A DNA stretch of 64,000 nucleotides, from the NCBI GenBank assembly GCA_014084085.1, contig NPFB01000009.1:190278-254277 (forward strand), given 5' to 3'. The notes beneath the pieces were generated by a model. It was not told the origin of the DNA, made no database searches, and saw only the letters and a program-made list of their open reading frames with translations. This DNA is from Hondaea fermentalgiana (Eukaryota; Sar; Bigyra; Thraustochytrida; Thraustochytriidae). The position numbers and the translations under genes were made by a program. Positions 1 through 64,000 of this stretch are shown here, one piece after another (position 1 is the first letter of the stretch; the number at the start of each line of letters is the position of its first letter).

Positions 1-637
1 GTGAGACCGCTGCGGAAAAGGAAAAGAAGGGAAAAGAAAGTTTTCAATTCTTCCTTCCTTCTTTCCTTCCTTCCTTCCTGACCGCTGTCCCCCGGAAAGA
101 AGAAGTTTGAGCTTTTTACTTTTTCTTTTCTTTCTTTCTTTCTTTTCTTTCTTTCGTTTCGTTCTCGGTAGAACGCGCAGCTGCAAGCCCTGATCATGGA
201 TGGACGGATGGATGGTGGATGTGGATGGGCGGTTCCTCTCTAGTACCTACTCCCGCTTTCCGGATTCACGCAGCTGCAGCTGCAGCCAGCGCAGAGGAGC
301 GTCTCGCCCGCCGCCTTGCGTCGCCTTGCGTCGCGCCGCGTCACACGGCACGGGCCCCCGGCGTCCAGCCTTCGCCATCGGCCTGCAAGTCCAAGATAAA
401 CGTGACCATACAGACAGCCAGACGTATCGTAGTAAGATACACCACATTTGCGTGGTGGGCGCGAACGCAAACTCAAGTATAGTACTATCTATACTGCAGC
501 ATGCTCGTACAGCGCACGCCTGCCTTCGCTAGTGGGCCTTGGCGGCGGCAACAGCGCCAGCGCACTGGCGCAAACGCAGCGCCGGCCGGGCCGCGTGGAG
601 CCGCGCCACGCAACCCGAACCAACTCGCGCCACATGC

Positions 638-675
638 CAAGCAAGCAAGCAAGCAAGCAAGCAAGCTAGCAAGCA
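638..675. repeat. (AAGC)n microsatellite
   Basis: About nine near-perfect copies of a CAAG/GCAA tetranucleotide. It is one of many different simple repeats in the first 6.5 kb. Confidence 0.9.
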
Positions 676-898
676 CTCGAGTCGAATCACCTCCCCGCCT
701 CGCCGCGCCTCGCGCTGCTTCGCGGCCGAACTCGGCGCCAAGATTTCTCCCCTCCCCGCCCTCGTAGCCGTGGCTCGGGCCGCAGCTGCAGCCAGCAGCA
801 GCTACAGCCAGCCAGCTGCAGCCAGCCAGCCGCCACCGGCCCACGCCGCGTACGCTGCTGCGCGTCGACGACCGGCGCGTCGATCCGGGCGCTCGAGG

Positions 899-941
899 GA
901 TCCATCCATCCATCCATCCGGCCACCCATCCATCTATCCAG
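899..941. repeat. (ATCC)n imperfect microsatellite
   Basis: Repeated ATCC units with interruptions (CGGCCACC, TATCC). A similar GATGGATGG tract lies at about 195-225 on the opposite strand sense. Confidence 0.85.
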
Positions 942-1351
942 CCAGGCCGGCGGCGAGGGATCGTAGCAAGGACGGGCCGCCCGCGAGGTGAAGCGACGAA
1001 GCGGCGCGCGTCCGCCCGCGAGGCGCGGATGGTCGCGCGCGCTCCGGGCGGGCGCAGTGCGGCGGCGGGCAGGCGAGGGAGGGAGGGCGGCCGTGGATGC
1101 GGTGCAGCTGCGCAAATCTTGCAGCGGCGGGAGCACCTGCGCGCGACTGTGGGTTGGAAAAAAAAGGAGGAAGGAGGGGGCCGGCTGAGAAAGGGAGAGA
1201 GAAAGAATGAATGAAAAGAGAAAAAGTTAGAATTTGAAAGAAAAGGAAAAAAGTTAGACTTTGAAAAAAAAAAGAAAAAAGAAAAAGAAAGGGAATCTTG
1301 ATCGAGAGACTCTACACGCTGATGCTGTATAGAGCATTCCGAGGCCGCCGA

Positions 1352-1398
1352 CGACCAACCAACCAACCAACCAACCAACCAACCAACCAACCAACCAA
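1352..1398. repeat. (AACC)n microsatellite
   Basis: About eleven copies of CCAA. The reverse strand translates as a Gly-Trp-Leu-Val run, which explains the false ORFs in this area. Confidence 0.9.
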
Positions 1399-1856
1399 GT
1401 TGAACTTGAAGGAGCACCTTTGTGCACGCTCGGCGGCTGCGAGCAAACCTGGGCTTGACCTTCTGGCTGGCCGCTGCCGGCGCGATTCTCGCTTTCTTGC
1501 AAGCTGCTTTCACCGGCGCGAACGGGGCTGCAAGTGTCGCCTTGCTCCTGCGGCGTGCTGGCGGCACCCAGATCTCCCTCACCTTCTTCACCTCTTGCAC
1601 TCGCCACGGTTCCTCCCAGTGACACCATACGCGCCACTATACACGCATACTGCACAGCCTGCGCCGCCAGCACCGTGAAGTTTCTCCCTCTCCAGCCCAC
1701 CTGCGCAGCGCCGCGCGCCAAGCGCTGCATCCTCCCGCCGGTATCCCCATCTCTGTGTCGTGCAGCCTGCAGCTGCTGCTGGCTGCTGGCCGCTGTCGCT
1801 CGCATCGCACCTGCAGCTATCGCAACGCAGCAGCTGCACCGCTGCCGGCCGGCCAG

Positions 1857-1895
1857 TGGATGGAATGGAATGGGATGGAATGGAATGGAATGAAA
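1857..1895. repeat. (GGAAT)n short array
   Basis: Seven or so GGAAT/GGGAT pentamers in a row. The unit resembles the classic GGAAT satellite pentamer, but the array is too short to call a satellite. Confidence 0.8.
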
Positions 1896-4118
1896 TCCGC
1901 AAGCCCTGTCATGTAGTATGTTCACGGCAGGCGTCTGCGCCGCTCTGTCTCCTCCCTTCGAGCTCCTTCCTTTTCGCCGTGCCTCGCTCTGCCTGCTCTT
2001 GTCTACTGTCCATCCTTTCGTGATCTTCGGGTCTGTATTCGCGCTGCAGGTGCTCTGCGCTTTGCTTTGGGTAGCCCCGCCGCCTTCCTGCTCCTCTGCC
2101 TGGACCGGCCGCGCCCTGCTGCTTCCGAATCTGCACTTGCACGAACGCGCTGCGCAGGAGCGTGTGCCCGCCCGCTTACGCTGCGACGCCTCGCGAGGCG
2201 TGCGATCTGTGCTGCTGCTGCTGCTGCTGCTCCCGCGAGGCCCGAGCTCGGCGTGATCGCCACGCGAGGCCGGCACGGAGCTTGGCTGGCAGCAGCAACG
2301 CAGCTGCAGCAGCCGGCTACAGTGCAGCAGCCGCTGCCGGCAGCGGCAGGCGCGGGGATCAAAATGGCAAATGATACGGAGCCACTGCACTGCGCCGGTC
2401 TCAAGTGCGATCGAGGCGTGGCCATCGCACTTGAGCGTTCTTGAAAGCTCAGCCTCAGCAGCAGCGCAGGAGGGGCGTCTCGCAAGGCGCCCTGGACTTG
2501 CTCCGCGATCGCATCGGTCGATTGGGGCGAGGAGCTTTCGCGGCAGCCCGTGCAGAGGGTGATGTTTTGTCTACATTAGGGCGCGTGAGGATTGCTGGGC
2601 TTGCTGGCCAACCAACCAAATTCAACTGCAATCGTTGGAAGGAAGGAAGAAAGGAAGAAGGGAGACTGCAAGTCTGTGTGGCAGGGGAATGACATGAACC
2701 CGCCGCTTCTTTCAATGCCACCCATGACACTGGTGTGGAGGCCTGGGTGGAGTTTGTGGAGGGCTAGTTGCAGATGCACTGTTGTTGCACATAGTACAAT
2801 TATTTTTATCTACTACAGTTTCTGCGCAGCGCCGGCACGGTGAAGTGGCTTCACTCAACAAGATCCAAAAACGAGATCAGGAAATGATCTTTCAGCGACA
2901 AACAAAGCATACACGACATTCTCGACGAGACGAGCTAGGCCGTGGCGTCGGTCGGTCTTGCCAAAGGCCAAAAATGGCTCACAGTGCATCTTGCGGAACC
3001 TCTCGCTCGGAGGCAAATTTGCGAGCGAAGCGAGCAATGCAAAAGCGTCTGCGAGCAGCCCCAGGAGCACGTGACTACAAGCAAGGCATTCATGCGAGCG
3101 ACCGGTCGTCGTGCGACAAGGTATAGGTTTTTTTTTTTTCTTCTCTTTTACAATAATTAGCCATTCTCTATCTATAAGCAGGCGCTTTATTTTGCCTTGA
3201 AAGGTGACATGTTCATGGTGTTGGGTCCGCAGCGCGCAATGTAGCCAAGTAATTGACAGAGGGATAAAGAAGATGCTGTATACGCCTCTTCTCGGTCTTG
3301 CGCCTTTGCTTCTCGGTACCTCACTCACTCAATCAATCAATCACTCACTCACCCACCCGGTCAGAGCCAATGACCTCATGAACGGCACGCCACACGGCAG
3401 AGCCCTGCCGATCTCGAACGGATAAATAGAGCCGTTGGCTGGGGCGGCGGGGTGGGGCAGGCTGGGGGGGGGGGGGGGTAAGGTCGGATAAACTGCGCCC
3501 GGAGAGAGCCAGAAGTCGGGTCGTGAACACGTGCGTCGCGCGGCCGCGAGTCGGCAAACTCGCAGGTGCCCCGGCACAGTGCGCAGGTGCCGAGGCTGCC
3601 GGGACGTACGCGCTCAGTCTCCCCTACAAAAACCTCATGCGGGGCTCGCGCCGATTCAGTGCAGTTCACGCGACCTCGCCGCCACTGCGCGGTTCCAGGT
3701 CGCAGTGGAGTGCGTCTTCCGCGCAAGTCCCGGATATAGCCGATGGGAGCAGGACTGCGGGCAGTGACGTCGCAGAGGAGGACAGCCGGTGGCCATCAAC
3801 CGCTTCGGCGCTTTGCGTCACATTCGCGTCGTCGGCGCTCCACCCCACAGTGCGCAGTGGCAGCAGCCGCGCAGATCCGGCGACTTTTCCGAGCCCACGC
3901 CGGAAACACTTTCTCCTGCCAGAACAAATTTTGAAAGACCGTAAGTAAGAAAAAGAAAACAAAAAAACGACGAGAGAAATTTTTACTTTTTGCGGAAGAA
4001 AAACAGTTTCGCGATACCGGTGGTGGATGAGGAGACAAGAAGAAGATGGAATAAAAATGGCGCCTGCCTGCCACTGGCTGATCATGTCTCTCTGTAATCA
4101 CATCTCCACTCGAGCACG

Positions 4119-4149
4119 ACACGCACGCACGCACGCACGCACGCACGCT
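4119..4149. repeat. (ACGC)n microsatellite
   Basis: About seven ACGC copies flanked by GC-rich sequence. Confidence 0.85.
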
Positions 4150-5120
4150 CCCTTTTGAAGAAGAAACGCGCGGGGGCCCGTGCCGCGCGAGGCCGGAGAA
4201 GGAGAGGCCCGCGAATGGCCCGTGCGGCAGCGGCCTTGGCGGCTGATTGGCTGGCTGGCTGTCTGGCGGCTGGCGAGGGCGAGGGCGGAGGGCCGATGAA
4301 TCTTCTCCCGGCACGTGTGTGCCCGCCCTCCTGTGCTGCCTCCTCTTCTGGCTGGAGGCAGATCGGCTGCACTTGCGCTCGCACTCTGGCACTTCTTCCG
4401 CTGCATTTGCGCCATGCGCCGCCGCGACCGCAAACTTCCGCGGCTCGCGGCGCAAATGCGAGGCGCGGAGGGGCCGGGAGAGCGCGACGGGCCGGCGGCG
4501 CGGGGCGGAAACAGGGCGCAGCGTCCGACCTGCCGGCCATTCGAGCAGAAAACGTCGCCCGGCGCGCGAGTCTTCGCGTCGCGGCGCGAGGCGGGCGGGC
4601 GGGCGGGCGAGGAGCCGCGATACTTTCATACTTTCTTTCTTTTTCTTTTCTTTACTTCTTTCTTTCTTTTTTTCTTTCTTGCGACCTAGACCCGCCAGGA
4701 AGCAGCGGGGCCGGGGCAGTGAAAGAAAACAAAAAGAAAAAAGAAATAGACGGTTGATACGGCCGCAAGGAGTGGCGCGGCCTTGATAGTTTTTATCTAC
4801 CAAGCCATGTTTTTTTGTTTTTGTTTCGCCTCCGCTCCGCATACGAGAAACAAAGATAGAGAGAAGAAAGTTTGAAAGAGAAGAAAGTTTGTCTCGAGAG
4901 TTTTGAAAAGGCGGGAAGGGAAAGGAAGGGCAGGCGGGCGACAAAAGGCGCGAAACTCGGGTGAAACTCTTTGGCGCGGCGCGCTCCGCGAGGGGAAGTT
5001 TCCGGTTCGCTCGCCCCTGCCTCCCATCCCTTCCCTTCCTCGCTGCTGTTGGTCGCTCGCTCGCTCGCTCGCCCGCCCTCCCGCTCTGGCCGGCTAGCGG
5101 CCAGCGCGAGAGACTCCAGA

Positions 5121-5220
5121 AGACGAAATGAAAAAACTTATCAAAAAGTAAAAAAAGAAAAAGAAAGAAAAAGTAAAAAAAGAAAAAGAAAGAAAGAAAG
5201 AAAGAAAGAAAGAAAAAAGG
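5121..5220. repeat. Polypurine A/AAAG-rich tract
   Basis: A nearly pure purine stretch (GAAAGAAAAAG and GAAAG repeats). Its pyrimidine counterpart type occurs at about 4620-4680 and 115-165, so polypurine/polypyrimidine tracts recur through the region. Confidence 0.8.
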
Positions 5221-6004
5221 CTTGAGGGTTCGAAAGGAGCGAGAGGCCTGTTTGAAAACGCGGCGGCGGCGCGGCGAGGGCAAAGCAATTCCCCAACGCG
5301 CAAGCGCTGCAAGCTCGAGGCTTGCTCGCTCGCCCCCGACCGAGGTACGTGCAAGAGAGAGACGATGGACGAGGCCAAGCGAGCCGCCAGGCCATGGCGA
5401 GACTCAGGACGAGACAGAAAGCGTGCGCGTCTGGCGATGCGTCCGACAGACGGAGAAGCGTGCGCGCGAGCGTGCGGATGAGCGTGGCAGCATGAGAGAT
5501 CTCTGCGCCTCAACCGTTCGCTCGTCTCTGCTTTGCTTTAGCTTTGCTTTTGCTCTGCTTTGCTATGCTTGCGCTGTGTGACATGATGTGACGGGAGGAT
5601 GTGATGGATGCGATGATGTTCAAGACGATCGACCGCGACGACCAGGAGAAGAGGCACGCGTGGCGACGCGGACCGCGTGCCGAGAACGCTCCGTCTCGGT
5701 TTGACGACCGCGCCAGCCTGCCTGCCTGCTGCCTTGCACTGCACTGCCTTGCATTGCGTCGAATTGCATTGCAGTTCGCCGCTCTGCACTGCACTGCGCT
5801 CGCTGCAGAGGCGCCCCCCCCTCCTCTTCTCTCTGTGCATCACCGGCCGACCTGCCTGCCTGCCATTCCCGGGCCCGCGGCCGCCAGGCTCGGCGCGTCG
5901 CGTCGCGTCGCGAGGCGGCGTTCCCGACGGGTCCGCCGCCGCGGAGCGTTGGCCGGACGGCCGATCTCGAGGCCGAGCAGGCGCCTCGCCTCGCTCGCAT
6001 TTCA

Positions 6005-6090
6005 TCCCATCCCATTGCGTTGCGTTGCATTGCATTGCATTGCATCACATGACATCGCGTCGCATCGCATCGCATCGCATCGCATCGCGG
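6005..6090. repeat. Compound (GCATT)n-(GCATC)n array
   Basis: GCGTT, GCATT and GCATC pentamers run for about 85 bp, with the base composition drifting along the array. A related pentamer family, CACTGC/GCATTGC, occurs near 5735-5795. Confidence 0.85.
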
Positions 6091-6487
6091 TTCCTGCGCG
6101 CCTCCTCCCCAGCCCTCGTGCTTTTCCCCTTTCTCCCTCTGCTTTGCGTGCTTGGCGGCTGCGTGAGTCGCATTCTTCGCGCTACACGCAGCCTACCGGG
6201 TCCTGCGATTCAATGCGCGCGAGGAGCCTGGCCCCGGAGACGGAAGAGAGAGGAGGAAGGAGGGAAGGAAGGAAGCGGCGGGCACGCTTTCTTTGTTTCG
6301 TTCAAATCATTACGGCTCCAGGGGACAGAGGCAGAAGGGGAGAGAGGGAGCGGGTCCGTGCAGGGACGAACAGACACACGCACGCTGCGCCAACGCCGAA
6401 CGGCGCGCGGCGGCCGCGCAGTGGGGGCGCAGAGAGAGGGAGGACGGGAGCGACAGGAAGGAAGAAGGGGAGAACAGACCAACTGAC

Positions 6488-6610
6488 GTGAGCGAGTGAT
6501 CCGATGATTGCTTGATTGATTGATTGATCGATTTCCTGGCGGGACCTGTGACCTCTGGTTTTCTCTTTTTCTTTTTCTTTTTCTTTTCATGTTATTCGAT
6601 CGATCGACAG
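6488..6610 (+). other. Putative 5' UTR intron of the P-type ATPase gene
   Basis: A GTGAGC donor at 6488 is followed by ATTGATTGATTG repeats that could supply a branch point, a long T/C-rich tract (about 6558-6590) and an acceptor ending GACAG at 6610. The ATPase start codon lies 93 bp downstream. This is splice-consensus inference only; a cDNA read joining 6487 to 6611 would confirm it. Confidence 0.45.
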
Positions 6611-6703
6611 GAACAGCAAAGGCAGAACCTGAACTCGGGTCTCCTGGAAAGCAGGAGACGAACGAACGCAGAGTAGTACAAGGGCTACAAGCCACCAAGC
6701 AAG

Positions 6704-9700
6704 ATGGGCGCCTGCGGCGGAGACAAGAAGGACGCCAACAAGACGGCTCAGGTCCAGCAGGAGTCATGGCACGTCATGGACTGCGAGTCCGTGGCCGCCA
6801 AGATGGAGACCGACATGGCCAAGGGCCTGACCGCGGCTGAGGCTGCGGCTCGCCTTGAAAAGTACGGCCCTAACAAGCTTACCGAGGCTCGCAAGGCCAC
6901 CATGCTCGAGCGCATCTGGCGCCAGGTCAACAACGTCCTCGTCCTCATTCTCGCCATCGTCGCCGTCGTCTCGTGCGTCAAGGGTGGCACCAGTGAAGGT
7001 GAGGAGCGCGTCACCTCTTTTATTGAGGTCGCTCTCATCGTCGGTGTTATCATTCTCAACACCTGGATCGGCATCCGCCAGGAGGGCTCCGCTGAGAAGT
7101 CCGCCGATGCCCTCAAGGCCATGCTTTCCTCTGACGCCACCGTCATCCGCGACGGCACGCGCCAGGGCATCCCTGCCGAGAACGTTGTCGTTGGTGACCT
7201 CGTTGTTCTTGGCACCGGTGACCGTATCCCCGCCGATATCCGCCTCGTCAAGGTCTCGAACCTTGCCTCGCAGGAGGCCGCCCTCACCGGTGAGTCCCTC
7301 CCCGTTGAGAAGAAGAGCGACAAGATTGAGGCCTCCAACCCGTCCTCCGTGCCCCTCGGTGACCGCAAGAACATGGCCTTCAGCGCCACTCTTGTCTCCC
7401 AGGGTGAGGCCATTGGTATCGTCGTTGCCTGCGGTGATGACACCGAGATTGGTGAGATTAACTCCCTTGTGTCCCAGGTCGAGTCCAAGAAGACTGCCGT
7501 GCTCGTGCAAATCGACATCGTCTCCAAGTGGATCGCCATCTTCGTCGTCTGCACCGCCATCGTCACCTTCCTCGTCTACTACTTCCACGTGCCCGGTGTC
7601 CGCAACGGCCACAAGGCCCTCGAAGGTGTGTCCACCGCCCTCGTGACTTCTGTCGCCATGATTCCCGAGGGTCTCGCCGCCATCGTCACGCTTACCTACG
7701 CCTACGCCGTCAGCAACATGGCCAAGCACAACGCTATTGTCCGTGTCCTCCCCGCTGTCGAGACTCTTGGCTCCGTGACCGTCATTTGCAGTGACAAGAC
7801 CGGTACCCTCACCAAGAACGAGATGACCCTCACCTGCTTTGTCACCTCGAACGCCCGCTACAAGTTTAACACCGATGCCACCGAGCGCACGCCCTCGAAC
7901 TTTGTTCGCGAGGATTCCTTCATGGCTCACACCCGCAAGAAGGGCGAGGTCCCCGATGCCAAGCCCGAGGAGGTCAAGCCCGAGGTCAACGAGTCTAGTG
8001 GCGACGCTGCCACCTCGCCTGTCTCCGACGGCGAGTCGCCCTCGTTCGAGTTCCTCCGCTCTGCTCTTGCCGGTGGTATCGTCTGCTCCAACGCCATGCT
8101 CGGTACGGACGGTGGTCGCGACGGCGAGATCGGCAACCCCACCGAGATTGCCATCGTCCGCGCCGCCTACTTTTCTAACGCCGACTACGTCAAGATGCGC
8201 GAGGAGCAGCCCGTCATTAACCAGGTCCCCTTTTCCAGTGAGTACAAGTTCATGGCCACCCTCAGCAACCCCATCCCTGAGCTCGACAAGATCGAGGACG
8301 GCGTCGTTGTCCACGTCAAGGGTGCCCCCGATCGTCTTATCGCCATGGCCTCGCACCAGGCCAAGAACGGCGATGTTGGCGAGTCCGAGCCCATCAACCG
8401 CGACTACTGGCTCGACGCCGCGCACAACCTTTCCTCCCATGGTCTCCGCTGCCTCGCTCTCTGCCGCGCCGTCGTCCCCGCCGACGCCGCCAAGCCCGGC
8501 GAGAACCTTGGTCCCGAGTTTGTCCAGCGCGACGAGCCCTGGCTCACCATTGTTGGCATTTGCGCCATTGTCGATCCCCCTCGCCCGGAGTGCGTGCAGG
8601 CCATCAAGGAGGCCCACGGCGCTGGTGTCACCGTCAAGATGATCACTGGTGATCACCGTGCCACCGCTCTTGCCATTGGTGACCAGCTCGGAATTGTCGA
8701 CGCTGAGCACCCGGACGCCATCACTGGTCCCGAGCTCGATGACCAGTCCGATGAGGAGCTCCGCAAGACCGTGCTCACCTACAACGTCTTTGCCCGCGCT
8801 TCCCCCGAGAACAAGATCCGCATTGTCAAGGCTCTCCAGGCCGAGGGTCAGGTCTCCTCCATGACTGGTGATGGTGTCAACGATGCCCCCGCTCTCAAGG
8901 CCGCCGACATGGGTGTCGCCATGGGTAAGGAGGGTACCGATGTCGCCCGTGAGGCTGCCGAGATGATTCTTGCTGATGATAACTTTGCCACCATTGTCCG
9001 CGCCGTCAAGGAGGGCCGTGCCGTCTGGGACAACCTTCGCAAGGTCCTTCTTTTCAACACTCCCGTCAACAACGCTCAGGGTATGACTGTGCTTTTTGGT
9101 ATCATTTGCGGTCTCGAGTTCTCGCCCCTCTCCCCGATTCAGGTGCTCTACTGCAACCTCATTTGCGCCGTCACCCTCGGTTTTGTGCTCGCCGTCGAGG
9201 TCCCGGAGAAGGGCATCATGTCGCTCCCGCCCCGCCGTGTTGGCAAGCGCCTGATCGGACGTTTCCTTCTTCTCCGCATTGCCATTGGCACCGTCACTCT
9301 TGTCGCCACCACTGTTGGCTCCGTCTTCATCATGCGTGGCTTCACCAGCGACTACCTCATCGATGACTGCCCTCGCAACGACTCGGCCGATGCCGAGACC
9401 CTCTTTGATGAGTCCAGCGACTGCTTCTCCAGCGCCGCCGGTCAGCTTCGCTCGCAGGCCTCCAACACCCTCACCTTTGGTGCCATCTCCATTATGCTTT
9501 CGGCCCGCTTCGCCTACAACTCGTCCTTGCACCCGCGCATCTTCCGTGGCAACAAGTACGCTTGGTACTCTGTGGCCATCGTCGTTGTTCTCCAGATCAT
9601 GATCACCTACATCCCGGGTCTCAACGATGTTGTCTTTGGTATGAAGCCCCAGAACGGTATTGGTTGGGGCTTCACCATTCTCTTCATGATCGTCGACTTC

Positions 9701-9880
9701 CTCGTCATGGAGGCTGAGAAGGCTATCCGCCGCCACCTCAAGGGCGAAGGCTACGATACCGACGATACCCAGCCTGACCCTTACCTCGATGACGACCACG
9801 TCAACGCCCCGGAGGAGCCCTATGCGCCGCCTGACTCGGTGCGCTCCGCTACGATGCACTCCAACACCGTGCATCACTAA
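6704..9880 (+). CDS. Type II P-type cation-transporting ATPase, bacterial CtpF-like
   Basis: A 1,058-residue ATP-driven cation pump of a membrane, intronless in its coding part. In order I see an N-terminal cation-ATPase domain, the TGES actuator loop, an IPEGL motif in the fourth membrane helix, the phosphorylation motif DKTGTLT (Asp about 364), the MITGDH motif and the hinge TGDGVNDAP (about 721-729). The C-terminal helices include a segment reading [11 protein letters not shown] followed by VEVPEKGIM. In family terms that last signature resembles bacterial CtpF-type P2 ATPases more than SERCA or PMCA, because the SERCA-type Asp of helix 6 is absent. The transported ion (Ca2+, Na+ or another) cannot be assigned. 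The protein starts MGACGG, which could be myristoylated on Gly2 and palmitoylated on Cys4. Codon use is strongly biased to C-ending codons, unlike its neighbours, suggesting high expression. The chosen ATG has a good AAG context. Confidence 0.9.
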
Positions 9881-10842
9881 GTTGTTGCGAAATGGCGAAA
9901 CGAACTGTCCTGGTTCCATTACGTAGTTGATCAAGTCAGCGCCAAGGGCGAGCTGGCAAACGAAAACTATGCATGTACGCGTCCATTCCCTCCTGCTAAC
10001 AAGCTTTTCGCGCACGCCTGTGTGACAAGATTTTACGAACATGACCAACTTGCGTCCCGTCCCAGCGCGTTTTTTATAACCAAATAACAAATTACATTTG
10101 CAGAAATGATTGATCACTCACTCGCACACCTCTGGGGAGAGCTCGAAAACCTTTTTTGCTCCGTCAAGACGTAGGAATAGAGAAAGGCAGCAGCGGCCGA
10201 TTGGTTCCAGCCGCTTGTCTTGCATGACTGTGTGATTGCATTTGAGCTGGCCAGAATAAACAAGTTTTTGCCTCATGAAACAAAATCAATGCGTTCGCTG
10301 TGCACGCTTCCTAACATAAGCTTTAACCGACGGCTTTAACACAGCAAGCAGCTTCTTTCATGTTGCATTACGTACAATGTGCATCACACAAAATTGAAAC
10401 GTGTGAGATGGATTTCCAACTCCGAACCTCTTCATCACCCGCCAATCGACCCAAATCGTACACGAGAAGACGCCAAAAATTAAAGTATGAAAATTATTCA
10501 TCTCCGTATGAACGTTTTCCTAACTCATCGTCCAGCAATAGGCCTCGGGATTCTGAATAGGCCTAACATAATCCACAAGATATACACCATTTCATCGTAG
10601 CTCACCCTTAGCCGCCGTACTAGGCCTAGAAGTTCCATAATCGGATGAAAAGCAAGTATGAGCAAGGGAAAGGGGCAAGGTAAATTGCTTTACTGAAACT
10701 AGAAAAAAGAAGTCCATGCTCGCAAGATGTGAATACAGGGCGAAAACCAAGTGGATATCTTGAGCATCAATCTGAACAATGCTCCAGCGTCGCTCAATTT
10801 CTGTCTGGTCGCAGTTGCGCGATCAAGTCCGTGCATCGTTTC
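9881..10842. other. Intergenic region between convergent genes
   Basis: It contains the 3' flanks of the ATPase gene (+) and of the UBC2 gene (-). An AATAAA at 10255-10260 could be the ATPase polyadenylation signal. No ORF worth calling is present. Confidence 0.6.
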
Positions 10843-11723
10843 TTATTCCGCTGTGTCCATAGCAGAAGAAGACGAAGCCTCCGCATTCGTGCTCGCCTGT
10901 GCGTCAGCTGTCGTCTTGCCGGCCGCTGCAGCTGCCTCTTCTTCCTCTTCCTCCTCGTCGTCGTCGTCGTCGTCATCGTCATCGTCGTCATCATCGTCGT
11001 CGTCGTCATCATCGTCGTCATCATCGTCGTCGTCGTCGTCGTCTTCGCCTTCACCGACGTCGACCCAGCTTTGCTCCACGATGTCGCGAACCCGGCGATT
11101 GTACTCGCGCTTGTTGGACTGGAAAAGAATCGCCGCCTCCGAGTTTGCGGGGCTATTGGGGTTCGGGTCGCAGAGTAGCGACTGAATGCTCGTCAAGATA
11201 GCAGCAATGTCATAGATTGGGCTCCATTGGTTCTGCAAAATGTCCAAGCAAATCGAACCATCTGCGTAGACGTTCGGGTGGAAAATCGTTGTCACAAATC
11301 GGACTTTTGGGGGCTTGTTCGGATACTCTTCCGAAAACTCCAGCACCAAATTGAAGGTGCCGCCCTCCCAGATGGAGCTATCGGGGCCAAAAATCACGCC
11401 CGCCCCTGCACGCATCAATCCCCGCGCCGCATTGCAAGTCATCGCAAAATAGCGAGTCAATCAATTCGTCAGTCAAACAGTCAGTCAGTTAGCCCAGCCA
11501 TTCGGTCACCCCAACTCTGAGAAAGTCTTGCTTCGAGCCATGCTTCAAACATTCTCTTCGAAGAGATGCGCAAACAAGATCGCGACCGCGAAAGACAGTC
11601 GGATAAGAGACACTCACACTTGAGAATGTTGTCGTCCATGGGCGCCGCCGAGATGCCCGTCGGCGGGTCATTCTGAAGCCGCCGGAAATCGCGCAAAAGC
11701 CTGCGTCTCGCCGACGTTGACAT
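10843..11723 (-). CDS. UBC2/RAD6: RAD6/UBC2-type ubiquitin-conjugating enzyme E2 with long acidic tail
   Basis: Carries activated ubiquitin as a thioester and transfers it to substrates with RING E3s; the family acts in post-replication DNA repair, histone H2B ubiquitination and N-degron turnover. There are two exons, 11723-11618 and 11405-10843, with intron 11617-11406 (GTGAGT donor, TGCAG acceptor). Splicing gives 222 residues beginning [13 protein letters not shown]. The catalytic Cys falls at residue 88 in GSICLDIL and HPN at 78-80, both exactly where yeast Rad6 has them. The catalytic fold ends near Trp149. A tail of 29 consecutive Asp and 7 Glu follows, then an Ala/Ser/Thr-rich end. Budding-yeast Rad6 also has an acidic tail whereas animal UBE2A/B do not. 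The join across the intron restores the family's Trp (residue 36), which makes the exon model strong. Confidence 0.95.
10936..11043 (-). repeat. Coding (GAY)29(GAR)7 microsatellite in the E2 tail
   Basis: On the minus strand this is 29 GAC/GAT codons followed by 7 GAG/GAA codons. Tract length could vary between strains without a frame change, because the unit is a codon. Confidence 0.9.
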
Positions 11724-12772
11724 TTTGCCTGTCTGCCTCGCGCTGCGCGCAAGCTCAGCTTTTCCCCGGACCTCGCGCGCACAGCCTCTTCTCGCGGCCC
11801 CTCAGCGCTGCTGCCGCTGCTGCCGCTCTCGCTCGCCGCAGCTGCTGCCGTTCGCTGTCGCCGCGGGTGTCCGTCTGCCTCGCGCCCGAGGATCGAGATG
11901 CCCCGCGCCCTTCGATCGAACGATCGAACGATCGAACGGACGGACGAAGGAACGAAGGCGGCCAAGCACCGGAAACGAGGAGCCGCGCGTGCGGGCCTTC
12001 GCGCGCTCGCTCCCTTCCTCTCGCCTGCAGCCGCGCGGGTCGAGGCCGCTCGGAGGTCGCGTTCGGGTTGGCCGTCTGTCTCTCTCTCTCCCGCCCTTCT
12101 CTCCCTTCTTTCTCCCCTGCTTACTTCTCGCCCTTCTCTCTCTCTCTCTCTGTGTGTCTCTCTCGCGGTGACTCTCTCCCTCTCCCTGCCTTTGCACTGG
12201 CCCGACCCTGGGGTTGACGGCACACCGCGGCGCCGCGAGGCTGCACAAGCAAGCAAGTCTGTCCCCTTGGGCATGCATCCAAAAATGCGCGGGACGAGGA
12301 GGCCGGGCCGAGCGAGGCACGGGAGCAGACGCTGCGGAAGCTTACTCGAGCCACGGACGGGAGAGGAAGAGAATGCAGGCGTGGCGTGCCAGGCGCTGCT
12401 CCGCGGGTCGAGTTGAAAGTCGCGCTCGAACGTTTTTCTCGATTTCCGGGGCAGGGAGGGGGTGAGCGGGGTGAGGCTCAGTACAAACGGCGATCGATCT
12501 CCAATGCACACCCTCCGGGTCGCATCGACTGCGAGACCTGTCTCGAACAAACAAACCAGCCTAGTCTACTCGAATGGAACAACGTCTTGCCCAACTCATG
12601 GGTGCTTCGCTCACACGCGAAGGGTGCATCATCATCTTACTGCTAATCATCATTTTCATCATTTTCATCTTTGAAAATAAGAGAAGAAGAGAGGTTTGCT
12701 TTCTCCGAGAGTTGCATCCTAGTCTTCGTCTTCTTCTTTGCTTTCTAGTACTGCGGCAAACAACCAGCTTGG
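11724..12772. promoter_or_regulatory. Upstream region of the UBC2 gene and 3' flank of the next gene
   Basis: About 1 kb of GC-rich sequence with CT-rich repeats (TCTCTCTC near 12080-12180) and repeats of GATCGAAC near 11910-11940. The E2 gene reads away from it, so its promoter should lie at the left end. The right end is 3' flank of the two-CxxC gene. No protein-like ORF. Confidence 0.4.
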
Positions 12773-14544
12773 TCAAGTCTCCGGGCACGATTCGAGCGCA
12801 GACCCGCGACGCGTAGCATCTAGCCTTCGCATCTCGAACTGGACCTCGTCCACGAGACACTTTTCGTGAGCGCTAATACTGTTTGGTCGAAAGGTCGACT
12901 GCTTGTTCTCGCGTGCACGCTGTTTTGCAAGCTGTGCAGTTCCAGGTCAAAGTAAGTTTGGTGACACCTCGTTGTCAGTTGTCTCCAAAGCTCTTTCTCC
13001 GGCGTCAAAACCCAGAACAAAACAAAACTTACCCAGGCCGCGTGAATCGCCCGCTTCACCCTTGCAAAAGCAGCTGCGTGTTCTTCGCGAGCAATGCGCC
13101 ATGCCTCTTCCTCGTCGTCATCGTCGTCGTAATCTCCGTCAACGCCCTCTCCTCGAGCGATGCTGCTTTCTTCACGCTTTCCTTTCAAAGATGCGTCACG
13201 ATCGCCCTCGTGCCGAATATCGAGATCCTCACAGGCATCACGGCCGCGACGCAATTTCTTCGCTTTTGACTTCTTCTTGCTCTTCTTTAACTTTCCTGTC
13301 TTCGTTCCTGGCGCCCCGCGCCCTGGTCGACACGCGTTCTGTGCTGATCGCGTGATGGGTCGGACTTTTGCGATGCAATGTCCTCCAGGAACCCATGGAC
13401 TTTCCTTTGTGTCAACCACAGACACAAAAGACTGTAGTGCCGTCTCCAGATCACGCCGCGGACCCTTCACCTTACCACCCGCACCACCTCGTTTGAGTCC
13501 TTTCTCAACAACGTCCAAGACGTGATGGAGCTCGCCAATGGCTGCTAGTTGGGCTTCTCGCTCTTTCGACCGCTTTACACGTATTTTTTGCATACGCCAG
13601 GCGCTCACAGCAGATTGCCGCTGCGGGCGGAACGTTGGAGCTCTCGCCTGAAATTCAGCCCGCGCTTGCAAGGGCCCCAGACTGTGGCTGAGCTCGCCGA
13701 TATCGTCCACAGCGTTTGGTTTCACTTTTGCCCCTCTCCGATGCCGCCCGGCCGCCTTACGAAAGTTCTCATATGGGAAGAACTGACTGCAGAAAAGACA
13801 AACTCGGACCTTGTCATACATGCGAGAGTATCTATATTTTTCAATCATGGACGAAATGGCCGCCTCCGGACTGTCACCTCGAGAAGAAAAGCGCACTATT
13901 TCCTGACTTCCGCTCGCTTTATCGGGGCTCAGAGCAGCGTGCGGTGCCTCTGAGGAGCTTTTTAGCAGCGCTGGCGACGAGACTGCCGTGGTAAAGAGAT
14001 TTACGTCCCGGGGCTCCTGCTCGCGTGCCTGAATTTCTGCAAAGATGCGACGCAACTGCAAAATACTCGAACGCAATTGTTCGCTGCCCATGACGTTTTC
14101 GGGAAATTCGTGCTCGCACAAAGCACAAGCTCGTTTTCGATCTTTCCGCGTCCTCAGACTCGGATGCCGACGTGCTTGCTCCTCATCTCCTCTCCACGTG
14201 TCGGGCGCCTCCTGTGGACTCAGGCTTCTTCCTTGTTGTGATGTGCCGGACGAACGCCGGGCTTGAGACGCACGACGCACCCCGAGACCTGCATCTTTTG
14301 CATCGCTCTCCGCCAATGCTGGTCGCTGCAAACCATCGTCAATGGATAGCTTGACCATAGTTGTATTGGAACGCCTGATCGCTTTTGTGCTCGAGGGAGC
14401 TACAAAGTCTACGTGCACATTATTTTTGCCTCCTTCCTGCTGCACTTTGAGCCAGTGCGCATCGCTGGCCTTGAGATTGCGGTACTTGCGCACGGCTTCG
14501 TCGCGCTTAAAGTACGTGTGCTTTCCGGCGTCTGCGTGAAACAT
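12773..14544 (-). CDS. Unrecognised protein with two CxxC knuckles; two exons
   Basis: I do not recognise this 556-residue protein. Exons are 14544-13033 and 12931-12773, joined across intron 13032-12932 (GTAAGT donor, TGCACAG acceptor). The join continues a charged helical stretch (ARVKRAIHAAW then LAKQRARENK) and ends in SALESCPET. Without splicing the frame reads into a hydrophobic stretch that is only intron translation. Two similar motifs, CALCEHEFP (about residue 140) and CLFCSQFFPYENF (about 249), could be the halves of a split zinc site. Downstream come a Lys/Arg-rich patch (about 425-440) that looks like a nuclear or nucleic-acid-binding signal and an acidic DDDDD-EEE run. No catalytic motif is visible. 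It shares an upstream region of about 1 kb with the giant gene, transcribed the other way. Confidence 0.7.
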
Positions 14545-15612
14545 CTTTCTTGCTCCACCGTCAAAGTCGCGTCGGCCCTTGCGTCTTAGCGCTGGCGACA
14601 GGGCTCGAGCAAAAACAACCCTATTCGAGTTGCAGCGCGGTTCCTACCGCGCTCTTGCCCGTCTGTACTGCCGTGCGTAGGTCCCCCTTTGCGCATTTCC
14701 TCTACGAACGGCATCCAACTCGGACCATCGCCTCGCGACCGGACAAAACCTTGTGTAGGTAAGACACACCACACAGAACGAAAGGGAAGAGGGGGTCCCC
14801 GCGCACCTCTTGAGAACATTCGCAAGAGAACAGAACGACAGGTGTGCGCCGCGCACCCGCCTCGGGCTGGGCCTCTCGTAACGGAAAAGTGGGACGGCAA
14901 CAGCAGCTGCAGCTGCCTGCCAGATCATGACGGATCATCAACGGAGTGAGCAATCGTTCTCGACTCAGCAGCAGCAGCAGCTCCCAGCCGGCAAGCCACC
15001 GGTCGCCGAGTTGTCCCGCCCGTTGTTGTCCCCCCCCCCCCCTCTCTCCTTCCCAAACCACGCGTCTTGTCCGAACCTGAGGAAGGAAAGACGGCGGCGG
15101 GTAAGAAGAAGAAGGAAAAAGTAGAAGGAGAAAGAGGTGAGAGGGAGGGCCAGGTTGACTGACGGTGAGTGCAGTACAAGTCAAAAAGCACGAAAGAAAG
15201 GAGGTCTGCCCGGCCTGCCGACGCCATCAAAGCCGCTTCGTCACGCCACGCCGGGCACGAGCTCGACAGGGTCAACAAGAGAGAACCTCAGAAGAGCCTC
15301 TCCACTCTCGGCCCTGCGCTTGCGCCTTGCGCGATCGGCGGGCGGCCGCAGACACGAACGGGAGCACACCAAGACGAGGCCGTCCACCGGTCACGGACAA
15401 GGAGCCCAAAAATACGAGACATAGTCATCAAGCTCGTTCTCGTGCAGCCAAGGTGAGCAGGTAGGTGGCTGTCGGGCGCCACCTTTGCCTGCGAAAAACA
15501 AACTTGCGTACGCTTCGTTCTCGCTGCAAGCCAGCTGCTTGAACTTCTGTTCGCTGCTTAGTAGCGGACTAAGCAAGATTTTCCTACCGTAACGCACTAT
15601 CACATCAGGACC
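14545..15612. promoter_or_regulatory. Shared upstream region of two divergent genes
   Basis: Lies between the start of the two-CxxC gene (-) and the start of the giant gene (+), so both promoters and 5' leaders must be here. It contains a C10-type homopolymer near 15031-15042 and CAG repeats near 14968-14982. ORFs on both strands are short and without family resemblance. Confidence 0.45.
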
Positions 15613-18600
15613 ATGATTCTCCCTCTCCCAGAACGTGCACTCAACAGTTTGGGTACTTGGTCTTCGTTGCCAGATTCACAAGAGGTCGATAGAAATGCAA
15701 ACCTGAAGCCATCGAATCCACACAGAACTTTTGAGAGAGATGCTCGTCTAAATCATCAGCGAAGAGCGCGGAAAGTATATACACAAAGGTCCGTTCTTGC
15801 TACGTGGGCATCAACTTCACTGTCAGTGCGACGAATCATTATTGTGGCCCTTGTCGCTATGTATTGTGCTGTAGGCGTATTGGCTCAGGCGCCGGCTCCG
15901 ACGCCGCAGCCAACGCAATTGCCCACACAATTGCCGACTGATTCTCCGACAGCCTTTCCGACTGATTCCCCGACAGTCTTTCCAACTGATTCTCCGACGG
16001 CCTTTCCGACTGATGCCCCGACGGCCTTTCCAACTGATTCTCCAACAGCCTCTCCAACTGATTCTCCGACAGCCTTTCCGACTGATGCCCCGACAGCCTT
16101 TCCGACTGATTCTCCAACAGACTCACCGACATACGCTCCAACTTCAGCGCCTCGCCTAATAATCCTCAACCCTGAAACGCTTTCCGTGATTGAGGGCGGC
16201 CAGAATCGGTCATACTATATTACGCTTGATTACACGCCAGTCTGGGAAGGTGATGATGTGTGCATCTCCATGTCTGTCGGTGGACTCGATCCCGAGGCAC
16301 GTGGGATCCATGTACTGCCAAACAGTACTTGTTTCACTGCCTATGGCGAGACGCAGCAGGTCAACGTACGGATTGAAAGAGACTTTATTAAGCGGGGAGC
16401 GGCAGAGACCTTTACAATCGACCACGCTGGCGTCGACGAGGCTGCAGTCCTCACAGTCCCCGTCATTGACGTTGACCAAGCATCTGTAGTCCTTTCTGCG
16501 GTATCTGGGACGATCCAACAAGGTGTCCTCGGCGGTGCCGGAGCCCAGGATGTGCAATACAATGTCTCGCTCGATAGTATACCAACACAAGATGTGACGG
16601 TGACCTTTGTCGCAGACAAGAGCTCTCTCGTGGATATCACTCCTTCCTCTCTCGTCTTTCGGCAGGGGGAAGATCCAAGCGCACAGACTGTAACCATCTC
16701 TGCTGTTGACGCATCGACCGTGGATGATGTCGTCTCTGACAGTGTTCGCATCAGTCACATAGTCGAAAGTCTCGATGCCGTATATGACGAAATCAGTGTG
16801 GCAGACTTTGTGGCCGACTGGTACGGTGCCGAGCACCCGAGAGTCATCATCTCGGCATCATCTATTGAGGTGGTCGAAGGAGATAGCGACACTGTCAGCC
16901 TTTCCATCAAGCTCGGTATTCCCCCGAGCTCAGGATCAATGAGTATTTCGCTCGCTAGTACGGAGCTCGACGGTATACCCTTAGACTTCGCCCCAACCCA
17001 GCTTACTTTCACAAGCGCCAACTTTGACACTGTACAGGCCGTCGACGTGAGTTTTCCACGAGACTACGAATACCGAGGTGCGGAAATCAATGCTCTACAA
17101 CTGAGTTTCGCTGTGGACGCCGGCAGTGCTGCCCCTTATGCAGACGAAACTCTTGTCGAGTATTGGCCTTCATCGATTGTAACAGTCAATGTTCGAGAGG
17201 TTGATCTAGCAAGCGTCTCTCTTTCTGCAATCACGGGCTCAGTGCAGCAGGGAACCATTGGCGGCGGGGGCGCGGTGGACGCTACGTACAATATCTCACT
17301 TTCCAGTATTCCGATTGCTGACGTGACAATTTCCATCGCTGCCGATCAACCTCGTCTCGTGGACATCACGCCGTCCGAAATCACCTTTCTTGCGGATCAA
17401 AGCCCTTCTCCGGCGCTCGTTACCGTATCTGCAGCAGACGCAGAGCTGGTCTCGAACGTGAGCTTCGACATTCTTCGTCTTTCTCATACTGCGTCCAGCA
17501 CGGATCTCGACTTTGATGCTGCCGACATTCCCGATTACGTCGCAGATTGGTACGGTGCGGCTCGACCCAAGGTCGTCATGTCTCTTGCGTCCCTCGCATT
17601 CGACGAGGCATCTTCTGGTGAAACTTTTTCTGTCAAGCTTGGAGCTCCGATCACAAGTGGAACCGTGACCGTAACATTGGCGAGCAGTACGCTTACAGAT
17701 GGATCCGAGCTCACCGTCTCTCCAGCCTCCCTGACCTTCACTTCTGCCAACTGGAACGCAGCGCAAGCAGTCCAGATTACGTATCCTCAAGACAACATTT
17801 ATCGTGGAGATGCTGACACCAGTTTTACGATCACTGTCGATGCTACAGGTGGACAACCTTACGCAGATTCTCAGTACGTCATCTTCTACCCGTCAGCTAC
17901 GATTGCTGTTGACGTCCATGAGGTCGATCAAGCTGCTGTTTCGCTTTCCGCTGTTGCTGGGGACATATATCAAGCTACGGTTGGCGGCAGTGATGAAGTC
18001 GATGTTACGTATACCATCAACCTTGCCAGTACGCCCACGGAGGATGTGACGGTCAGCATNNNNNNNNNNNNNNNNNNNNNNNNNNNNNNNNNNNNNNNNN
18101 NNNNNNNNNNNNNNNNNNNNNNNNNNNNNNNNNNNNNNNNNNNNNNNNNNNNNNNNNNNACGTATACCATCAACCTTGCCAGTACGCCCACGGAGGATGT
18201 GACGGTCAGCATCACTCCTGATGACACGTCACTGGTCAGCGTCTCGCCTGCATCGGTCACATTCGCGGCGGATACGAGCCCTTCAGCTCAGACAATCACG
18301 GTCTCGGCAGCCGATCCGACCGTAGTGACAAACGTGACGTCTGCTTTGCTGACGCTCAGTCACGCCGCGACAAGCTCCGACAGCTTTTACAACGGTATCG
18401 CGATTCGTAACTTTGTCGCAAACTGGTATGGATCGCCTCGACCAAGAGTTCTAATGTCGAGATCTGCGCTTGAGATCGATGAAGACTCCTCAACCGGCGA
18501 TAGCTTCACTGTCAAGCTTGCTGTGGAGCCTACAAATGGCGATGTTACCATTTCGCTGGTCAGCAGCGCTCTCAGCGATAGTTCAGAGCTGACCATTTCT

Positions 18601-21600
18601 CCGGCGTCGCTTACGTTTACGTCTTCTGACTGGGACACTGCGCAGACGGTTCAGGTCACGTATCCCAAAGATGATGTATATCGGGGAGAAGCCGACACTA
18701 GCTTTACGATCGCAGTCAGTGCAAGTGGAAGCGAGCCATACGCAGACTCTCAGTACGTCATCTACTATCCATCAAGTTCGATAGCAGTCGACGTCCACGA
18801 GGTCGATCAAGCTGCTGTTTCGCTGTCCGCTGTTGCTGGGGACATCTATCAAGCTACGGTTGGCGGCAGTGATGAAGTCGATGTCACGTATACCATCAAC
18901 CTTGCCAGTACGCCCACGGAGGATGTGACGGTCAGCATCACTCCTGATGACACGTCACTGGTCAGCGTCTCGCCTGCATCGGTCACATTCACGGCGGATA
19001 CGAGCCCTTCAGCTCAGACAATCACGGTCTCGGCAGCCGATCCGACCGTAGTGACAAACGTGACGTCTGCTTTGCTGACGCTCAGTCACGCCGCGACAAG
19101 CTCCGACAGCTTTTACAACGGTATCGCGATTCGTAACTTTGTCGCAAACTGGTATGGATCGCCTCGACCAAGAGTTCTAATGTCGAGATCTGCGCTTGAA
19201 ATCGACGAGGGTTCCTCAGCAGGAGACACATTTACCGTCAAGCTCGCGGTGGCCCCAAGCAATGGCGATGTTACCATTTCGCTGGTCAGCAGCGCTCTCA
19301 GCGATAGCTCAGAACTGATTATCTCTCCGACGTCGCTTACGTTTACGTCCTCCGACTGGAATACCGCACAAACGGTTCAAGTCACGTATCCCAAAGATGA
19401 TGTATATCGAGGAGAAGCCGACACTAGCTTTACGATTGCAGTCAGTGCTAGTGGAAGCGAGCCATACGCAGACTCTCAGTATGTCATCTATTATCCATCA
19501 AATTCGATAGCAGTCGACGTCCACGAGGCTGATCAGGCTGTCGTGACACTCTCGTCCACAACCGGGACGATCCGGCAAGGCGCTATTGGCGGCGCTGGTG
19601 CCGTTGATGCTACTTACACCGTCAACCTCGCAAGCGCGCCGACGCAAGAAGTGACGATTAGCATCATCGCGGACCAAGCCTCACTCGTCACCATTTCACC
19701 AGACATACTGACTTTTCCTGCAGGTCAAAGTCCATCCGCTCAAATCGTTACAATTTCAGCGGCTGATGCCACGGCAGTGACCAATGTAACCTCTGCGCTG
19801 TTAACATTGAGTCATACAGTGACGAGCGGGGACACCTCTTACGATGGCGCCGTGGTCAATGACTTCGTTGCTAACTGGTACGGTTCTGCCAGGCCCAGAG
19901 TCTCCGTCTCGACCTCTTCAATAGACATTGTTGAGGGGGCAAGCTCGCCCGCAAGCATGTCCGTCAAGCTTGATGTTGAGCCCAGTGACGGCCCCGTAAA
20001 CCTCACGCTCACCAGCTCCTTGCTCGCAGATGGCTCAAGCCTCGACGTAAGCTCGGAGCTCCTTGTGTTTACAACCGAGAACTGGAGCTCCGAACAGGTC
20101 GTAGAGGTTCAGTATCCCCGAGACTTTGTGTACCGTGGTGCCAACACCTTCTCTTTCCAACTTGAACTCGCCGTAGTCGAAGGCAGCAGCGAGCCGTACA
20201 TGAACGAGTCTTACGTTCTCTTTTGGCCAGACTCCACGATTGATGTCACTGTTCGCGAGGCCGATCAGGCATCCGTGACCATTTCTGACCTTACCGGCAC
20301 CATTCGCCAAGGCGCAATCGGTGGCGCGGGTGCTCAAGATGCAACATACACCATGTCGTTGACAAGCGTCCCCGAGGACAACGTCACGATCAGCATTACG
20401 CCGGACAATGAGTGGCTCGTGGACATTACACCAAGCGAAATTGTCTTCTCAGCTGGTGTCGCACCGCCTGATGTGCTCGTGACCGTAGCTGCCAAGAGCG
20501 CGACGCAAGTTGCAAATGTCAGCTTTGACGTTCTTGTAGTATCGCATAGTATTTCCACGACAGACTCTAACTATGCCGCCATCGACATTCCCGACTTTGA
20601 GGCAAGTTGGTATGGTGCAGCACACCCACGGGTCGTTCTTTCGGCAGCCGCAATCGATGTTGTGGAGGGCACTGAAGTGGCAAGCATATTTTACGTCAAG
20701 CTTGGAGTTCAACCAAGCAGTGACGACGTTAGTGTTGATTTTGCAAGCAGCATCCTCGAAGATGGGTCCGCTCTCTTGATCGACCCAACCTCTGTGAGCT
20801 TTAGCATGACGGACTGGGATACGGAGCAGCCGGTGCGGGTCACCTATCCCCGAGACTACGAGTACCGTGGAGCGGAAGTCACCTCGTTCCAGGTTCTACT
20901 CAGCGTCGGAGCAGGCAGTGGTGAGCCTTATGCTGATGCACAATACGTTCAATTTTGGCCTACCTCTCAGGTCGAGGCTAGAGTTTATGATGCCGACCTT
21001 CCTGAAATTGTCCTTTCTGAACAGACAGTGTATGTGACAGAGAATGGGCAGTCGGCCCAATACGAGCTCGTTCTGAATTCACGACCTGCGCAGGATGTGA
21101 ATGTGAGCATTGCCAATCCAAACTCGGATTTGGTGGGTCTCAACACGACCTTGGTCGTCTTCACCAGCGCAGACTGGGACATTCCGCAAACGATCCGTGT
21201 CGTTGCAATCGAGTCCGAGGATGACAACGCCTACGACCTTGCTTCCGCCATCACCATCCTTCAACACAGCGCCGCGAGTAATGACACTTCTTACGATGGT
21301 GTCTCTGCGCGCTTTTCCCCATCGCAATTGCTCATTGTGCGAAGGTACGAAGACCCGACCATCCCTAACTGTCCTGGAGGAACCTATCTCACGGGCGAAA
21401 CAAGTCTCGAGTGCGTTGCCTGTCCCGCAGGCTACAAATGTCCGGTCGAGACCAATGACCCGGCGCCCTGCTTGCTTGGTTCCTTTAGTATTGGGGCCCA
21501 GGTCAATTGCACGCTCTGTCCGAGGGGCATGCGGTGTCCGCAAACAAACTCGAACTCGATGGACGCGTGTGCGGCGGGCACGTATTCCATCGAAGGGCAA

Positions 21601-24600
21601 GCCGACTGCACGATTTGTCCCGCGGGCAAACAGTGTCCTTCGACGGATTCAGATGTTGTTCAGGACTGCCCGTCTGGGTCATATTCTCTCGCAGGCTCAC
21701 AAACATGCACAGTTTGCCCTGCCGGGAAAGCCTGCCCTGATCCCACCGGGGTCACAATCCATACCTGCGAGCCTGGCACCTATACCGAGACTGGCATGAC
21801 TTCATGTGTGGCGTGTCCTGCAGGCTATGCATGCACTGACGTCACGCGTGCGCCCATTGAGTCCGAAGCATGCGAGCCTGGAACCTTTGCCGGACCCGAA
21901 TTGGGCAACACCTTTTGCACGGAGTGCCCCGCTGGCTACTCGTGTCCCTACACGGACGACGACACGATAATTGCTTGTGCTTCCGGAGAATACTCTGCGC
22001 ACGGTAACTCGACATGTACCCAGTGCCCTGCGGGCATGGACTGTACACCGGAGAGTGGTCCTGGCAACGTTTGCCAAGAAGGAACATACTCTCTTTTGGG
22101 AGACGCAAATTGTCATGATTGTCCAAGGGGACACAAGTGCCCGACGAATTCGGCCCAACCGGTCGAATGTAACATGGGATCCTACGCAGCAACGACGCGA
22201 CACACCGCATGCTCAGCATGCCCTGCCGGGAGCTTTTGTCCCACCAACGCAACCGAGTCACCGCAGATTTGTCCTGCAGGAACATACAGTTACGAAGGTG
22301 CAACAAGCTGCGAAGACTGCGACGCGGGCTACTATTGCGAGGAAGGAGCCGTCAGCCCAACTCCTGTAAACGACGAATGTGAAGCTGGCACCTACTGCCC
22401 TTCTGGTGGGCCCCAATTTAATTGTCCTGCTGGGTCGTATGGAACAAAAACAGGTGGAGTCTCCGCTGATGATGCTTGCGATCCATGTCCCGCTGGGTAC
22501 TATTGCCCTGAGGGTTCAACTGATGCGACGAAGATCGAATGCACACCGGGATACTATTGTCCGCAAGGAACAAGTGTGGAGACGCAGTATCCGTGCTCAG
22601 CAGGATACTACAATCCAGATGGCGGAAGCGTTGCAGGCGGTGCTTGCCTTATCGTTCCGGAAGGTCGGTACGCGTACGCAGGGTCGAGCCAACACTATCC
22701 ATGCCCTTCAGGATACTACTGCCCAGAGGGCACAACGCACGAGCACGAGTTCCCCTGCGCGGGCGGAACGTATTCGGGAATTGCAACGGAGCTTAAGTCT
22801 CAGGATGACTGTCTTACCTGTACCGTTGGTCATTACTGCCCAAGCGGCTCGATCACGCCTACGGCATGCCCAGTGGGCAGCTACAATCCTACAACGGGAG
22901 GCTCTTTGCTAACCAATTGCCTTGCCTGTCCAGCAGGATACACGTGTCCCAATACAGGCATGAATGACTATACGCAGATTCGGTGTCAGGCGGGTCATTA
23001 TTGCCCTTCTGGAAACTATGACATTGACGCGTTTCCATGCCCCGCTGGAACGTATACAGATGACGATGACCTTCAAAATGCGCAAGCCTGCACACCTTGC
23101 CCTCCAGGCTATGCTTGTCTCGAGGGTACCGGCGGAAGCGTCGCAAAGCTCGACTGTGCGGTGGGTCACTATTGCCCCGAGGGAACCACTTACACAACGC
23201 AGTACGATTGCCCGAGAGGATCGTATACCGTGTCGACAAGTCTCACGGACGTCGACGAGTGCACTCCATGTCCTGCGGGAAGTTACTGCGAAGGTGGGCT
23301 TGGCCGTATCGGTGCAATTGGAGACGTTGATGGCCATTGCAGCCCCGGTCATTATTGCCCCGCCAGCACGTATGAGCCAAACCAGTTCCCGTGCCCAGAC
23401 GGTACCTACACGGCAAGCGTGAGCCTCGAGAGCGAGGATCAATGCACGCCATGCGATTTGGGTCATTATTGTTTCGACGCTGCCACCTTTCCAGTCCCGT
23501 GTCCCGCGGGCTCTTATGCGAATGAGACCGGTGAAAGCGACGACTTGTGTACTACGTGTCCGGCGGGCTACGAGTGCCCCGAAGGTACAATTGACCCCAT
23601 CCCCTGTCAGCCAGGCAACCAGTCAGCCTCGGGTCAGGATGCTTGCGACACGTGTGAGGCTGGGTACTTTTGCAAGACCACCGCGACGACGCGCGAGCTC
23701 ATGCATGCTCAGCCTTGCAGTCCAGGACTCTATTGCCCAGAAGGTGTGGCGATCGAGCCTAGCTTTGCTCAGCACGCTTGTCCTGATGCGCACTATTGCC
23801 CACAGGCTATTCCAGCGCCGCTAGAGTGTCCTGTCGGAACTTACAACCCCGTGACGGGCCAGGGGTACCTCGAGAACTGCACGGCCTGCGACCCTGGTTA
23901 CTACTGTATTGTGCAGAGTAACAGTGTTACTGGCGAGTGTGATCCTGGACACTATTGCCCTGCTGGCTCGACCGGCCCGATGCAATTTCCTTGTCCTGCT
24001 CGCACCTACCGCACAACTTCGCGCGGTGAGTCGGAGAATTCATGTTCCATTTGCACCAGTGGATACTATTGTGAGGTGGCGACTGTTGATCCGGTCATCT
24101 GTCCAAAGGGCTACTATTGCTTGACAGCCTCGTCCGCACCGAAAGCGTGCCCGATTGGGCGGTATGGCAACTTCACGGGCCTTACCAGTGGCGCTGCCTG
24201 TACGCCTTGCCCCGGTGGCTATTACTGCGATGGCCAAGGTCTAACGCAGCCCACAGACCTCTGCGATGAAGGCTACTATTGCATGGAAGGCTCGTATACC
24301 TCGACGCCCAATGCGGCGGGGACAAATTGGACGTACGAGCTGGGCGATGAGCTCGAGTCGGCTTTGGTGTTTGCTGACATTGGTGACATTTGTCCTCCCG
24401 GCTACTTTTGTCCTCGAGGTTCAGCAATGCCTATTGCCTGCGATCCTGGAACTTTCAACTCCGTCGAAGGGGCAACTTCCAGTGATGCCTGCCTCGACTG
24501 TACCCCGGGCCACTACTGTGCGGGTGCAGGCAATGCTGTTCCAACCGGCCTTTGCGAACCTGGATACGTGTGCCCTGGAAGGTCGGAGGACCCGACCGAT

Positions 24601-32595: not shown

Positions 32596-32934
32596 CGAAG
32601 CGAATCGAGCAAGAAAGCGGCACAGTGCTTGCCACTGTAGTCAGTCAGTCAGTAAGTGGACCAAATCAAACGCTCACACGCAAATCTTAACTCTGACCGA
32701 CTCAAGAATCGACTTTCATCTCATCACAATCGGATCTTGTGAAAAGAATGAGAGCAAAGGAAAAGCAATTTTGACTATCTAAACAGACTGGGTATTTTTC
32801 GAGAGTGCGCGATTCACAACTTGAAGAAAACAAAGACTTTTAAAGACGAAATATAGCAAGACACCTTCGTTTTGCGTCATGAAGAAAACTGCACGGCGTC
32901 CATTTTGTGCTTGTACGCGCAAAGATATTCCACC
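32596..32934. other. 3' flank between convergent genes
   Basis: AT-richer than the coding sequence on either side. It must hold both termination and polyadenylation regions. No ORF of note. Confidence 0.6.
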
Positions 32935-35054
32935 TTAGTGAAGCAGAATAATCTGCGTATTTTGCACAATCTTTTGGGCAACCTTGGGCCGATATTGTGC
33001 GAGATTGTCACCGAGCATCTTGATTTCGATCATGTATGCACGTAGATTATGTCCGCCGCGCGACAGAGCTTTGCAGTCCTTGGCAAGAGCTCCGCGCTGC
33101 ATGCTACAATCATACTTTCGGAGCTCTTTGCGGAGCCGTTCGCGAACAGCAATAAGTTCTGCTGCTTGCGACTCGTTCCATGACACCGTCTCGGAGGATG
33201 CTTGCATCAGCGTGGTAGATCGACCAAGAATATTGATCTTGGCGCCGACAAAAAGATCCCAGGCTTCGAGCGTACCATGCCGCCCAACTCCATGTGAGAG
33301 CGTGTACACCTTTTCGGCGCCTTCGATGATGACCTGGAAGTTGCCCGAATCAACATGAAAGTAGATGTCTATATGTCGTCGAACAACTTTATCAGCCCTT
33401 GCTCTGCCATCGTTCCACCAGGATTTGAAACATAGTGTCTCGGGCTTTGATCCATGCTTGCTAGGCTTTGTGCGCTTGTTGGCAAAGACCCCCTTTTCGA
33501 GATTTTGTCGGACGTGGAAAGACTGACTAGTCTTGGAGTGGAGAAGACCGTTCTCATCGCTCAGCACGACACCTTGCTCAAGAGTCGGGGCCATTCCTTG
33601 TCCTTTGCCGGCAGCAAAATTGTAGTAGTATGACACTTGAGCCCGATATTGCGACCCGTCCTCGGCCTTGATTTTGTAAGGAAAAGTAAAATGAATCCAT
33701 GCCATTGCGGGATCGAGATCCGCGTCAAGCGCGCTGTAGCGTTGAAGTTGCTCGATCTGCTGTCGCTCGTGCTGCACTAGCTCCTTGAAATAGCTCGTTC
33801 CAGGGTGATCGTCGCGCTCCTCCTTGGTGTCAACATTGCGAAAAAGCGGATGCAATGATCCTAAAGGATGCAGGACCTGCCAGCCAGGAGGCAACGGGGT
33901 TTGCAGGGCTTGAAGAACAATCCATAAAAGTCGAGGTTCAGACTCAGGGTTGATACCCCAGGCCTTAGCAAGGGCCGCAACTTGGGCATGCGTGATGCGG
34001 TGAAAAGCTGGAATCGGCCATTCTCCATGCATGGTATCTGTCGGCTTATGTGTGAGAAGGACCTCAATGAGCACGGGCGAGATTGTACTGGAAGTCTTGG
34101 AACGATGGTCCTCGATTGTCTTGCAAGATTCGAGCAAGTCCACAAACCCCTCAAAATCAAGCGCTGCGTTTTCGATGCAGCAGAGGTCTGGAAGAGCATT
34201 GCCTGCCGCAATTTTCAAAAACCAAGTGCATGTCGAGCAAATGGCGCGGAACTCCAGCTTCGCCTCAATTGCATCCATTATGGACTCCGCTTGAATGCCC
34301 GATGACTCGGGTCGCTCGGCGGACTTTGACTCTTGCTCAATGCTCTTCTCTTCGTCGTTGGATTTTGCAGTCGCCCCAAGCTGAGCTTCTTGTTCATAGG
34401 CCGCAACGCCATTGTATATCTCCCGCAGAGCAAGCAAGGTATTGGCTTGCGCTGCGCGTGCAGGTACAGGGCGATGTTTGGTCCAAAGACTTGCAAAGTC
34501 CTTCACATTCGGACGCGAGCGACCTGCTCCTCTATATCATCGTAATGTGTTCGAAGACACTTCGTTAGCTTTTTTGTATTTTCCCTTGGCCTCATTCACG
34601 AGGCGTATAATGCATTCGCCCATTCGCAAGAGTAATCAAACGTACATGATATCGAGAACAAAGTCGTCCGCGAGAATTTCCGGTACACACAAAGGTCTCA
34701 ACCATGCAGATCTGTACATCAATCGCAGCGTCTCCGGATCACGTTTACGGATGAGCTAATGACCACGTCAAAGGAAACAGGAGAATGAATGTGAGCATAC
34801 TTGATATCCTGTCTTTCGTGTTCGAGAACAAGAGCGAGCTAATGACTTACTTTGAAGAGCGCAGGCAGGTCGATAGTGTCTGCACGCCGCGCACCCGGAC
34901 CCACGCTTCTTAAATCATCGATTTCCGAATCAGTGGTCTCGTCAGACGAGTCTTTCCCGGCGCATTTGCGCTCCGCGTCCTTTGCCTCGAGTGTCTTGAG
35001 GTCGACAAGAGCTGCGAGCTCTTTGAGCGCCTTGACGCCGTCCGACACCGACAT
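32935..35054 (-). CDS. CEP164-like WW-domain protein (probable centrosomal or ciliary), three exons
   Basis: Exons 35054-34851, 34755-34646 and 34531-32935 join to a 636-residue frame; introns 34850-34756 (GTAAGT...TTAG) and 34645-34532 (GTACGT...ATAG). The summed exon length is a multiple of three and the joins read smoothly (ALFK-LIRKRD; LDI-IGAGRSRP). Around residues 300-360 the order LLWIVLQAL, PLPPGW, DDHPGTSYF, KELV matches the helix-plus-WW arrangement known from CEP164 and related basal-body proteins. The second WW Trp is replaced by Asp, so ligand binding may be altered. The last 250 residues contain a conserved-looking segment (HIDIYFHVDSGNFQV, GRHGTLEAWDLFVGAKI) that I cannot name. 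It is divergent from the PX-VPS9 gene with only about 317 bp between starts. The exon model is firm and the ciliary role is an inference from family. Confidence 0.7.
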
Positions 35055-35371
35055 TCTCAGCGCTACGTCTGCTCGAGTTTTCCTCGGACTGTCTGGTCTC
35101 TTTGGCCTTGCCTTGCTTTGCCTTGCTTTGTCTTGCTGCCAAGGTAAGTCACGTGGTCACATATGATTCGCTCATACACAAGGCTAAGCCTAGGTCTAGC
35201 CTATGTCATCTGGCTCAATCCAGAGATCAGCAGTCATACTAGGCTCGCAGTGAAGTGCCTCTGCACGTATCGTCATAACGGATATGATTGTGCGTAGTTT
35301 TGTATTGGAAAAAAAATTGTCATATAATATAATTTATGTTACCGGAATCAATACCATTCTGTTCTCCTAAG
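35055..35371. promoter_or_regulatory. Short bidirectional promoter region
   Basis: 317 bp separate the start codons of the CEP164-like gene (-) and the PX-VPS9 gene (+). It includes TTGCC/CTTTG-rich repeats near 35100-35140 and an AT-rich stretch near 35300-35335. It should serve both genes. Confidence 0.5.
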
Positions 35372-37456
35372 ATGGCGAGTCTGCTTGCAGAGGTAGGCCA
35401 CGACTGCAATCTACAAACTACGTCGACAATTCTGTCCCTTGAAAGTATCATGGCGGGGACCAGGGGATCAAGCTGGCGGCCTCCGCCGCCGCTGCCGCCG
35501 CCTGTGCCTCCACGTACGTATCGTGAGCACTGGTTTGTGGTCGACGGCAAGCTGCGTCCAAAAGTCCCGCAGAGACCACCTCCCGGGCGAGTCCCAAAGC
35601 TTTACGAGCAGCTGGCCTTCGTGTCTGTTCCGGCCACGGGAATCAAGTCTGATCTTCATGACCGCGCGCAAAAAGCGTTCACAATGTATTATATCCAGGT
35701 CGACTGCAAGAATGGGTGCGGATGGACTGTGCAGCGCCGCTTTCGTGAACTATTCAAATTCGCGCTGCGAATCAAGCATATACGCAAATCGGGAGTCGAT
35801 CACAATGTAAAATTCCCCAGTAGGTTCTCACGTAAAGCTTCTCTCTCTAGCACACTAATTGAGCAGCGTCGACGGGGCATTGAGGTATTTTTGAGCGCTT
35901 GCGTGCAGAGTGTGGCTCTTGCAAATCCTGCCCAGAACTGGCAGGACGTCGGTAGGGCATTGGAGGAGCTCTTCCTTATGCAAGACAATTACCGGACATC
36001 CTCTATTGACTTCAAGCCTCGAATTCCGTATGGAAGCTTCCAGGTAAAGTCGACACCCTCGGGACTACTCATCGATGCTGATGCGAAAACGCTGCAAGCC
36101 CAAGCGCTCATGCGTCACGCCTTGACAAGGCAGTCTCGCACTATCGAGCTGCCCAGCGCAAACGTTGAACGCAGACGAAAGCTTTCTTCATCTTTAAGGT
36201 CTTCGGCAAAAGGCGATCCGGCGGAGAACGTCTGCCTGAAACTGGGGCGCCTCGTTGCAATGCAGCAGGGCCAGGTCGATCGTTTTGCGTCCAAAATGCT
36301 CCAGATCTACCCAGCACGAGATCTTGAGGTTGCCGAACGTCGTTTGCGCGAGTCTCCGACAGATTCACTATCCGCACGTCCATCCTTTCGAGATTTATTC
36401 CGCAAAAAAAGAGATCCCGGCCGTAGGACCGGATCCAACCATATCGCCACTACACCATTGTTGTCAACAACGCCGTCACACGCTTCAGCGTCGAGGGACG
36501 ATGGAACTGCATCCCCAGCATCTGGCAGAGCCGAGGAACTTTTGCACAGAGTGCATCGCTTTCTTACCCAAATTTCGTGGAAGCTGGTCGAAGCGAATCC
36601 AGACACTGTAAATGAAAGCAAAGAGTTTGGTTTTGACGCCGACTTTTGCTTTGACATGACTCACCGCCTGTTCGAGGCAGCTCTTCTCGAGAGGCACGGA
36701 GACTTGGCGGAGAGACTCCTCTTTGCTGCGTCAGCATGCGCAGCAGCCTTTGAAGATGATTCGCTTGTGCACGAGAAGCTCTGCGACCTTCAGAAAACGT
36801 ACCGGGGCCGTGGCATCCCCCCTGCACTTTTTGGAGCAAAGGCCCACCCCCAATTCTGTACAGATGCCAGTTGCGGAAAGGAGCTTGGACCTGGTAAATC
36901 TTTTGCTTGGGGCTGGGAGGAGGCTGTGGAGGTGATGAATCGTCTTACGAACGAGAGTCTTCCAACGGCCAAAGTGGAAACTATACTGGAATGTGTGGCA
37001 GAGATCCATCGTGGAATCGCAAGTTCGGCTGCAATCACCATGAGCATCCACGAAGAAGACGCAATGGGTGTCTCGTCAGATGGCATTGAGGACGCCGCTT
37101 CTTTCCATATTGAAACAAAGAGCGAGGACACAGGAGCAAGGTCTAGATTGGAAAAAGATGCCACAGAAACTTTAGCTGAGACGACGGAGCTTGAGGAATT
37201 GGACGGAAGTGCGGAATCGATCTCTCCGTCTCCGACACGTCAAACGATGCCTTTCAAGACGCCAAAGGCCGTTGGCGCAGACGACTTTGTCCCTATTTTC
37301 ATATATGTCATTGCCTGCTCAAATTTGCGCCAGCCGTGGACTTTGCACAAGTTCATGTCGACACTGGCGAGTGACTCGCTTCTGTCCACGGAGGCCAAGT
37401 ATTGGCTCACGGTTCTCGAAAGTGGTCTTTTCTTTCTTGCCAATGCTGAATTTTGA
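35372..37456 (+). CDS. PX and VPS9 domain protein, probable Rab5-family exchange factor
   Basis: 694 residues. After a proline-rich N terminus (PPPPLPPPVPP at about 43-53), a PX domain spans roughly 95-200: YYIQVD..., the phosphoinositide-binding motif RRFREL, and IEQRRRGIEVFL. The C-terminal part matches the VPS9 fold that loads GTP on Rab5-type GTPases: AVEVMNRLTNESLPTAKVE, then DDFVPIFIYVIACSN and STEAKYWLTVLESGLFFL at the very end. PX plus VPS9 would place the exchange factor on PI3P-rich endosomes. A Ser/Thr-rich loop (about 585-640) interrupts the VPS9 region and is larger than usual. The ATG at 35372 (AAGATGGCG) was preferred to the in-frame ATG at 35336, which has a poor context; a third in-frame ATG lies at 35450. 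Confidence 0.78.
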   Translation: MASLLAEVGHDCNLQTTSTILSLESIMAGTRGSSWRPPPPLPPPVPPRTYREHWFVVDGKLRPKVPQRPPPGRVPKLYEQLAFVSVPATGIKSDLHDRAQKAFTMYYIQVDCKNGCGWTVQRRFRELFKFALRIKHIRKSGVDHNVKFPSRFSRKASLSSTLIEQRRRGIEVFLSACVQSVALANPAQNWQDVGRALEELFLMQDNYRTSSIDFKPRIPYGSFQVKSTPSGLLIDADAKTLQAQALMRHALTRQSRTIELPSANVERRRKLSSSLRSSAKGDPAENVCLKLGRLVAMQQGQVDRFASKMLQIYPARDLEVAERRLRESPTDSLSARPSFRDLFRKKRDPGRRTGSNHIATTPLLSTTPSHASASRDDGTASPASGRAEELLHRVHRFLTQISWKLVEANPDTVNESKEFGFDADFCFDMTHRLFEAALLERHGDLAERLLFAASACAAAFEDDSLVHEKLCDLQKTYRGRGIPPALFGAKAHPQFCTDASCGKELGPGKSFAWGWEEAVEVMNRLTNESLPTAKVETILECVAEIHRGIASSAAITMSIHEEDAMGVSSDGIEDAASFHIETKSEDTGARSRLEKDATETLAETTELEELDGSAESISPSPTRQTMPFKTPKAVGADDFVPIFIYVIACSNLRQPWTLHKFMSTLASDSLLSTEAKYWLTVLESGLFFLANAEF

Positions 37457-37984
37457 ATGTATTTTCCAACTCGGGGCGTCGACGTTGGTTTCTTCTGATG
37501 TGTCCATCAGACCATCTTTTCTGGAAAATTTGCGTCGGAGTACTCAGACGTGATCACTTTCAGAGCGCGGTGTTTATAACATGAACCTGATTTTTAAGGT
37601 GCAGTGCAACTTCATTGCACTTGCAGCTGTTCTCTTTTGTATGGTGAGGGTGTGACTGGAGAGAGAGGAAGAGAGATGGAGAGAGAGTAATGCATGAAAG
37701 TGAATGCTCGTCTTATGGTTCTTTCTCTACGTGCGTCTTTCAATCACCTTGTTTGTCAGCTTCTCAGCGACTGTGTTGTCGAGAATTCGTGGTAACACTA
37801 CAGGTTTCCTCCCTCCTCCTCCCTTTGCACGTCACCCTCTCTCTAACACCGTCTCTTCTGTCCCCTTTTTTTGCGTGGCTGCGAACGAAAAGAAAACGAG
37901 AAATGGACGTTGGGCTCAACTTTGAGCAACCAACCTCGAACTGAGTGAGCTCAGAGCAAACAAAGAAAGCCACTTTCGGCAGAG
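37457..37984. other. Intergenic region, PX-VPS9 to TPR gene
   Basis: Contains GAGAGA repeats near 37655-37690 and a CT-rich stretch near 37800-37870 just upstream of the TPR start. No credible ORF. Confidence 0.6.
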
Positions 37985-40044
37985 ATGGACGCGGTCGAAG
38001 CACTCAAGTCGCGCGGGAACGCGGCGTTCTTGGCGAAGGACCTCGACCTGGCGCTGGAGCTCTATTCGCGCGGACTCGAGACGCTTGGTCCTCCTTCTCG
38101 GGAGGAAGATGGTGGCGACAGCGACGAGACAACCAAGGTAGGTGGTGCTTGTGCGCGCGCGCTCGCCACGGCAGGCCAAGTCTTGACGCAGGGCGTGAGG
38201 ACAGAGCACGAGTGAGCTTTGCGCTGACAATTAAATCAATGTCCTATTGCATATTCCGCTTGAAAAGGAGAAGGATATTCGGTTGCGCTGTGCGCTTCTG
38301 ACAAATCGCGCCAATACGAGATTCCTCCAAAAGGACTATATCGGCGCCGTCAGGGATGCCGATGAGGCGCTCCTGATAGACCCAAATTGGGAAAAGGTAA
38401 GTGACGCGGCACGTTAATGGCATGAGCAAAAGAAATGGGCTCATTGACGATCATGTTGAAATAAACGGAATACAGGCGCACTTTCGCAAAGGTCAGGCTT
38501 ATATGCAGATGGGTGATGCCGAAAAGGCTACACAGGCCTATCGAAAAGCTCTGAACCAAGGTGCAAGCACTAAAGCATTTGCTCCCCTGTTGCGCAAGGC
38601 CAAGGAAGCTGCAACGGCAAAGGCGCGTGCTACGGTGCAATTGTATCCCGAGAGACCTGGTGCGGCGCGCTCCAAGGAGGAGGAAGAAGCTCGCCGCGCA
38701 CGAGGCAAAATTGAACAGCTCAAGGAGATGCTGAAAGGTGGTGCCAAGGATGCAGACAGCCTTTTGGACGGCCTCTTTTCGCGTATGCAAACGCCGACGC
38801 AATTCAGACAAATTGTGTACCGCAACGCCCAGCTCCCACCTGAGGCTGCAGCGCGCATGCCCAAGAGTTTTCAGGAGCTTGTCTCGAACGAGCTCTATTT
38901 TAAGGCTCTTGTGGATCTCTTTCCAAGTATTCAAGCGAAAGCAGACTCGGTCCTGCAGAACGTCAAGGCCAAGGGTGCAAAGGACGGGCAATTCATGGAC
39001 GAGGCAACCGAGCGCATGTTGCGACCCCAGGTCCTGAACGAAGCCTTTGCGCACAAAGTTGTGGACATGATCCATGAAGTAAATCGCCAGCAAAATGCTT
39101 TGCTATCCCAGGTCGAGCCCTTGGAGGCCTCGCCCGATGCAGACGAGGCGCGTCTGGACCAGATTGGAGAGTCTGCTGTGAATGGGCTCGCCGAAGTTTC
39201 GTGCGGCTACGGCGTCGTCGATCGTGTTCTCGGTGGTGACGAGGAGGAGAGTGCTGAGTGGGTCTCTCTCGTGCGCGCCGATGTTGCAGATCTTTACATG
39301 TCTGGACGCTTCGAGCCCCGCGATGTGGCGGATCTCACAAAGTCGGAGCTTGCTCAAGCGGGCGAGGCCCGAAACGTAGCAAATTACCGGGGTCCGTGGT
39401 CTTGTTGGATGGACCAGAGCGAACTGGCAGAGGATTTTGAGGCTCTAGCAGAGGTAGCACAGCGTCTCCACGCCATGCCGTTCGAGCTCAACCGCAAGCA
39501 TCCTGTGCTGCATCTTCGCAAGCCACTTGCGAATAGGGTTCTCATTTACATTCTCGGCGACCCGGCTGCACTCGTGGCGGAGGCCGAGGACGACGAGGAC
39601 GACGAGGGCGACGAATGTGAAGATGGCAAGACAGATGGAGGTTCATCAGAGGGGGCAAGTTGTGACAAGAATGATCAAGCCGTTTTGGGAGGTCTTCGCG
39701 CACGAAGAGATGGCGGTTTCGGAGACAAAGACAATGGGTTCAAAATTTCAGCCGCATACTTTGCCACAAATCAGGCCTGGAGCAGTGAGAACGGTGGGCA
39801 TATGCGGGTGCGTTCGTCCGTGCCCTCAGGATATGCAGGGCCGAAACCTGCATCGACAATGGACGCAAGCGACCGTGAGTTCGCTTCTTCGAGTGCATGC
39901 CTCGACCCATGCGCAGACAGAGCTGTTGTGTATCGTAGTCGCACGGTAGAGATGAGTGTGGATAGCCTTCAGCGGGCTGCGCAACCGCAGGTGATCGTTT
40001 GCGCTTTCTTCAACGGTCCAGCTGACGAGGGCCGTGGCTATTGA
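37985..40044 (+). CDS. TPR co-chaperone-like protein with carboxylate clamp, three exons
   Basis: Exons 37985-38137, 38268-38396 and 38476-40044 (introns GTAGGT...AAAAG and GTAAGT...TACAG, both phase 0) give 616 residues. Three N-terminal TPRs (about 3-36, 55-90, 94-128) keep all five positions of the Hsp70/Hsp90 carboxylate clamp as in HOP/STI1: Lys8, Asn12, Asn64, Lys94 and Arg98. The protein should therefore bind the EEVD tail of a cytosolic chaperone. The middle (about 160-300) is helical and unrecognised. From about 350 on there is a conserved-looking part (WSCWMDQSELAEDFE, HPVLHLRKPLANRVLIYILGD) and an end reading VIVCAFFNGPADEGRGY that I cannot assign, with an acidic loop between. An AATAAA overlaps the stop codon (40044-40049). 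A second possible acceptor 6 bp downstream would drop two residues from exon 2. Confidence 0.78.
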
Positions 40045-40340
40045 ATAAAGAGAGAATGAATTGCCATGCAGATGCATCCGATCGCGACCCAGGGACTCAG
40101 TCGCTCCCCGATTCTAGCCGCCTTCCACCAGAGACCAAAGACTCCTTGCGTTGCTGGGTCGCCCATCTTGTATGGCCCGACCCTTCTGTGCAGAAAGGCG
40201 CACGCGCAGACAAAGAGCAGGAGTACTGTGAGCCAGCTCGAAAAATTAAAGATAGCAGCCTGCGAGCGTCATGGGTTCACCTGTCAGTTTGTCTTTTTCC
40301 ACGCCCGCTCCTGCGAAACAATCGCCAAGAATCGACACGA

Positions 40341-40402
40341 GTCGGCACGGCACGGCACGGCATGGCACGGCACGGCACGGCACGACTCGGCACGGCATGG
40401 CG
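40341..40402. repeat. (CGGCA)n array
   Basis: About a dozen CGGCA/TGGCA/CGACT pentamers in tandem. Confidence 0.85.
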
Positions 40403-41203
40403 CCTCGCCCGCCTCCGCCTGCCGTCGGTGGCCTCGCGTTCGCCATGCTACCGTTTTCTGCTGTCGTTGCACGACTCCTCGGGGTTCACGTCGAGCTGTG
40501 ACGGCGCTCTGGCCTGGAGGCCGTGCGCGCGATACGCCGCGCGTTCCCGCGCCGCCCTCGCCGTCGCGCCGCCGTCCTCCATTCCGCCGCCCTCCTGCCG
40601 CGCGCACGTACCATTGTCGTGGCTTGAGTTGGCCATCTGTCTCAAGGGAGAGAGTCTCCAGGAGGAGAAGGAGGAGGATCGTCGCACAAATGCAGATGCA
40701 TGTTCATGCCATGCGCAATGCCTGACCTGGCATGGGCCTGACCTGGCATGGCGTGCCTCCAAGAGTTCCGCATCATCGCCGACCACCGCAATGCCAAGCA
40801 TGTAGTAGGCGCAGTTCCTCCGGATAAGAGTGAATTTCCACGGTAAGCCAGCCACCTCGTTCCGCATCTCCACGAGCATCGACATAAATGCCGTTCCCAA
40901 GTTCTGACACGCGCAGTGCTTTGCGACGCCCGGCCTCGCTGCTGCACTGCTGCTTTCACCCCGAGCTATCCTCCGGGCCTCCCCGTCCATGCTCCGCGTG
41001 CCTACAAATTCCTCACAGCGGCATTCTCCCCCGCTGCCCGTCTCCTCGAGCAGCCGCAGCTCCGAGTCGAGCGCTCTCTCGCAGTCGTCGCCGCCATCTC
41101 GTCGCAGCCGCGGCGGCAGCAGCAGCAGCAGCAGAGCCCCGACCGGGCCCGAAGCTCCGCAATTCTTGCAAAGCACTGCTCGTCATGCGCAGCGTTTTCT
41201 AAT

Positions 41204-41303
41204 NNNNNNNNNNNNNNNNNNNNNNNNNNNNNNNNNNNNNNNNNNNNNNNNNNNNNNNNNNNNNNNNNNNNNNNNNNNNNNNNNNNNNNNNNNNNNNNNN
41301 NNN
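41204..41303. other. 100-N assembly gap
   Basis: Exactly 100 N, flanked by GC-rich low-complexity DNA (GCGCGCGAGGCGCGCC on the right), the sort of sequence that breaks assemblies. Confidence 0.99.
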
Positions 41304-41472
41304 CGCGCGCGAGGCGCGCCGCGCCGCGCCGCGTGCGCGAGCGGGCGCGGCCGGAAAACGAGACGAAGTTTCCTCTTCTCTCTTTCTGGCTGCGTGGGGC
41401 GCGCTTGACGTCGTGCTTGTGCGCGCATCGCCGCCGTTGACGTCGTCGTCGGGGGAAGGGTGACGCGGAAGC

Positions 41473-41526
41473 GCAGTGCAGTGCGGTGCAGTGCAGTGCA
41501 GTGCAGTGCAGTGCAGTGCAGTGCAA
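41473..41526. repeat. (GTGCA)n array upstream of the Ras gene
   Basis: About ten GTGCA/GCAGT pentamers end about 50 bp before the Ras start codon, so the array lies in or next to the promoter or 5' leader. Confidence 0.9.
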
Positions 41527-41577
41527 AGCGAGCTAGCACGGAAGGCTCTGTCTGAGCTGAGCTGAGCGACGAGCAGG

Positions 41578-42426
41578 ATGCTGAGCGAGTCGGAGACCTT
41601 TCGCGTCTTCGTGCGGCGGAACAACAATGCGCCCTCGGACAAGCGCGCCTTCGTGGAGGTGAGCACGCGAATGAGCTTCAAAAAATTCCTCAAGGCGGGC
41701 GGGAAGAAACTGGGAATCAAGGCCACGCGGTGCTTTGCACCAACTGCCGGAGGTGGCTTCAACGAGATCACCTTTATCGACGAGCTGCGCAAGGACGACG
41801 AAGTCATCCTGTCCGAGGGCGAAGGTTTTCACGGAGATCACAGTGGCCCGGGCTCCGCAGGCCAAGAGGTCTTCGTTTCGGTTCTCGGGGCCGGTGGTGT
41901 GGGTAAGAGCGCGCTCACTTTGCGTTTTGTACGCGATTTTTTCGTCCAGGACTGGGACCCTACAATCGAGGATGCCTACCGAAAGACGGTCAATGTCGAC
42001 AGCAAGCTCTGCACACTCTCTGTGCTGGATACAGCAGGTCAGGAGGACTTTGAAAGCCTGCGACATCAATGGATGATGGACAAGGACGGCTACGTTTTTG
42101 TCTACAGTGTCGACAAGAAGCAATCTCTGGACGAGCTCGATCCCTTCTTCAATCTATACAAGCACATTAATGGCACTGACTTTCGAGTGCCCATCATTCT
42201 TGTGGCGAATAAGAAAGACATCACTGACCTTGATCCCAACAAACGGGAGGTCACCATTGCCGAGGGCCGCAAGAAAGCTGCAGAGTATGGTGCTATCCAT
42301 GTTGAAACGTCTGCAGCTACCGGCGAGCGCGTCGCCGATGTCTTTGAGAGGCTCATTCTCGAAGTGCGTAAGCGGAAAGCGCCTTCCAAGCCGGCCGGCC
42401 TCGGCTCTAAATGTGCAATTTTGTGA
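41578..42426 (+). CDS. Ras-like GTPase with N-terminal ubiquitin-fold-like (KHA/DCX-type) domain and CaaX box
   Basis: 282 residues. The C-terminal two thirds is a Ras-family GTPase: P loop GAGGVGKS (about 104-111, keeping the Gly12/Gly13 positions), switch I WDPTIEDAYRK, switch II LDTAGQEDFESLR (Gln61 position kept), NKKD and ETSA. It ends in CAIL, a CaaX box whose Leu predicts geranylgeranylation, so it should sit on a membrane and have normal GTPase chemistry. The first 85 residues (FRVFVRR..., FKKFLKAGGKKLGI, ITFIDELRKDDEVILSEG) look like a beta-grasp module of the doublecortin or KHA kind, unusual in front of Ras. The fusion is within one uninterrupted exon. An AATAAA lies only 12 bp past the stop. 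It is convergent with the SCYL1 gene. Confidence 0.88.
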   Translation: MLSESETFRVFVRRNNNAPSDKRAFVEVSTRMSFKKFLKAGGKKLGIKATRCFAPTAGGGFNEITFIDELRKDDEVILSEGEGFHGDHSGPGSAGQEVFVSVLGAGGVGKSALTLRFVRDFFVQDWDPTIEDAYRKTVNVDSKLCTLSVLDTAGQEDFESLRHQWMMDKDGYVFVYSVDKKQSLDELDPFFNLYKHINGTDFRVPIILVANKKDITDLDPNKREVTIAEGRKKAAEYGAIHVETSAATGERVADVFERLILEVRKRKAPSKPAGLGSKCAIL

Positions 42427-42859
42427 ATGAATGAATGAATAAAACGCCCATCAGCTTTCTTGTTTTTACCATTTTCTACGTTTGTTTGTTTGTTTGTTTG
42501 TTTGTTTGGTCGCGATAATGAAGTCAGAAAAAAAAAGTGGACGTCTCCATAGAGGAAAAATGGCACATGCTGCTTCGGCCTCTCTGGTTACACCTCAATT
42601 TCGTTCGTAAACGCACGGTGCTACCTCATTTCCTGCATTCTCGTACAGCGCATCGTAAAAAAAAGAAAAAAGAATCATCGATCAGGTCGGATCGGACTTC
42701 AAAAAAAGATACATTTGGTTCTTTTCTTTATGTAGTAATGCCTATGCAAGCCCGCTGCGTGATCCATGCGCGTCTCGTCCCATTCGAGACTGTGCAACAT
42801 TCATTGACTGACTCACAACGACAAGAAAGCCCCTCACCGTTTTTGTGCATGCTCTTGGC
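42427..42859. other. 3' flank between convergent Ras and SCYL1 genes
   Basis: Contains GAAT repeats, an AATAAA at 42438-42443 (for the Ras transcript) and a (GTTT)n tract at about 42480-42507. No ORF of note. Confidence 0.65.
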
Positions 42860-45427
42860 TCACCAGTTGTCCCAGTCATCATCATTGCCGTCTCCAGATT
42901 TTGCCACAGGTCGAGCAACAGCCTTGGCCTTTGCTTTCTCCCGCCGTTGTGCAATACGCTGACGGGCTTCCTCGCGCTTGCGCGCGCGGTCTTGTGAAGT
43001 GTTCGAAGCTTCGCTCAGACTCGGACTCGGTGTGCGACCTCGAGGTTTTGGCGCAGAGAGGCCCAGCTTGCGTGCGGATGCCGTCGAAGGCGCGCGAGGG
43101 ACCTTATTTGCGCCAGTAGATTCCGCAAAGAAGTCATCACTCGATCCGGGAAGCACAAGTTTCGATGCGCTCCCTTGCGATTTAAATGACGGTGCCTCCG
43201 TGACCGCCAGAAGATCATCGTCATCGTCGTCATCATCTCCCCAGCCACCACCACTCGTGGCGTTGTCATCGTCGTCGACGTCGTCATCATCATCCCCCCA
43301 GCCTTCGCCACCGTCGTCCAGAGCTGGAGCTGCCAGTTTCGAAGACTTGAGAGAGAGACCCTTGCCTGGTGCCGACGACGGTCGTGACACAGGCGCAGAA
43401 GGCGGCGGAGTCGTGCTCGCGGGAGGCAAACCAGGTGAGGGCGAGGCCGGAACGCTTCCTGCCGAGCTGGGCACGCTGCCCGTCGAACTCGATGTCCATG
43501 TCCGTGAAAGCGAACCCGCCCAACCAGCGGCCTGTGAAAAGAGACCCGAGGCAGCATCCGAACCAGCGCCGCCTGTTAGTGAAGAGAGCGACGACGAAGA
43601 AGAAGACGAACCCACCGCACTCGCACTAGCATTGGGTCCAATCTGGTTTCCTTGGCGAGTATCCAGGTCGCGTTTCTTGGCCTCTTCGGCCTCGCGGCGC
43701 TGGTCTTCCGCTCGCTTGACAGAAATGGTCCGCAGGTCCCCAACGCATTTGTCGACAATCTGAAAGCCCAGTTCGCGAACTTCCGGAGCCGGATCAATGA
43801 GCGCGTACGCGAGCGGCGGAATCACCTTTCCAGCAAGAGAAGGAGCATCGCCCTCTAGGTACACGAGACCTGCCTTGAGACCTCGGAGACCAGCTAGACG
43901 CGCTGGTACAAAGGGATCGCGCACAACCTGCGGAAAGGAGGAGAGAATGATTTTCTTCCGTGTCTCCTCATTAAATTGCCCCAAAAGCTTGTTGAGGCAA
44001 ATGAGTGTGTTGGTGCGAATCGCAGGCTCCTTGTCTTGCAAGCTTTGCACAAGGTGACGCAAAAGGGTCTCATTGAGCGTCTTGGGAGCAAGATGAGGAG
44101 CTAAAGAGACCATGAAGCGAATGGTGAGCTCCCGCAGCATTGGCGCTGCGTCCCGAAAGCCTGTGCAAACCTGGGGAAAGAGCTGGTCATTGATAGTCTT
44201 GGGATCAATGTACTCGACAAACTTGGCCAGGTTCTGCAAGAGCGCAGCGCGCAGCCCACGGTCCTGCGATGCGAACAGGTCGAGGAGCGTTGGTACGACC
44301 ATGCGACGCAGCTCGTCCTTGTCGTCCATGGAGGAGGCAATCTGCAGGTAGGGTACAAGCAGCATGGACGACAGTGGGCTGAGACGCAGCGCGGAGGACG
44401 ACGAATTAGCAGCGCCTGGCACTGGAGCTATGCCAGCTCCACCAGGCGTGGTGTAGCGGAAAGCGTTTGCGAGAGCAGGGAGAATCTTGAACCAGTTGGT
44501 TTCCTTAGGAAGGCGCGGAGTGACCTCGGCGAGCTTCTGGATAAAAGGGGCGCGTTCAGCGTCGGTCTTTAGCTGTAATTCCTCGAGGAAGGAAAGCGTG
44601 GAGAAGAGCTCGCTGCGGAAAAGGTACTTGAAGCTTGGATGTCGGAGAAGGCTCTTACAGTCTGGACGATCAGAGGGTGTGTCGGCAATCATAAGGTTGT
44701 AAACCTTTTGAAGCTGCGAAGGAAGCGCGCGGGTGTTTTTGAATTCGTTGGGATCGTTTACGGGTCCGTTAAAGCACTCGAAAAGCACGCAGCCGAGAGC
44801 AAAGACGTCAACCGTGTGTGGCCCTCCCGAGGATGTGTTCATGAAACTCCACTTGTTGGCGAGACGCTCAGGCGGCTTGTACTTGCTGGGAAGGATATCT
44901 GGGTTTTCGCGAAAGAGACGGTCAGGTCCCGTGGGGTCCATTTCGCCGACAATGTAGAACCCTGCCAGCTTCCAGTCGCCGCCTCGCGTCACGAGGATGC
45001 TCTGGAGCGAGATGTTGCCATGACACAGCTTGCAGTCTTCATTGAGGAACCCGAGCGCCTGAAGGATGGCGTTGAATCCCCATCCGACAGCCATCTTGCG
45101 CTTTTCCGCAGCGCCATCCTGCTCGCCGAAGCGCTCGAGCCAGCACTCGAGCGTCTCTACGGCGTCTGTGACGATGAAGATCTCCGCGTCCGAGTCGATG
45201 CCGTCTCTGTACGCAATCACGTGGGGGTGTCGCAGCGTCTTGGCGCGCTTGAAGAAGTTCTCTGCGAGCTCCTTCTCCCTCGTCCCGGCGCTCTTCTTGT
45301 CAAACTTGAGCACGCTCACCGGCTCGTTGGACTTCTTCTTGCGACCATCGTGCAGGACCCACCCGCCACCCAGCGAGCACACGCGCTCTCCGACGTCGTA
45401 AGGGAGCGCGGAGCTCTTGTTGCCCAT
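42860..45427 (-). CDS. SCYL1: SCYL1-like pseudokinase with HEAT repeats
   Basis: 855 residues. Family members act in COPI-dependent Golgi-ER traffic. Residues about 1-290 form a kinase fold lacking catalytic motifs: the HRD equivalent reads CHGNIS and the DFG equivalent AGFY, so catalysis is not expected. Residues about 330-600 are HEAT-type repeats (VVPTLLDLFASQDRGLRAALLQNL, and RHLVQSLQDKEPAIRTNTL), as in SCYL1. The C terminus is disordered, acidic and Ser/Pro-rich, with two GWGDDDD motifs, a charged helix (about 810-835) and the ending DDDWDNW. It begins MGNKSS, a good N-myristoylation signal that I do not recall from animal SCYL1. The frame is open upstream to 45922, but the ATG at 45427 begins the conserved protein and avoids overlap with the divergent TRIP4 gene. 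Confidence 0.88.
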   Translation of the reverse strand: MGNKSSALPYDVGERVCSLGGGWVLHDGRKKKSNEPVSVLKFDKKSAGTREKELAENFFKRAKTLRHPHVIAYRDGIDSDAEIFIVTDAVETLECWLERFGEQDGAAEKRKMAVGWGFNAILQALGFLNEDCKLCHGNISLQSILVTRGGDWKLAGFYIVGEMDPTGPDRLFRENPDILPSKYKPPERLANKWSFMNTSSGGPHTVDVFALGCVLFECFNGPVNDPNEFKNTRALPSQLQKVYNLMIADTPSDRPDCKSLLRHPSFKYLFRSELFSTLSFLEELQLKTDAERAPFIQKLAEVTPRLPKETNWFKILPALANAFRYTTPGGAGIAPVPGAANSSSSALRLSPLSSMLLVPYLQIASSMDDKDELRRMVVPTLLDLFASQDRGLRAALLQNLAKFVEYIDPKTINDQLFPQVCTGFRDAAPMLRELTIRFMVSLAPHLAPKTLNETLLRHLVQSLQDKEPAIRTNTLICLNKLLGQFNEETRKKIILSSFPQVVRDPFVPARLAGLRGLKAGLVYLEGDAPSLAGKVIPPLAYALIDPAPEVRELGFQIVDKCVGDLRTISVKRAEDQRREAEEAKKRDLDTRQGNQIGPNASASAVGSSSSSSSLSSLTGGAGSDAASGLFSQAAGWAGSLSRTWTSSSTGSVPSSAGSVPASPSPGLPPASTTPPPSAPVSRPSSAPGKGLSLKSSKLAAPALDDGGEGWGDDDDDVDDDDNATSGGGWGDDDDDDDDLLAVTEAPSFKSQGSASKLVLPGSSDDFFAESTGANKVPRAPSTASARKLGLSAPKPRGRTPSPSLSEASNTSQDRARKREEARQRIAQRREKAKAKAVARPVAKSGDGNDDDWDNW

Positions 45428-45833
45428 GCTTGGTCCTCGCCTCTCGCCGCCGCCCCCGCGCTCTCGAGCCAGCCCGCGCGAGCTCTCCGACGCGAGCGAG
45501 CTCTGCTCTTTCACTTGCCACGCTGGTCTGGTCCCTCGACGCGACTGTCTCCGGCGGTTTGGCCCACTGTGCGCGAGGCGCAGCGCAAGTGGCCCTTCTG
45601 CGGCGCCAAGTGCGCTATTTGGCCCATTCCCGACTTGCGCGCGCCTCCGCAGAACAGGCCTCGAACGGGCACTCGAGGCAGCAGAAGCAAAGCGTGAGCA
45701 AGAGCAAGACGGCATCGGCGGCGACGAGGCATCGACGGCACGGAGCAGAGCAGAGCAGAGCAGAGCATAGCGGTACGTCGTACTCTCGAAGCCTGCTGGT
45801 TGTGTCGTGGGCGCACTTGCAAGAGAAGCGAAG
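45428..45833. promoter_or_regulatory. Bidirectional promoter region of SCYL1 and TRIP4 genes
   Basis: 406 bp between divergent start codons. GC-rich, with a GAGCA/GCAGA repeat at about 45745-45770 near the TRIP4 side. Confidence 0.5.
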
Positions 45834-46742
45834 ATGATCAACGAGGCGCGGGCGCGGGAAGGCTTGCGCGACTTTCTAGGCCTCGACGGCGAGCAGCTCG
45901 ACGGTCTCCTTGAACACCTCAAGACGCAGAAACCGGCGGAGGTTCGCGCCTACCTCGGGGCCCTGCTGCCGGACACGCCGCCGATTCGCGACTTTATCGC
46001 ACAGGTGGTGGGCGATGCGTCCAAGTCACGAGGCGCTTCAGGCGCCAGCGAAGCCCCCAAGGAAAGCAAAGCTGCCAAGTCAAAGGACGGCGCCAAGGCG
46101 ACCAAGTCGAACAAGGCCACGAAAGCAAAGGCAAAGTCGTCTTCTGCCAAGTCGGCAGCCGCTGCTGCGCCTCCTCAGCCCCCATCTCGCACGGCGGCCG
46201 AAATGGCCGAGTTCGAGAAGCGCAAACGCAATCGCCGCATCATCACTGGAAACGAGGAGAAGCGGCGCGACGCCGTCGTGCAAAACTGTCTTGAATGCGG
46301 CATGATCTACTACACCGAGGAGTACGCCAAGCTGTCGCGTTGCGTGTATTGCGACGACCCTCTTGGCAAGGGTCAAGCTCGACGGGCGCAAGATCGTCAG
46401 CAAACGCAGGACGAGGCTTTTTCGCGAGCTTTGGCGCACCGCGACAAGCTCTTGGACTTTGACACCTCTTCAGCGGCTCGGACCAAAGTCTATGATGATC
46501 AGTCTGACTATTTTGAGATGGATCTTGATGTGATGGACTCCAAGTGGGCCACTTCTGCAGAAAAGGCCGACATGCAGGCGCGGGTCCAGGCTCACAAGGA
46601 TGCCGAGGAGGAGGCAAGTCGTAAAATCCACCTCACGCTCGACATTGCAGGTCGTCGCGTCGTACAGCAGGACGCCTCTCTCCGCGGCACAGCTGCCGGT
46701 GCTGTTTACGATTCAATTTCTGCGGCACTGGCTCGCTCATAG
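45834..46742 (+). CDS. TRIP4/ASC-1-like zinc-finger protein lacking the ASCH domain
   Basis: 302 residues. A C2HC5-type zinc finger is visible (NCLECGMIYY...LSRCVYCDDPL, about 156-183). After it comes the conserved TRIP4 segment: AHRDKLLDFDTSSAARTKV, YDDQSDYFEMD, then IHLTLDIAGRRVV (about 200-280). In animals TRIP4 is a subunit of the ASCC complex, which acts in ribosome quality control and alkylation repair, with transcription coactivation also reported. The N terminus is a helical stretch (GLRDFLGLDGEQLDGLLEHLK) that could be the conserved ASCC-binding part, followed by a Lys/Ala/Ser linker. Animal TRIP4 is about 580 residues with a C-terminal ASCH RNA-binding-like domain; here the protein stops just after the zinc-finger module. 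The start was placed at the first ATG (AAGATGATC). Confidence 0.83.
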   Translation: MINEARAREGLRDFLGLDGEQLDGLLEHLKTQKPAEVRAYLGALLPDTPPIRDFIAQVVGDASKSRGASGASEAPKESKAAKSKDGAKATKSNKATKAKAKSSSAKSAAAAAPPQPPSRTAAEMAEFEKRKRNRRIITGNEEKRRDAVVQNCLECGMIYYTEEYAKLSRCVYCDDPLGKGQARRAQDRQQTQDEAFSRALAHRDKLLDFDTSSAARTKVYDDQSDYFEMDLDVMDSKWATSAEKADMQARVQAHKDAEEEASRKIHLTLDIAGRRVVQQDASLRGTAAGAVYDSISAALARS

Positions 46743-47027
46743 TGTTCGCGCTTGATAATTTGCCTCTGTACTATACCATCCCACCATGTCTCCAACGACC
46801 CTCTTCACCACGCACTTCCATCTTTTTTTATTATCAAATTTTACTTTTGATTTCGGACTTTGTTTCTTTATGACGATCGCTGTAGACCGTCAGACTTCGT
46901 ATACCCCAAGTTGTCCAAGAGCATTTTATGCGTAAAGCAGACGACTAAGCAGGATCTTGGTGTTTTTGGTCATGACTTTTACCGTCGATTTTCCACAAAT
47001 AAACAAACAACTAACCTGGCTGCCTAC

Positions 47028-47061
<34 letters not shown>

Positions 47062-47458
47062 AGCTGCCTGCTTGCCGGAGGTTGTTTCACCTCATAAGCT
47101 AGCTTGGATCTTCTTCACTGTCAATCTCTCCACTCTAGCTGCTTGCCTCTCTGTCCCTTCTGAGGCTCGTGCCCAGAGCGACCCGAGTACGGGAATGAAT
47201 GGCCTAAGTGGGCCCTAGGCCCTGCTAGCATCCGCTCTCGGCCCTGTTGAGTCCCGCCGGCTCCAGGCAGAGAGACCCGCCGCCTTGCCTTGTTCGGTCG
47301 GAAACCAGGCAAACAATCAAACACGAGGAGGCGTCACGCGCGGCGCGGAGCAGCCAGGCAGTGGCGCGCGCGGCGAGAGCGAGCGAGAGGGGCGCCAGCT
47401 CCTGGAGCAGAGAACGCTCGAGGACGGAGGAGGCCAGAAAAAGCAGGGAGCCGCGAAG
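46743..47458. other. Intergenic region, TRIP4 to JmjC-like gene
   Basis: AT-richer 3' flank on the left, a (CTGG)n array at about 47025-47062, and a GC-rich leader before the JmjC start. The frame of the downstream gene is open upstream of its ATG, but that part has no conserved features. Confidence 0.6.
47025..47063. repeat. (CTGG)n microsatellite
   Basis: About nine GGCT units in tandem, close in sequence to the AAGC-, AACC- and GCTC-type tetramers of the other intergenic regions. Confidence 0.88.
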
Positions 47459-48859
47459 ATGCTCAAAGACCCCATGTTGACGCAGAACGGCGCCGTGGAC
47501 GACAAGTATCACAAGCCGACCTCGGCCGGGAGCGCCGTGCGGCGCATGGTCTCCTCCGCGGAGGTCTGGGCTCGCAACAACAGGCGGACGCTTGTGCGGG
47601 TCGTCGGCCTCGTTTCTTTTGTGCTCATCGTAGCGACGCTGGCAAAGGAGCGAAACCATGGGGCTATTCCCGCGATGCCCTCGGCGCTGGAGCAGGATCT
47701 CGTCAATCTCGGCGTGCGCGGTGCAAGCGAGCCCGTCGTGGCTGCGTCTGCAGAGGCCGTCTCATCGACCCGTGTGCAAACCGCTACCCAGGAGACCGAA
47801 GCTGAGGAAGAAGAGGCTGCCGCCTCAGAGGAGGAAGAAGGCGACTTTGCCGACGAGCAAGTTGCCGACGAGACGGCCGTGATCGCCACCGAGAGCGAAT
47901 CGGTTGCAACTCCAGTGCCAGACACAAAGCCCTTTGCAGAGTACACGCTCGAAGAGCTGTACGAGAACTGGAAAGAGCTGCAGGAATGCCCCGATATTAC
48001 CGTGTCCAAGATGACCAAAAAGGCGTACCAGTGGTGGGGCCTCAAGGCCTATGCCCGCATGTACTCGGAGCATCCCATCAAGCGTTGCGTGCCCAAGCTC
48101 CGCCGTCACATCAAGCTCAACCAGGATGACTTTGAAGAGTATTACCGGCGCTGGGGACGGCCTGTGCTCTTTTACTTTGACAACATCCGCCACCTCGGTT
48201 TCGACATGAAGTCGTACACGCTCGATGAGCTCGCTGAGTTGTTCCCGTATGACCCGGCAAAGGCCAAGGAAATGACCTACGAGGCGAACCGCAAGTACAG
48301 CAAGGCGGAGGAGATTGATCTTGGACCTGCCATCCACAACTTTAAGATGGACGGCGACCTTGTGCGTCAAAAGGGCGGAAAGCGCAACTTTCCGCGTAAC
48401 ATGAAGGTCAAGCCCGAGTCCATGAGCAAGCTCGGCGTGCAGATCCCACCCCTGATCGACATGAAGGGCGCAACGACCTCGCAGATTTACCAGACGCCAT
48501 CACTTTGGATGGGCACCAGCACTTCGGGCACGCAGTTTCATCACGATTGCTGCGATAACTTTGTCATGATGATCCACGGCACGAAGCGCTTCACGCTTGC
48601 GCCAGCGACGGACTGGGGCCCTCTCTCCCCGCGCTGCGTTGGCAAGGCCAAGTCACTTTGCTACGCCAACATTGCCGAGCCGACTGCGGACCAGTACTCG
48701 CACTTTAACAAGATGGTCGTGGACGTCGAGCCCGGCCAAATCCTCTACATGCCTGCAGGCCTCTTTCATCACATTCAGAACCTTGGCCCTACGCTCATGA
48801 CAAACATCTGGACGCGCGGCCGCGAGACGATCGGCATCATGTCCTGCAACAAGAAGTGA
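47459..48859 (+). CDS. Type II membrane protein with JmjC/cupin-like Fe(II)/2-oxoglutarate oxygenase domain
   Basis: 466 residues. A short basic N terminus (NNRRTLVR) precedes one hydrophobic helix at about 44-62 (VVGLVSFVLIVATLA). A Glu/Ala-rich stalk (about 100-150) follows, then a globular C-terminal domain. The orientation predicted from charge is type II, so the enzyme domain should face the ER or Golgi lumen. The catalytic pattern is that of JmjC/cupin_8 hydroxylases: an HxD pair at His361-Asp363 (QFHHDCCDNF), the strand MIHGTKRFTLAPA, a proline-rich loop, and the distal His at about 437-438 (MPAGLFHHIQNLG). Such enzymes hydroxylate proteins or small molecules; the substrate here is unknown. 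The ATG at 47459 (GCGAAGATG) was chosen because the frame upstream is low-complexity. Confidence 0.82.
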   Translation: MLKDPMLTQNGAVDDKYHKPTSAGSAVRRMVSSAEVWARNNRRTLVRVVGLVSFVLIVATLAKERNHGAIPAMPSALEQDLVNLGVRGASEPVVAASAEAVSSTRVQTATQETEAEEEEAAASEEEEGDFADEQVADETAVIATESESVATPVPDTKPFAEYTLEELYENWKELQECPDITVSKMTKKAYQWWGLKAYARMYSEHPIKRCVPKLRRHIKLNQDDFEEYYRRWGRPVLFYFDNIRHLGFDMKSYTLDELAELFPYDPAKAKEMTYEANRKYSKAEEIDLGPAIHNFKMDGDLVRQKGGKRNFPRNMKVKPESMSKLGVQIPPLIDMKGATTSQIYQTPSLWMGTSTSGTQFHHDCCDNFVMMIHGTKRFTLAPATDWGPLSPRCVGKAKSLCYANIAEPTADQYSHFNKMVVDVEPGQILYMPAGLFHHIQNLGPTLMTNIWTRGRETIGIMSCNKK

Positions 48860-49546
48860 AGCGAATTTTTTAGGCGTATACGTATACCATTTATTTTCTT
48901 TTGATTTCCTACATGTTCTAAGCTTGAACTTGTTCCTTTCTTTGGCCGAGGGCATCTTGTTCCCACCTTTGCACGCCCCTTGCCGTCCTCGAGCAAAGCC
49001 GGTCGGCCAGTCAGATAGCTTCGATTATTTTTCCGTTTCGCTACGCAATCTCGGAGACTCGGAGTCCGAGTCAGGCCAAAGTAAAGTTTTGGTTTCTATT
49101 TTTCCGTTTTGAGAACGTGGAAACCCCCCACAGACAGGCAGTGGGAGAGAGAGAGAGAGAGACAGAGAGACAGAAAGAGAGTCAGACCGTGCACGTGTTC
49201 ACGTATGCTAATGGTGCATAGGCTTATCATAACGCCATGGGAATCGTCCCACCCGCGTCGGCAGTCCGCGCTGACGGTCCCGCGCCAAGACTGGCCCGCA
49301 GAGCCAGCCGGGGAACGTGCCTGCCGCGGCCTTTTGCGAGGTGAGGTGAGGTTCGGCCTGTCTCGAGACGGACAAGACGGACAAGACGGCCGCGGCTCCT
49401 TCCCTTTCCCCCCTTATCCTGCCCGGACCTGGACCCGGCTCAGCAAGGCAGCAAGCAAGCAAGCAAGCAATCTCGCAATCTCGCAATCTCGCAATCTTGT
49501 ATCGACGACAGAAGAAAGGTGGGAAAGCAAAGGATCGTCGCGGACC
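48860..49546. other. Intergenic region, JmjC-like to DD3-3-like gene
   Basis: Contains GAGA repeats at about 49145-49180 and AAGC and TCTCGCAA repeats at about 49449-49500. No supported ORF. Confidence 0.6.
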
Positions 49547-51940
49547 ATGTCGTGCCGCTCGCTGGTGACGCTTGTCACCTTGCTTTCGCTCGCATCGCAA
49601 GCGTATGCCGACGTCTACATGCACAACCCGCGAGGCAGCAACAACAGGAACTGCAACAATAGCAATAACAAGGCGAGAGCAAACGCGAACAGACTCTTTG
49701 ACTCGCAAAACAACAACAATGGCGGCTATAGCTGCCCTCGCGCATATCCTTTCGATTGCTACAAGTATAACGATGACGATGAGGAAGAAGCCCGGGCGAC
49801 TTGCAATGCCATCAACACTGACCTCACCGAGGACCAGCAAGAGTCTGCAGTCGATGAGGACGGTTTCTTGGTGCACCCGGACGCCATCAATACCCCCAAG
49901 ATGTACTACTACGCAAACAGCATTCTCTCTGTAGAGTGGACGAATCAGCATGGGAGTGGAGCCAATGACAAAGTGCACTCGGATCTCATCATCCAGGTCG
50001 CATGCGAGGACGACGAGGCCGGAACCTTTACTATGACCGACGACTGCGGAAGTGACGCCGTCGGAGAAGTCTGCTACCCACGCGACGGTACGCCCATTCA
50101 CAACCAGGATACGACCAACACTGCAACAATTCCAGACGATCCCGATGCTCAGGATAACTACCGCTACGGTCGACACGAAAGCTATCGTTTCTACGAGTTT
50201 TGCAAGAACGTGGAACGTAACAAAGGCCTCTTCACCGCAGACCAAGATCTCAACTCGAACAAACGGGACGCGCGTTTCACTCGGCAAAACCCGAATGGCG
50301 CCCGTTACGGCCTCGAGTGCCCCGAAGAGTCTGAATACTATCCGTGGTGGGCACCGAGCCCTTGGATCGACGTCGCAATTCTCACATCTGACATGGATCG
50401 TTGCGACAAGATTGCGCCCGAGTCTCAAAACGTCAAAGAAAAGTTCTACTGCTCTTGCCCAGACTGCACCGGGACTGGAGCACTGCCGAACAACTACCGC
50501 CACTGTGTTGAGCAAGGAGGGACATGGGAAAGCCACCCGGCGTGGAACACTGTTTACAACGGCGTGACTGCACCAGAGTGCGTTTCCGCTGCCTTCTCTC
50601 GCGACAATCACCTTGGTAACGTCGCGGGCAATGGACAAAATTACTTTTACAACTGGACAATTCCGGATTACCTTGCTGGTCGCAAGACTTGTGTGTTGCG
50701 CCTACGCTACAACATTTCGAGCTCGGACTTTGACCATGTCAGTGTCAATGGAGACTCGACCCTCAACGACGACTTGAGCCCAATTCGCGATCGAGACAAT
50801 AACCCCGAAGACGTCTTTTACAGCATTGACAACCTCTGCACAACCTCAAACTGCAAACTTGGTCTCGCGATCAACTCGGACCAGATCGGGCGCACCTTTC
50901 AGGACCGCTCGTATTCGTTTGAGGTGCGCGAGCGCCCGAGCGGTTCGGATTGCGAGAACATTTACAACCTGAACGTTCGAGGAAAGCGGGGCAATATTGT
51001 GGACACTTACCCAGCCGTAGAATATGACTTTGTGCCCAACAAGTTGGTCATCACGGAGGACGATTGCGTTCATGTGCAATGGACAGGGTCCGACTATAAC
51101 CCGAACCGAAACCCGAACAGTGGCGAGGGCGGACCTCCCAACCCGAACAATCTTAACGAAGGCAAGACGGATCGAAGTAACCTCGTGCAAGTAAGCGAAG
51201 AAAGCGGGAACTACATCATTTCAGACGCTACGAGCTTTAACATCTTTAATACGGACACTGCCACGTACCGACGACTTGCCTTTTTGGACCAGGATGTGGA
51301 GGATGCGGACACATGCTACACCATCTCCACGCTCCGGGACGTGCATGAGAATGATAATAACGCAGCCGACCGCGACCATCGCAACTGCATGAAACTAAGC
51401 GGGCAAAAGACGCCGTATTTTGACGCGGGCCTTCTCAAGTCGAACGAAGGAACCTACCGGTACATGAGCACGCGCAACAACAATTTCTCGAATCGCTCGC
51501 AAAAGGGAATGCTCATGGTACAGGCGGGTGGCCTTTCGAGCGGTGCCGTTGCCGGTGTGGTCATGGGCTCGCTTCTCGGCGCTGCTGGCGTCGCCGCTGC
51601 CCTTGTCTTTTTCGTTCGGCCACGGATGCGTCGTCGCGCTGCAGCCCGAGCCCAGGCAGCTCAGGCAAGCAAGCCTTCCCCCGCTGCCTATACGGCTCCA
51701 AAGCTTGCCGGGACTGCTTCTCCCGGGGCTGCACTCACAGTTACTGCGCATGCGCTTTATGAACATACGGCGAACGAGTCGGGTGAACTCACCTTTGCGG
51801 CGGGTGACCGCATCACCGTTCTCAAGCAGGATGCCTCGGGGTGGTGGGAGGGTCGCCTGGATTCCGGCCAGGTCGGCGTCTTCCCTTCGAACTACGTCAG
51901 CCTCGACAGCGCTGACCGCGGTGCTGCCATTGCGGTCTGA
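49547..51940 (+). CDS. DD3-3-like ectodomain fused to a membrane span and SH3 domain
   Basis: 797 residues. A signal peptide (1-21, ending SQAYA) is followed by YMHNPRGSNNRN and RLFDSQNNNNGGYSCP, the hallmark opening of Dictyostelium DD3-3 and its relatives in other protists. The ectodomain (about 22-660) is Asn/Asp-rich with many Cys and NxS/T sites. A hydrophobic Ala/Gly/Val helix (about 667-690) ends in RPRMRRR, giving a type I orientation. The cytoplasmic end carries a complete SH3 domain (about 730-790): ALYEHTANESGELTF, GDRITV, GWWEGRL, GVFPSNYVSL. The SH3 should bind proline-rich partners, so the protein looks like a surface receptor or adhesion molecule coupled to the cytoskeleton or endocytic machinery. 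I know the DD3-3 family mainly as a secreted or surface protein of unknown function. The ATG at 49547 is the one that begins the signal peptide. Confidence 0.83.
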   Translation: MSCRSLVTLVTLLSLASQAYADVYMHNPRGSNNRNCNNSNNKARANANRLFDSQNNNNGGYSCPRAYPFDCYKYNDDDEEEARATCNAINTDLTEDQQESAVDEDGFLVHPDAINTPKMYYYANSILSVEWTNQHGSGANDKVHSDLIIQVACEDDEAGTFTMTDDCGSDAVGEVCYPRDGTPIHNQDTTNTATIPDDPDAQDNYRYGRHESYRFYEFCKNVERNKGLFTADQDLNSNKRDARFTRQNPNGARYGLECPEESEYYPWWAPSPWIDVAILTSDMDRCDKIAPESQNVKEKFYCSCPDCTGTGALPNNYRHCVEQGGTWESHPAWNTVYNGVTAPECVSAAFSRDNHLGNVAGNGQNYFYNWTIPDYLAGRKTCVLRLRYNISSSDFDHVSVNGDSTLNDDLSPIRDRDNNPEDVFYSIDNLCTTSNCKLGLAINSDQIGRTFQDRSYSFEVRERPSGSDCENIYNLNVRGKRGNIVDTYPAVEYDFVPNKLVITEDDCVHVQWTGSDYNPNRNPNSGEGGPPNPNNLNEGKTDRSNLVQVSEESGNYIISDATSFNIFNTDTATYRRLAFLDQDVEDADTCYTISTLRDVHENDNNAADRDHRNCMKLSGQKTPYFDAGLLKSNEGTYRYMSTRNNNFSNRSQKGMLMVQAGGLSSGAVAGVVMGSLLGAAGVAAALVFFVRPRMRRRAAARAQAAQASKPSPAAYTAPKLAGTASPGAALTVTAHALYEHTANESGELTFAAGDRITVLKQDASGWWEGRLDSGQVGVFPSNYVSLDSADRGAAIAV

Positions 51941-52805
51941 TTTTGCCATTACAAGGCGTACTACTTATTTTTGTAAAGAATGATTATCTCTGGATGCTAT
52001 ACCACTTCTCTTTACATCTGACCGTCGAGTTTGTCAGACTCATACTACGAAGAATGATCTTCAATTCGCGAGCTTTACTTCCGAGACTCTCACTCATTGC
52101 CAGTCTCAAGCCCCTGCAGGTTTTATCGCGGCCACATTTTTGCCCGCCTTCTGGCTCGACTTCTTCTCCATCTCCGCCACCACCACCTCCGATTCCTTTT
52201 CCTCCTCAAGCCTGCCCCACCACCAAGCCATGTGCATGTGCATAGCTACTGCAACACACCAATTATACGCGTGCGCACGTGCACGCACGTGCCAGGAAGG
52301 CCTGGCCCCGCTGCATTGTGCACCGCACTGCACTATACATTCATTACCCTGCACTGCATCTGGCTGCCGGCAGCTGGCAGCTGACCTGGCTCGCGGCAAG
52401 ACTGCCGGCACGCGCGAGTTGCTTTCCAAGCGCAATGCTGTGCACGCCCAGACTCCATCCTGCGTCGCACTCGGCGCCCGCGAGTCGCGTCGCGTCGCGT
52501 CGCGTCGAGGCGCGGCGCGGCGCACACCCTCCTCGTGCATGCAGCTGCAGCTGCAGCTTTCTCCCGCTTTTGGTACACCGCCGCCGCTGCTGCGCGCAGC
52601 GTCCCTCGCTCCGCTCCGCTCTCCGGCCCTTCCGCGGCCCGCGCGCCGCCGCCGCAGACCCGCTTCGGAGCGGCGCGGCGTGCTCGCCCGGCGGCTGGCC
52701 GGTCTCCCGCGCGGTCTGTGGCGCCGCTGGTCGCGACTGCCCGCGCGTCGCAGGTGACGGAGACAGGGACGAAGAGAAGAGAGCGCTTTGCCCAGGCCGG
52801 CCGGC
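51941..52805. other. Intergenic region, DD3-3-like to siderophore synthetase gene
   Basis: The left third is AT-richer 3' flank. The rest is GC-rich with GTCGC and GCAGCT repeats (about 52480-52560) and holds the synthetase promoter. Overlapping low-complexity ORFs are not credible. Confidence 0.6.
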
Positions 52806-54770
52806 ATGGAGGACCCCGCGCGCCGCGCAGAGCGGAGGTCGTGCGAGCGCGTCTGGCAGCACCTCGTGCGCGAGCAGGTCCTCGGCGACGTCGAGCGCGA
52901 AGCTGCGGCGGCTTGGGACGAGGTCGAGGACGCCTGGGTCATTCGTGGCGAGATTCACGGCGCCCTGAGGTCGCCGAATTACAGCGCCAAGGCGCAGCGG
53001 CAGCAGGTACGCGAAGATCGACGCCATACGGAGGAGGATACAGAAGAAGAAGAAGAAGAAGAAGCTAAGGGCAACCATGCCGGAGCTGTCATCGTGCGCT
53101 CCGCCGCAGAGCTTCTCGCGTGGAGCGAGCCAGCTGTGCGTTCGCGTCTTGGCAAAGACTTTGACGAGGCGAAATGGGCTGCTGTACAACGCGAGCTCGC
53201 GCATGCCGTCATGGGGGAGTCACTCGCTCTGGCCGCGCGGCCTGCCTTCATCGCGAATGCCTTCGGAGACGTCAATGAACAAGATACCTTCTTCAATGCA
53301 CTTGCGCCCGAGAAACGCGAAGATCTGGTCTTTTGGGAACAGCTGGCTGCCTTTGACGGACATCCTCATCACCCAACAGCAAAATGCAAGTTGCCTCTTA
53401 CTCCAGCTCAAGTGTGTGCTTTCGCCCCTGAATTTGGAACGATTGTTCCACTACGTCTCCTCGCCGTGCGCTGCGAGCTTCTTGCACTCCAAGGCGCCGT
53501 GTCCATGAGCCAAGTTTTCGCGAGCCACTTTCCCGACACCTGGACGACCTGGAAGCGCGCCGTCGAAGACCTCGGCTTGGACTTTACTGCATTTGAGCCG
53601 CTTCCTGTCCATCCTGGGCACCTGGGACCTTTGCTTTCGCGCTTTGAATCCCTTCTCCAGTCCAAAGAGATTATCACTTTAGATGCGGAGAGCGTCTCCC
53701 TCCGCACGCACGCGACAATGTCTCTGCGGACGATGGTACCAATTTCGCAAGATGCTTCCGCTAAGACCAGTGTTCATGTAAAGCTACCGCTCGACGTCCA
53801 GGCCTCGAGTCTGGTACGGTACGTGTCCCCCGTCGAGGCTCACGACAGCCCAGTTCTTGGCGAAATGCTCAAGGCTATGCTTTCTCATTCGGACGCAAGC
53901 TTTTTGGACGGCAAGATCGAGATTCTCGACGAACCGGTCGGCGCCTGGTTGAACTACGAGCAAACGCGCGACTTTGTCTACGAAGACGCACGATACCTCT
54001 CTTGCCTGCTGCGGGTCGTCCCGCGCGAGCCAGCTGGCTCGCCGTTTGTGCAACTGCCGCTTGCCGCGCTTCTCTCTCGGATCCCCTCGCAGGGCGGTGA
54101 TTCCCCTGTTCTTGTCCATATCATGAAGCATGACGCGAGGGTGCGAACAGCGGAGCAAGCGCGCGCCTATTTTGGCGATTACGCAAGTGTGGTTCTCCGC
54201 GGCGTGCTCGGTCTTTGGCTCCGCTTCGGCGTTGTTCTCGAGGCCCATCAGCAGAATGCCGTACTTGTCATGAATCGCTTTACAGGAATGCTCGACAGAA
54301 TCATGTATCGTGACCTTTGCGGAGGCATGTGCGCGCATCTTGACGTGCTCGACCTGCATGGATGGGGCGACATCATGGAACGTCTTCACCCTCGGCAAGA
54401 CTATATTCTGGGCGGTAACGACGATCCAGAGGAAGAAACGGAGGACTATGACTACATGCTCGGGGCGCTTGAACATATCCTCGTACACAGTCACTTGGTC
54501 CCCATCGCGACCATCATCGCAGATTCCTTTGGCCTCGATGCCGCGGATCTCCTGGCCGGCGACGTGCGCGCCGCAATTCTCGAACTCTTTGAGGAAACGG
54601 TGCGCTGCGAGCCACGCCTCGCCGACCACGTGGCACGTTCCCGCAAATATTTGCTCGAACGCCCTCGCTCGCGTTACAAATGTCTCTTCCTGATGCGCTG
54701 CCTTGCCAGCAAGGATGAGTTCTACGTCAACTCTTTTGTCAATCCACTCTACGTTTCTGAGCAGTGTTAG
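52806..54770 (+). CDS. IucA/IucC-family NRPS-independent siderophore (NIS) synthetase
   Basis: 654 residues. NIS synthetases adenylate a carboxylate (often citrate) and condense it with an amine or alcohol to build siderophores such as aerobactin, or rhizoferrin in Mucorales fungi. Family signatures are present in order: GHPHHPTAKCK (about residues 185-196) with the following FAPEFGTIVPLR, KLPLDVQASSLVRYV (about 325), and VVLEAHQQNAVLVM (about 475-490) with a downstream FhuF-like C-terminal part. Length is close to the usual 580-620 plus an N-terminal extension. An acidic run from a GAA microsatellite (about 53041-53065) follows GTACGC at 53007, so a small intron there cannot be excluded. There is no signal peptide, so it is probably cytosolic. 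Neighbours are not siderophore genes. Base and codon use look like nearby genes, so any transfer is not recent. An AATAAA follows at 54775. Confidence 0.85.
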   Translation: MEDPARRAERRSCERVWQHLVREQVLGDVEREAAAAWDEVEDAWVIRGEIHGALRSPNYSAKAQRQQVREDRRHTEEDTEEEEEEEAKGNHAGAVIVRSAAELLAWSEPAVRSRLGKDFDEAKWAAVQRELAHAVMGESLALAARPAFIANAFGDVNEQDTFFNALAPEKREDLVFWEQLAAFDGHPHHPTAKCKLPLTPAQVCAFAPEFGTIVPLRLLAVRCELLALQGAVSMSQVFASHFPDTWTTWKRAVEDLGLDFTAFEPLPVHPGHLGPLLSRFESLLQSKEIITLDAESVSLRTHATMSLRTMVPISQDASAKTSVHVKLPLDVQASSLVRYVSPVEAHDSPVLGEMLKAMLSHSDASFLDGKIEILDEPVGAWLNYEQTRDFVYEDARYLSCLLRVVPREPAGSPFVQLPLAALLSRIPSQGGDSPVLVHIMKHDARVRTAEQARAYFGDYASVVLRGVLGLWLRFGVVLEAHQQNAVLVMNRFTGMLDRIMYRDLCGGMCAHLDVLDLHGWGDIMERLHPRQDYILGGNDDPEEETEDYDYMLGALEHILVHSHLVPIATIIADSFGLDAADLLAGDVRAAILELFEETVRCEPRLADHVARSRKYLLERPRSRYKCLFLMRCLASKDEFYVNSFVNPLYVSEQC

Positions 54771-55223
54771 CGAAATAAAGAAAGAAGAAGACGTAAGAAG
54801 CTGAAGAGCGGACAACAAAGACTTTGTCTCGTCGGAGGTGCTGCAAGACATCGTCATCTCTTTTATTGAGGAGTTTGGTCATGCTGGCATGCCGCTATTT
54901 TCCCACTTTAGAAAAATGCACCTCTTGATCTAAGCACTGTGTGCATGCGTGCCGCAACAAGCCATTCTTCACGGACTATCCTTTGGAGATGTTCAAGCAA
55001 CCGTACACACGCATTGACCGCGGTCGCGACGACTCGTTGTCTGTAGCATTTGTTCTTGCTAGGCCTAATCTCTACCAAGCTTTTTGGTGTGAGTCATCCG
55101 TCGGAGCCATCACGGAAGTTCATGAGGAGGCTGCGGAGACAGTGTTTCACCATTGCACTCCGCAGAGTCGCAAGGTCGACGCAGCACAGGGCAGCGCGCG
55201 TCGCCCGGAGTAGAGCGGGCGCG
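54771..55223. other. Intergenic region, NIS synthetase to 14-3-3 gene
   Basis: AT-richer 3' flank with AATAAA at 54775-54780, then the upstream region of the 14-3-3 gene. The open frame running into the 14-3-3 ATG shows no conserved sequence. Confidence 0.6.
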
Positions 55224-56268
55224 ATGGAGGAGGAGGTAGGGGGCGCGCTGGCCTCGTCGCTGGACAGTCGTGACTCTGCGCGTCGCTGGCAGGATGGCGA
55301 CGACGGGTCCACAGGCCTCGACCTTGTCGGACTCGCTCGCGTGTGCGCGGACGTCGGGCGGCCCGAGGACACGGTGCGCTTCCTTGCGGAGGCCGCGACG
55401 CGCTCGTACGAGACAGACCCGGAGCATACCTTTGATGCCGAGGAGCGCGCGCTCTTCGCCAAGTCGCTCAAAAAGGTCGTCAATGCGCAGCGCAAGGCCC
55501 TCCGGCAGCTATTGGCGCAGCAAAAGCGACTCATGCTCGCTAAGGCGCCTGGCGCAGCTCTTGTCGGGGAGTACCGCGCGCTCAAAGTCGTTCAATTCGA
55601 GAATCTCTGTACGCAAATCGTGGCGCTCATCCGAGACGTTTTGCTCCCCGTCGCATCCGGGGCAGAGAGCGTCGTCTTTTACTCCAAACTCGCGGGTGAT
55701 CATTTGCGGTACATGTGTGAGCTGCCTGTCCCACGGCATCCCTCCGATCTGTTGCTTGAAAAACGTTCGCGCTGGATCAAGGATGCAGAGGAGTTTTACA
55801 AGGGCGCCTTTGAGGAATCGCAGAGCGACCTTTCCCCCACTGACCCTGTGCGCCTCAGTCTTGTGCTCAACTTTGCCATCTTTTACCATGACATAGCACG
55901 TGATCCATCCAAAGCTGTCGACTTTGCCAAGGCTGCCTATGACGACGCGGCCGCCGAGCTCGGCCTCGATCCAACTACGAATGCTCCAATGACCTCACGT
56001 CGCAACACTAATTTGCGTGGAACCGGTGCAAATGTAAACTCCGCAAATGATCCAAGTGGAGCGTCTCAAGGTGGCGCATCCATGGTGAAGCACCCCAACG
56101 ATCTCATTTCAGAGCCATCGACGGCTGTAGCGCATGTCGAGGAGTACACTACGGAGACGACGCGCATTCTCAAGATTATTCACGAATCTCTGCTCGAGTG
56201 GTCGAACAACAATATTGCGCAGTCGCAGGGTAACGAGTCTGTTCGTTCAACTTCAACTACGAGAAAGA

Positions 56269-56306
<38 letters not shown>

Positions 56307-56354
56307 CAAGACGAAGAGCCGCTCGAGAAGCAGCGGGGGGAGCAAGGTGCATGA
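55224..56354 (+). CDS. Divergent 14-3-3 protein with polyglutamine tail
   Basis: 376 residues, longer than the usual 240-280. The 14-3-3 helix pattern is clear: KSLKKVVNAQRKALR (helix C, keeping Lys49 and Arg56 positions), FYSKLAGDHLRYMCEL (the Arg-Tyr pair that holds phosphate), DPVRLSLVLNFAIFYHDI and AVDFAKAAYDDAAAEL, and a last helix ILKIIHESLLEWSN. It should bind phosphoserine/threonine peptides. Differences from canonical members are an N-terminal extension of about 40 residues, a Ser/Asn/Gly-rich insert of about 60 residues before the last helix (about 260-310), and a tail with 13 or more consecutive Gln encoded by a CAG/CAA repeat. The sequence is far from housekeeping 14-3-3, so it is probably a specialised paralogue. 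The start was set at the ATG of MEEEVGG. Confidence 0.8.
56269..56310 (+). repeat. (CAG)n/(CAA)n coding microsatellite
   Basis: Encodes the polyGln run near the C terminus of the 14-3-3 protein: about ten CAG codons followed by CAA codons. Confidence 0.9.
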
Positions 56355-56742
56355 ACTGTTCTTTATTCAAACTCGTCTCGCAAGAAGCATATCAAATCCC
56401 TCCGTCACTGCGACTCGGACGAAGCCCAGCGTCTAGGCCAGTAGGGGAAAATCCCGAAACTTTATAAAAAGAAAATTGACCAATAGATTCATTCCAGGTG
56501 GGCTTATGGTGCGGCCATGGTTCCAGACGTTCCAAGATCGATGTCAACGGATTTATCTCTCTTTCCACATCTAGGACTACTACTGCTGCTACTACTACAG
56601 CAAAAGGGGAGGTTGTGAGTGCGCTTGAGACACGCGCGGGCACTCACACACACACACGCGCATAGAGTCCGCACAACGCGACAGACCGAAAGAAGACAGA
56701 CGTGCAGTCGCACGGGCGCGTCCTCGAGCGCAAGAGCACAAG
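56355..56742. other. Intergenic region, 14-3-3 to MORN gene
   Basis: Contains TACTGCTGCTACTACTAC and CACACACAC short repeats (about 56577-56600 and 56643-56660). No ORF of note. Confidence 0.6.
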
Positions 56743-57411
56743 ATGGCGGAGGTTAAGGTGGAGTACCTCGATGGCGAGCAGGAGACGACGAGCTTTATCT
56801 CGCGCCCAGGCTTGGCGCGTGTGACGTACCCGAATGGCGACGTCTACGAGGGTCCCTTCGATGAGCGCAAGCTCAAGCACGGGCTGAATGCCAAATATAC
56901 CTTTGCGAGTGCCGAGGAGGATGGCGAGGAAAGCCAGGCCGTCACTTACGAGGGCGAATACCGGGACGGAAGTCGAACAGGAGTGGGCAAGATGACCTAT
57001 GCCGACGGAACAGTGTACCGTGGCGAGTTCAAGCAGGGTTTCCGGCACGGCAAGGGATCTTACACGTATGCAAACGATGACATATACTCGGGCGAATGGC
57101 AGAACGACAAGCGGCACGGACAAGGAACCTACCTTCACAAAAAGTCCGCTTGCCGGCTCGATGCATACTGGTACGACGGGTCCCCCGTGGAAGGCGATTT
57201 CATGCACCCAGATGGTACCAAGTATGCTGCAAACTTTGTTGATGCGGACTTTCGCGGCAAGTGCAGAATTTCCTTTCCAAGCGGTATGGATCTCCGTGGC
57301 GAATTCTTTGACTCTCTCGCTGGTGGCAATAAACAAGTCTGCTGGCGACCTTTGGACTTTAGAGGTCCGGCCAAGATTTCGAACGCATCCATGACACGCC
57401 TCATTAACTAA
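56743..57411 (+). CDS. MORN-repeat protein
   Basis: 222 residues. At least four MORN motifs are visible: VTYPNGDVYEGPFDERKLKHG, VTYEGEYRDGSRTGVGKMTY, GTVYRGEFKQGFRHGKGSY and DIYSGEWQNDKRHGQGTY (about residues 25-135), with one or two degenerate copies after them. MORN proteins act as membrane-associated or scaffolding modules, for example in flagellar radial spokes, lipid kinases and apicomplexan budding rings. No second domain is present, so the specific role cannot be given. Start at the ATG in CAAGATGGCG. It is convergent with the flotillin gene, with only 178 bp between stops. Confidence 0.85.
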   Translation: MAEVKVEYLDGEQETTSFISRPGLARVTYPNGDVYEGPFDERKLKHGLNAKYTFASAEEDGEESQAVTYEGEYRDGSRTGVGKMTYADGTVYRGEFKQGFRHGKGSYTYANDDIYSGEWQNDKRHGQGTYLHKKSACRLDAYWYDGSPVEGDFMHPDGTKYAANFVDADFRGKCRISFPSGMDLRGEFFDSLAGGNKQVCWRPLDFRGPAKISNASMTRLIN

Positions 57412-57589
57412 TCCACCTACGCAATGTTTTTATACAAAGGCAAACAAGGCGGTACGTGAGAAATGTGGCGAGGCTTACTTTCGCAGACTTTTGCAACCAA
57501 AATTAAAATCCAAACATGTGTGGGGTCTCGAGACATATAAAATTCTATCATTCGGCACGAATCTACGCAGAGAATGCTCGCCACTGCCG

Positions 57590-58930
57590 CTACAAGGTGG
57601 CCTCCGTCTCCTCTCCCTTGTCTTTCGCTTTTCCGAAAGCAGACTTGGGGACGCCGGCCGAAGTTCTGTCACTGTCGGGCTCAGCCGACGCCTTGTTCTT
57701 CATGTTCTTGTTCTTGTTCTTGTTCTTGCCCGTATCATCCGTTGCCACAAAGGTCATTTCCTTCATTTGACGCAAGGGCTTGGTCAAGCCTTCCATGATG
57801 CTTGGCATTTGTTTGACAACCATTTCAATGACTGCAGCCTTGCCAAACTTATCGTAGGCGTCCGCTTTCTGACGAAGCGCGTCCGCTTCGGCCTGACCTT
57901 GCGCCAGCGTCACATCGGCGTCAGCCTCTCCAAACGCGCGGACTTTGGCTGCATTGGCCTTTGCGAGAATCTGCACGCCAGTTGCCTCATGCTTTTGCGC
58001 CAGTACGCGCGCTAACGAGTACCCCTCGCGCTCGCGCTGCGAGCGCTTCACGGTCAGGTCAGTGATTTCGATTCTGATGGTTTCGCGAACCTGGTTCTGA
58101 AGCGCCTTCTCGCGCACGAGCTTTTGCTTCTGGCGAGCTTCTTCGATTTTGTACGCATTGCGCGCTTCGGCCTGCGCTTGGTTGACTTCTCGATTATAGG
58201 CTGCTCGTTTAAGCTTAAGATTGCGATCTGATTCTGCTTCGAGCTCACGTGATGAGTTGATTGAAACATGAGCTCGTTGCGAGATGCCAGCCTCTTCGCT
58301 GTTCGCGTCAGCGTTGTAGCCTGCAACGGCCTTGCGTGCGCTTGCGTCGTGCTGTGCACTACCTTCCTCTGCTTCGCGCTTGACAATTGCGGTCTGCGTC
58401 ACGCCCAACGAGTCGAGATACCCGTCGAGATCGCTGACCGCTGTAACGACGTACGAGCACAAGTCAAAGCCCAAGGCGCGCAAGTCTGGAATCACGTGAT
58501 CCTTGACAACCTGCGAAAAGGCATTACGGTCTTTGTACAGCTCTTCTACTGTGAGACCACCCAGAATTTCTCGCTGATATCCTTCGAGTGTGGCGCGGAG
58601 AGAATCGCGAATGGTCTCTTGTGAGTCGCTAAGAAAGTGGTTCACGGCAATTTGAATGGCCTCTTCGTTGGGCTTGTGCACCTTGCGGTCCTCATGCAGT
58701 TCAAAGGCTTTCACCTTGACCTGGGCGATGCCAGTAATATTGACGCGGACGCCCTTGGCCGTTTCTGCGTCTGTACTTTTTATTTCGAGCGTCATCAGGC
58801 CCAGGTCGAGCCTTTCCACGGACTCCACGACCCACCATCGGAACGTCGTCGACCCCACGTGGATGCTCGTGCCCCTGCACCCGAACTTGACGACGGCCTC
58901 GTTCGGCCCGCTCGTCACGAAGTTCCCCAT
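57590..58930 (-). CDS. Flotillin (SPFH-domain membrane scaffold)
   Basis: 446 residues. The N-terminal SPFH/band-7 domain (about 1-190) opens MGNFVTSGPNEAVVKFG, closely following flotillin-2. The second half is the flotillin coiled coil with repeated Glu-Ala pairs (REVNQAQAEARNAYKIEEAR, then AKANAAKVRAFGEADADV) and a conserved end VIEMVVKQMPSIMEG. Flotillins form oligomeric scaffolds on the cytoplasmic face of the plasma membrane and endosomes. Gly2 with Thr6 could be myristoylated, but the Cys4 that is palmitoylated in animal flotillin-2 is Phe here. The last 50 residues are a Lys/Asn repeat (KNKNKNKNMKNK) and a charged tail. The frame is open upstream to 59176 without conserved sequence, so the ATG at 58930 was chosen. 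Confidence 0.93.
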   Translation of the reverse strand: MGNFVTSGPNEAVVKFGCRGTSIHVGSTTFRWWVVESVERLDLGLMTLEIKSTDAETAKGVRVNITGIAQVKVKAFELHEDRKVHKPNEEAIQIAVNHFLSDSQETIRDSLRATLEGYQREILGGLTVEELYKDRNAFSQVVKDHVIPDLRALGFDLCSYVVTAVSDLDGYLDSLGVTQTAIVKREAEEGSAQHDASARKAVAGYNADANSEEAGISQRAHVSINSSRELEAESDRNLKLKRAAYNREVNQAQAEARNAYKIEEARQKQKLVREKALQNQVRETIRIEITDLTVKRSQREREGYSLARVLAQKHEATGVQILAKANAAKVRAFGEADADVTLAQGQAEADALRQKADAYDKFGKAAVIEMVVKQMPSIMEGLTKPLRQMKEMTFVATDDTGKNKNKNKNMKNKASAEPDSDRTSAGVPKSAFGKAKDKGEETEATL

Positions 58931-59575
58931 CTCGCGCTCTCCCGGACCCGCTCTTCCCCGCTCGCTGGCGCCTGCGCTGCTCTCCGCGGCCGCGCGCGCG
59001 GGTTTACGGGGCGAGGGACAAGTGAGGCGAGCGAGCCTGGCTCGACGCAAGCCGCGGGGCCCCGCGGTCGGCGGCCCGCGGCTGCGTCTCACCAGCGGCG
59101 CGCCACGACGACCCGAGAAAACCAAATGGGTTTGCACTGGCCGGACGATGAAAGTTTCAAGTCTCGTGTTGGTCATGCACGTGTAAAGTCACAAGAAGAC
59201 AGGCACATCACCCAACTTGCCTCTTCTGCTTTCGCAATGTGGCACCGCGCAGTCATCGCACGCAAGACCCGAAAGTTAATGGCGGCGACGAAGGACTCTG
59301 CGAACTCTTGCTCATACTATATATGTGTGAACACCCCTTGCTATCACGTGTCTTGCATCGAGTTTGGGGAATTAGGAAAGCCAACGGGTCGTCGAATAAA
59401 ACCTCCCGCCATCGTCGCGATTGCAAGGCTCTCATGGATATACTCCGAAAGCAGTCACATCTTGGAATGGTATAAGTTTGGAGACGATTCGAGGGAACCA
59501 AAAGAGAGGGAAAGAAAAAAAAGAGTTTGAAAATGGGAGAATAGGTAAAGTCCTAACTAGAGCCTGGGCTTGCTC
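58931..59575. other. Intergenic region upstream of flotillin and 3' flank of the GYF gene
   Basis: The left part is GC-rich and should hold the flotillin promoter. The right part is AT-richer 3' flank of the GYF-domain gene. ORFs on the plus strand are shadows of the flotillin coding region. Confidence 0.6.
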
Positions 59576-62500
59576 TTAGGTTTCGCGCTTCTTGCGGCGA
59601 TTCTTTTTCTTGCCCGCGGTCTGAAAGCCGGCGTCGGGTCCGAAATCATCCCCGCCCTTTTTGCCGCCTTTACGCGCAATAAATTCACTTGCAAATGAAG
59701 AGACTAGGGGTGTAGACCCGAGGTAGTCGCGCAGCGTTTCGCGAATGTCCGAGGCATCCTCAAGCGAGTAGCAGAAATCGATGAGCGTCATCGTGGCCCC
59801 GATCTTGGGCGCCTGGCCCTCGCACCACTTGCGCATGTCGCGAGACATTTCCTTGCCAAAGTTGTCCGGGGTTGACTCGAAAAAGTCATCGTTCTCGTCG
59901 TCCTGTTGATGTGACTGCTGCTGCATGACAGGAGTCGCTGCAGCAGGGGCGGCGGCGGTAGGAGCGGCAGAAGAAGGCTTGGCCTTCACCTTGCCAACGC
60001 GCGAGGTCTGCGGGGTACCAGTAGGCACCGCGCGGCCCTTATGCGAGATGGTCCATCCGTCGCCATTGTTGTTGGTGGGCTGCGCAGCGGTGCTCGCCCA
60101 CGAACCGGGCGGCGCGCGAGATTGGGCTTGCTGTTGCTGCTGCTGCTGCAAAGCCTTTTGCTGCTGCTGCTGCTGCTTGAGGAGCAGCGCCTGTTGCTTT
60201 TGAACTGCGGCCACACGGCGAGCCTCTTCCTCTTGGATCTCCTTGAGGGAGCGGTTCGAGGTGCCCGACGAAGAAGGTGGTGTGCCTCCCCAAGCAGGCT
60301 TGCTCGCGGCCGCAGCAGCAGCGCCGGTGTTCGCCTTTTGCGACTTCTTTTGCTTGTTACCACCCGGCGCGCTCACGCCAAGCATGGCGCGAAGATCGAC
60401 GCTCATCTCGTCGAGCGTTCCGCCGTGGGCACCCACAGGCTTGCTGCTTTCGACGGGGCTCGCCGGGGCGACAGGAGGCGTCGAAGTCGGGCTTGCACGA
60501 GGTTGTTGAACAGGTTGGTTCTGGGGAGAAGAGGCTTGCGGGGCCGAGGACGATGCGGCAAGGTTGAGACGACCTCCAGCTACACCTGCGGCTTGTGCAA
60601 TACGCGACGCCATGGACTGGTTCATGCCCTCAGGGCGAGAGCGCGTGGCCTCGCGCTGCTCGAGTTCCTGAATCTCCTTCAAGGAAAGAGCACTTGTGGA
60701 CGGCGCGTTTGAGACGCCTCCCCACGCTGGCTTCTCCTCGGCCTTGCGACGCTCCTCTTCAATGCGAGCCTGTTCTTCCTGTGCCTTGCGCAGACGCTCC
60801 GCCTCGAGGGCAGCTTGCTGCTCCTGTTGCTGCTGCAAAAGAAGTTGCTGTTGTCTGCGCGCTTCCTCCTCCTCTGCTGCGGCGGCGGCGGCAGCAGCAG
60901 CGGCAGCCTTGCGGGCCTCCTCTTCTTCCTGAGCCTTGCGCTGGCGCTCTTCTTCCTCCTCCCGGACACGACGCTCGGCCTCTGCCTTGGCACGCGCCGC
61001 GGCCTCGGCGGCCTCTTGCTCTTGGCGCTTTCGCTCGAGATCTTCCTGCTCCTTTCGCTTCTGCTCCTCTTCGCGTTCACGCTCTTGACGCTCACGTTCT
61101 TCGCGTTCCTGGCGCTCGCGCTCTTGACGCTCGCGTTCGCGCGCTTCCCACTCAGCCTTTTCCTTTTCGGCGCGAGCGCGCTCTTCGGCTTGCCGTTGCT
61201 CCTGTTTAAGACGTGCTTGGGCATCATCATTTTGGGACGAGGGGGCCGGGCCACCAAAGGCCTGCTGCATGCCAAGGTGCGGCTGCTGCAGAGGAGGCAT
61301 GTTTTGTCCCATTTGCCAAAAGCTGCCCGGTTGCTGCTGCTGCTGGAGCATGCGCATTTGCACTTCGGCATCTCCCTCTGCAGTAAATGCCTTGCGAGCA
61401 TCAGGGAATTGCTGTCCGAGCGGGGCAAACGGGTCGTTGCCATGGCCGCGCCGAACCAGGAGATCCGGGTTAAAGTACCCGTGCTGAAGCCACTCGCGCA
61501 TTTCCTCCGATTTGAAAGGACCCTGCACGTTGCCTTGCGGATCGCGATAAAACCATTCATTGGAGAGCGCAGGTGGAGGCGCGAGCATAGAAGTAGGCAT
61601 GCCCATTCCCGGCGCGGGAGCGGGCTGCATGGCCATGCCCGGCATGCTGCCGCCGCTGCCTCCAGCAGGCGGCACGATCCATCGGTTCTGACCACCCGAA
61701 AGGTCAGCAGGTTGCTGTGACGATTGGTGACCTTGCATGGACAACGAGCCAACGCCGCCCGTAGGATCATGCTGCGCCTCGAGCCAAGGGTTTTGGCCCC
61801 AACCGGATGGCTGCGGCTGCAAAAGATGCGATTGTGCTCCAAACCCACCTGGACCTCCAAAGCCCAGGGAAGAGCCATCGATCGCTTGACTCGCGGGCGC
61901 TACCTCTTCGGCGGGCGGTTGCTCGAGACCCTCTTCCAAAGCGCCCGACATGCCCGAGTCAGGCATAGAGAAGAAGCCGCCGGTACTAGCCTGCTCCAAA
62001 TTGCCATCACCACCTTCCGCCTTGGTGGACGGAGCGGCAGATGATGCGGTAGCAGCAGGGGCAGCGGAAGAAGAAGCAGCATCGCCGCCGCCGCGAGCCG
62101 CCTGCATTTCCTCGTGAAATTTGGACGCAGCAGCAGCCATACTTTCCAGACCAAAGCTGCCACTCATGGCCTCCTCGGAAAACGTGCCGCGGTCGTCGAC
62201 AAGTTCAATCTGGTTATCATCGTGCTGGGGTTGACCAGAGAACTGGCCCATGCCGCCTCGCGGGCCGAACGCTCCACCTTCACGGTAGTTTGCGTTCCTG
62301 CCCCAGCGGTCCTCACGCGTGCCGCCCGCAGCAGGGGCATTGGCATTGGTAGCGCCAGCTCCGTAGCCACGATCCGGAAAAGATCGCCCCGAAGGAGGTC
62401 CGAGTCGATCCCATCGACCACCGCCCTCGCCCGAGCGTCGCGTATCGCGCTCGCCACCGGGGCCGCTGCCATTGCCACCGCTCGGATAGTCATTCCAACG

Positions 62501-63505
62501 AGATCCACGCTCTTGGCCAGACCAATTATCACGTCCTGTCCCGCGACCCAGATTGCCAAAGCGACCGCCCTCGCCAGCGCCGGCACCGCGCGGTGGAGGT
62601 CCACCGCCAGGACCACCGGCACCGCCGGAACGCCAGCTCCCGCCCCCATTTCCGTACGCGGGATTGTGAGGACCACGGCGACCCGCTGGCCCGCCGGGGC
62701 CCTCCTGAACGTTTCCACTGCCGGCAACGCCGCCAAGACCTTCCGGCAGGCGACGACCGCGACCCTGGCCTGCGACTCCTGCAGGTATAGATGTGCGGCG
62801 ATCGCCGCCCAGCCCGACTGCGTTGCGCGAGCCATTCCGCTTCTCCGTCTCCTCTTGCCACTTGAGCGTAAGAGCATCACGGTCAATGGGCTCCGATTGC
62901 GCCGTCATGAGCGGAACATCCGAAATGAGCGCCGGAGGCACGTACGAGGGGAACGCCGGTCGCGGTGCAGAGGTCGGGTTGAACAAATACATTTCATCGC
63001 GCGAATACTTGACTCGATTCACGCCACCATGCACTGAGGGATCCCGAGGAGACTTTGATCGTTGCTGGTAAAGATTGGCTTGTTCCGTGAGCTTGCCGCC
63101 TGTGGCAGATGCGCCTGGCGTCGGCACGCGGCCAATCCTTGCAAGTCTAGTTGCCGCCGCCTCCTCCTTGATCGGTCGGGGCATGTTGCCGTGCTTTCCA
63201 ATCGATGCGTATGGCTTCGCGGATGACGGCGCGGGCACTGCGTCGTTCGGCGTCGGAACACCTGCGCCAAACGAACTAGAAGCATCCCCGCCATTGTTTG
63301 CCAGGCTTGCGCCAGGACCTGCATGACTGCTGGACGCCGCCGCCAGCGCCCTTCCAGATGAAAGACTCGAAGATCGTACGAGACCCACCGAAGCTGCGCC
63401 GCCAGACGCACCTCCAGCCGACCACCCCGGCTTGAACTTCATTTTATTGCGCGTCGTCCCGACGCCAGCCGCCGACGCACTGCCCGCATCCTCCCCGTTC
63501 TTCAT
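59576..63505 (-). CDS. GIGYF-like GYF-domain protein
   Basis: 1,309 residues, intronless. GIGYF proteins repress translation with the 4EHP cap-binding protein and recruit decay factors through the GYF domain. The GYF domain is clear at about 647-705 (EWFYRDPQGNVQGPFKSEEM, WLQHGYFNPDLLVRRG). N-terminal features include VKYSRDEMYLF (about 168-178), which fits an eIF4E/4EHP-binding pattern YxxxxMPhi, and an Arg/Gly-rich region (about 230-420). After the GYF domain come a highly charged Glu/Arg coiled coil (about 755-935) and Gln runs (about 1,090-1,125). The C terminus has a folded segment (KWCEGQAPKIGATMTLIDFCYSLEDASDIRETLRDYLG, split here only for description) resembling the conserved last helix bundle of GIGYF. 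It ends in a Lys-rich tail. The gene's upstream region runs to the end of the window. Confidence 0.82.
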   Translation of the reverse strand: MKNGEDAGSASAAGVGTTRNKMKFKPGWSAGGASGGAASVGLVRSSSLSSGRALAAASSSHAGPGASLANNGGDASSSFGAGVPTPNDAVPAPSSAKPYASIGKHGNMPRPIKEEAAATRLARIGRVPTPGASATGGKLTEQANLYQQRSKSPRDPSVHGGVNRVKYSRDEMYLFNPTSAPRPAFPSYVPPALISDVPLMTAQSEPIDRDALTLKWQEETEKRNGSRNAVGLGGDRRTSIPAGVAGQGRGRRLPEGLGGVAGSGNVQEGPGGPAGRRGPHNPAYGNGGGSWRSGGAGGPGGGPPPRGAGAGEGGRFGNLGRGTGRDNWSGQERGSRWNDYPSGGNGSGPGGERDTRRSGEGGGRWDRLGPPSGRSFPDRGYGAGATNANAPAAGGTREDRWGRNANYREGGAFGPRGGMGQFSGQPQHDDNQIELVDDRGTFSEEAMSGSFGLESMAAAASKFHEEMQAARGGGDAASSSAAPAATASSAAPSTKAEGGDGNLEQASTGGFFSMPDSGMSGALEEGLEQPPAEEVAPASQAIDGSSLGFGGPGGFGAQSHLLQPQPSGWGQNPWLEAQHDPTGGVGSLSMQGHQSSQQPADLSGGQNRWIVPPAGGSGGSMPGMAMQPAPAPGMGMPTSMLAPPPALSNEWFYRDPQGNVQGPFKSEEMREWLQHGYFNPDLLVRRGHGNDPFAPLGQQFPDARKAFTAEGDAEVQMRMLQQQQQPGSFWQMGQNMPPLQQPHLGMQQAFGGPAPSSQNDDAQARLKQEQRQAEERARAEKEKAEWEARERERQERERQEREERERQEREREEEQKRKEQEDLERKRQEQEAAEAAARAKAEAERRVREEEEERQRKAQEEEEARKAAAAAAAAAAAEEEEARRQQQLLLQQQQEQQAALEAERLRKAQEEQARIEEERRKAEEKPAWGGVSNAPSTSALSLKEIQELEQREATRSRPEGMNQSMASRIAQAAGVAGGRLNLAASSSAPQASSPQNQPVQQPRASPTSTPPVAPASPVESSKPVGAHGGTLDEMSVDLRAMLGVSAPGGNKQKKSQKANTGAAAAAASKPAWGGTPPSSSGTSNRSLKEIQEEEARRVAAVQKQQALLLKQQQQQQKALQQQQQQQAQSRAPPGSWASTAAQPTNNNGDGWTISHKGRAVPTGTPQTSRVGKVKAKPSSAAPTAAAPAAATPVMQQQSHQQDDENDDFFESTPDNFGKEMSRDMRKWCEGQAPKIGATMTLIDFCYSLEDASDIRETLRDYLGSTPLVSSFASEFIARKGGKKGGDDFGPDAGFQTAGKKKNRRKKRET
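60125..60183 (-). repeat. Coding (CAG)n/(CAA)n tracts in the GYF gene
   Basis: Two runs of Gln codons encode polyGln segments near residues 1,108-1,127 of the GYF protein. Further Gln-rich runs occur at about 60815-60860 and 61325-61350. Confidence 0.8.
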
Positions 63506-64000
63506 GGTATTGATGCGACGGCAGTGTCAATATCCGGACGTTACCCCTCTTTTCGAGAAGACGCCCCCTTCGATCGATCGATGCGCGAGCTCTAGCTTTT
63601 TCCGCTCCAAGACCGAGGCCTGCGTCGCAGCGAGCGTGCTCGCTTCCCCTGCGTCTACGCCTGCGTCCGCACGCGTCGCGATCCAAGGCCAAGCAAGCGT
63701 CTCGCGTTGCGAGCCGTCGCTGTCAGCGGTTGTCCCAGCTTTTCCGTCCACGTCTCGCGCGCTTCGCGCCTGATCTCGCGCTCCTGGCCGTCCGCGCGCT
63801 CTCTGAGCGGGCGTCCGCGTCCTCTCGCGCCGCGCGTCTCCTCTCCTCTCCTCTCCCCTCCCCTCCGCGCCGCCCTGCTCTGCCCGCGCGCCTTCGCTCG
63901 CGCGCAACGCCTCGCAAGGTCCACCTGGCACGGAAGCCGGGCTCGCTCAAGCAGGCCCAGCGCTTGCGGCAAAAGGCACTTGAAAAGCAAAAGAGGCTCA
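63506..64000. promoter_or_regulatory. Upstream region of the GYF-domain gene
   Basis: GC- and CT-rich (TCTCCTCTCCTCTCC near 63838-63868). The last 70 bp on the plus strand begin to look protein-coding (KPGSLKQAQRLRQKALEKQK-like), so another gene may extend past the window end, but it cannot be defined here. Confidence 0.4.

What the first reader, a model, noticed from the sequence alone, without database searches (positions are those of the whole stretch)
15613..32595. 17-kb intronless gene for a giant receptor-like protein with an intracellular coiled-coil rod
The sequence shows one 5,660-residue frame combining a PT stalk, paired beta-sandwich repeats, about 1,700 residues of cysteine-rich modules, one membrane helix and a tail of about 1,690 residues. 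I know of GCC2/GCC3-repeat surface proteins in several protists, but a product of this size, with a tail dominated by charged coiled coil, is not a family I can name. It could tie an extracellular matrix or prey contact to the cortical or basal-body cytoskeleton.
Basis: partly seen in the sequence, partly recalled or inferred. Interest (0 to 1): 0.8.

Follow-up and report, generated by a model that had tools for sequence, protein, structure and literature searches.

The report
Ancient giant surface linker protein family
A marine protist carries a gene for an enormous membrane-spanning surface protein, and proteins with the same layout occur in water moulds, algal relatives and invertebrate animals, so this looks like an old, unnamed family that may connect the outside of the cell to its interior.

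Summary
In detail: 15613-32595 is one frame (5,660 codons) for a single-pass giant protein, but it includes a 100-N assembly gap (18060-18159) flanked by an identical 53-nt stretch; the true length is probably about 5,609 residues. The organism is Hondaea fermentalgiana. The protein is no orphan: three searches gave 30 proteins of one uncatalogued family (thraustochytrid, Phytophthora, Vitrella, nine invertebrate animals, unnamed protists). Two core domains match no Pfam family. The membrane-proximal one is predicted to be a cupredoxin fold interrupted by a disordered loop that keeps an R-x-L motif (26 of 30), like a convertase site inside a domain (compare Notch S1). The C-terminal one is predicted to be a WLM/minigluzincin-type zincin without the catalytic Glu (0 of 26). 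The 'coiled-coil rod' has a hydrophobic period of 3.66-3.78 residues (18 of 18 tails) against 3.5 in SMC controls, so it is not a canonical heptad coiled coil. A search with the C-terminal domain alone returned 13 proteins, all with the cupredoxin-like domain and membrane helix. Best reading: a cleaved outside-to-cortex linker or mechanoreceptor. Family and architecture are well supported; cleavage and function are inferred.

The parts
15613..32595 (+). whole frame, 5,660 codons plus stop (contains 100 N)
15829..15891 (+). signal-like hydrophobic stretch, about residues 73-93, preceded by an unusually long N-terminal part
15898..16158 (+). PT-repeat stalk, residues 96-182
   Evidence: Pfam PT
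16159..21342 (+). paired beta-type units, residues 183-1910, 7 YRG-type marks, usual spacing 242-244 aa
   Evidence: Pfam fn3_6 46 bits as a whole but no stretch on its own
18060..18159 (.). 100-N assembly gap inside the beta units, identical 53 nt on both sides
21343..26472 (+). GCC2/GCC3-type Cys array, residues 1911-3620, 180 Cys
   Evidence: relatives match PF07699
26473..26919 (+). Cys-containing linker, residues 3621-3769
   Evidence: alignment A2
26920..27414 (+). cupredoxin-like membrane-proximal domain, residues 3770-3934
   Evidence: model and fold matches
27010..27066 (+). disordered polybasic R-x-L loop inside the cupredoxin-like domain (RRVRRQRRRL), residues 3800-3818
   Evidence: pLDDT below 50 at model 186-200
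27454..27528 (+). membrane helix, residues 3948-3972
27739..27894 (+). juxtamembrane stretch 4043-4094; likeness to animal members seen by eye only
   Evidence: sequences
28000..31302 (+). charged helical rod, residues 4130-5230, hydrophobic period 3.74; clearest copy of the family's 47-residue motif at about residue 4203
31618..32007 (+). C-terminal zincin-like domain, residues 5336-5465
31879..31893 (+). HCLAH, residues 5423-5427, at the place of HExxH, catalytic Glu absent
32293..32577 (+). last charged helical stretch, residues 5561-5655
   Evidence: composition

Best explanation
This is the Hondaea member of an old, unnamed family of giant single-pass surface proteins. A long extracellular arm (PT stalk, beta pairs, Cys array) stands on a cupredoxin-like domain just outside the membrane. 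A flexible loop in that domain is, on this reading, cut by a subtilase-type convertase during export, leaving the arm held to the membrane part by the fold. Inside, a charged helical rod with a non-heptad period leads to a C-terminal zincin-like domain that has lost catalysis and serves as docking or self-association head at the cell cortex. The protein would be an outside-to-cortex mechanical linker or contact sensor. Shown: frame, order of parts, family, single match of each core domain in this genome, conserved loop motif, lost Glu. Predicted by model: both folds and the place of the loop. Inferred: cleavage, non-covalent joining, docking, mechanical role.
Confidence: 0.45

Rival explanations
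1. An uncut structural tether or adhesin: the same family and architecture, but the R-x-L loop is a sorting or structural element and the protein is a static matrix-to-cortex link or a cell-coat component.
For: Length, PT stalk, beta units and Cys array suit a spacer or adhesin; the protease is not identified; several loops have no RR at all (13 of 30).
Against: R-x-L is kept in a disordered loop of otherwise variable sequence in 26 of 30 rows, RRLL in 9 of 30.
Confidence: 0.35
2. A signalling receptor for secretion or feeding, working like the CRMP complex of apicomplexans, with the helical tail as scaffold.
For: CRMPs are very large proteins with Cys-rich (ephrin-receptor-like) modules that act at contact with a host cell (PMC9815656, passages). 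Thraustochytrid and oomycete cells settle on surfaces (recalled).
Against: CRMPs have nine membrane domains, this family one; animals that do not feed in this way have the family.
Confidence: 0.12
3. An artefact: two or more neighbouring genes or misjoined contigs read as one frame.
For: An assembly gap lies in the beta units; the NCBI model starts at residue 220.
Against: The same order of parts recurs in separately sequenced genomes, four of the animal members on contigs of over 26 Mb. The gap lies in a periodic repeat read in the same frame on both sides.
Confidence: 0.05

Closest known systems
Cysteine Repeat Modular Proteins (CRMPs) of apicomplexans (PMC9815656, passages seen)
   Same: Very large surface proteins with Cys-rich, ephrin-receptor-like modules
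   Different: CRMPs have nine membrane domains; here one, followed by a long helical tail. No sequence comparison with CRMPs was made here
Notch receptors (PMC2726630, abstract and passages seen)
   Same: Possible convertase site in a disordered loop inside a membrane-proximal domain of a single-pass receptor
   Different: Here the domain is cupredoxin-like, not the Notch HD; the inside part is a helical rod with a zincin-like end. Likeness of working only; cleavage not shown here
Cupredoxins (plastocyanin, pseudoazurin)
   Same: Predicted fold of residues 3770-3934
   Different: No conserved His for a copper site in A2; a long insertion with the loop between strands
WLM / minigluzincin metallopeptidases (Wss1, abylysin, selecase)
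   Same: Predicted fold and HxxxH on the corresponding helix
   Different: The catalytic Glu is absent in 26 of 26 proteins; two Phytophthora members also lack the second His
GCC2/GCC3 domain proteins of Babesia bovis (PMC9843837, search listing and start of abstract only)
   Same: Named for GCC2/GCC3 modules
   Different: Not read and not compared; nothing further claimed

Membership tests
Unnamed family described here | cupredoxin-like domain directly before one membrane helix | tested here: met
   30 of 30 proteins and this frame match profile A2 with a hydrophobic helix at its end; 16 of them helped to build A2
Unnamed family described here | C-terminal zincin-like domain after a charged helical rod | tested here: met
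   this frame and 26 of 30 proteins; 15 of them helped to build A1
Ephrin_rec_like / GCC2-GCC3 (PF07699) | Pfam match of the Cys array | tested here: inconclusive
   Not listed at E up to 1 for the two halves of this frame; relative P0012 matches at 24.7 bits, cut-off 23.1; arrays of both align
CRMP | nine membrane domains | tested here: not met
   one membrane helix besides the signal-like stretch; feature from PMC9815656 passages
Notch receptor | LNR repeats and HD in the regulatory region | tested here: not met
   no such Pfam family listed for this frame nor for A2 members; feature from PMC2726630 abstract
Cupredoxin (copper protein) | cupredoxin fold | tested here: inconclusive
Cupredoxin (copper protein) | conserved His/Cys copper ligands (recalled) | tested here: not met
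   no His among the invariant or nearly invariant columns of A2
WLM/zincin metallopeptidase | zincin fold | tested here: inconclusive
WLM/zincin metallopeptidase | HExxH with catalytic Glu | tested here: not met
   Glu in 0 of 26 distinct proteins: 16 rows of A1 and 10 others
Canonical heptad coiled coil | hydrophobic period 3.5 | tested here: not met
   18 of 18 tails peak at 3.66-3.78; SMC arms 3.48-3.52 in 8 of 8
Convertase substrate (S1P or furin type) | cleavage at the loop | not testable with these tools
   motif only: S1P pattern 24 of 30, furin pattern 5 of 30

The most novel reading that the evidence does not exclude
A force-sensing receptor of a family older than animals: a giant ectodomain is cut by a subtilase inside a cupredoxin-fold domain and stays attached without a covalent bond, so that pulling can strip it off, while a right-handed or straight helical rod (15/4 or 11/3 period) passes the event to a dead peptidase that serves as signalling or docking head. 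The trick known from Notch would then have arisen separately, or earlier, in a family shared by stramenopiles, alveolates and invertebrates.
Probability: 0.2. Interest if true: 0.9.

Novelty: new variant of a known kind. Interest (0 to 1): 0.7.

Why it matters
A giant receptor-like protein that keeps the same order of parts in invertebrate animals and in distant protists is unusual, yet its named members are database entries called 'uncharacterized', 'hypothetical' or by misleading names (SVEP1, MYH16), and its two core domains match nothing in the Pfam copy searched. It offers a directly testable candidate for how cells couple outside contact to the cortex, and its carriers include echinoderms and amphioxus, groups with laboratory species.

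Tried and rejected
Artefact of joined genes: rejected as the main reading because the architecture recurs in separate genomes. fn3_6 as identity of the beta units: 46 bits for the whole protein, but no stretch passes on its own, and no solved-structure relative by sequence. Copper function: no conserved His in A2. Active peptidase: no catalytic Glu. Furin as the general protease: R-x-[KR]-R in only 5 of 30 loops, though Hondaea has it, and no P-domain found in the genome (the control rang in 1 of 14). S1P: pattern in 24 of 30 loops against 4.5% of random windows, but PF23001 found nothing and was silent in all 14 controls, and none of the seven subtilase frames matched an S1P-specific Pfam model at E up to 0.01. 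Ectoplasmic-net candidate: the Aurantiochytrium proteome paper PMC12221091 (passages only) has no occurrence of ephrin, EGF, GCC2 or cysteine-rich in its main text; supplements not seen. Sequence searches of solved structures with the core domains gave nothing convincing. NCBIfam gave only coiled-coil-like chance matches below cut-off for the C-terminal part. Literature on the family: the listings show no paper that describes it; the library is open-access only, so this is no proof. Tail motif: the iterated version was trained on the tails it scored; the fair test used Antedon seeds only: 47 matches in 18 of 25 tails, 2 in reversed, 0 in shuffled tails at threshold 10, and 0 in 4,488 residues of SMC control (there the seed window lay one residue off, 48 matches). 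With those seeds Hondaea itself has one clear copy (residue 4203), not seven as in the trained version. The flotillin stretch of the window gave no clear period. Vertebrates: none among the hits, but the searches need shared 5-residue words and similar lengths, so absence is not shown. Contamination or recent transfer for the animal members: the nine animal rows are one clade (100/100) and four lie on contigs of over 26 Mb; a very old transfer is not excluded, the tree is unrooted and 8 of 27 inner branches are weak.

Full report
What is there. The window is part of a 36-Mb genome in 238 contigs. P0001, identical over the searched 441 residues, carries an NCBI label that begins 'Hondaea fer', read as Hondaea fermentalgiana, a thraustochytrid (its contig length, 541,080, equals that of C217). 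The frame 15613-32595 is open for 5,660 codons. It has a signal-like stretch at 75-93 and one other strongly hydrophobic stretch at 3954-3972. Residues 816-849 are 100 N. The 53 bases on both sides are identical and the repeat marks across the gap are about 51 residues too far apart (292 and 293 instead of 242-244). The gap is most simply an unmerged overlap, and the real protein about 51 residues shorter; whole missing units are possible.

Gene model. The deposited protein begins at residue 220 and lacks five internal stretches, one of them the gap region. The three that lie in the Cys array are present in the aligned relatives P0002 and P0003, so the uninterrupted frame is the better model there. 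The cupredoxin region and the C-terminal domain each have one match in the own genome.

Family. Three protein searches (9 hits of 4,376 candidates, 13 of 646, 11 of 3,725) gave 30 different proteins, one of which (P0001) is this gene's deposited copy. Named sources are two Phytophthora species, Vitrella, and nine animals: Antedon, Anneissia, Diadema, Asterias, Glandiceps, Owenia, Branchiostoma, Elysia and Dreissena. P0003 has a misleading name and P0030 a number only; that P0030 is a ciliate is a recalled guess. The order Cys array, Cys linker, cupredoxin-like domain, membrane helix, charged tail, C-terminal domain recurs. All 30 match the A2 profile and 26 of 30 the C-terminal profile; 16 and 15 of them were used to build these profiles. 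P0008, P0009, P0021 and P0030 have no convincing C-terminal match. P0018, P0019, P0023 and P0029 have at most 304 residues before the helix and so no Cys array. The link between the two domains does not rest on one search: 13 of 13 proteins found with the Antedon C-terminal piece alone, Hondaea among them (E 6e-7), have the cupredoxin-like domain and helix, and 15 of 19 found with the membrane region have the C-terminal domain. In a tree of 30 rows the nine animals form one clade (100/100) and the four echinoderm rows group (99/95); 14 of 27 inner branches are well supported, and two long branches meet.

Rod. A 47-residue motif seeded from Antedon alone recurs in 18 of 25 other tails (47 matches; 2 in reversed, 0 in shuffled tails; 0 in SMC control). 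In Hondaea only one copy is clear with those seeds. Hydrophobic residues repeat every 3.66-3.78 positions in 18 of 18 tails examined of 30, while the same script gives 3.48-3.52 in 8 of 8 SMC arms of this genome. So the rod is not a heptad coiled coil; 15/4 or 11/3 packing or single helices are the options. That it is helical rests on composition and period, not on a model.

How it probably works. Shown: the parts and their order, the family, the motif, the lost Glu. Predicted: the two folds and the loop's place. Inferred: a subtilase cuts the loop on the way to the surface, the fold keeps the parts together, and the rod links the membrane to the cortex through the C-terminal head. Notch S1 is a precedent for such a cut: its loop is disordered and the domain keeps its structure after cleavage (PMC2726630, abstract and passages). 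This is likeness of working, not descent. Protease, partners and place in the cell are unknown; seven subtilase frames were found in the genome, none of them recognised as furin- or S1P-type.

Novelty. The listings show no paper describing this family, in an open-access library. CRMPs of apicomplexans are the closest described giants with Cys-rich modules found in these listings, but have nine membrane domains (PMC9815656, passages). I file the finding as a new variant of giant surface receptors, with two uncatalogued domains.

Noticed in passing
window 41204-41303: A second run of exactly 100 N, an assembly gap.
   Followed up: no
window 6704-9880 + and 6764-10117 -: A cation-transporting P-type ATPase frame (Pfam) with a 1,117-codon open frame on the opposite strand, probably a by-product of codon use.
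   Followed up: no
window 35336-37456 +, 42860-45922 -, 49109-51940 +, 57590-59176 -, 59576-63505 -: Neighbouring frames with PX and VPS9, kinase and HEAT, SH3, flotillin and GYF domains; no evident link to the finding.
   Followed up: partly
P0001 and P0003 (public records): Family members carry misleading public names: SVEP1 and MYH16 pseudogene.
   Followed up: yes
P0005, 7,929 aa: The Phytophthora cactorum record also lists PF00855 and PF00628, perhaps a gene-model fusion.
   Followed up: no
L007 (G000:C238:75961-76635): A subtilase domain inside a 3,794-codon frame of this genome.
   Followed up: partly
L002 (G000:C197:33766-33938): A second place with 70% DNA identity to the PT-stalk stretch.
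   Followed up: no
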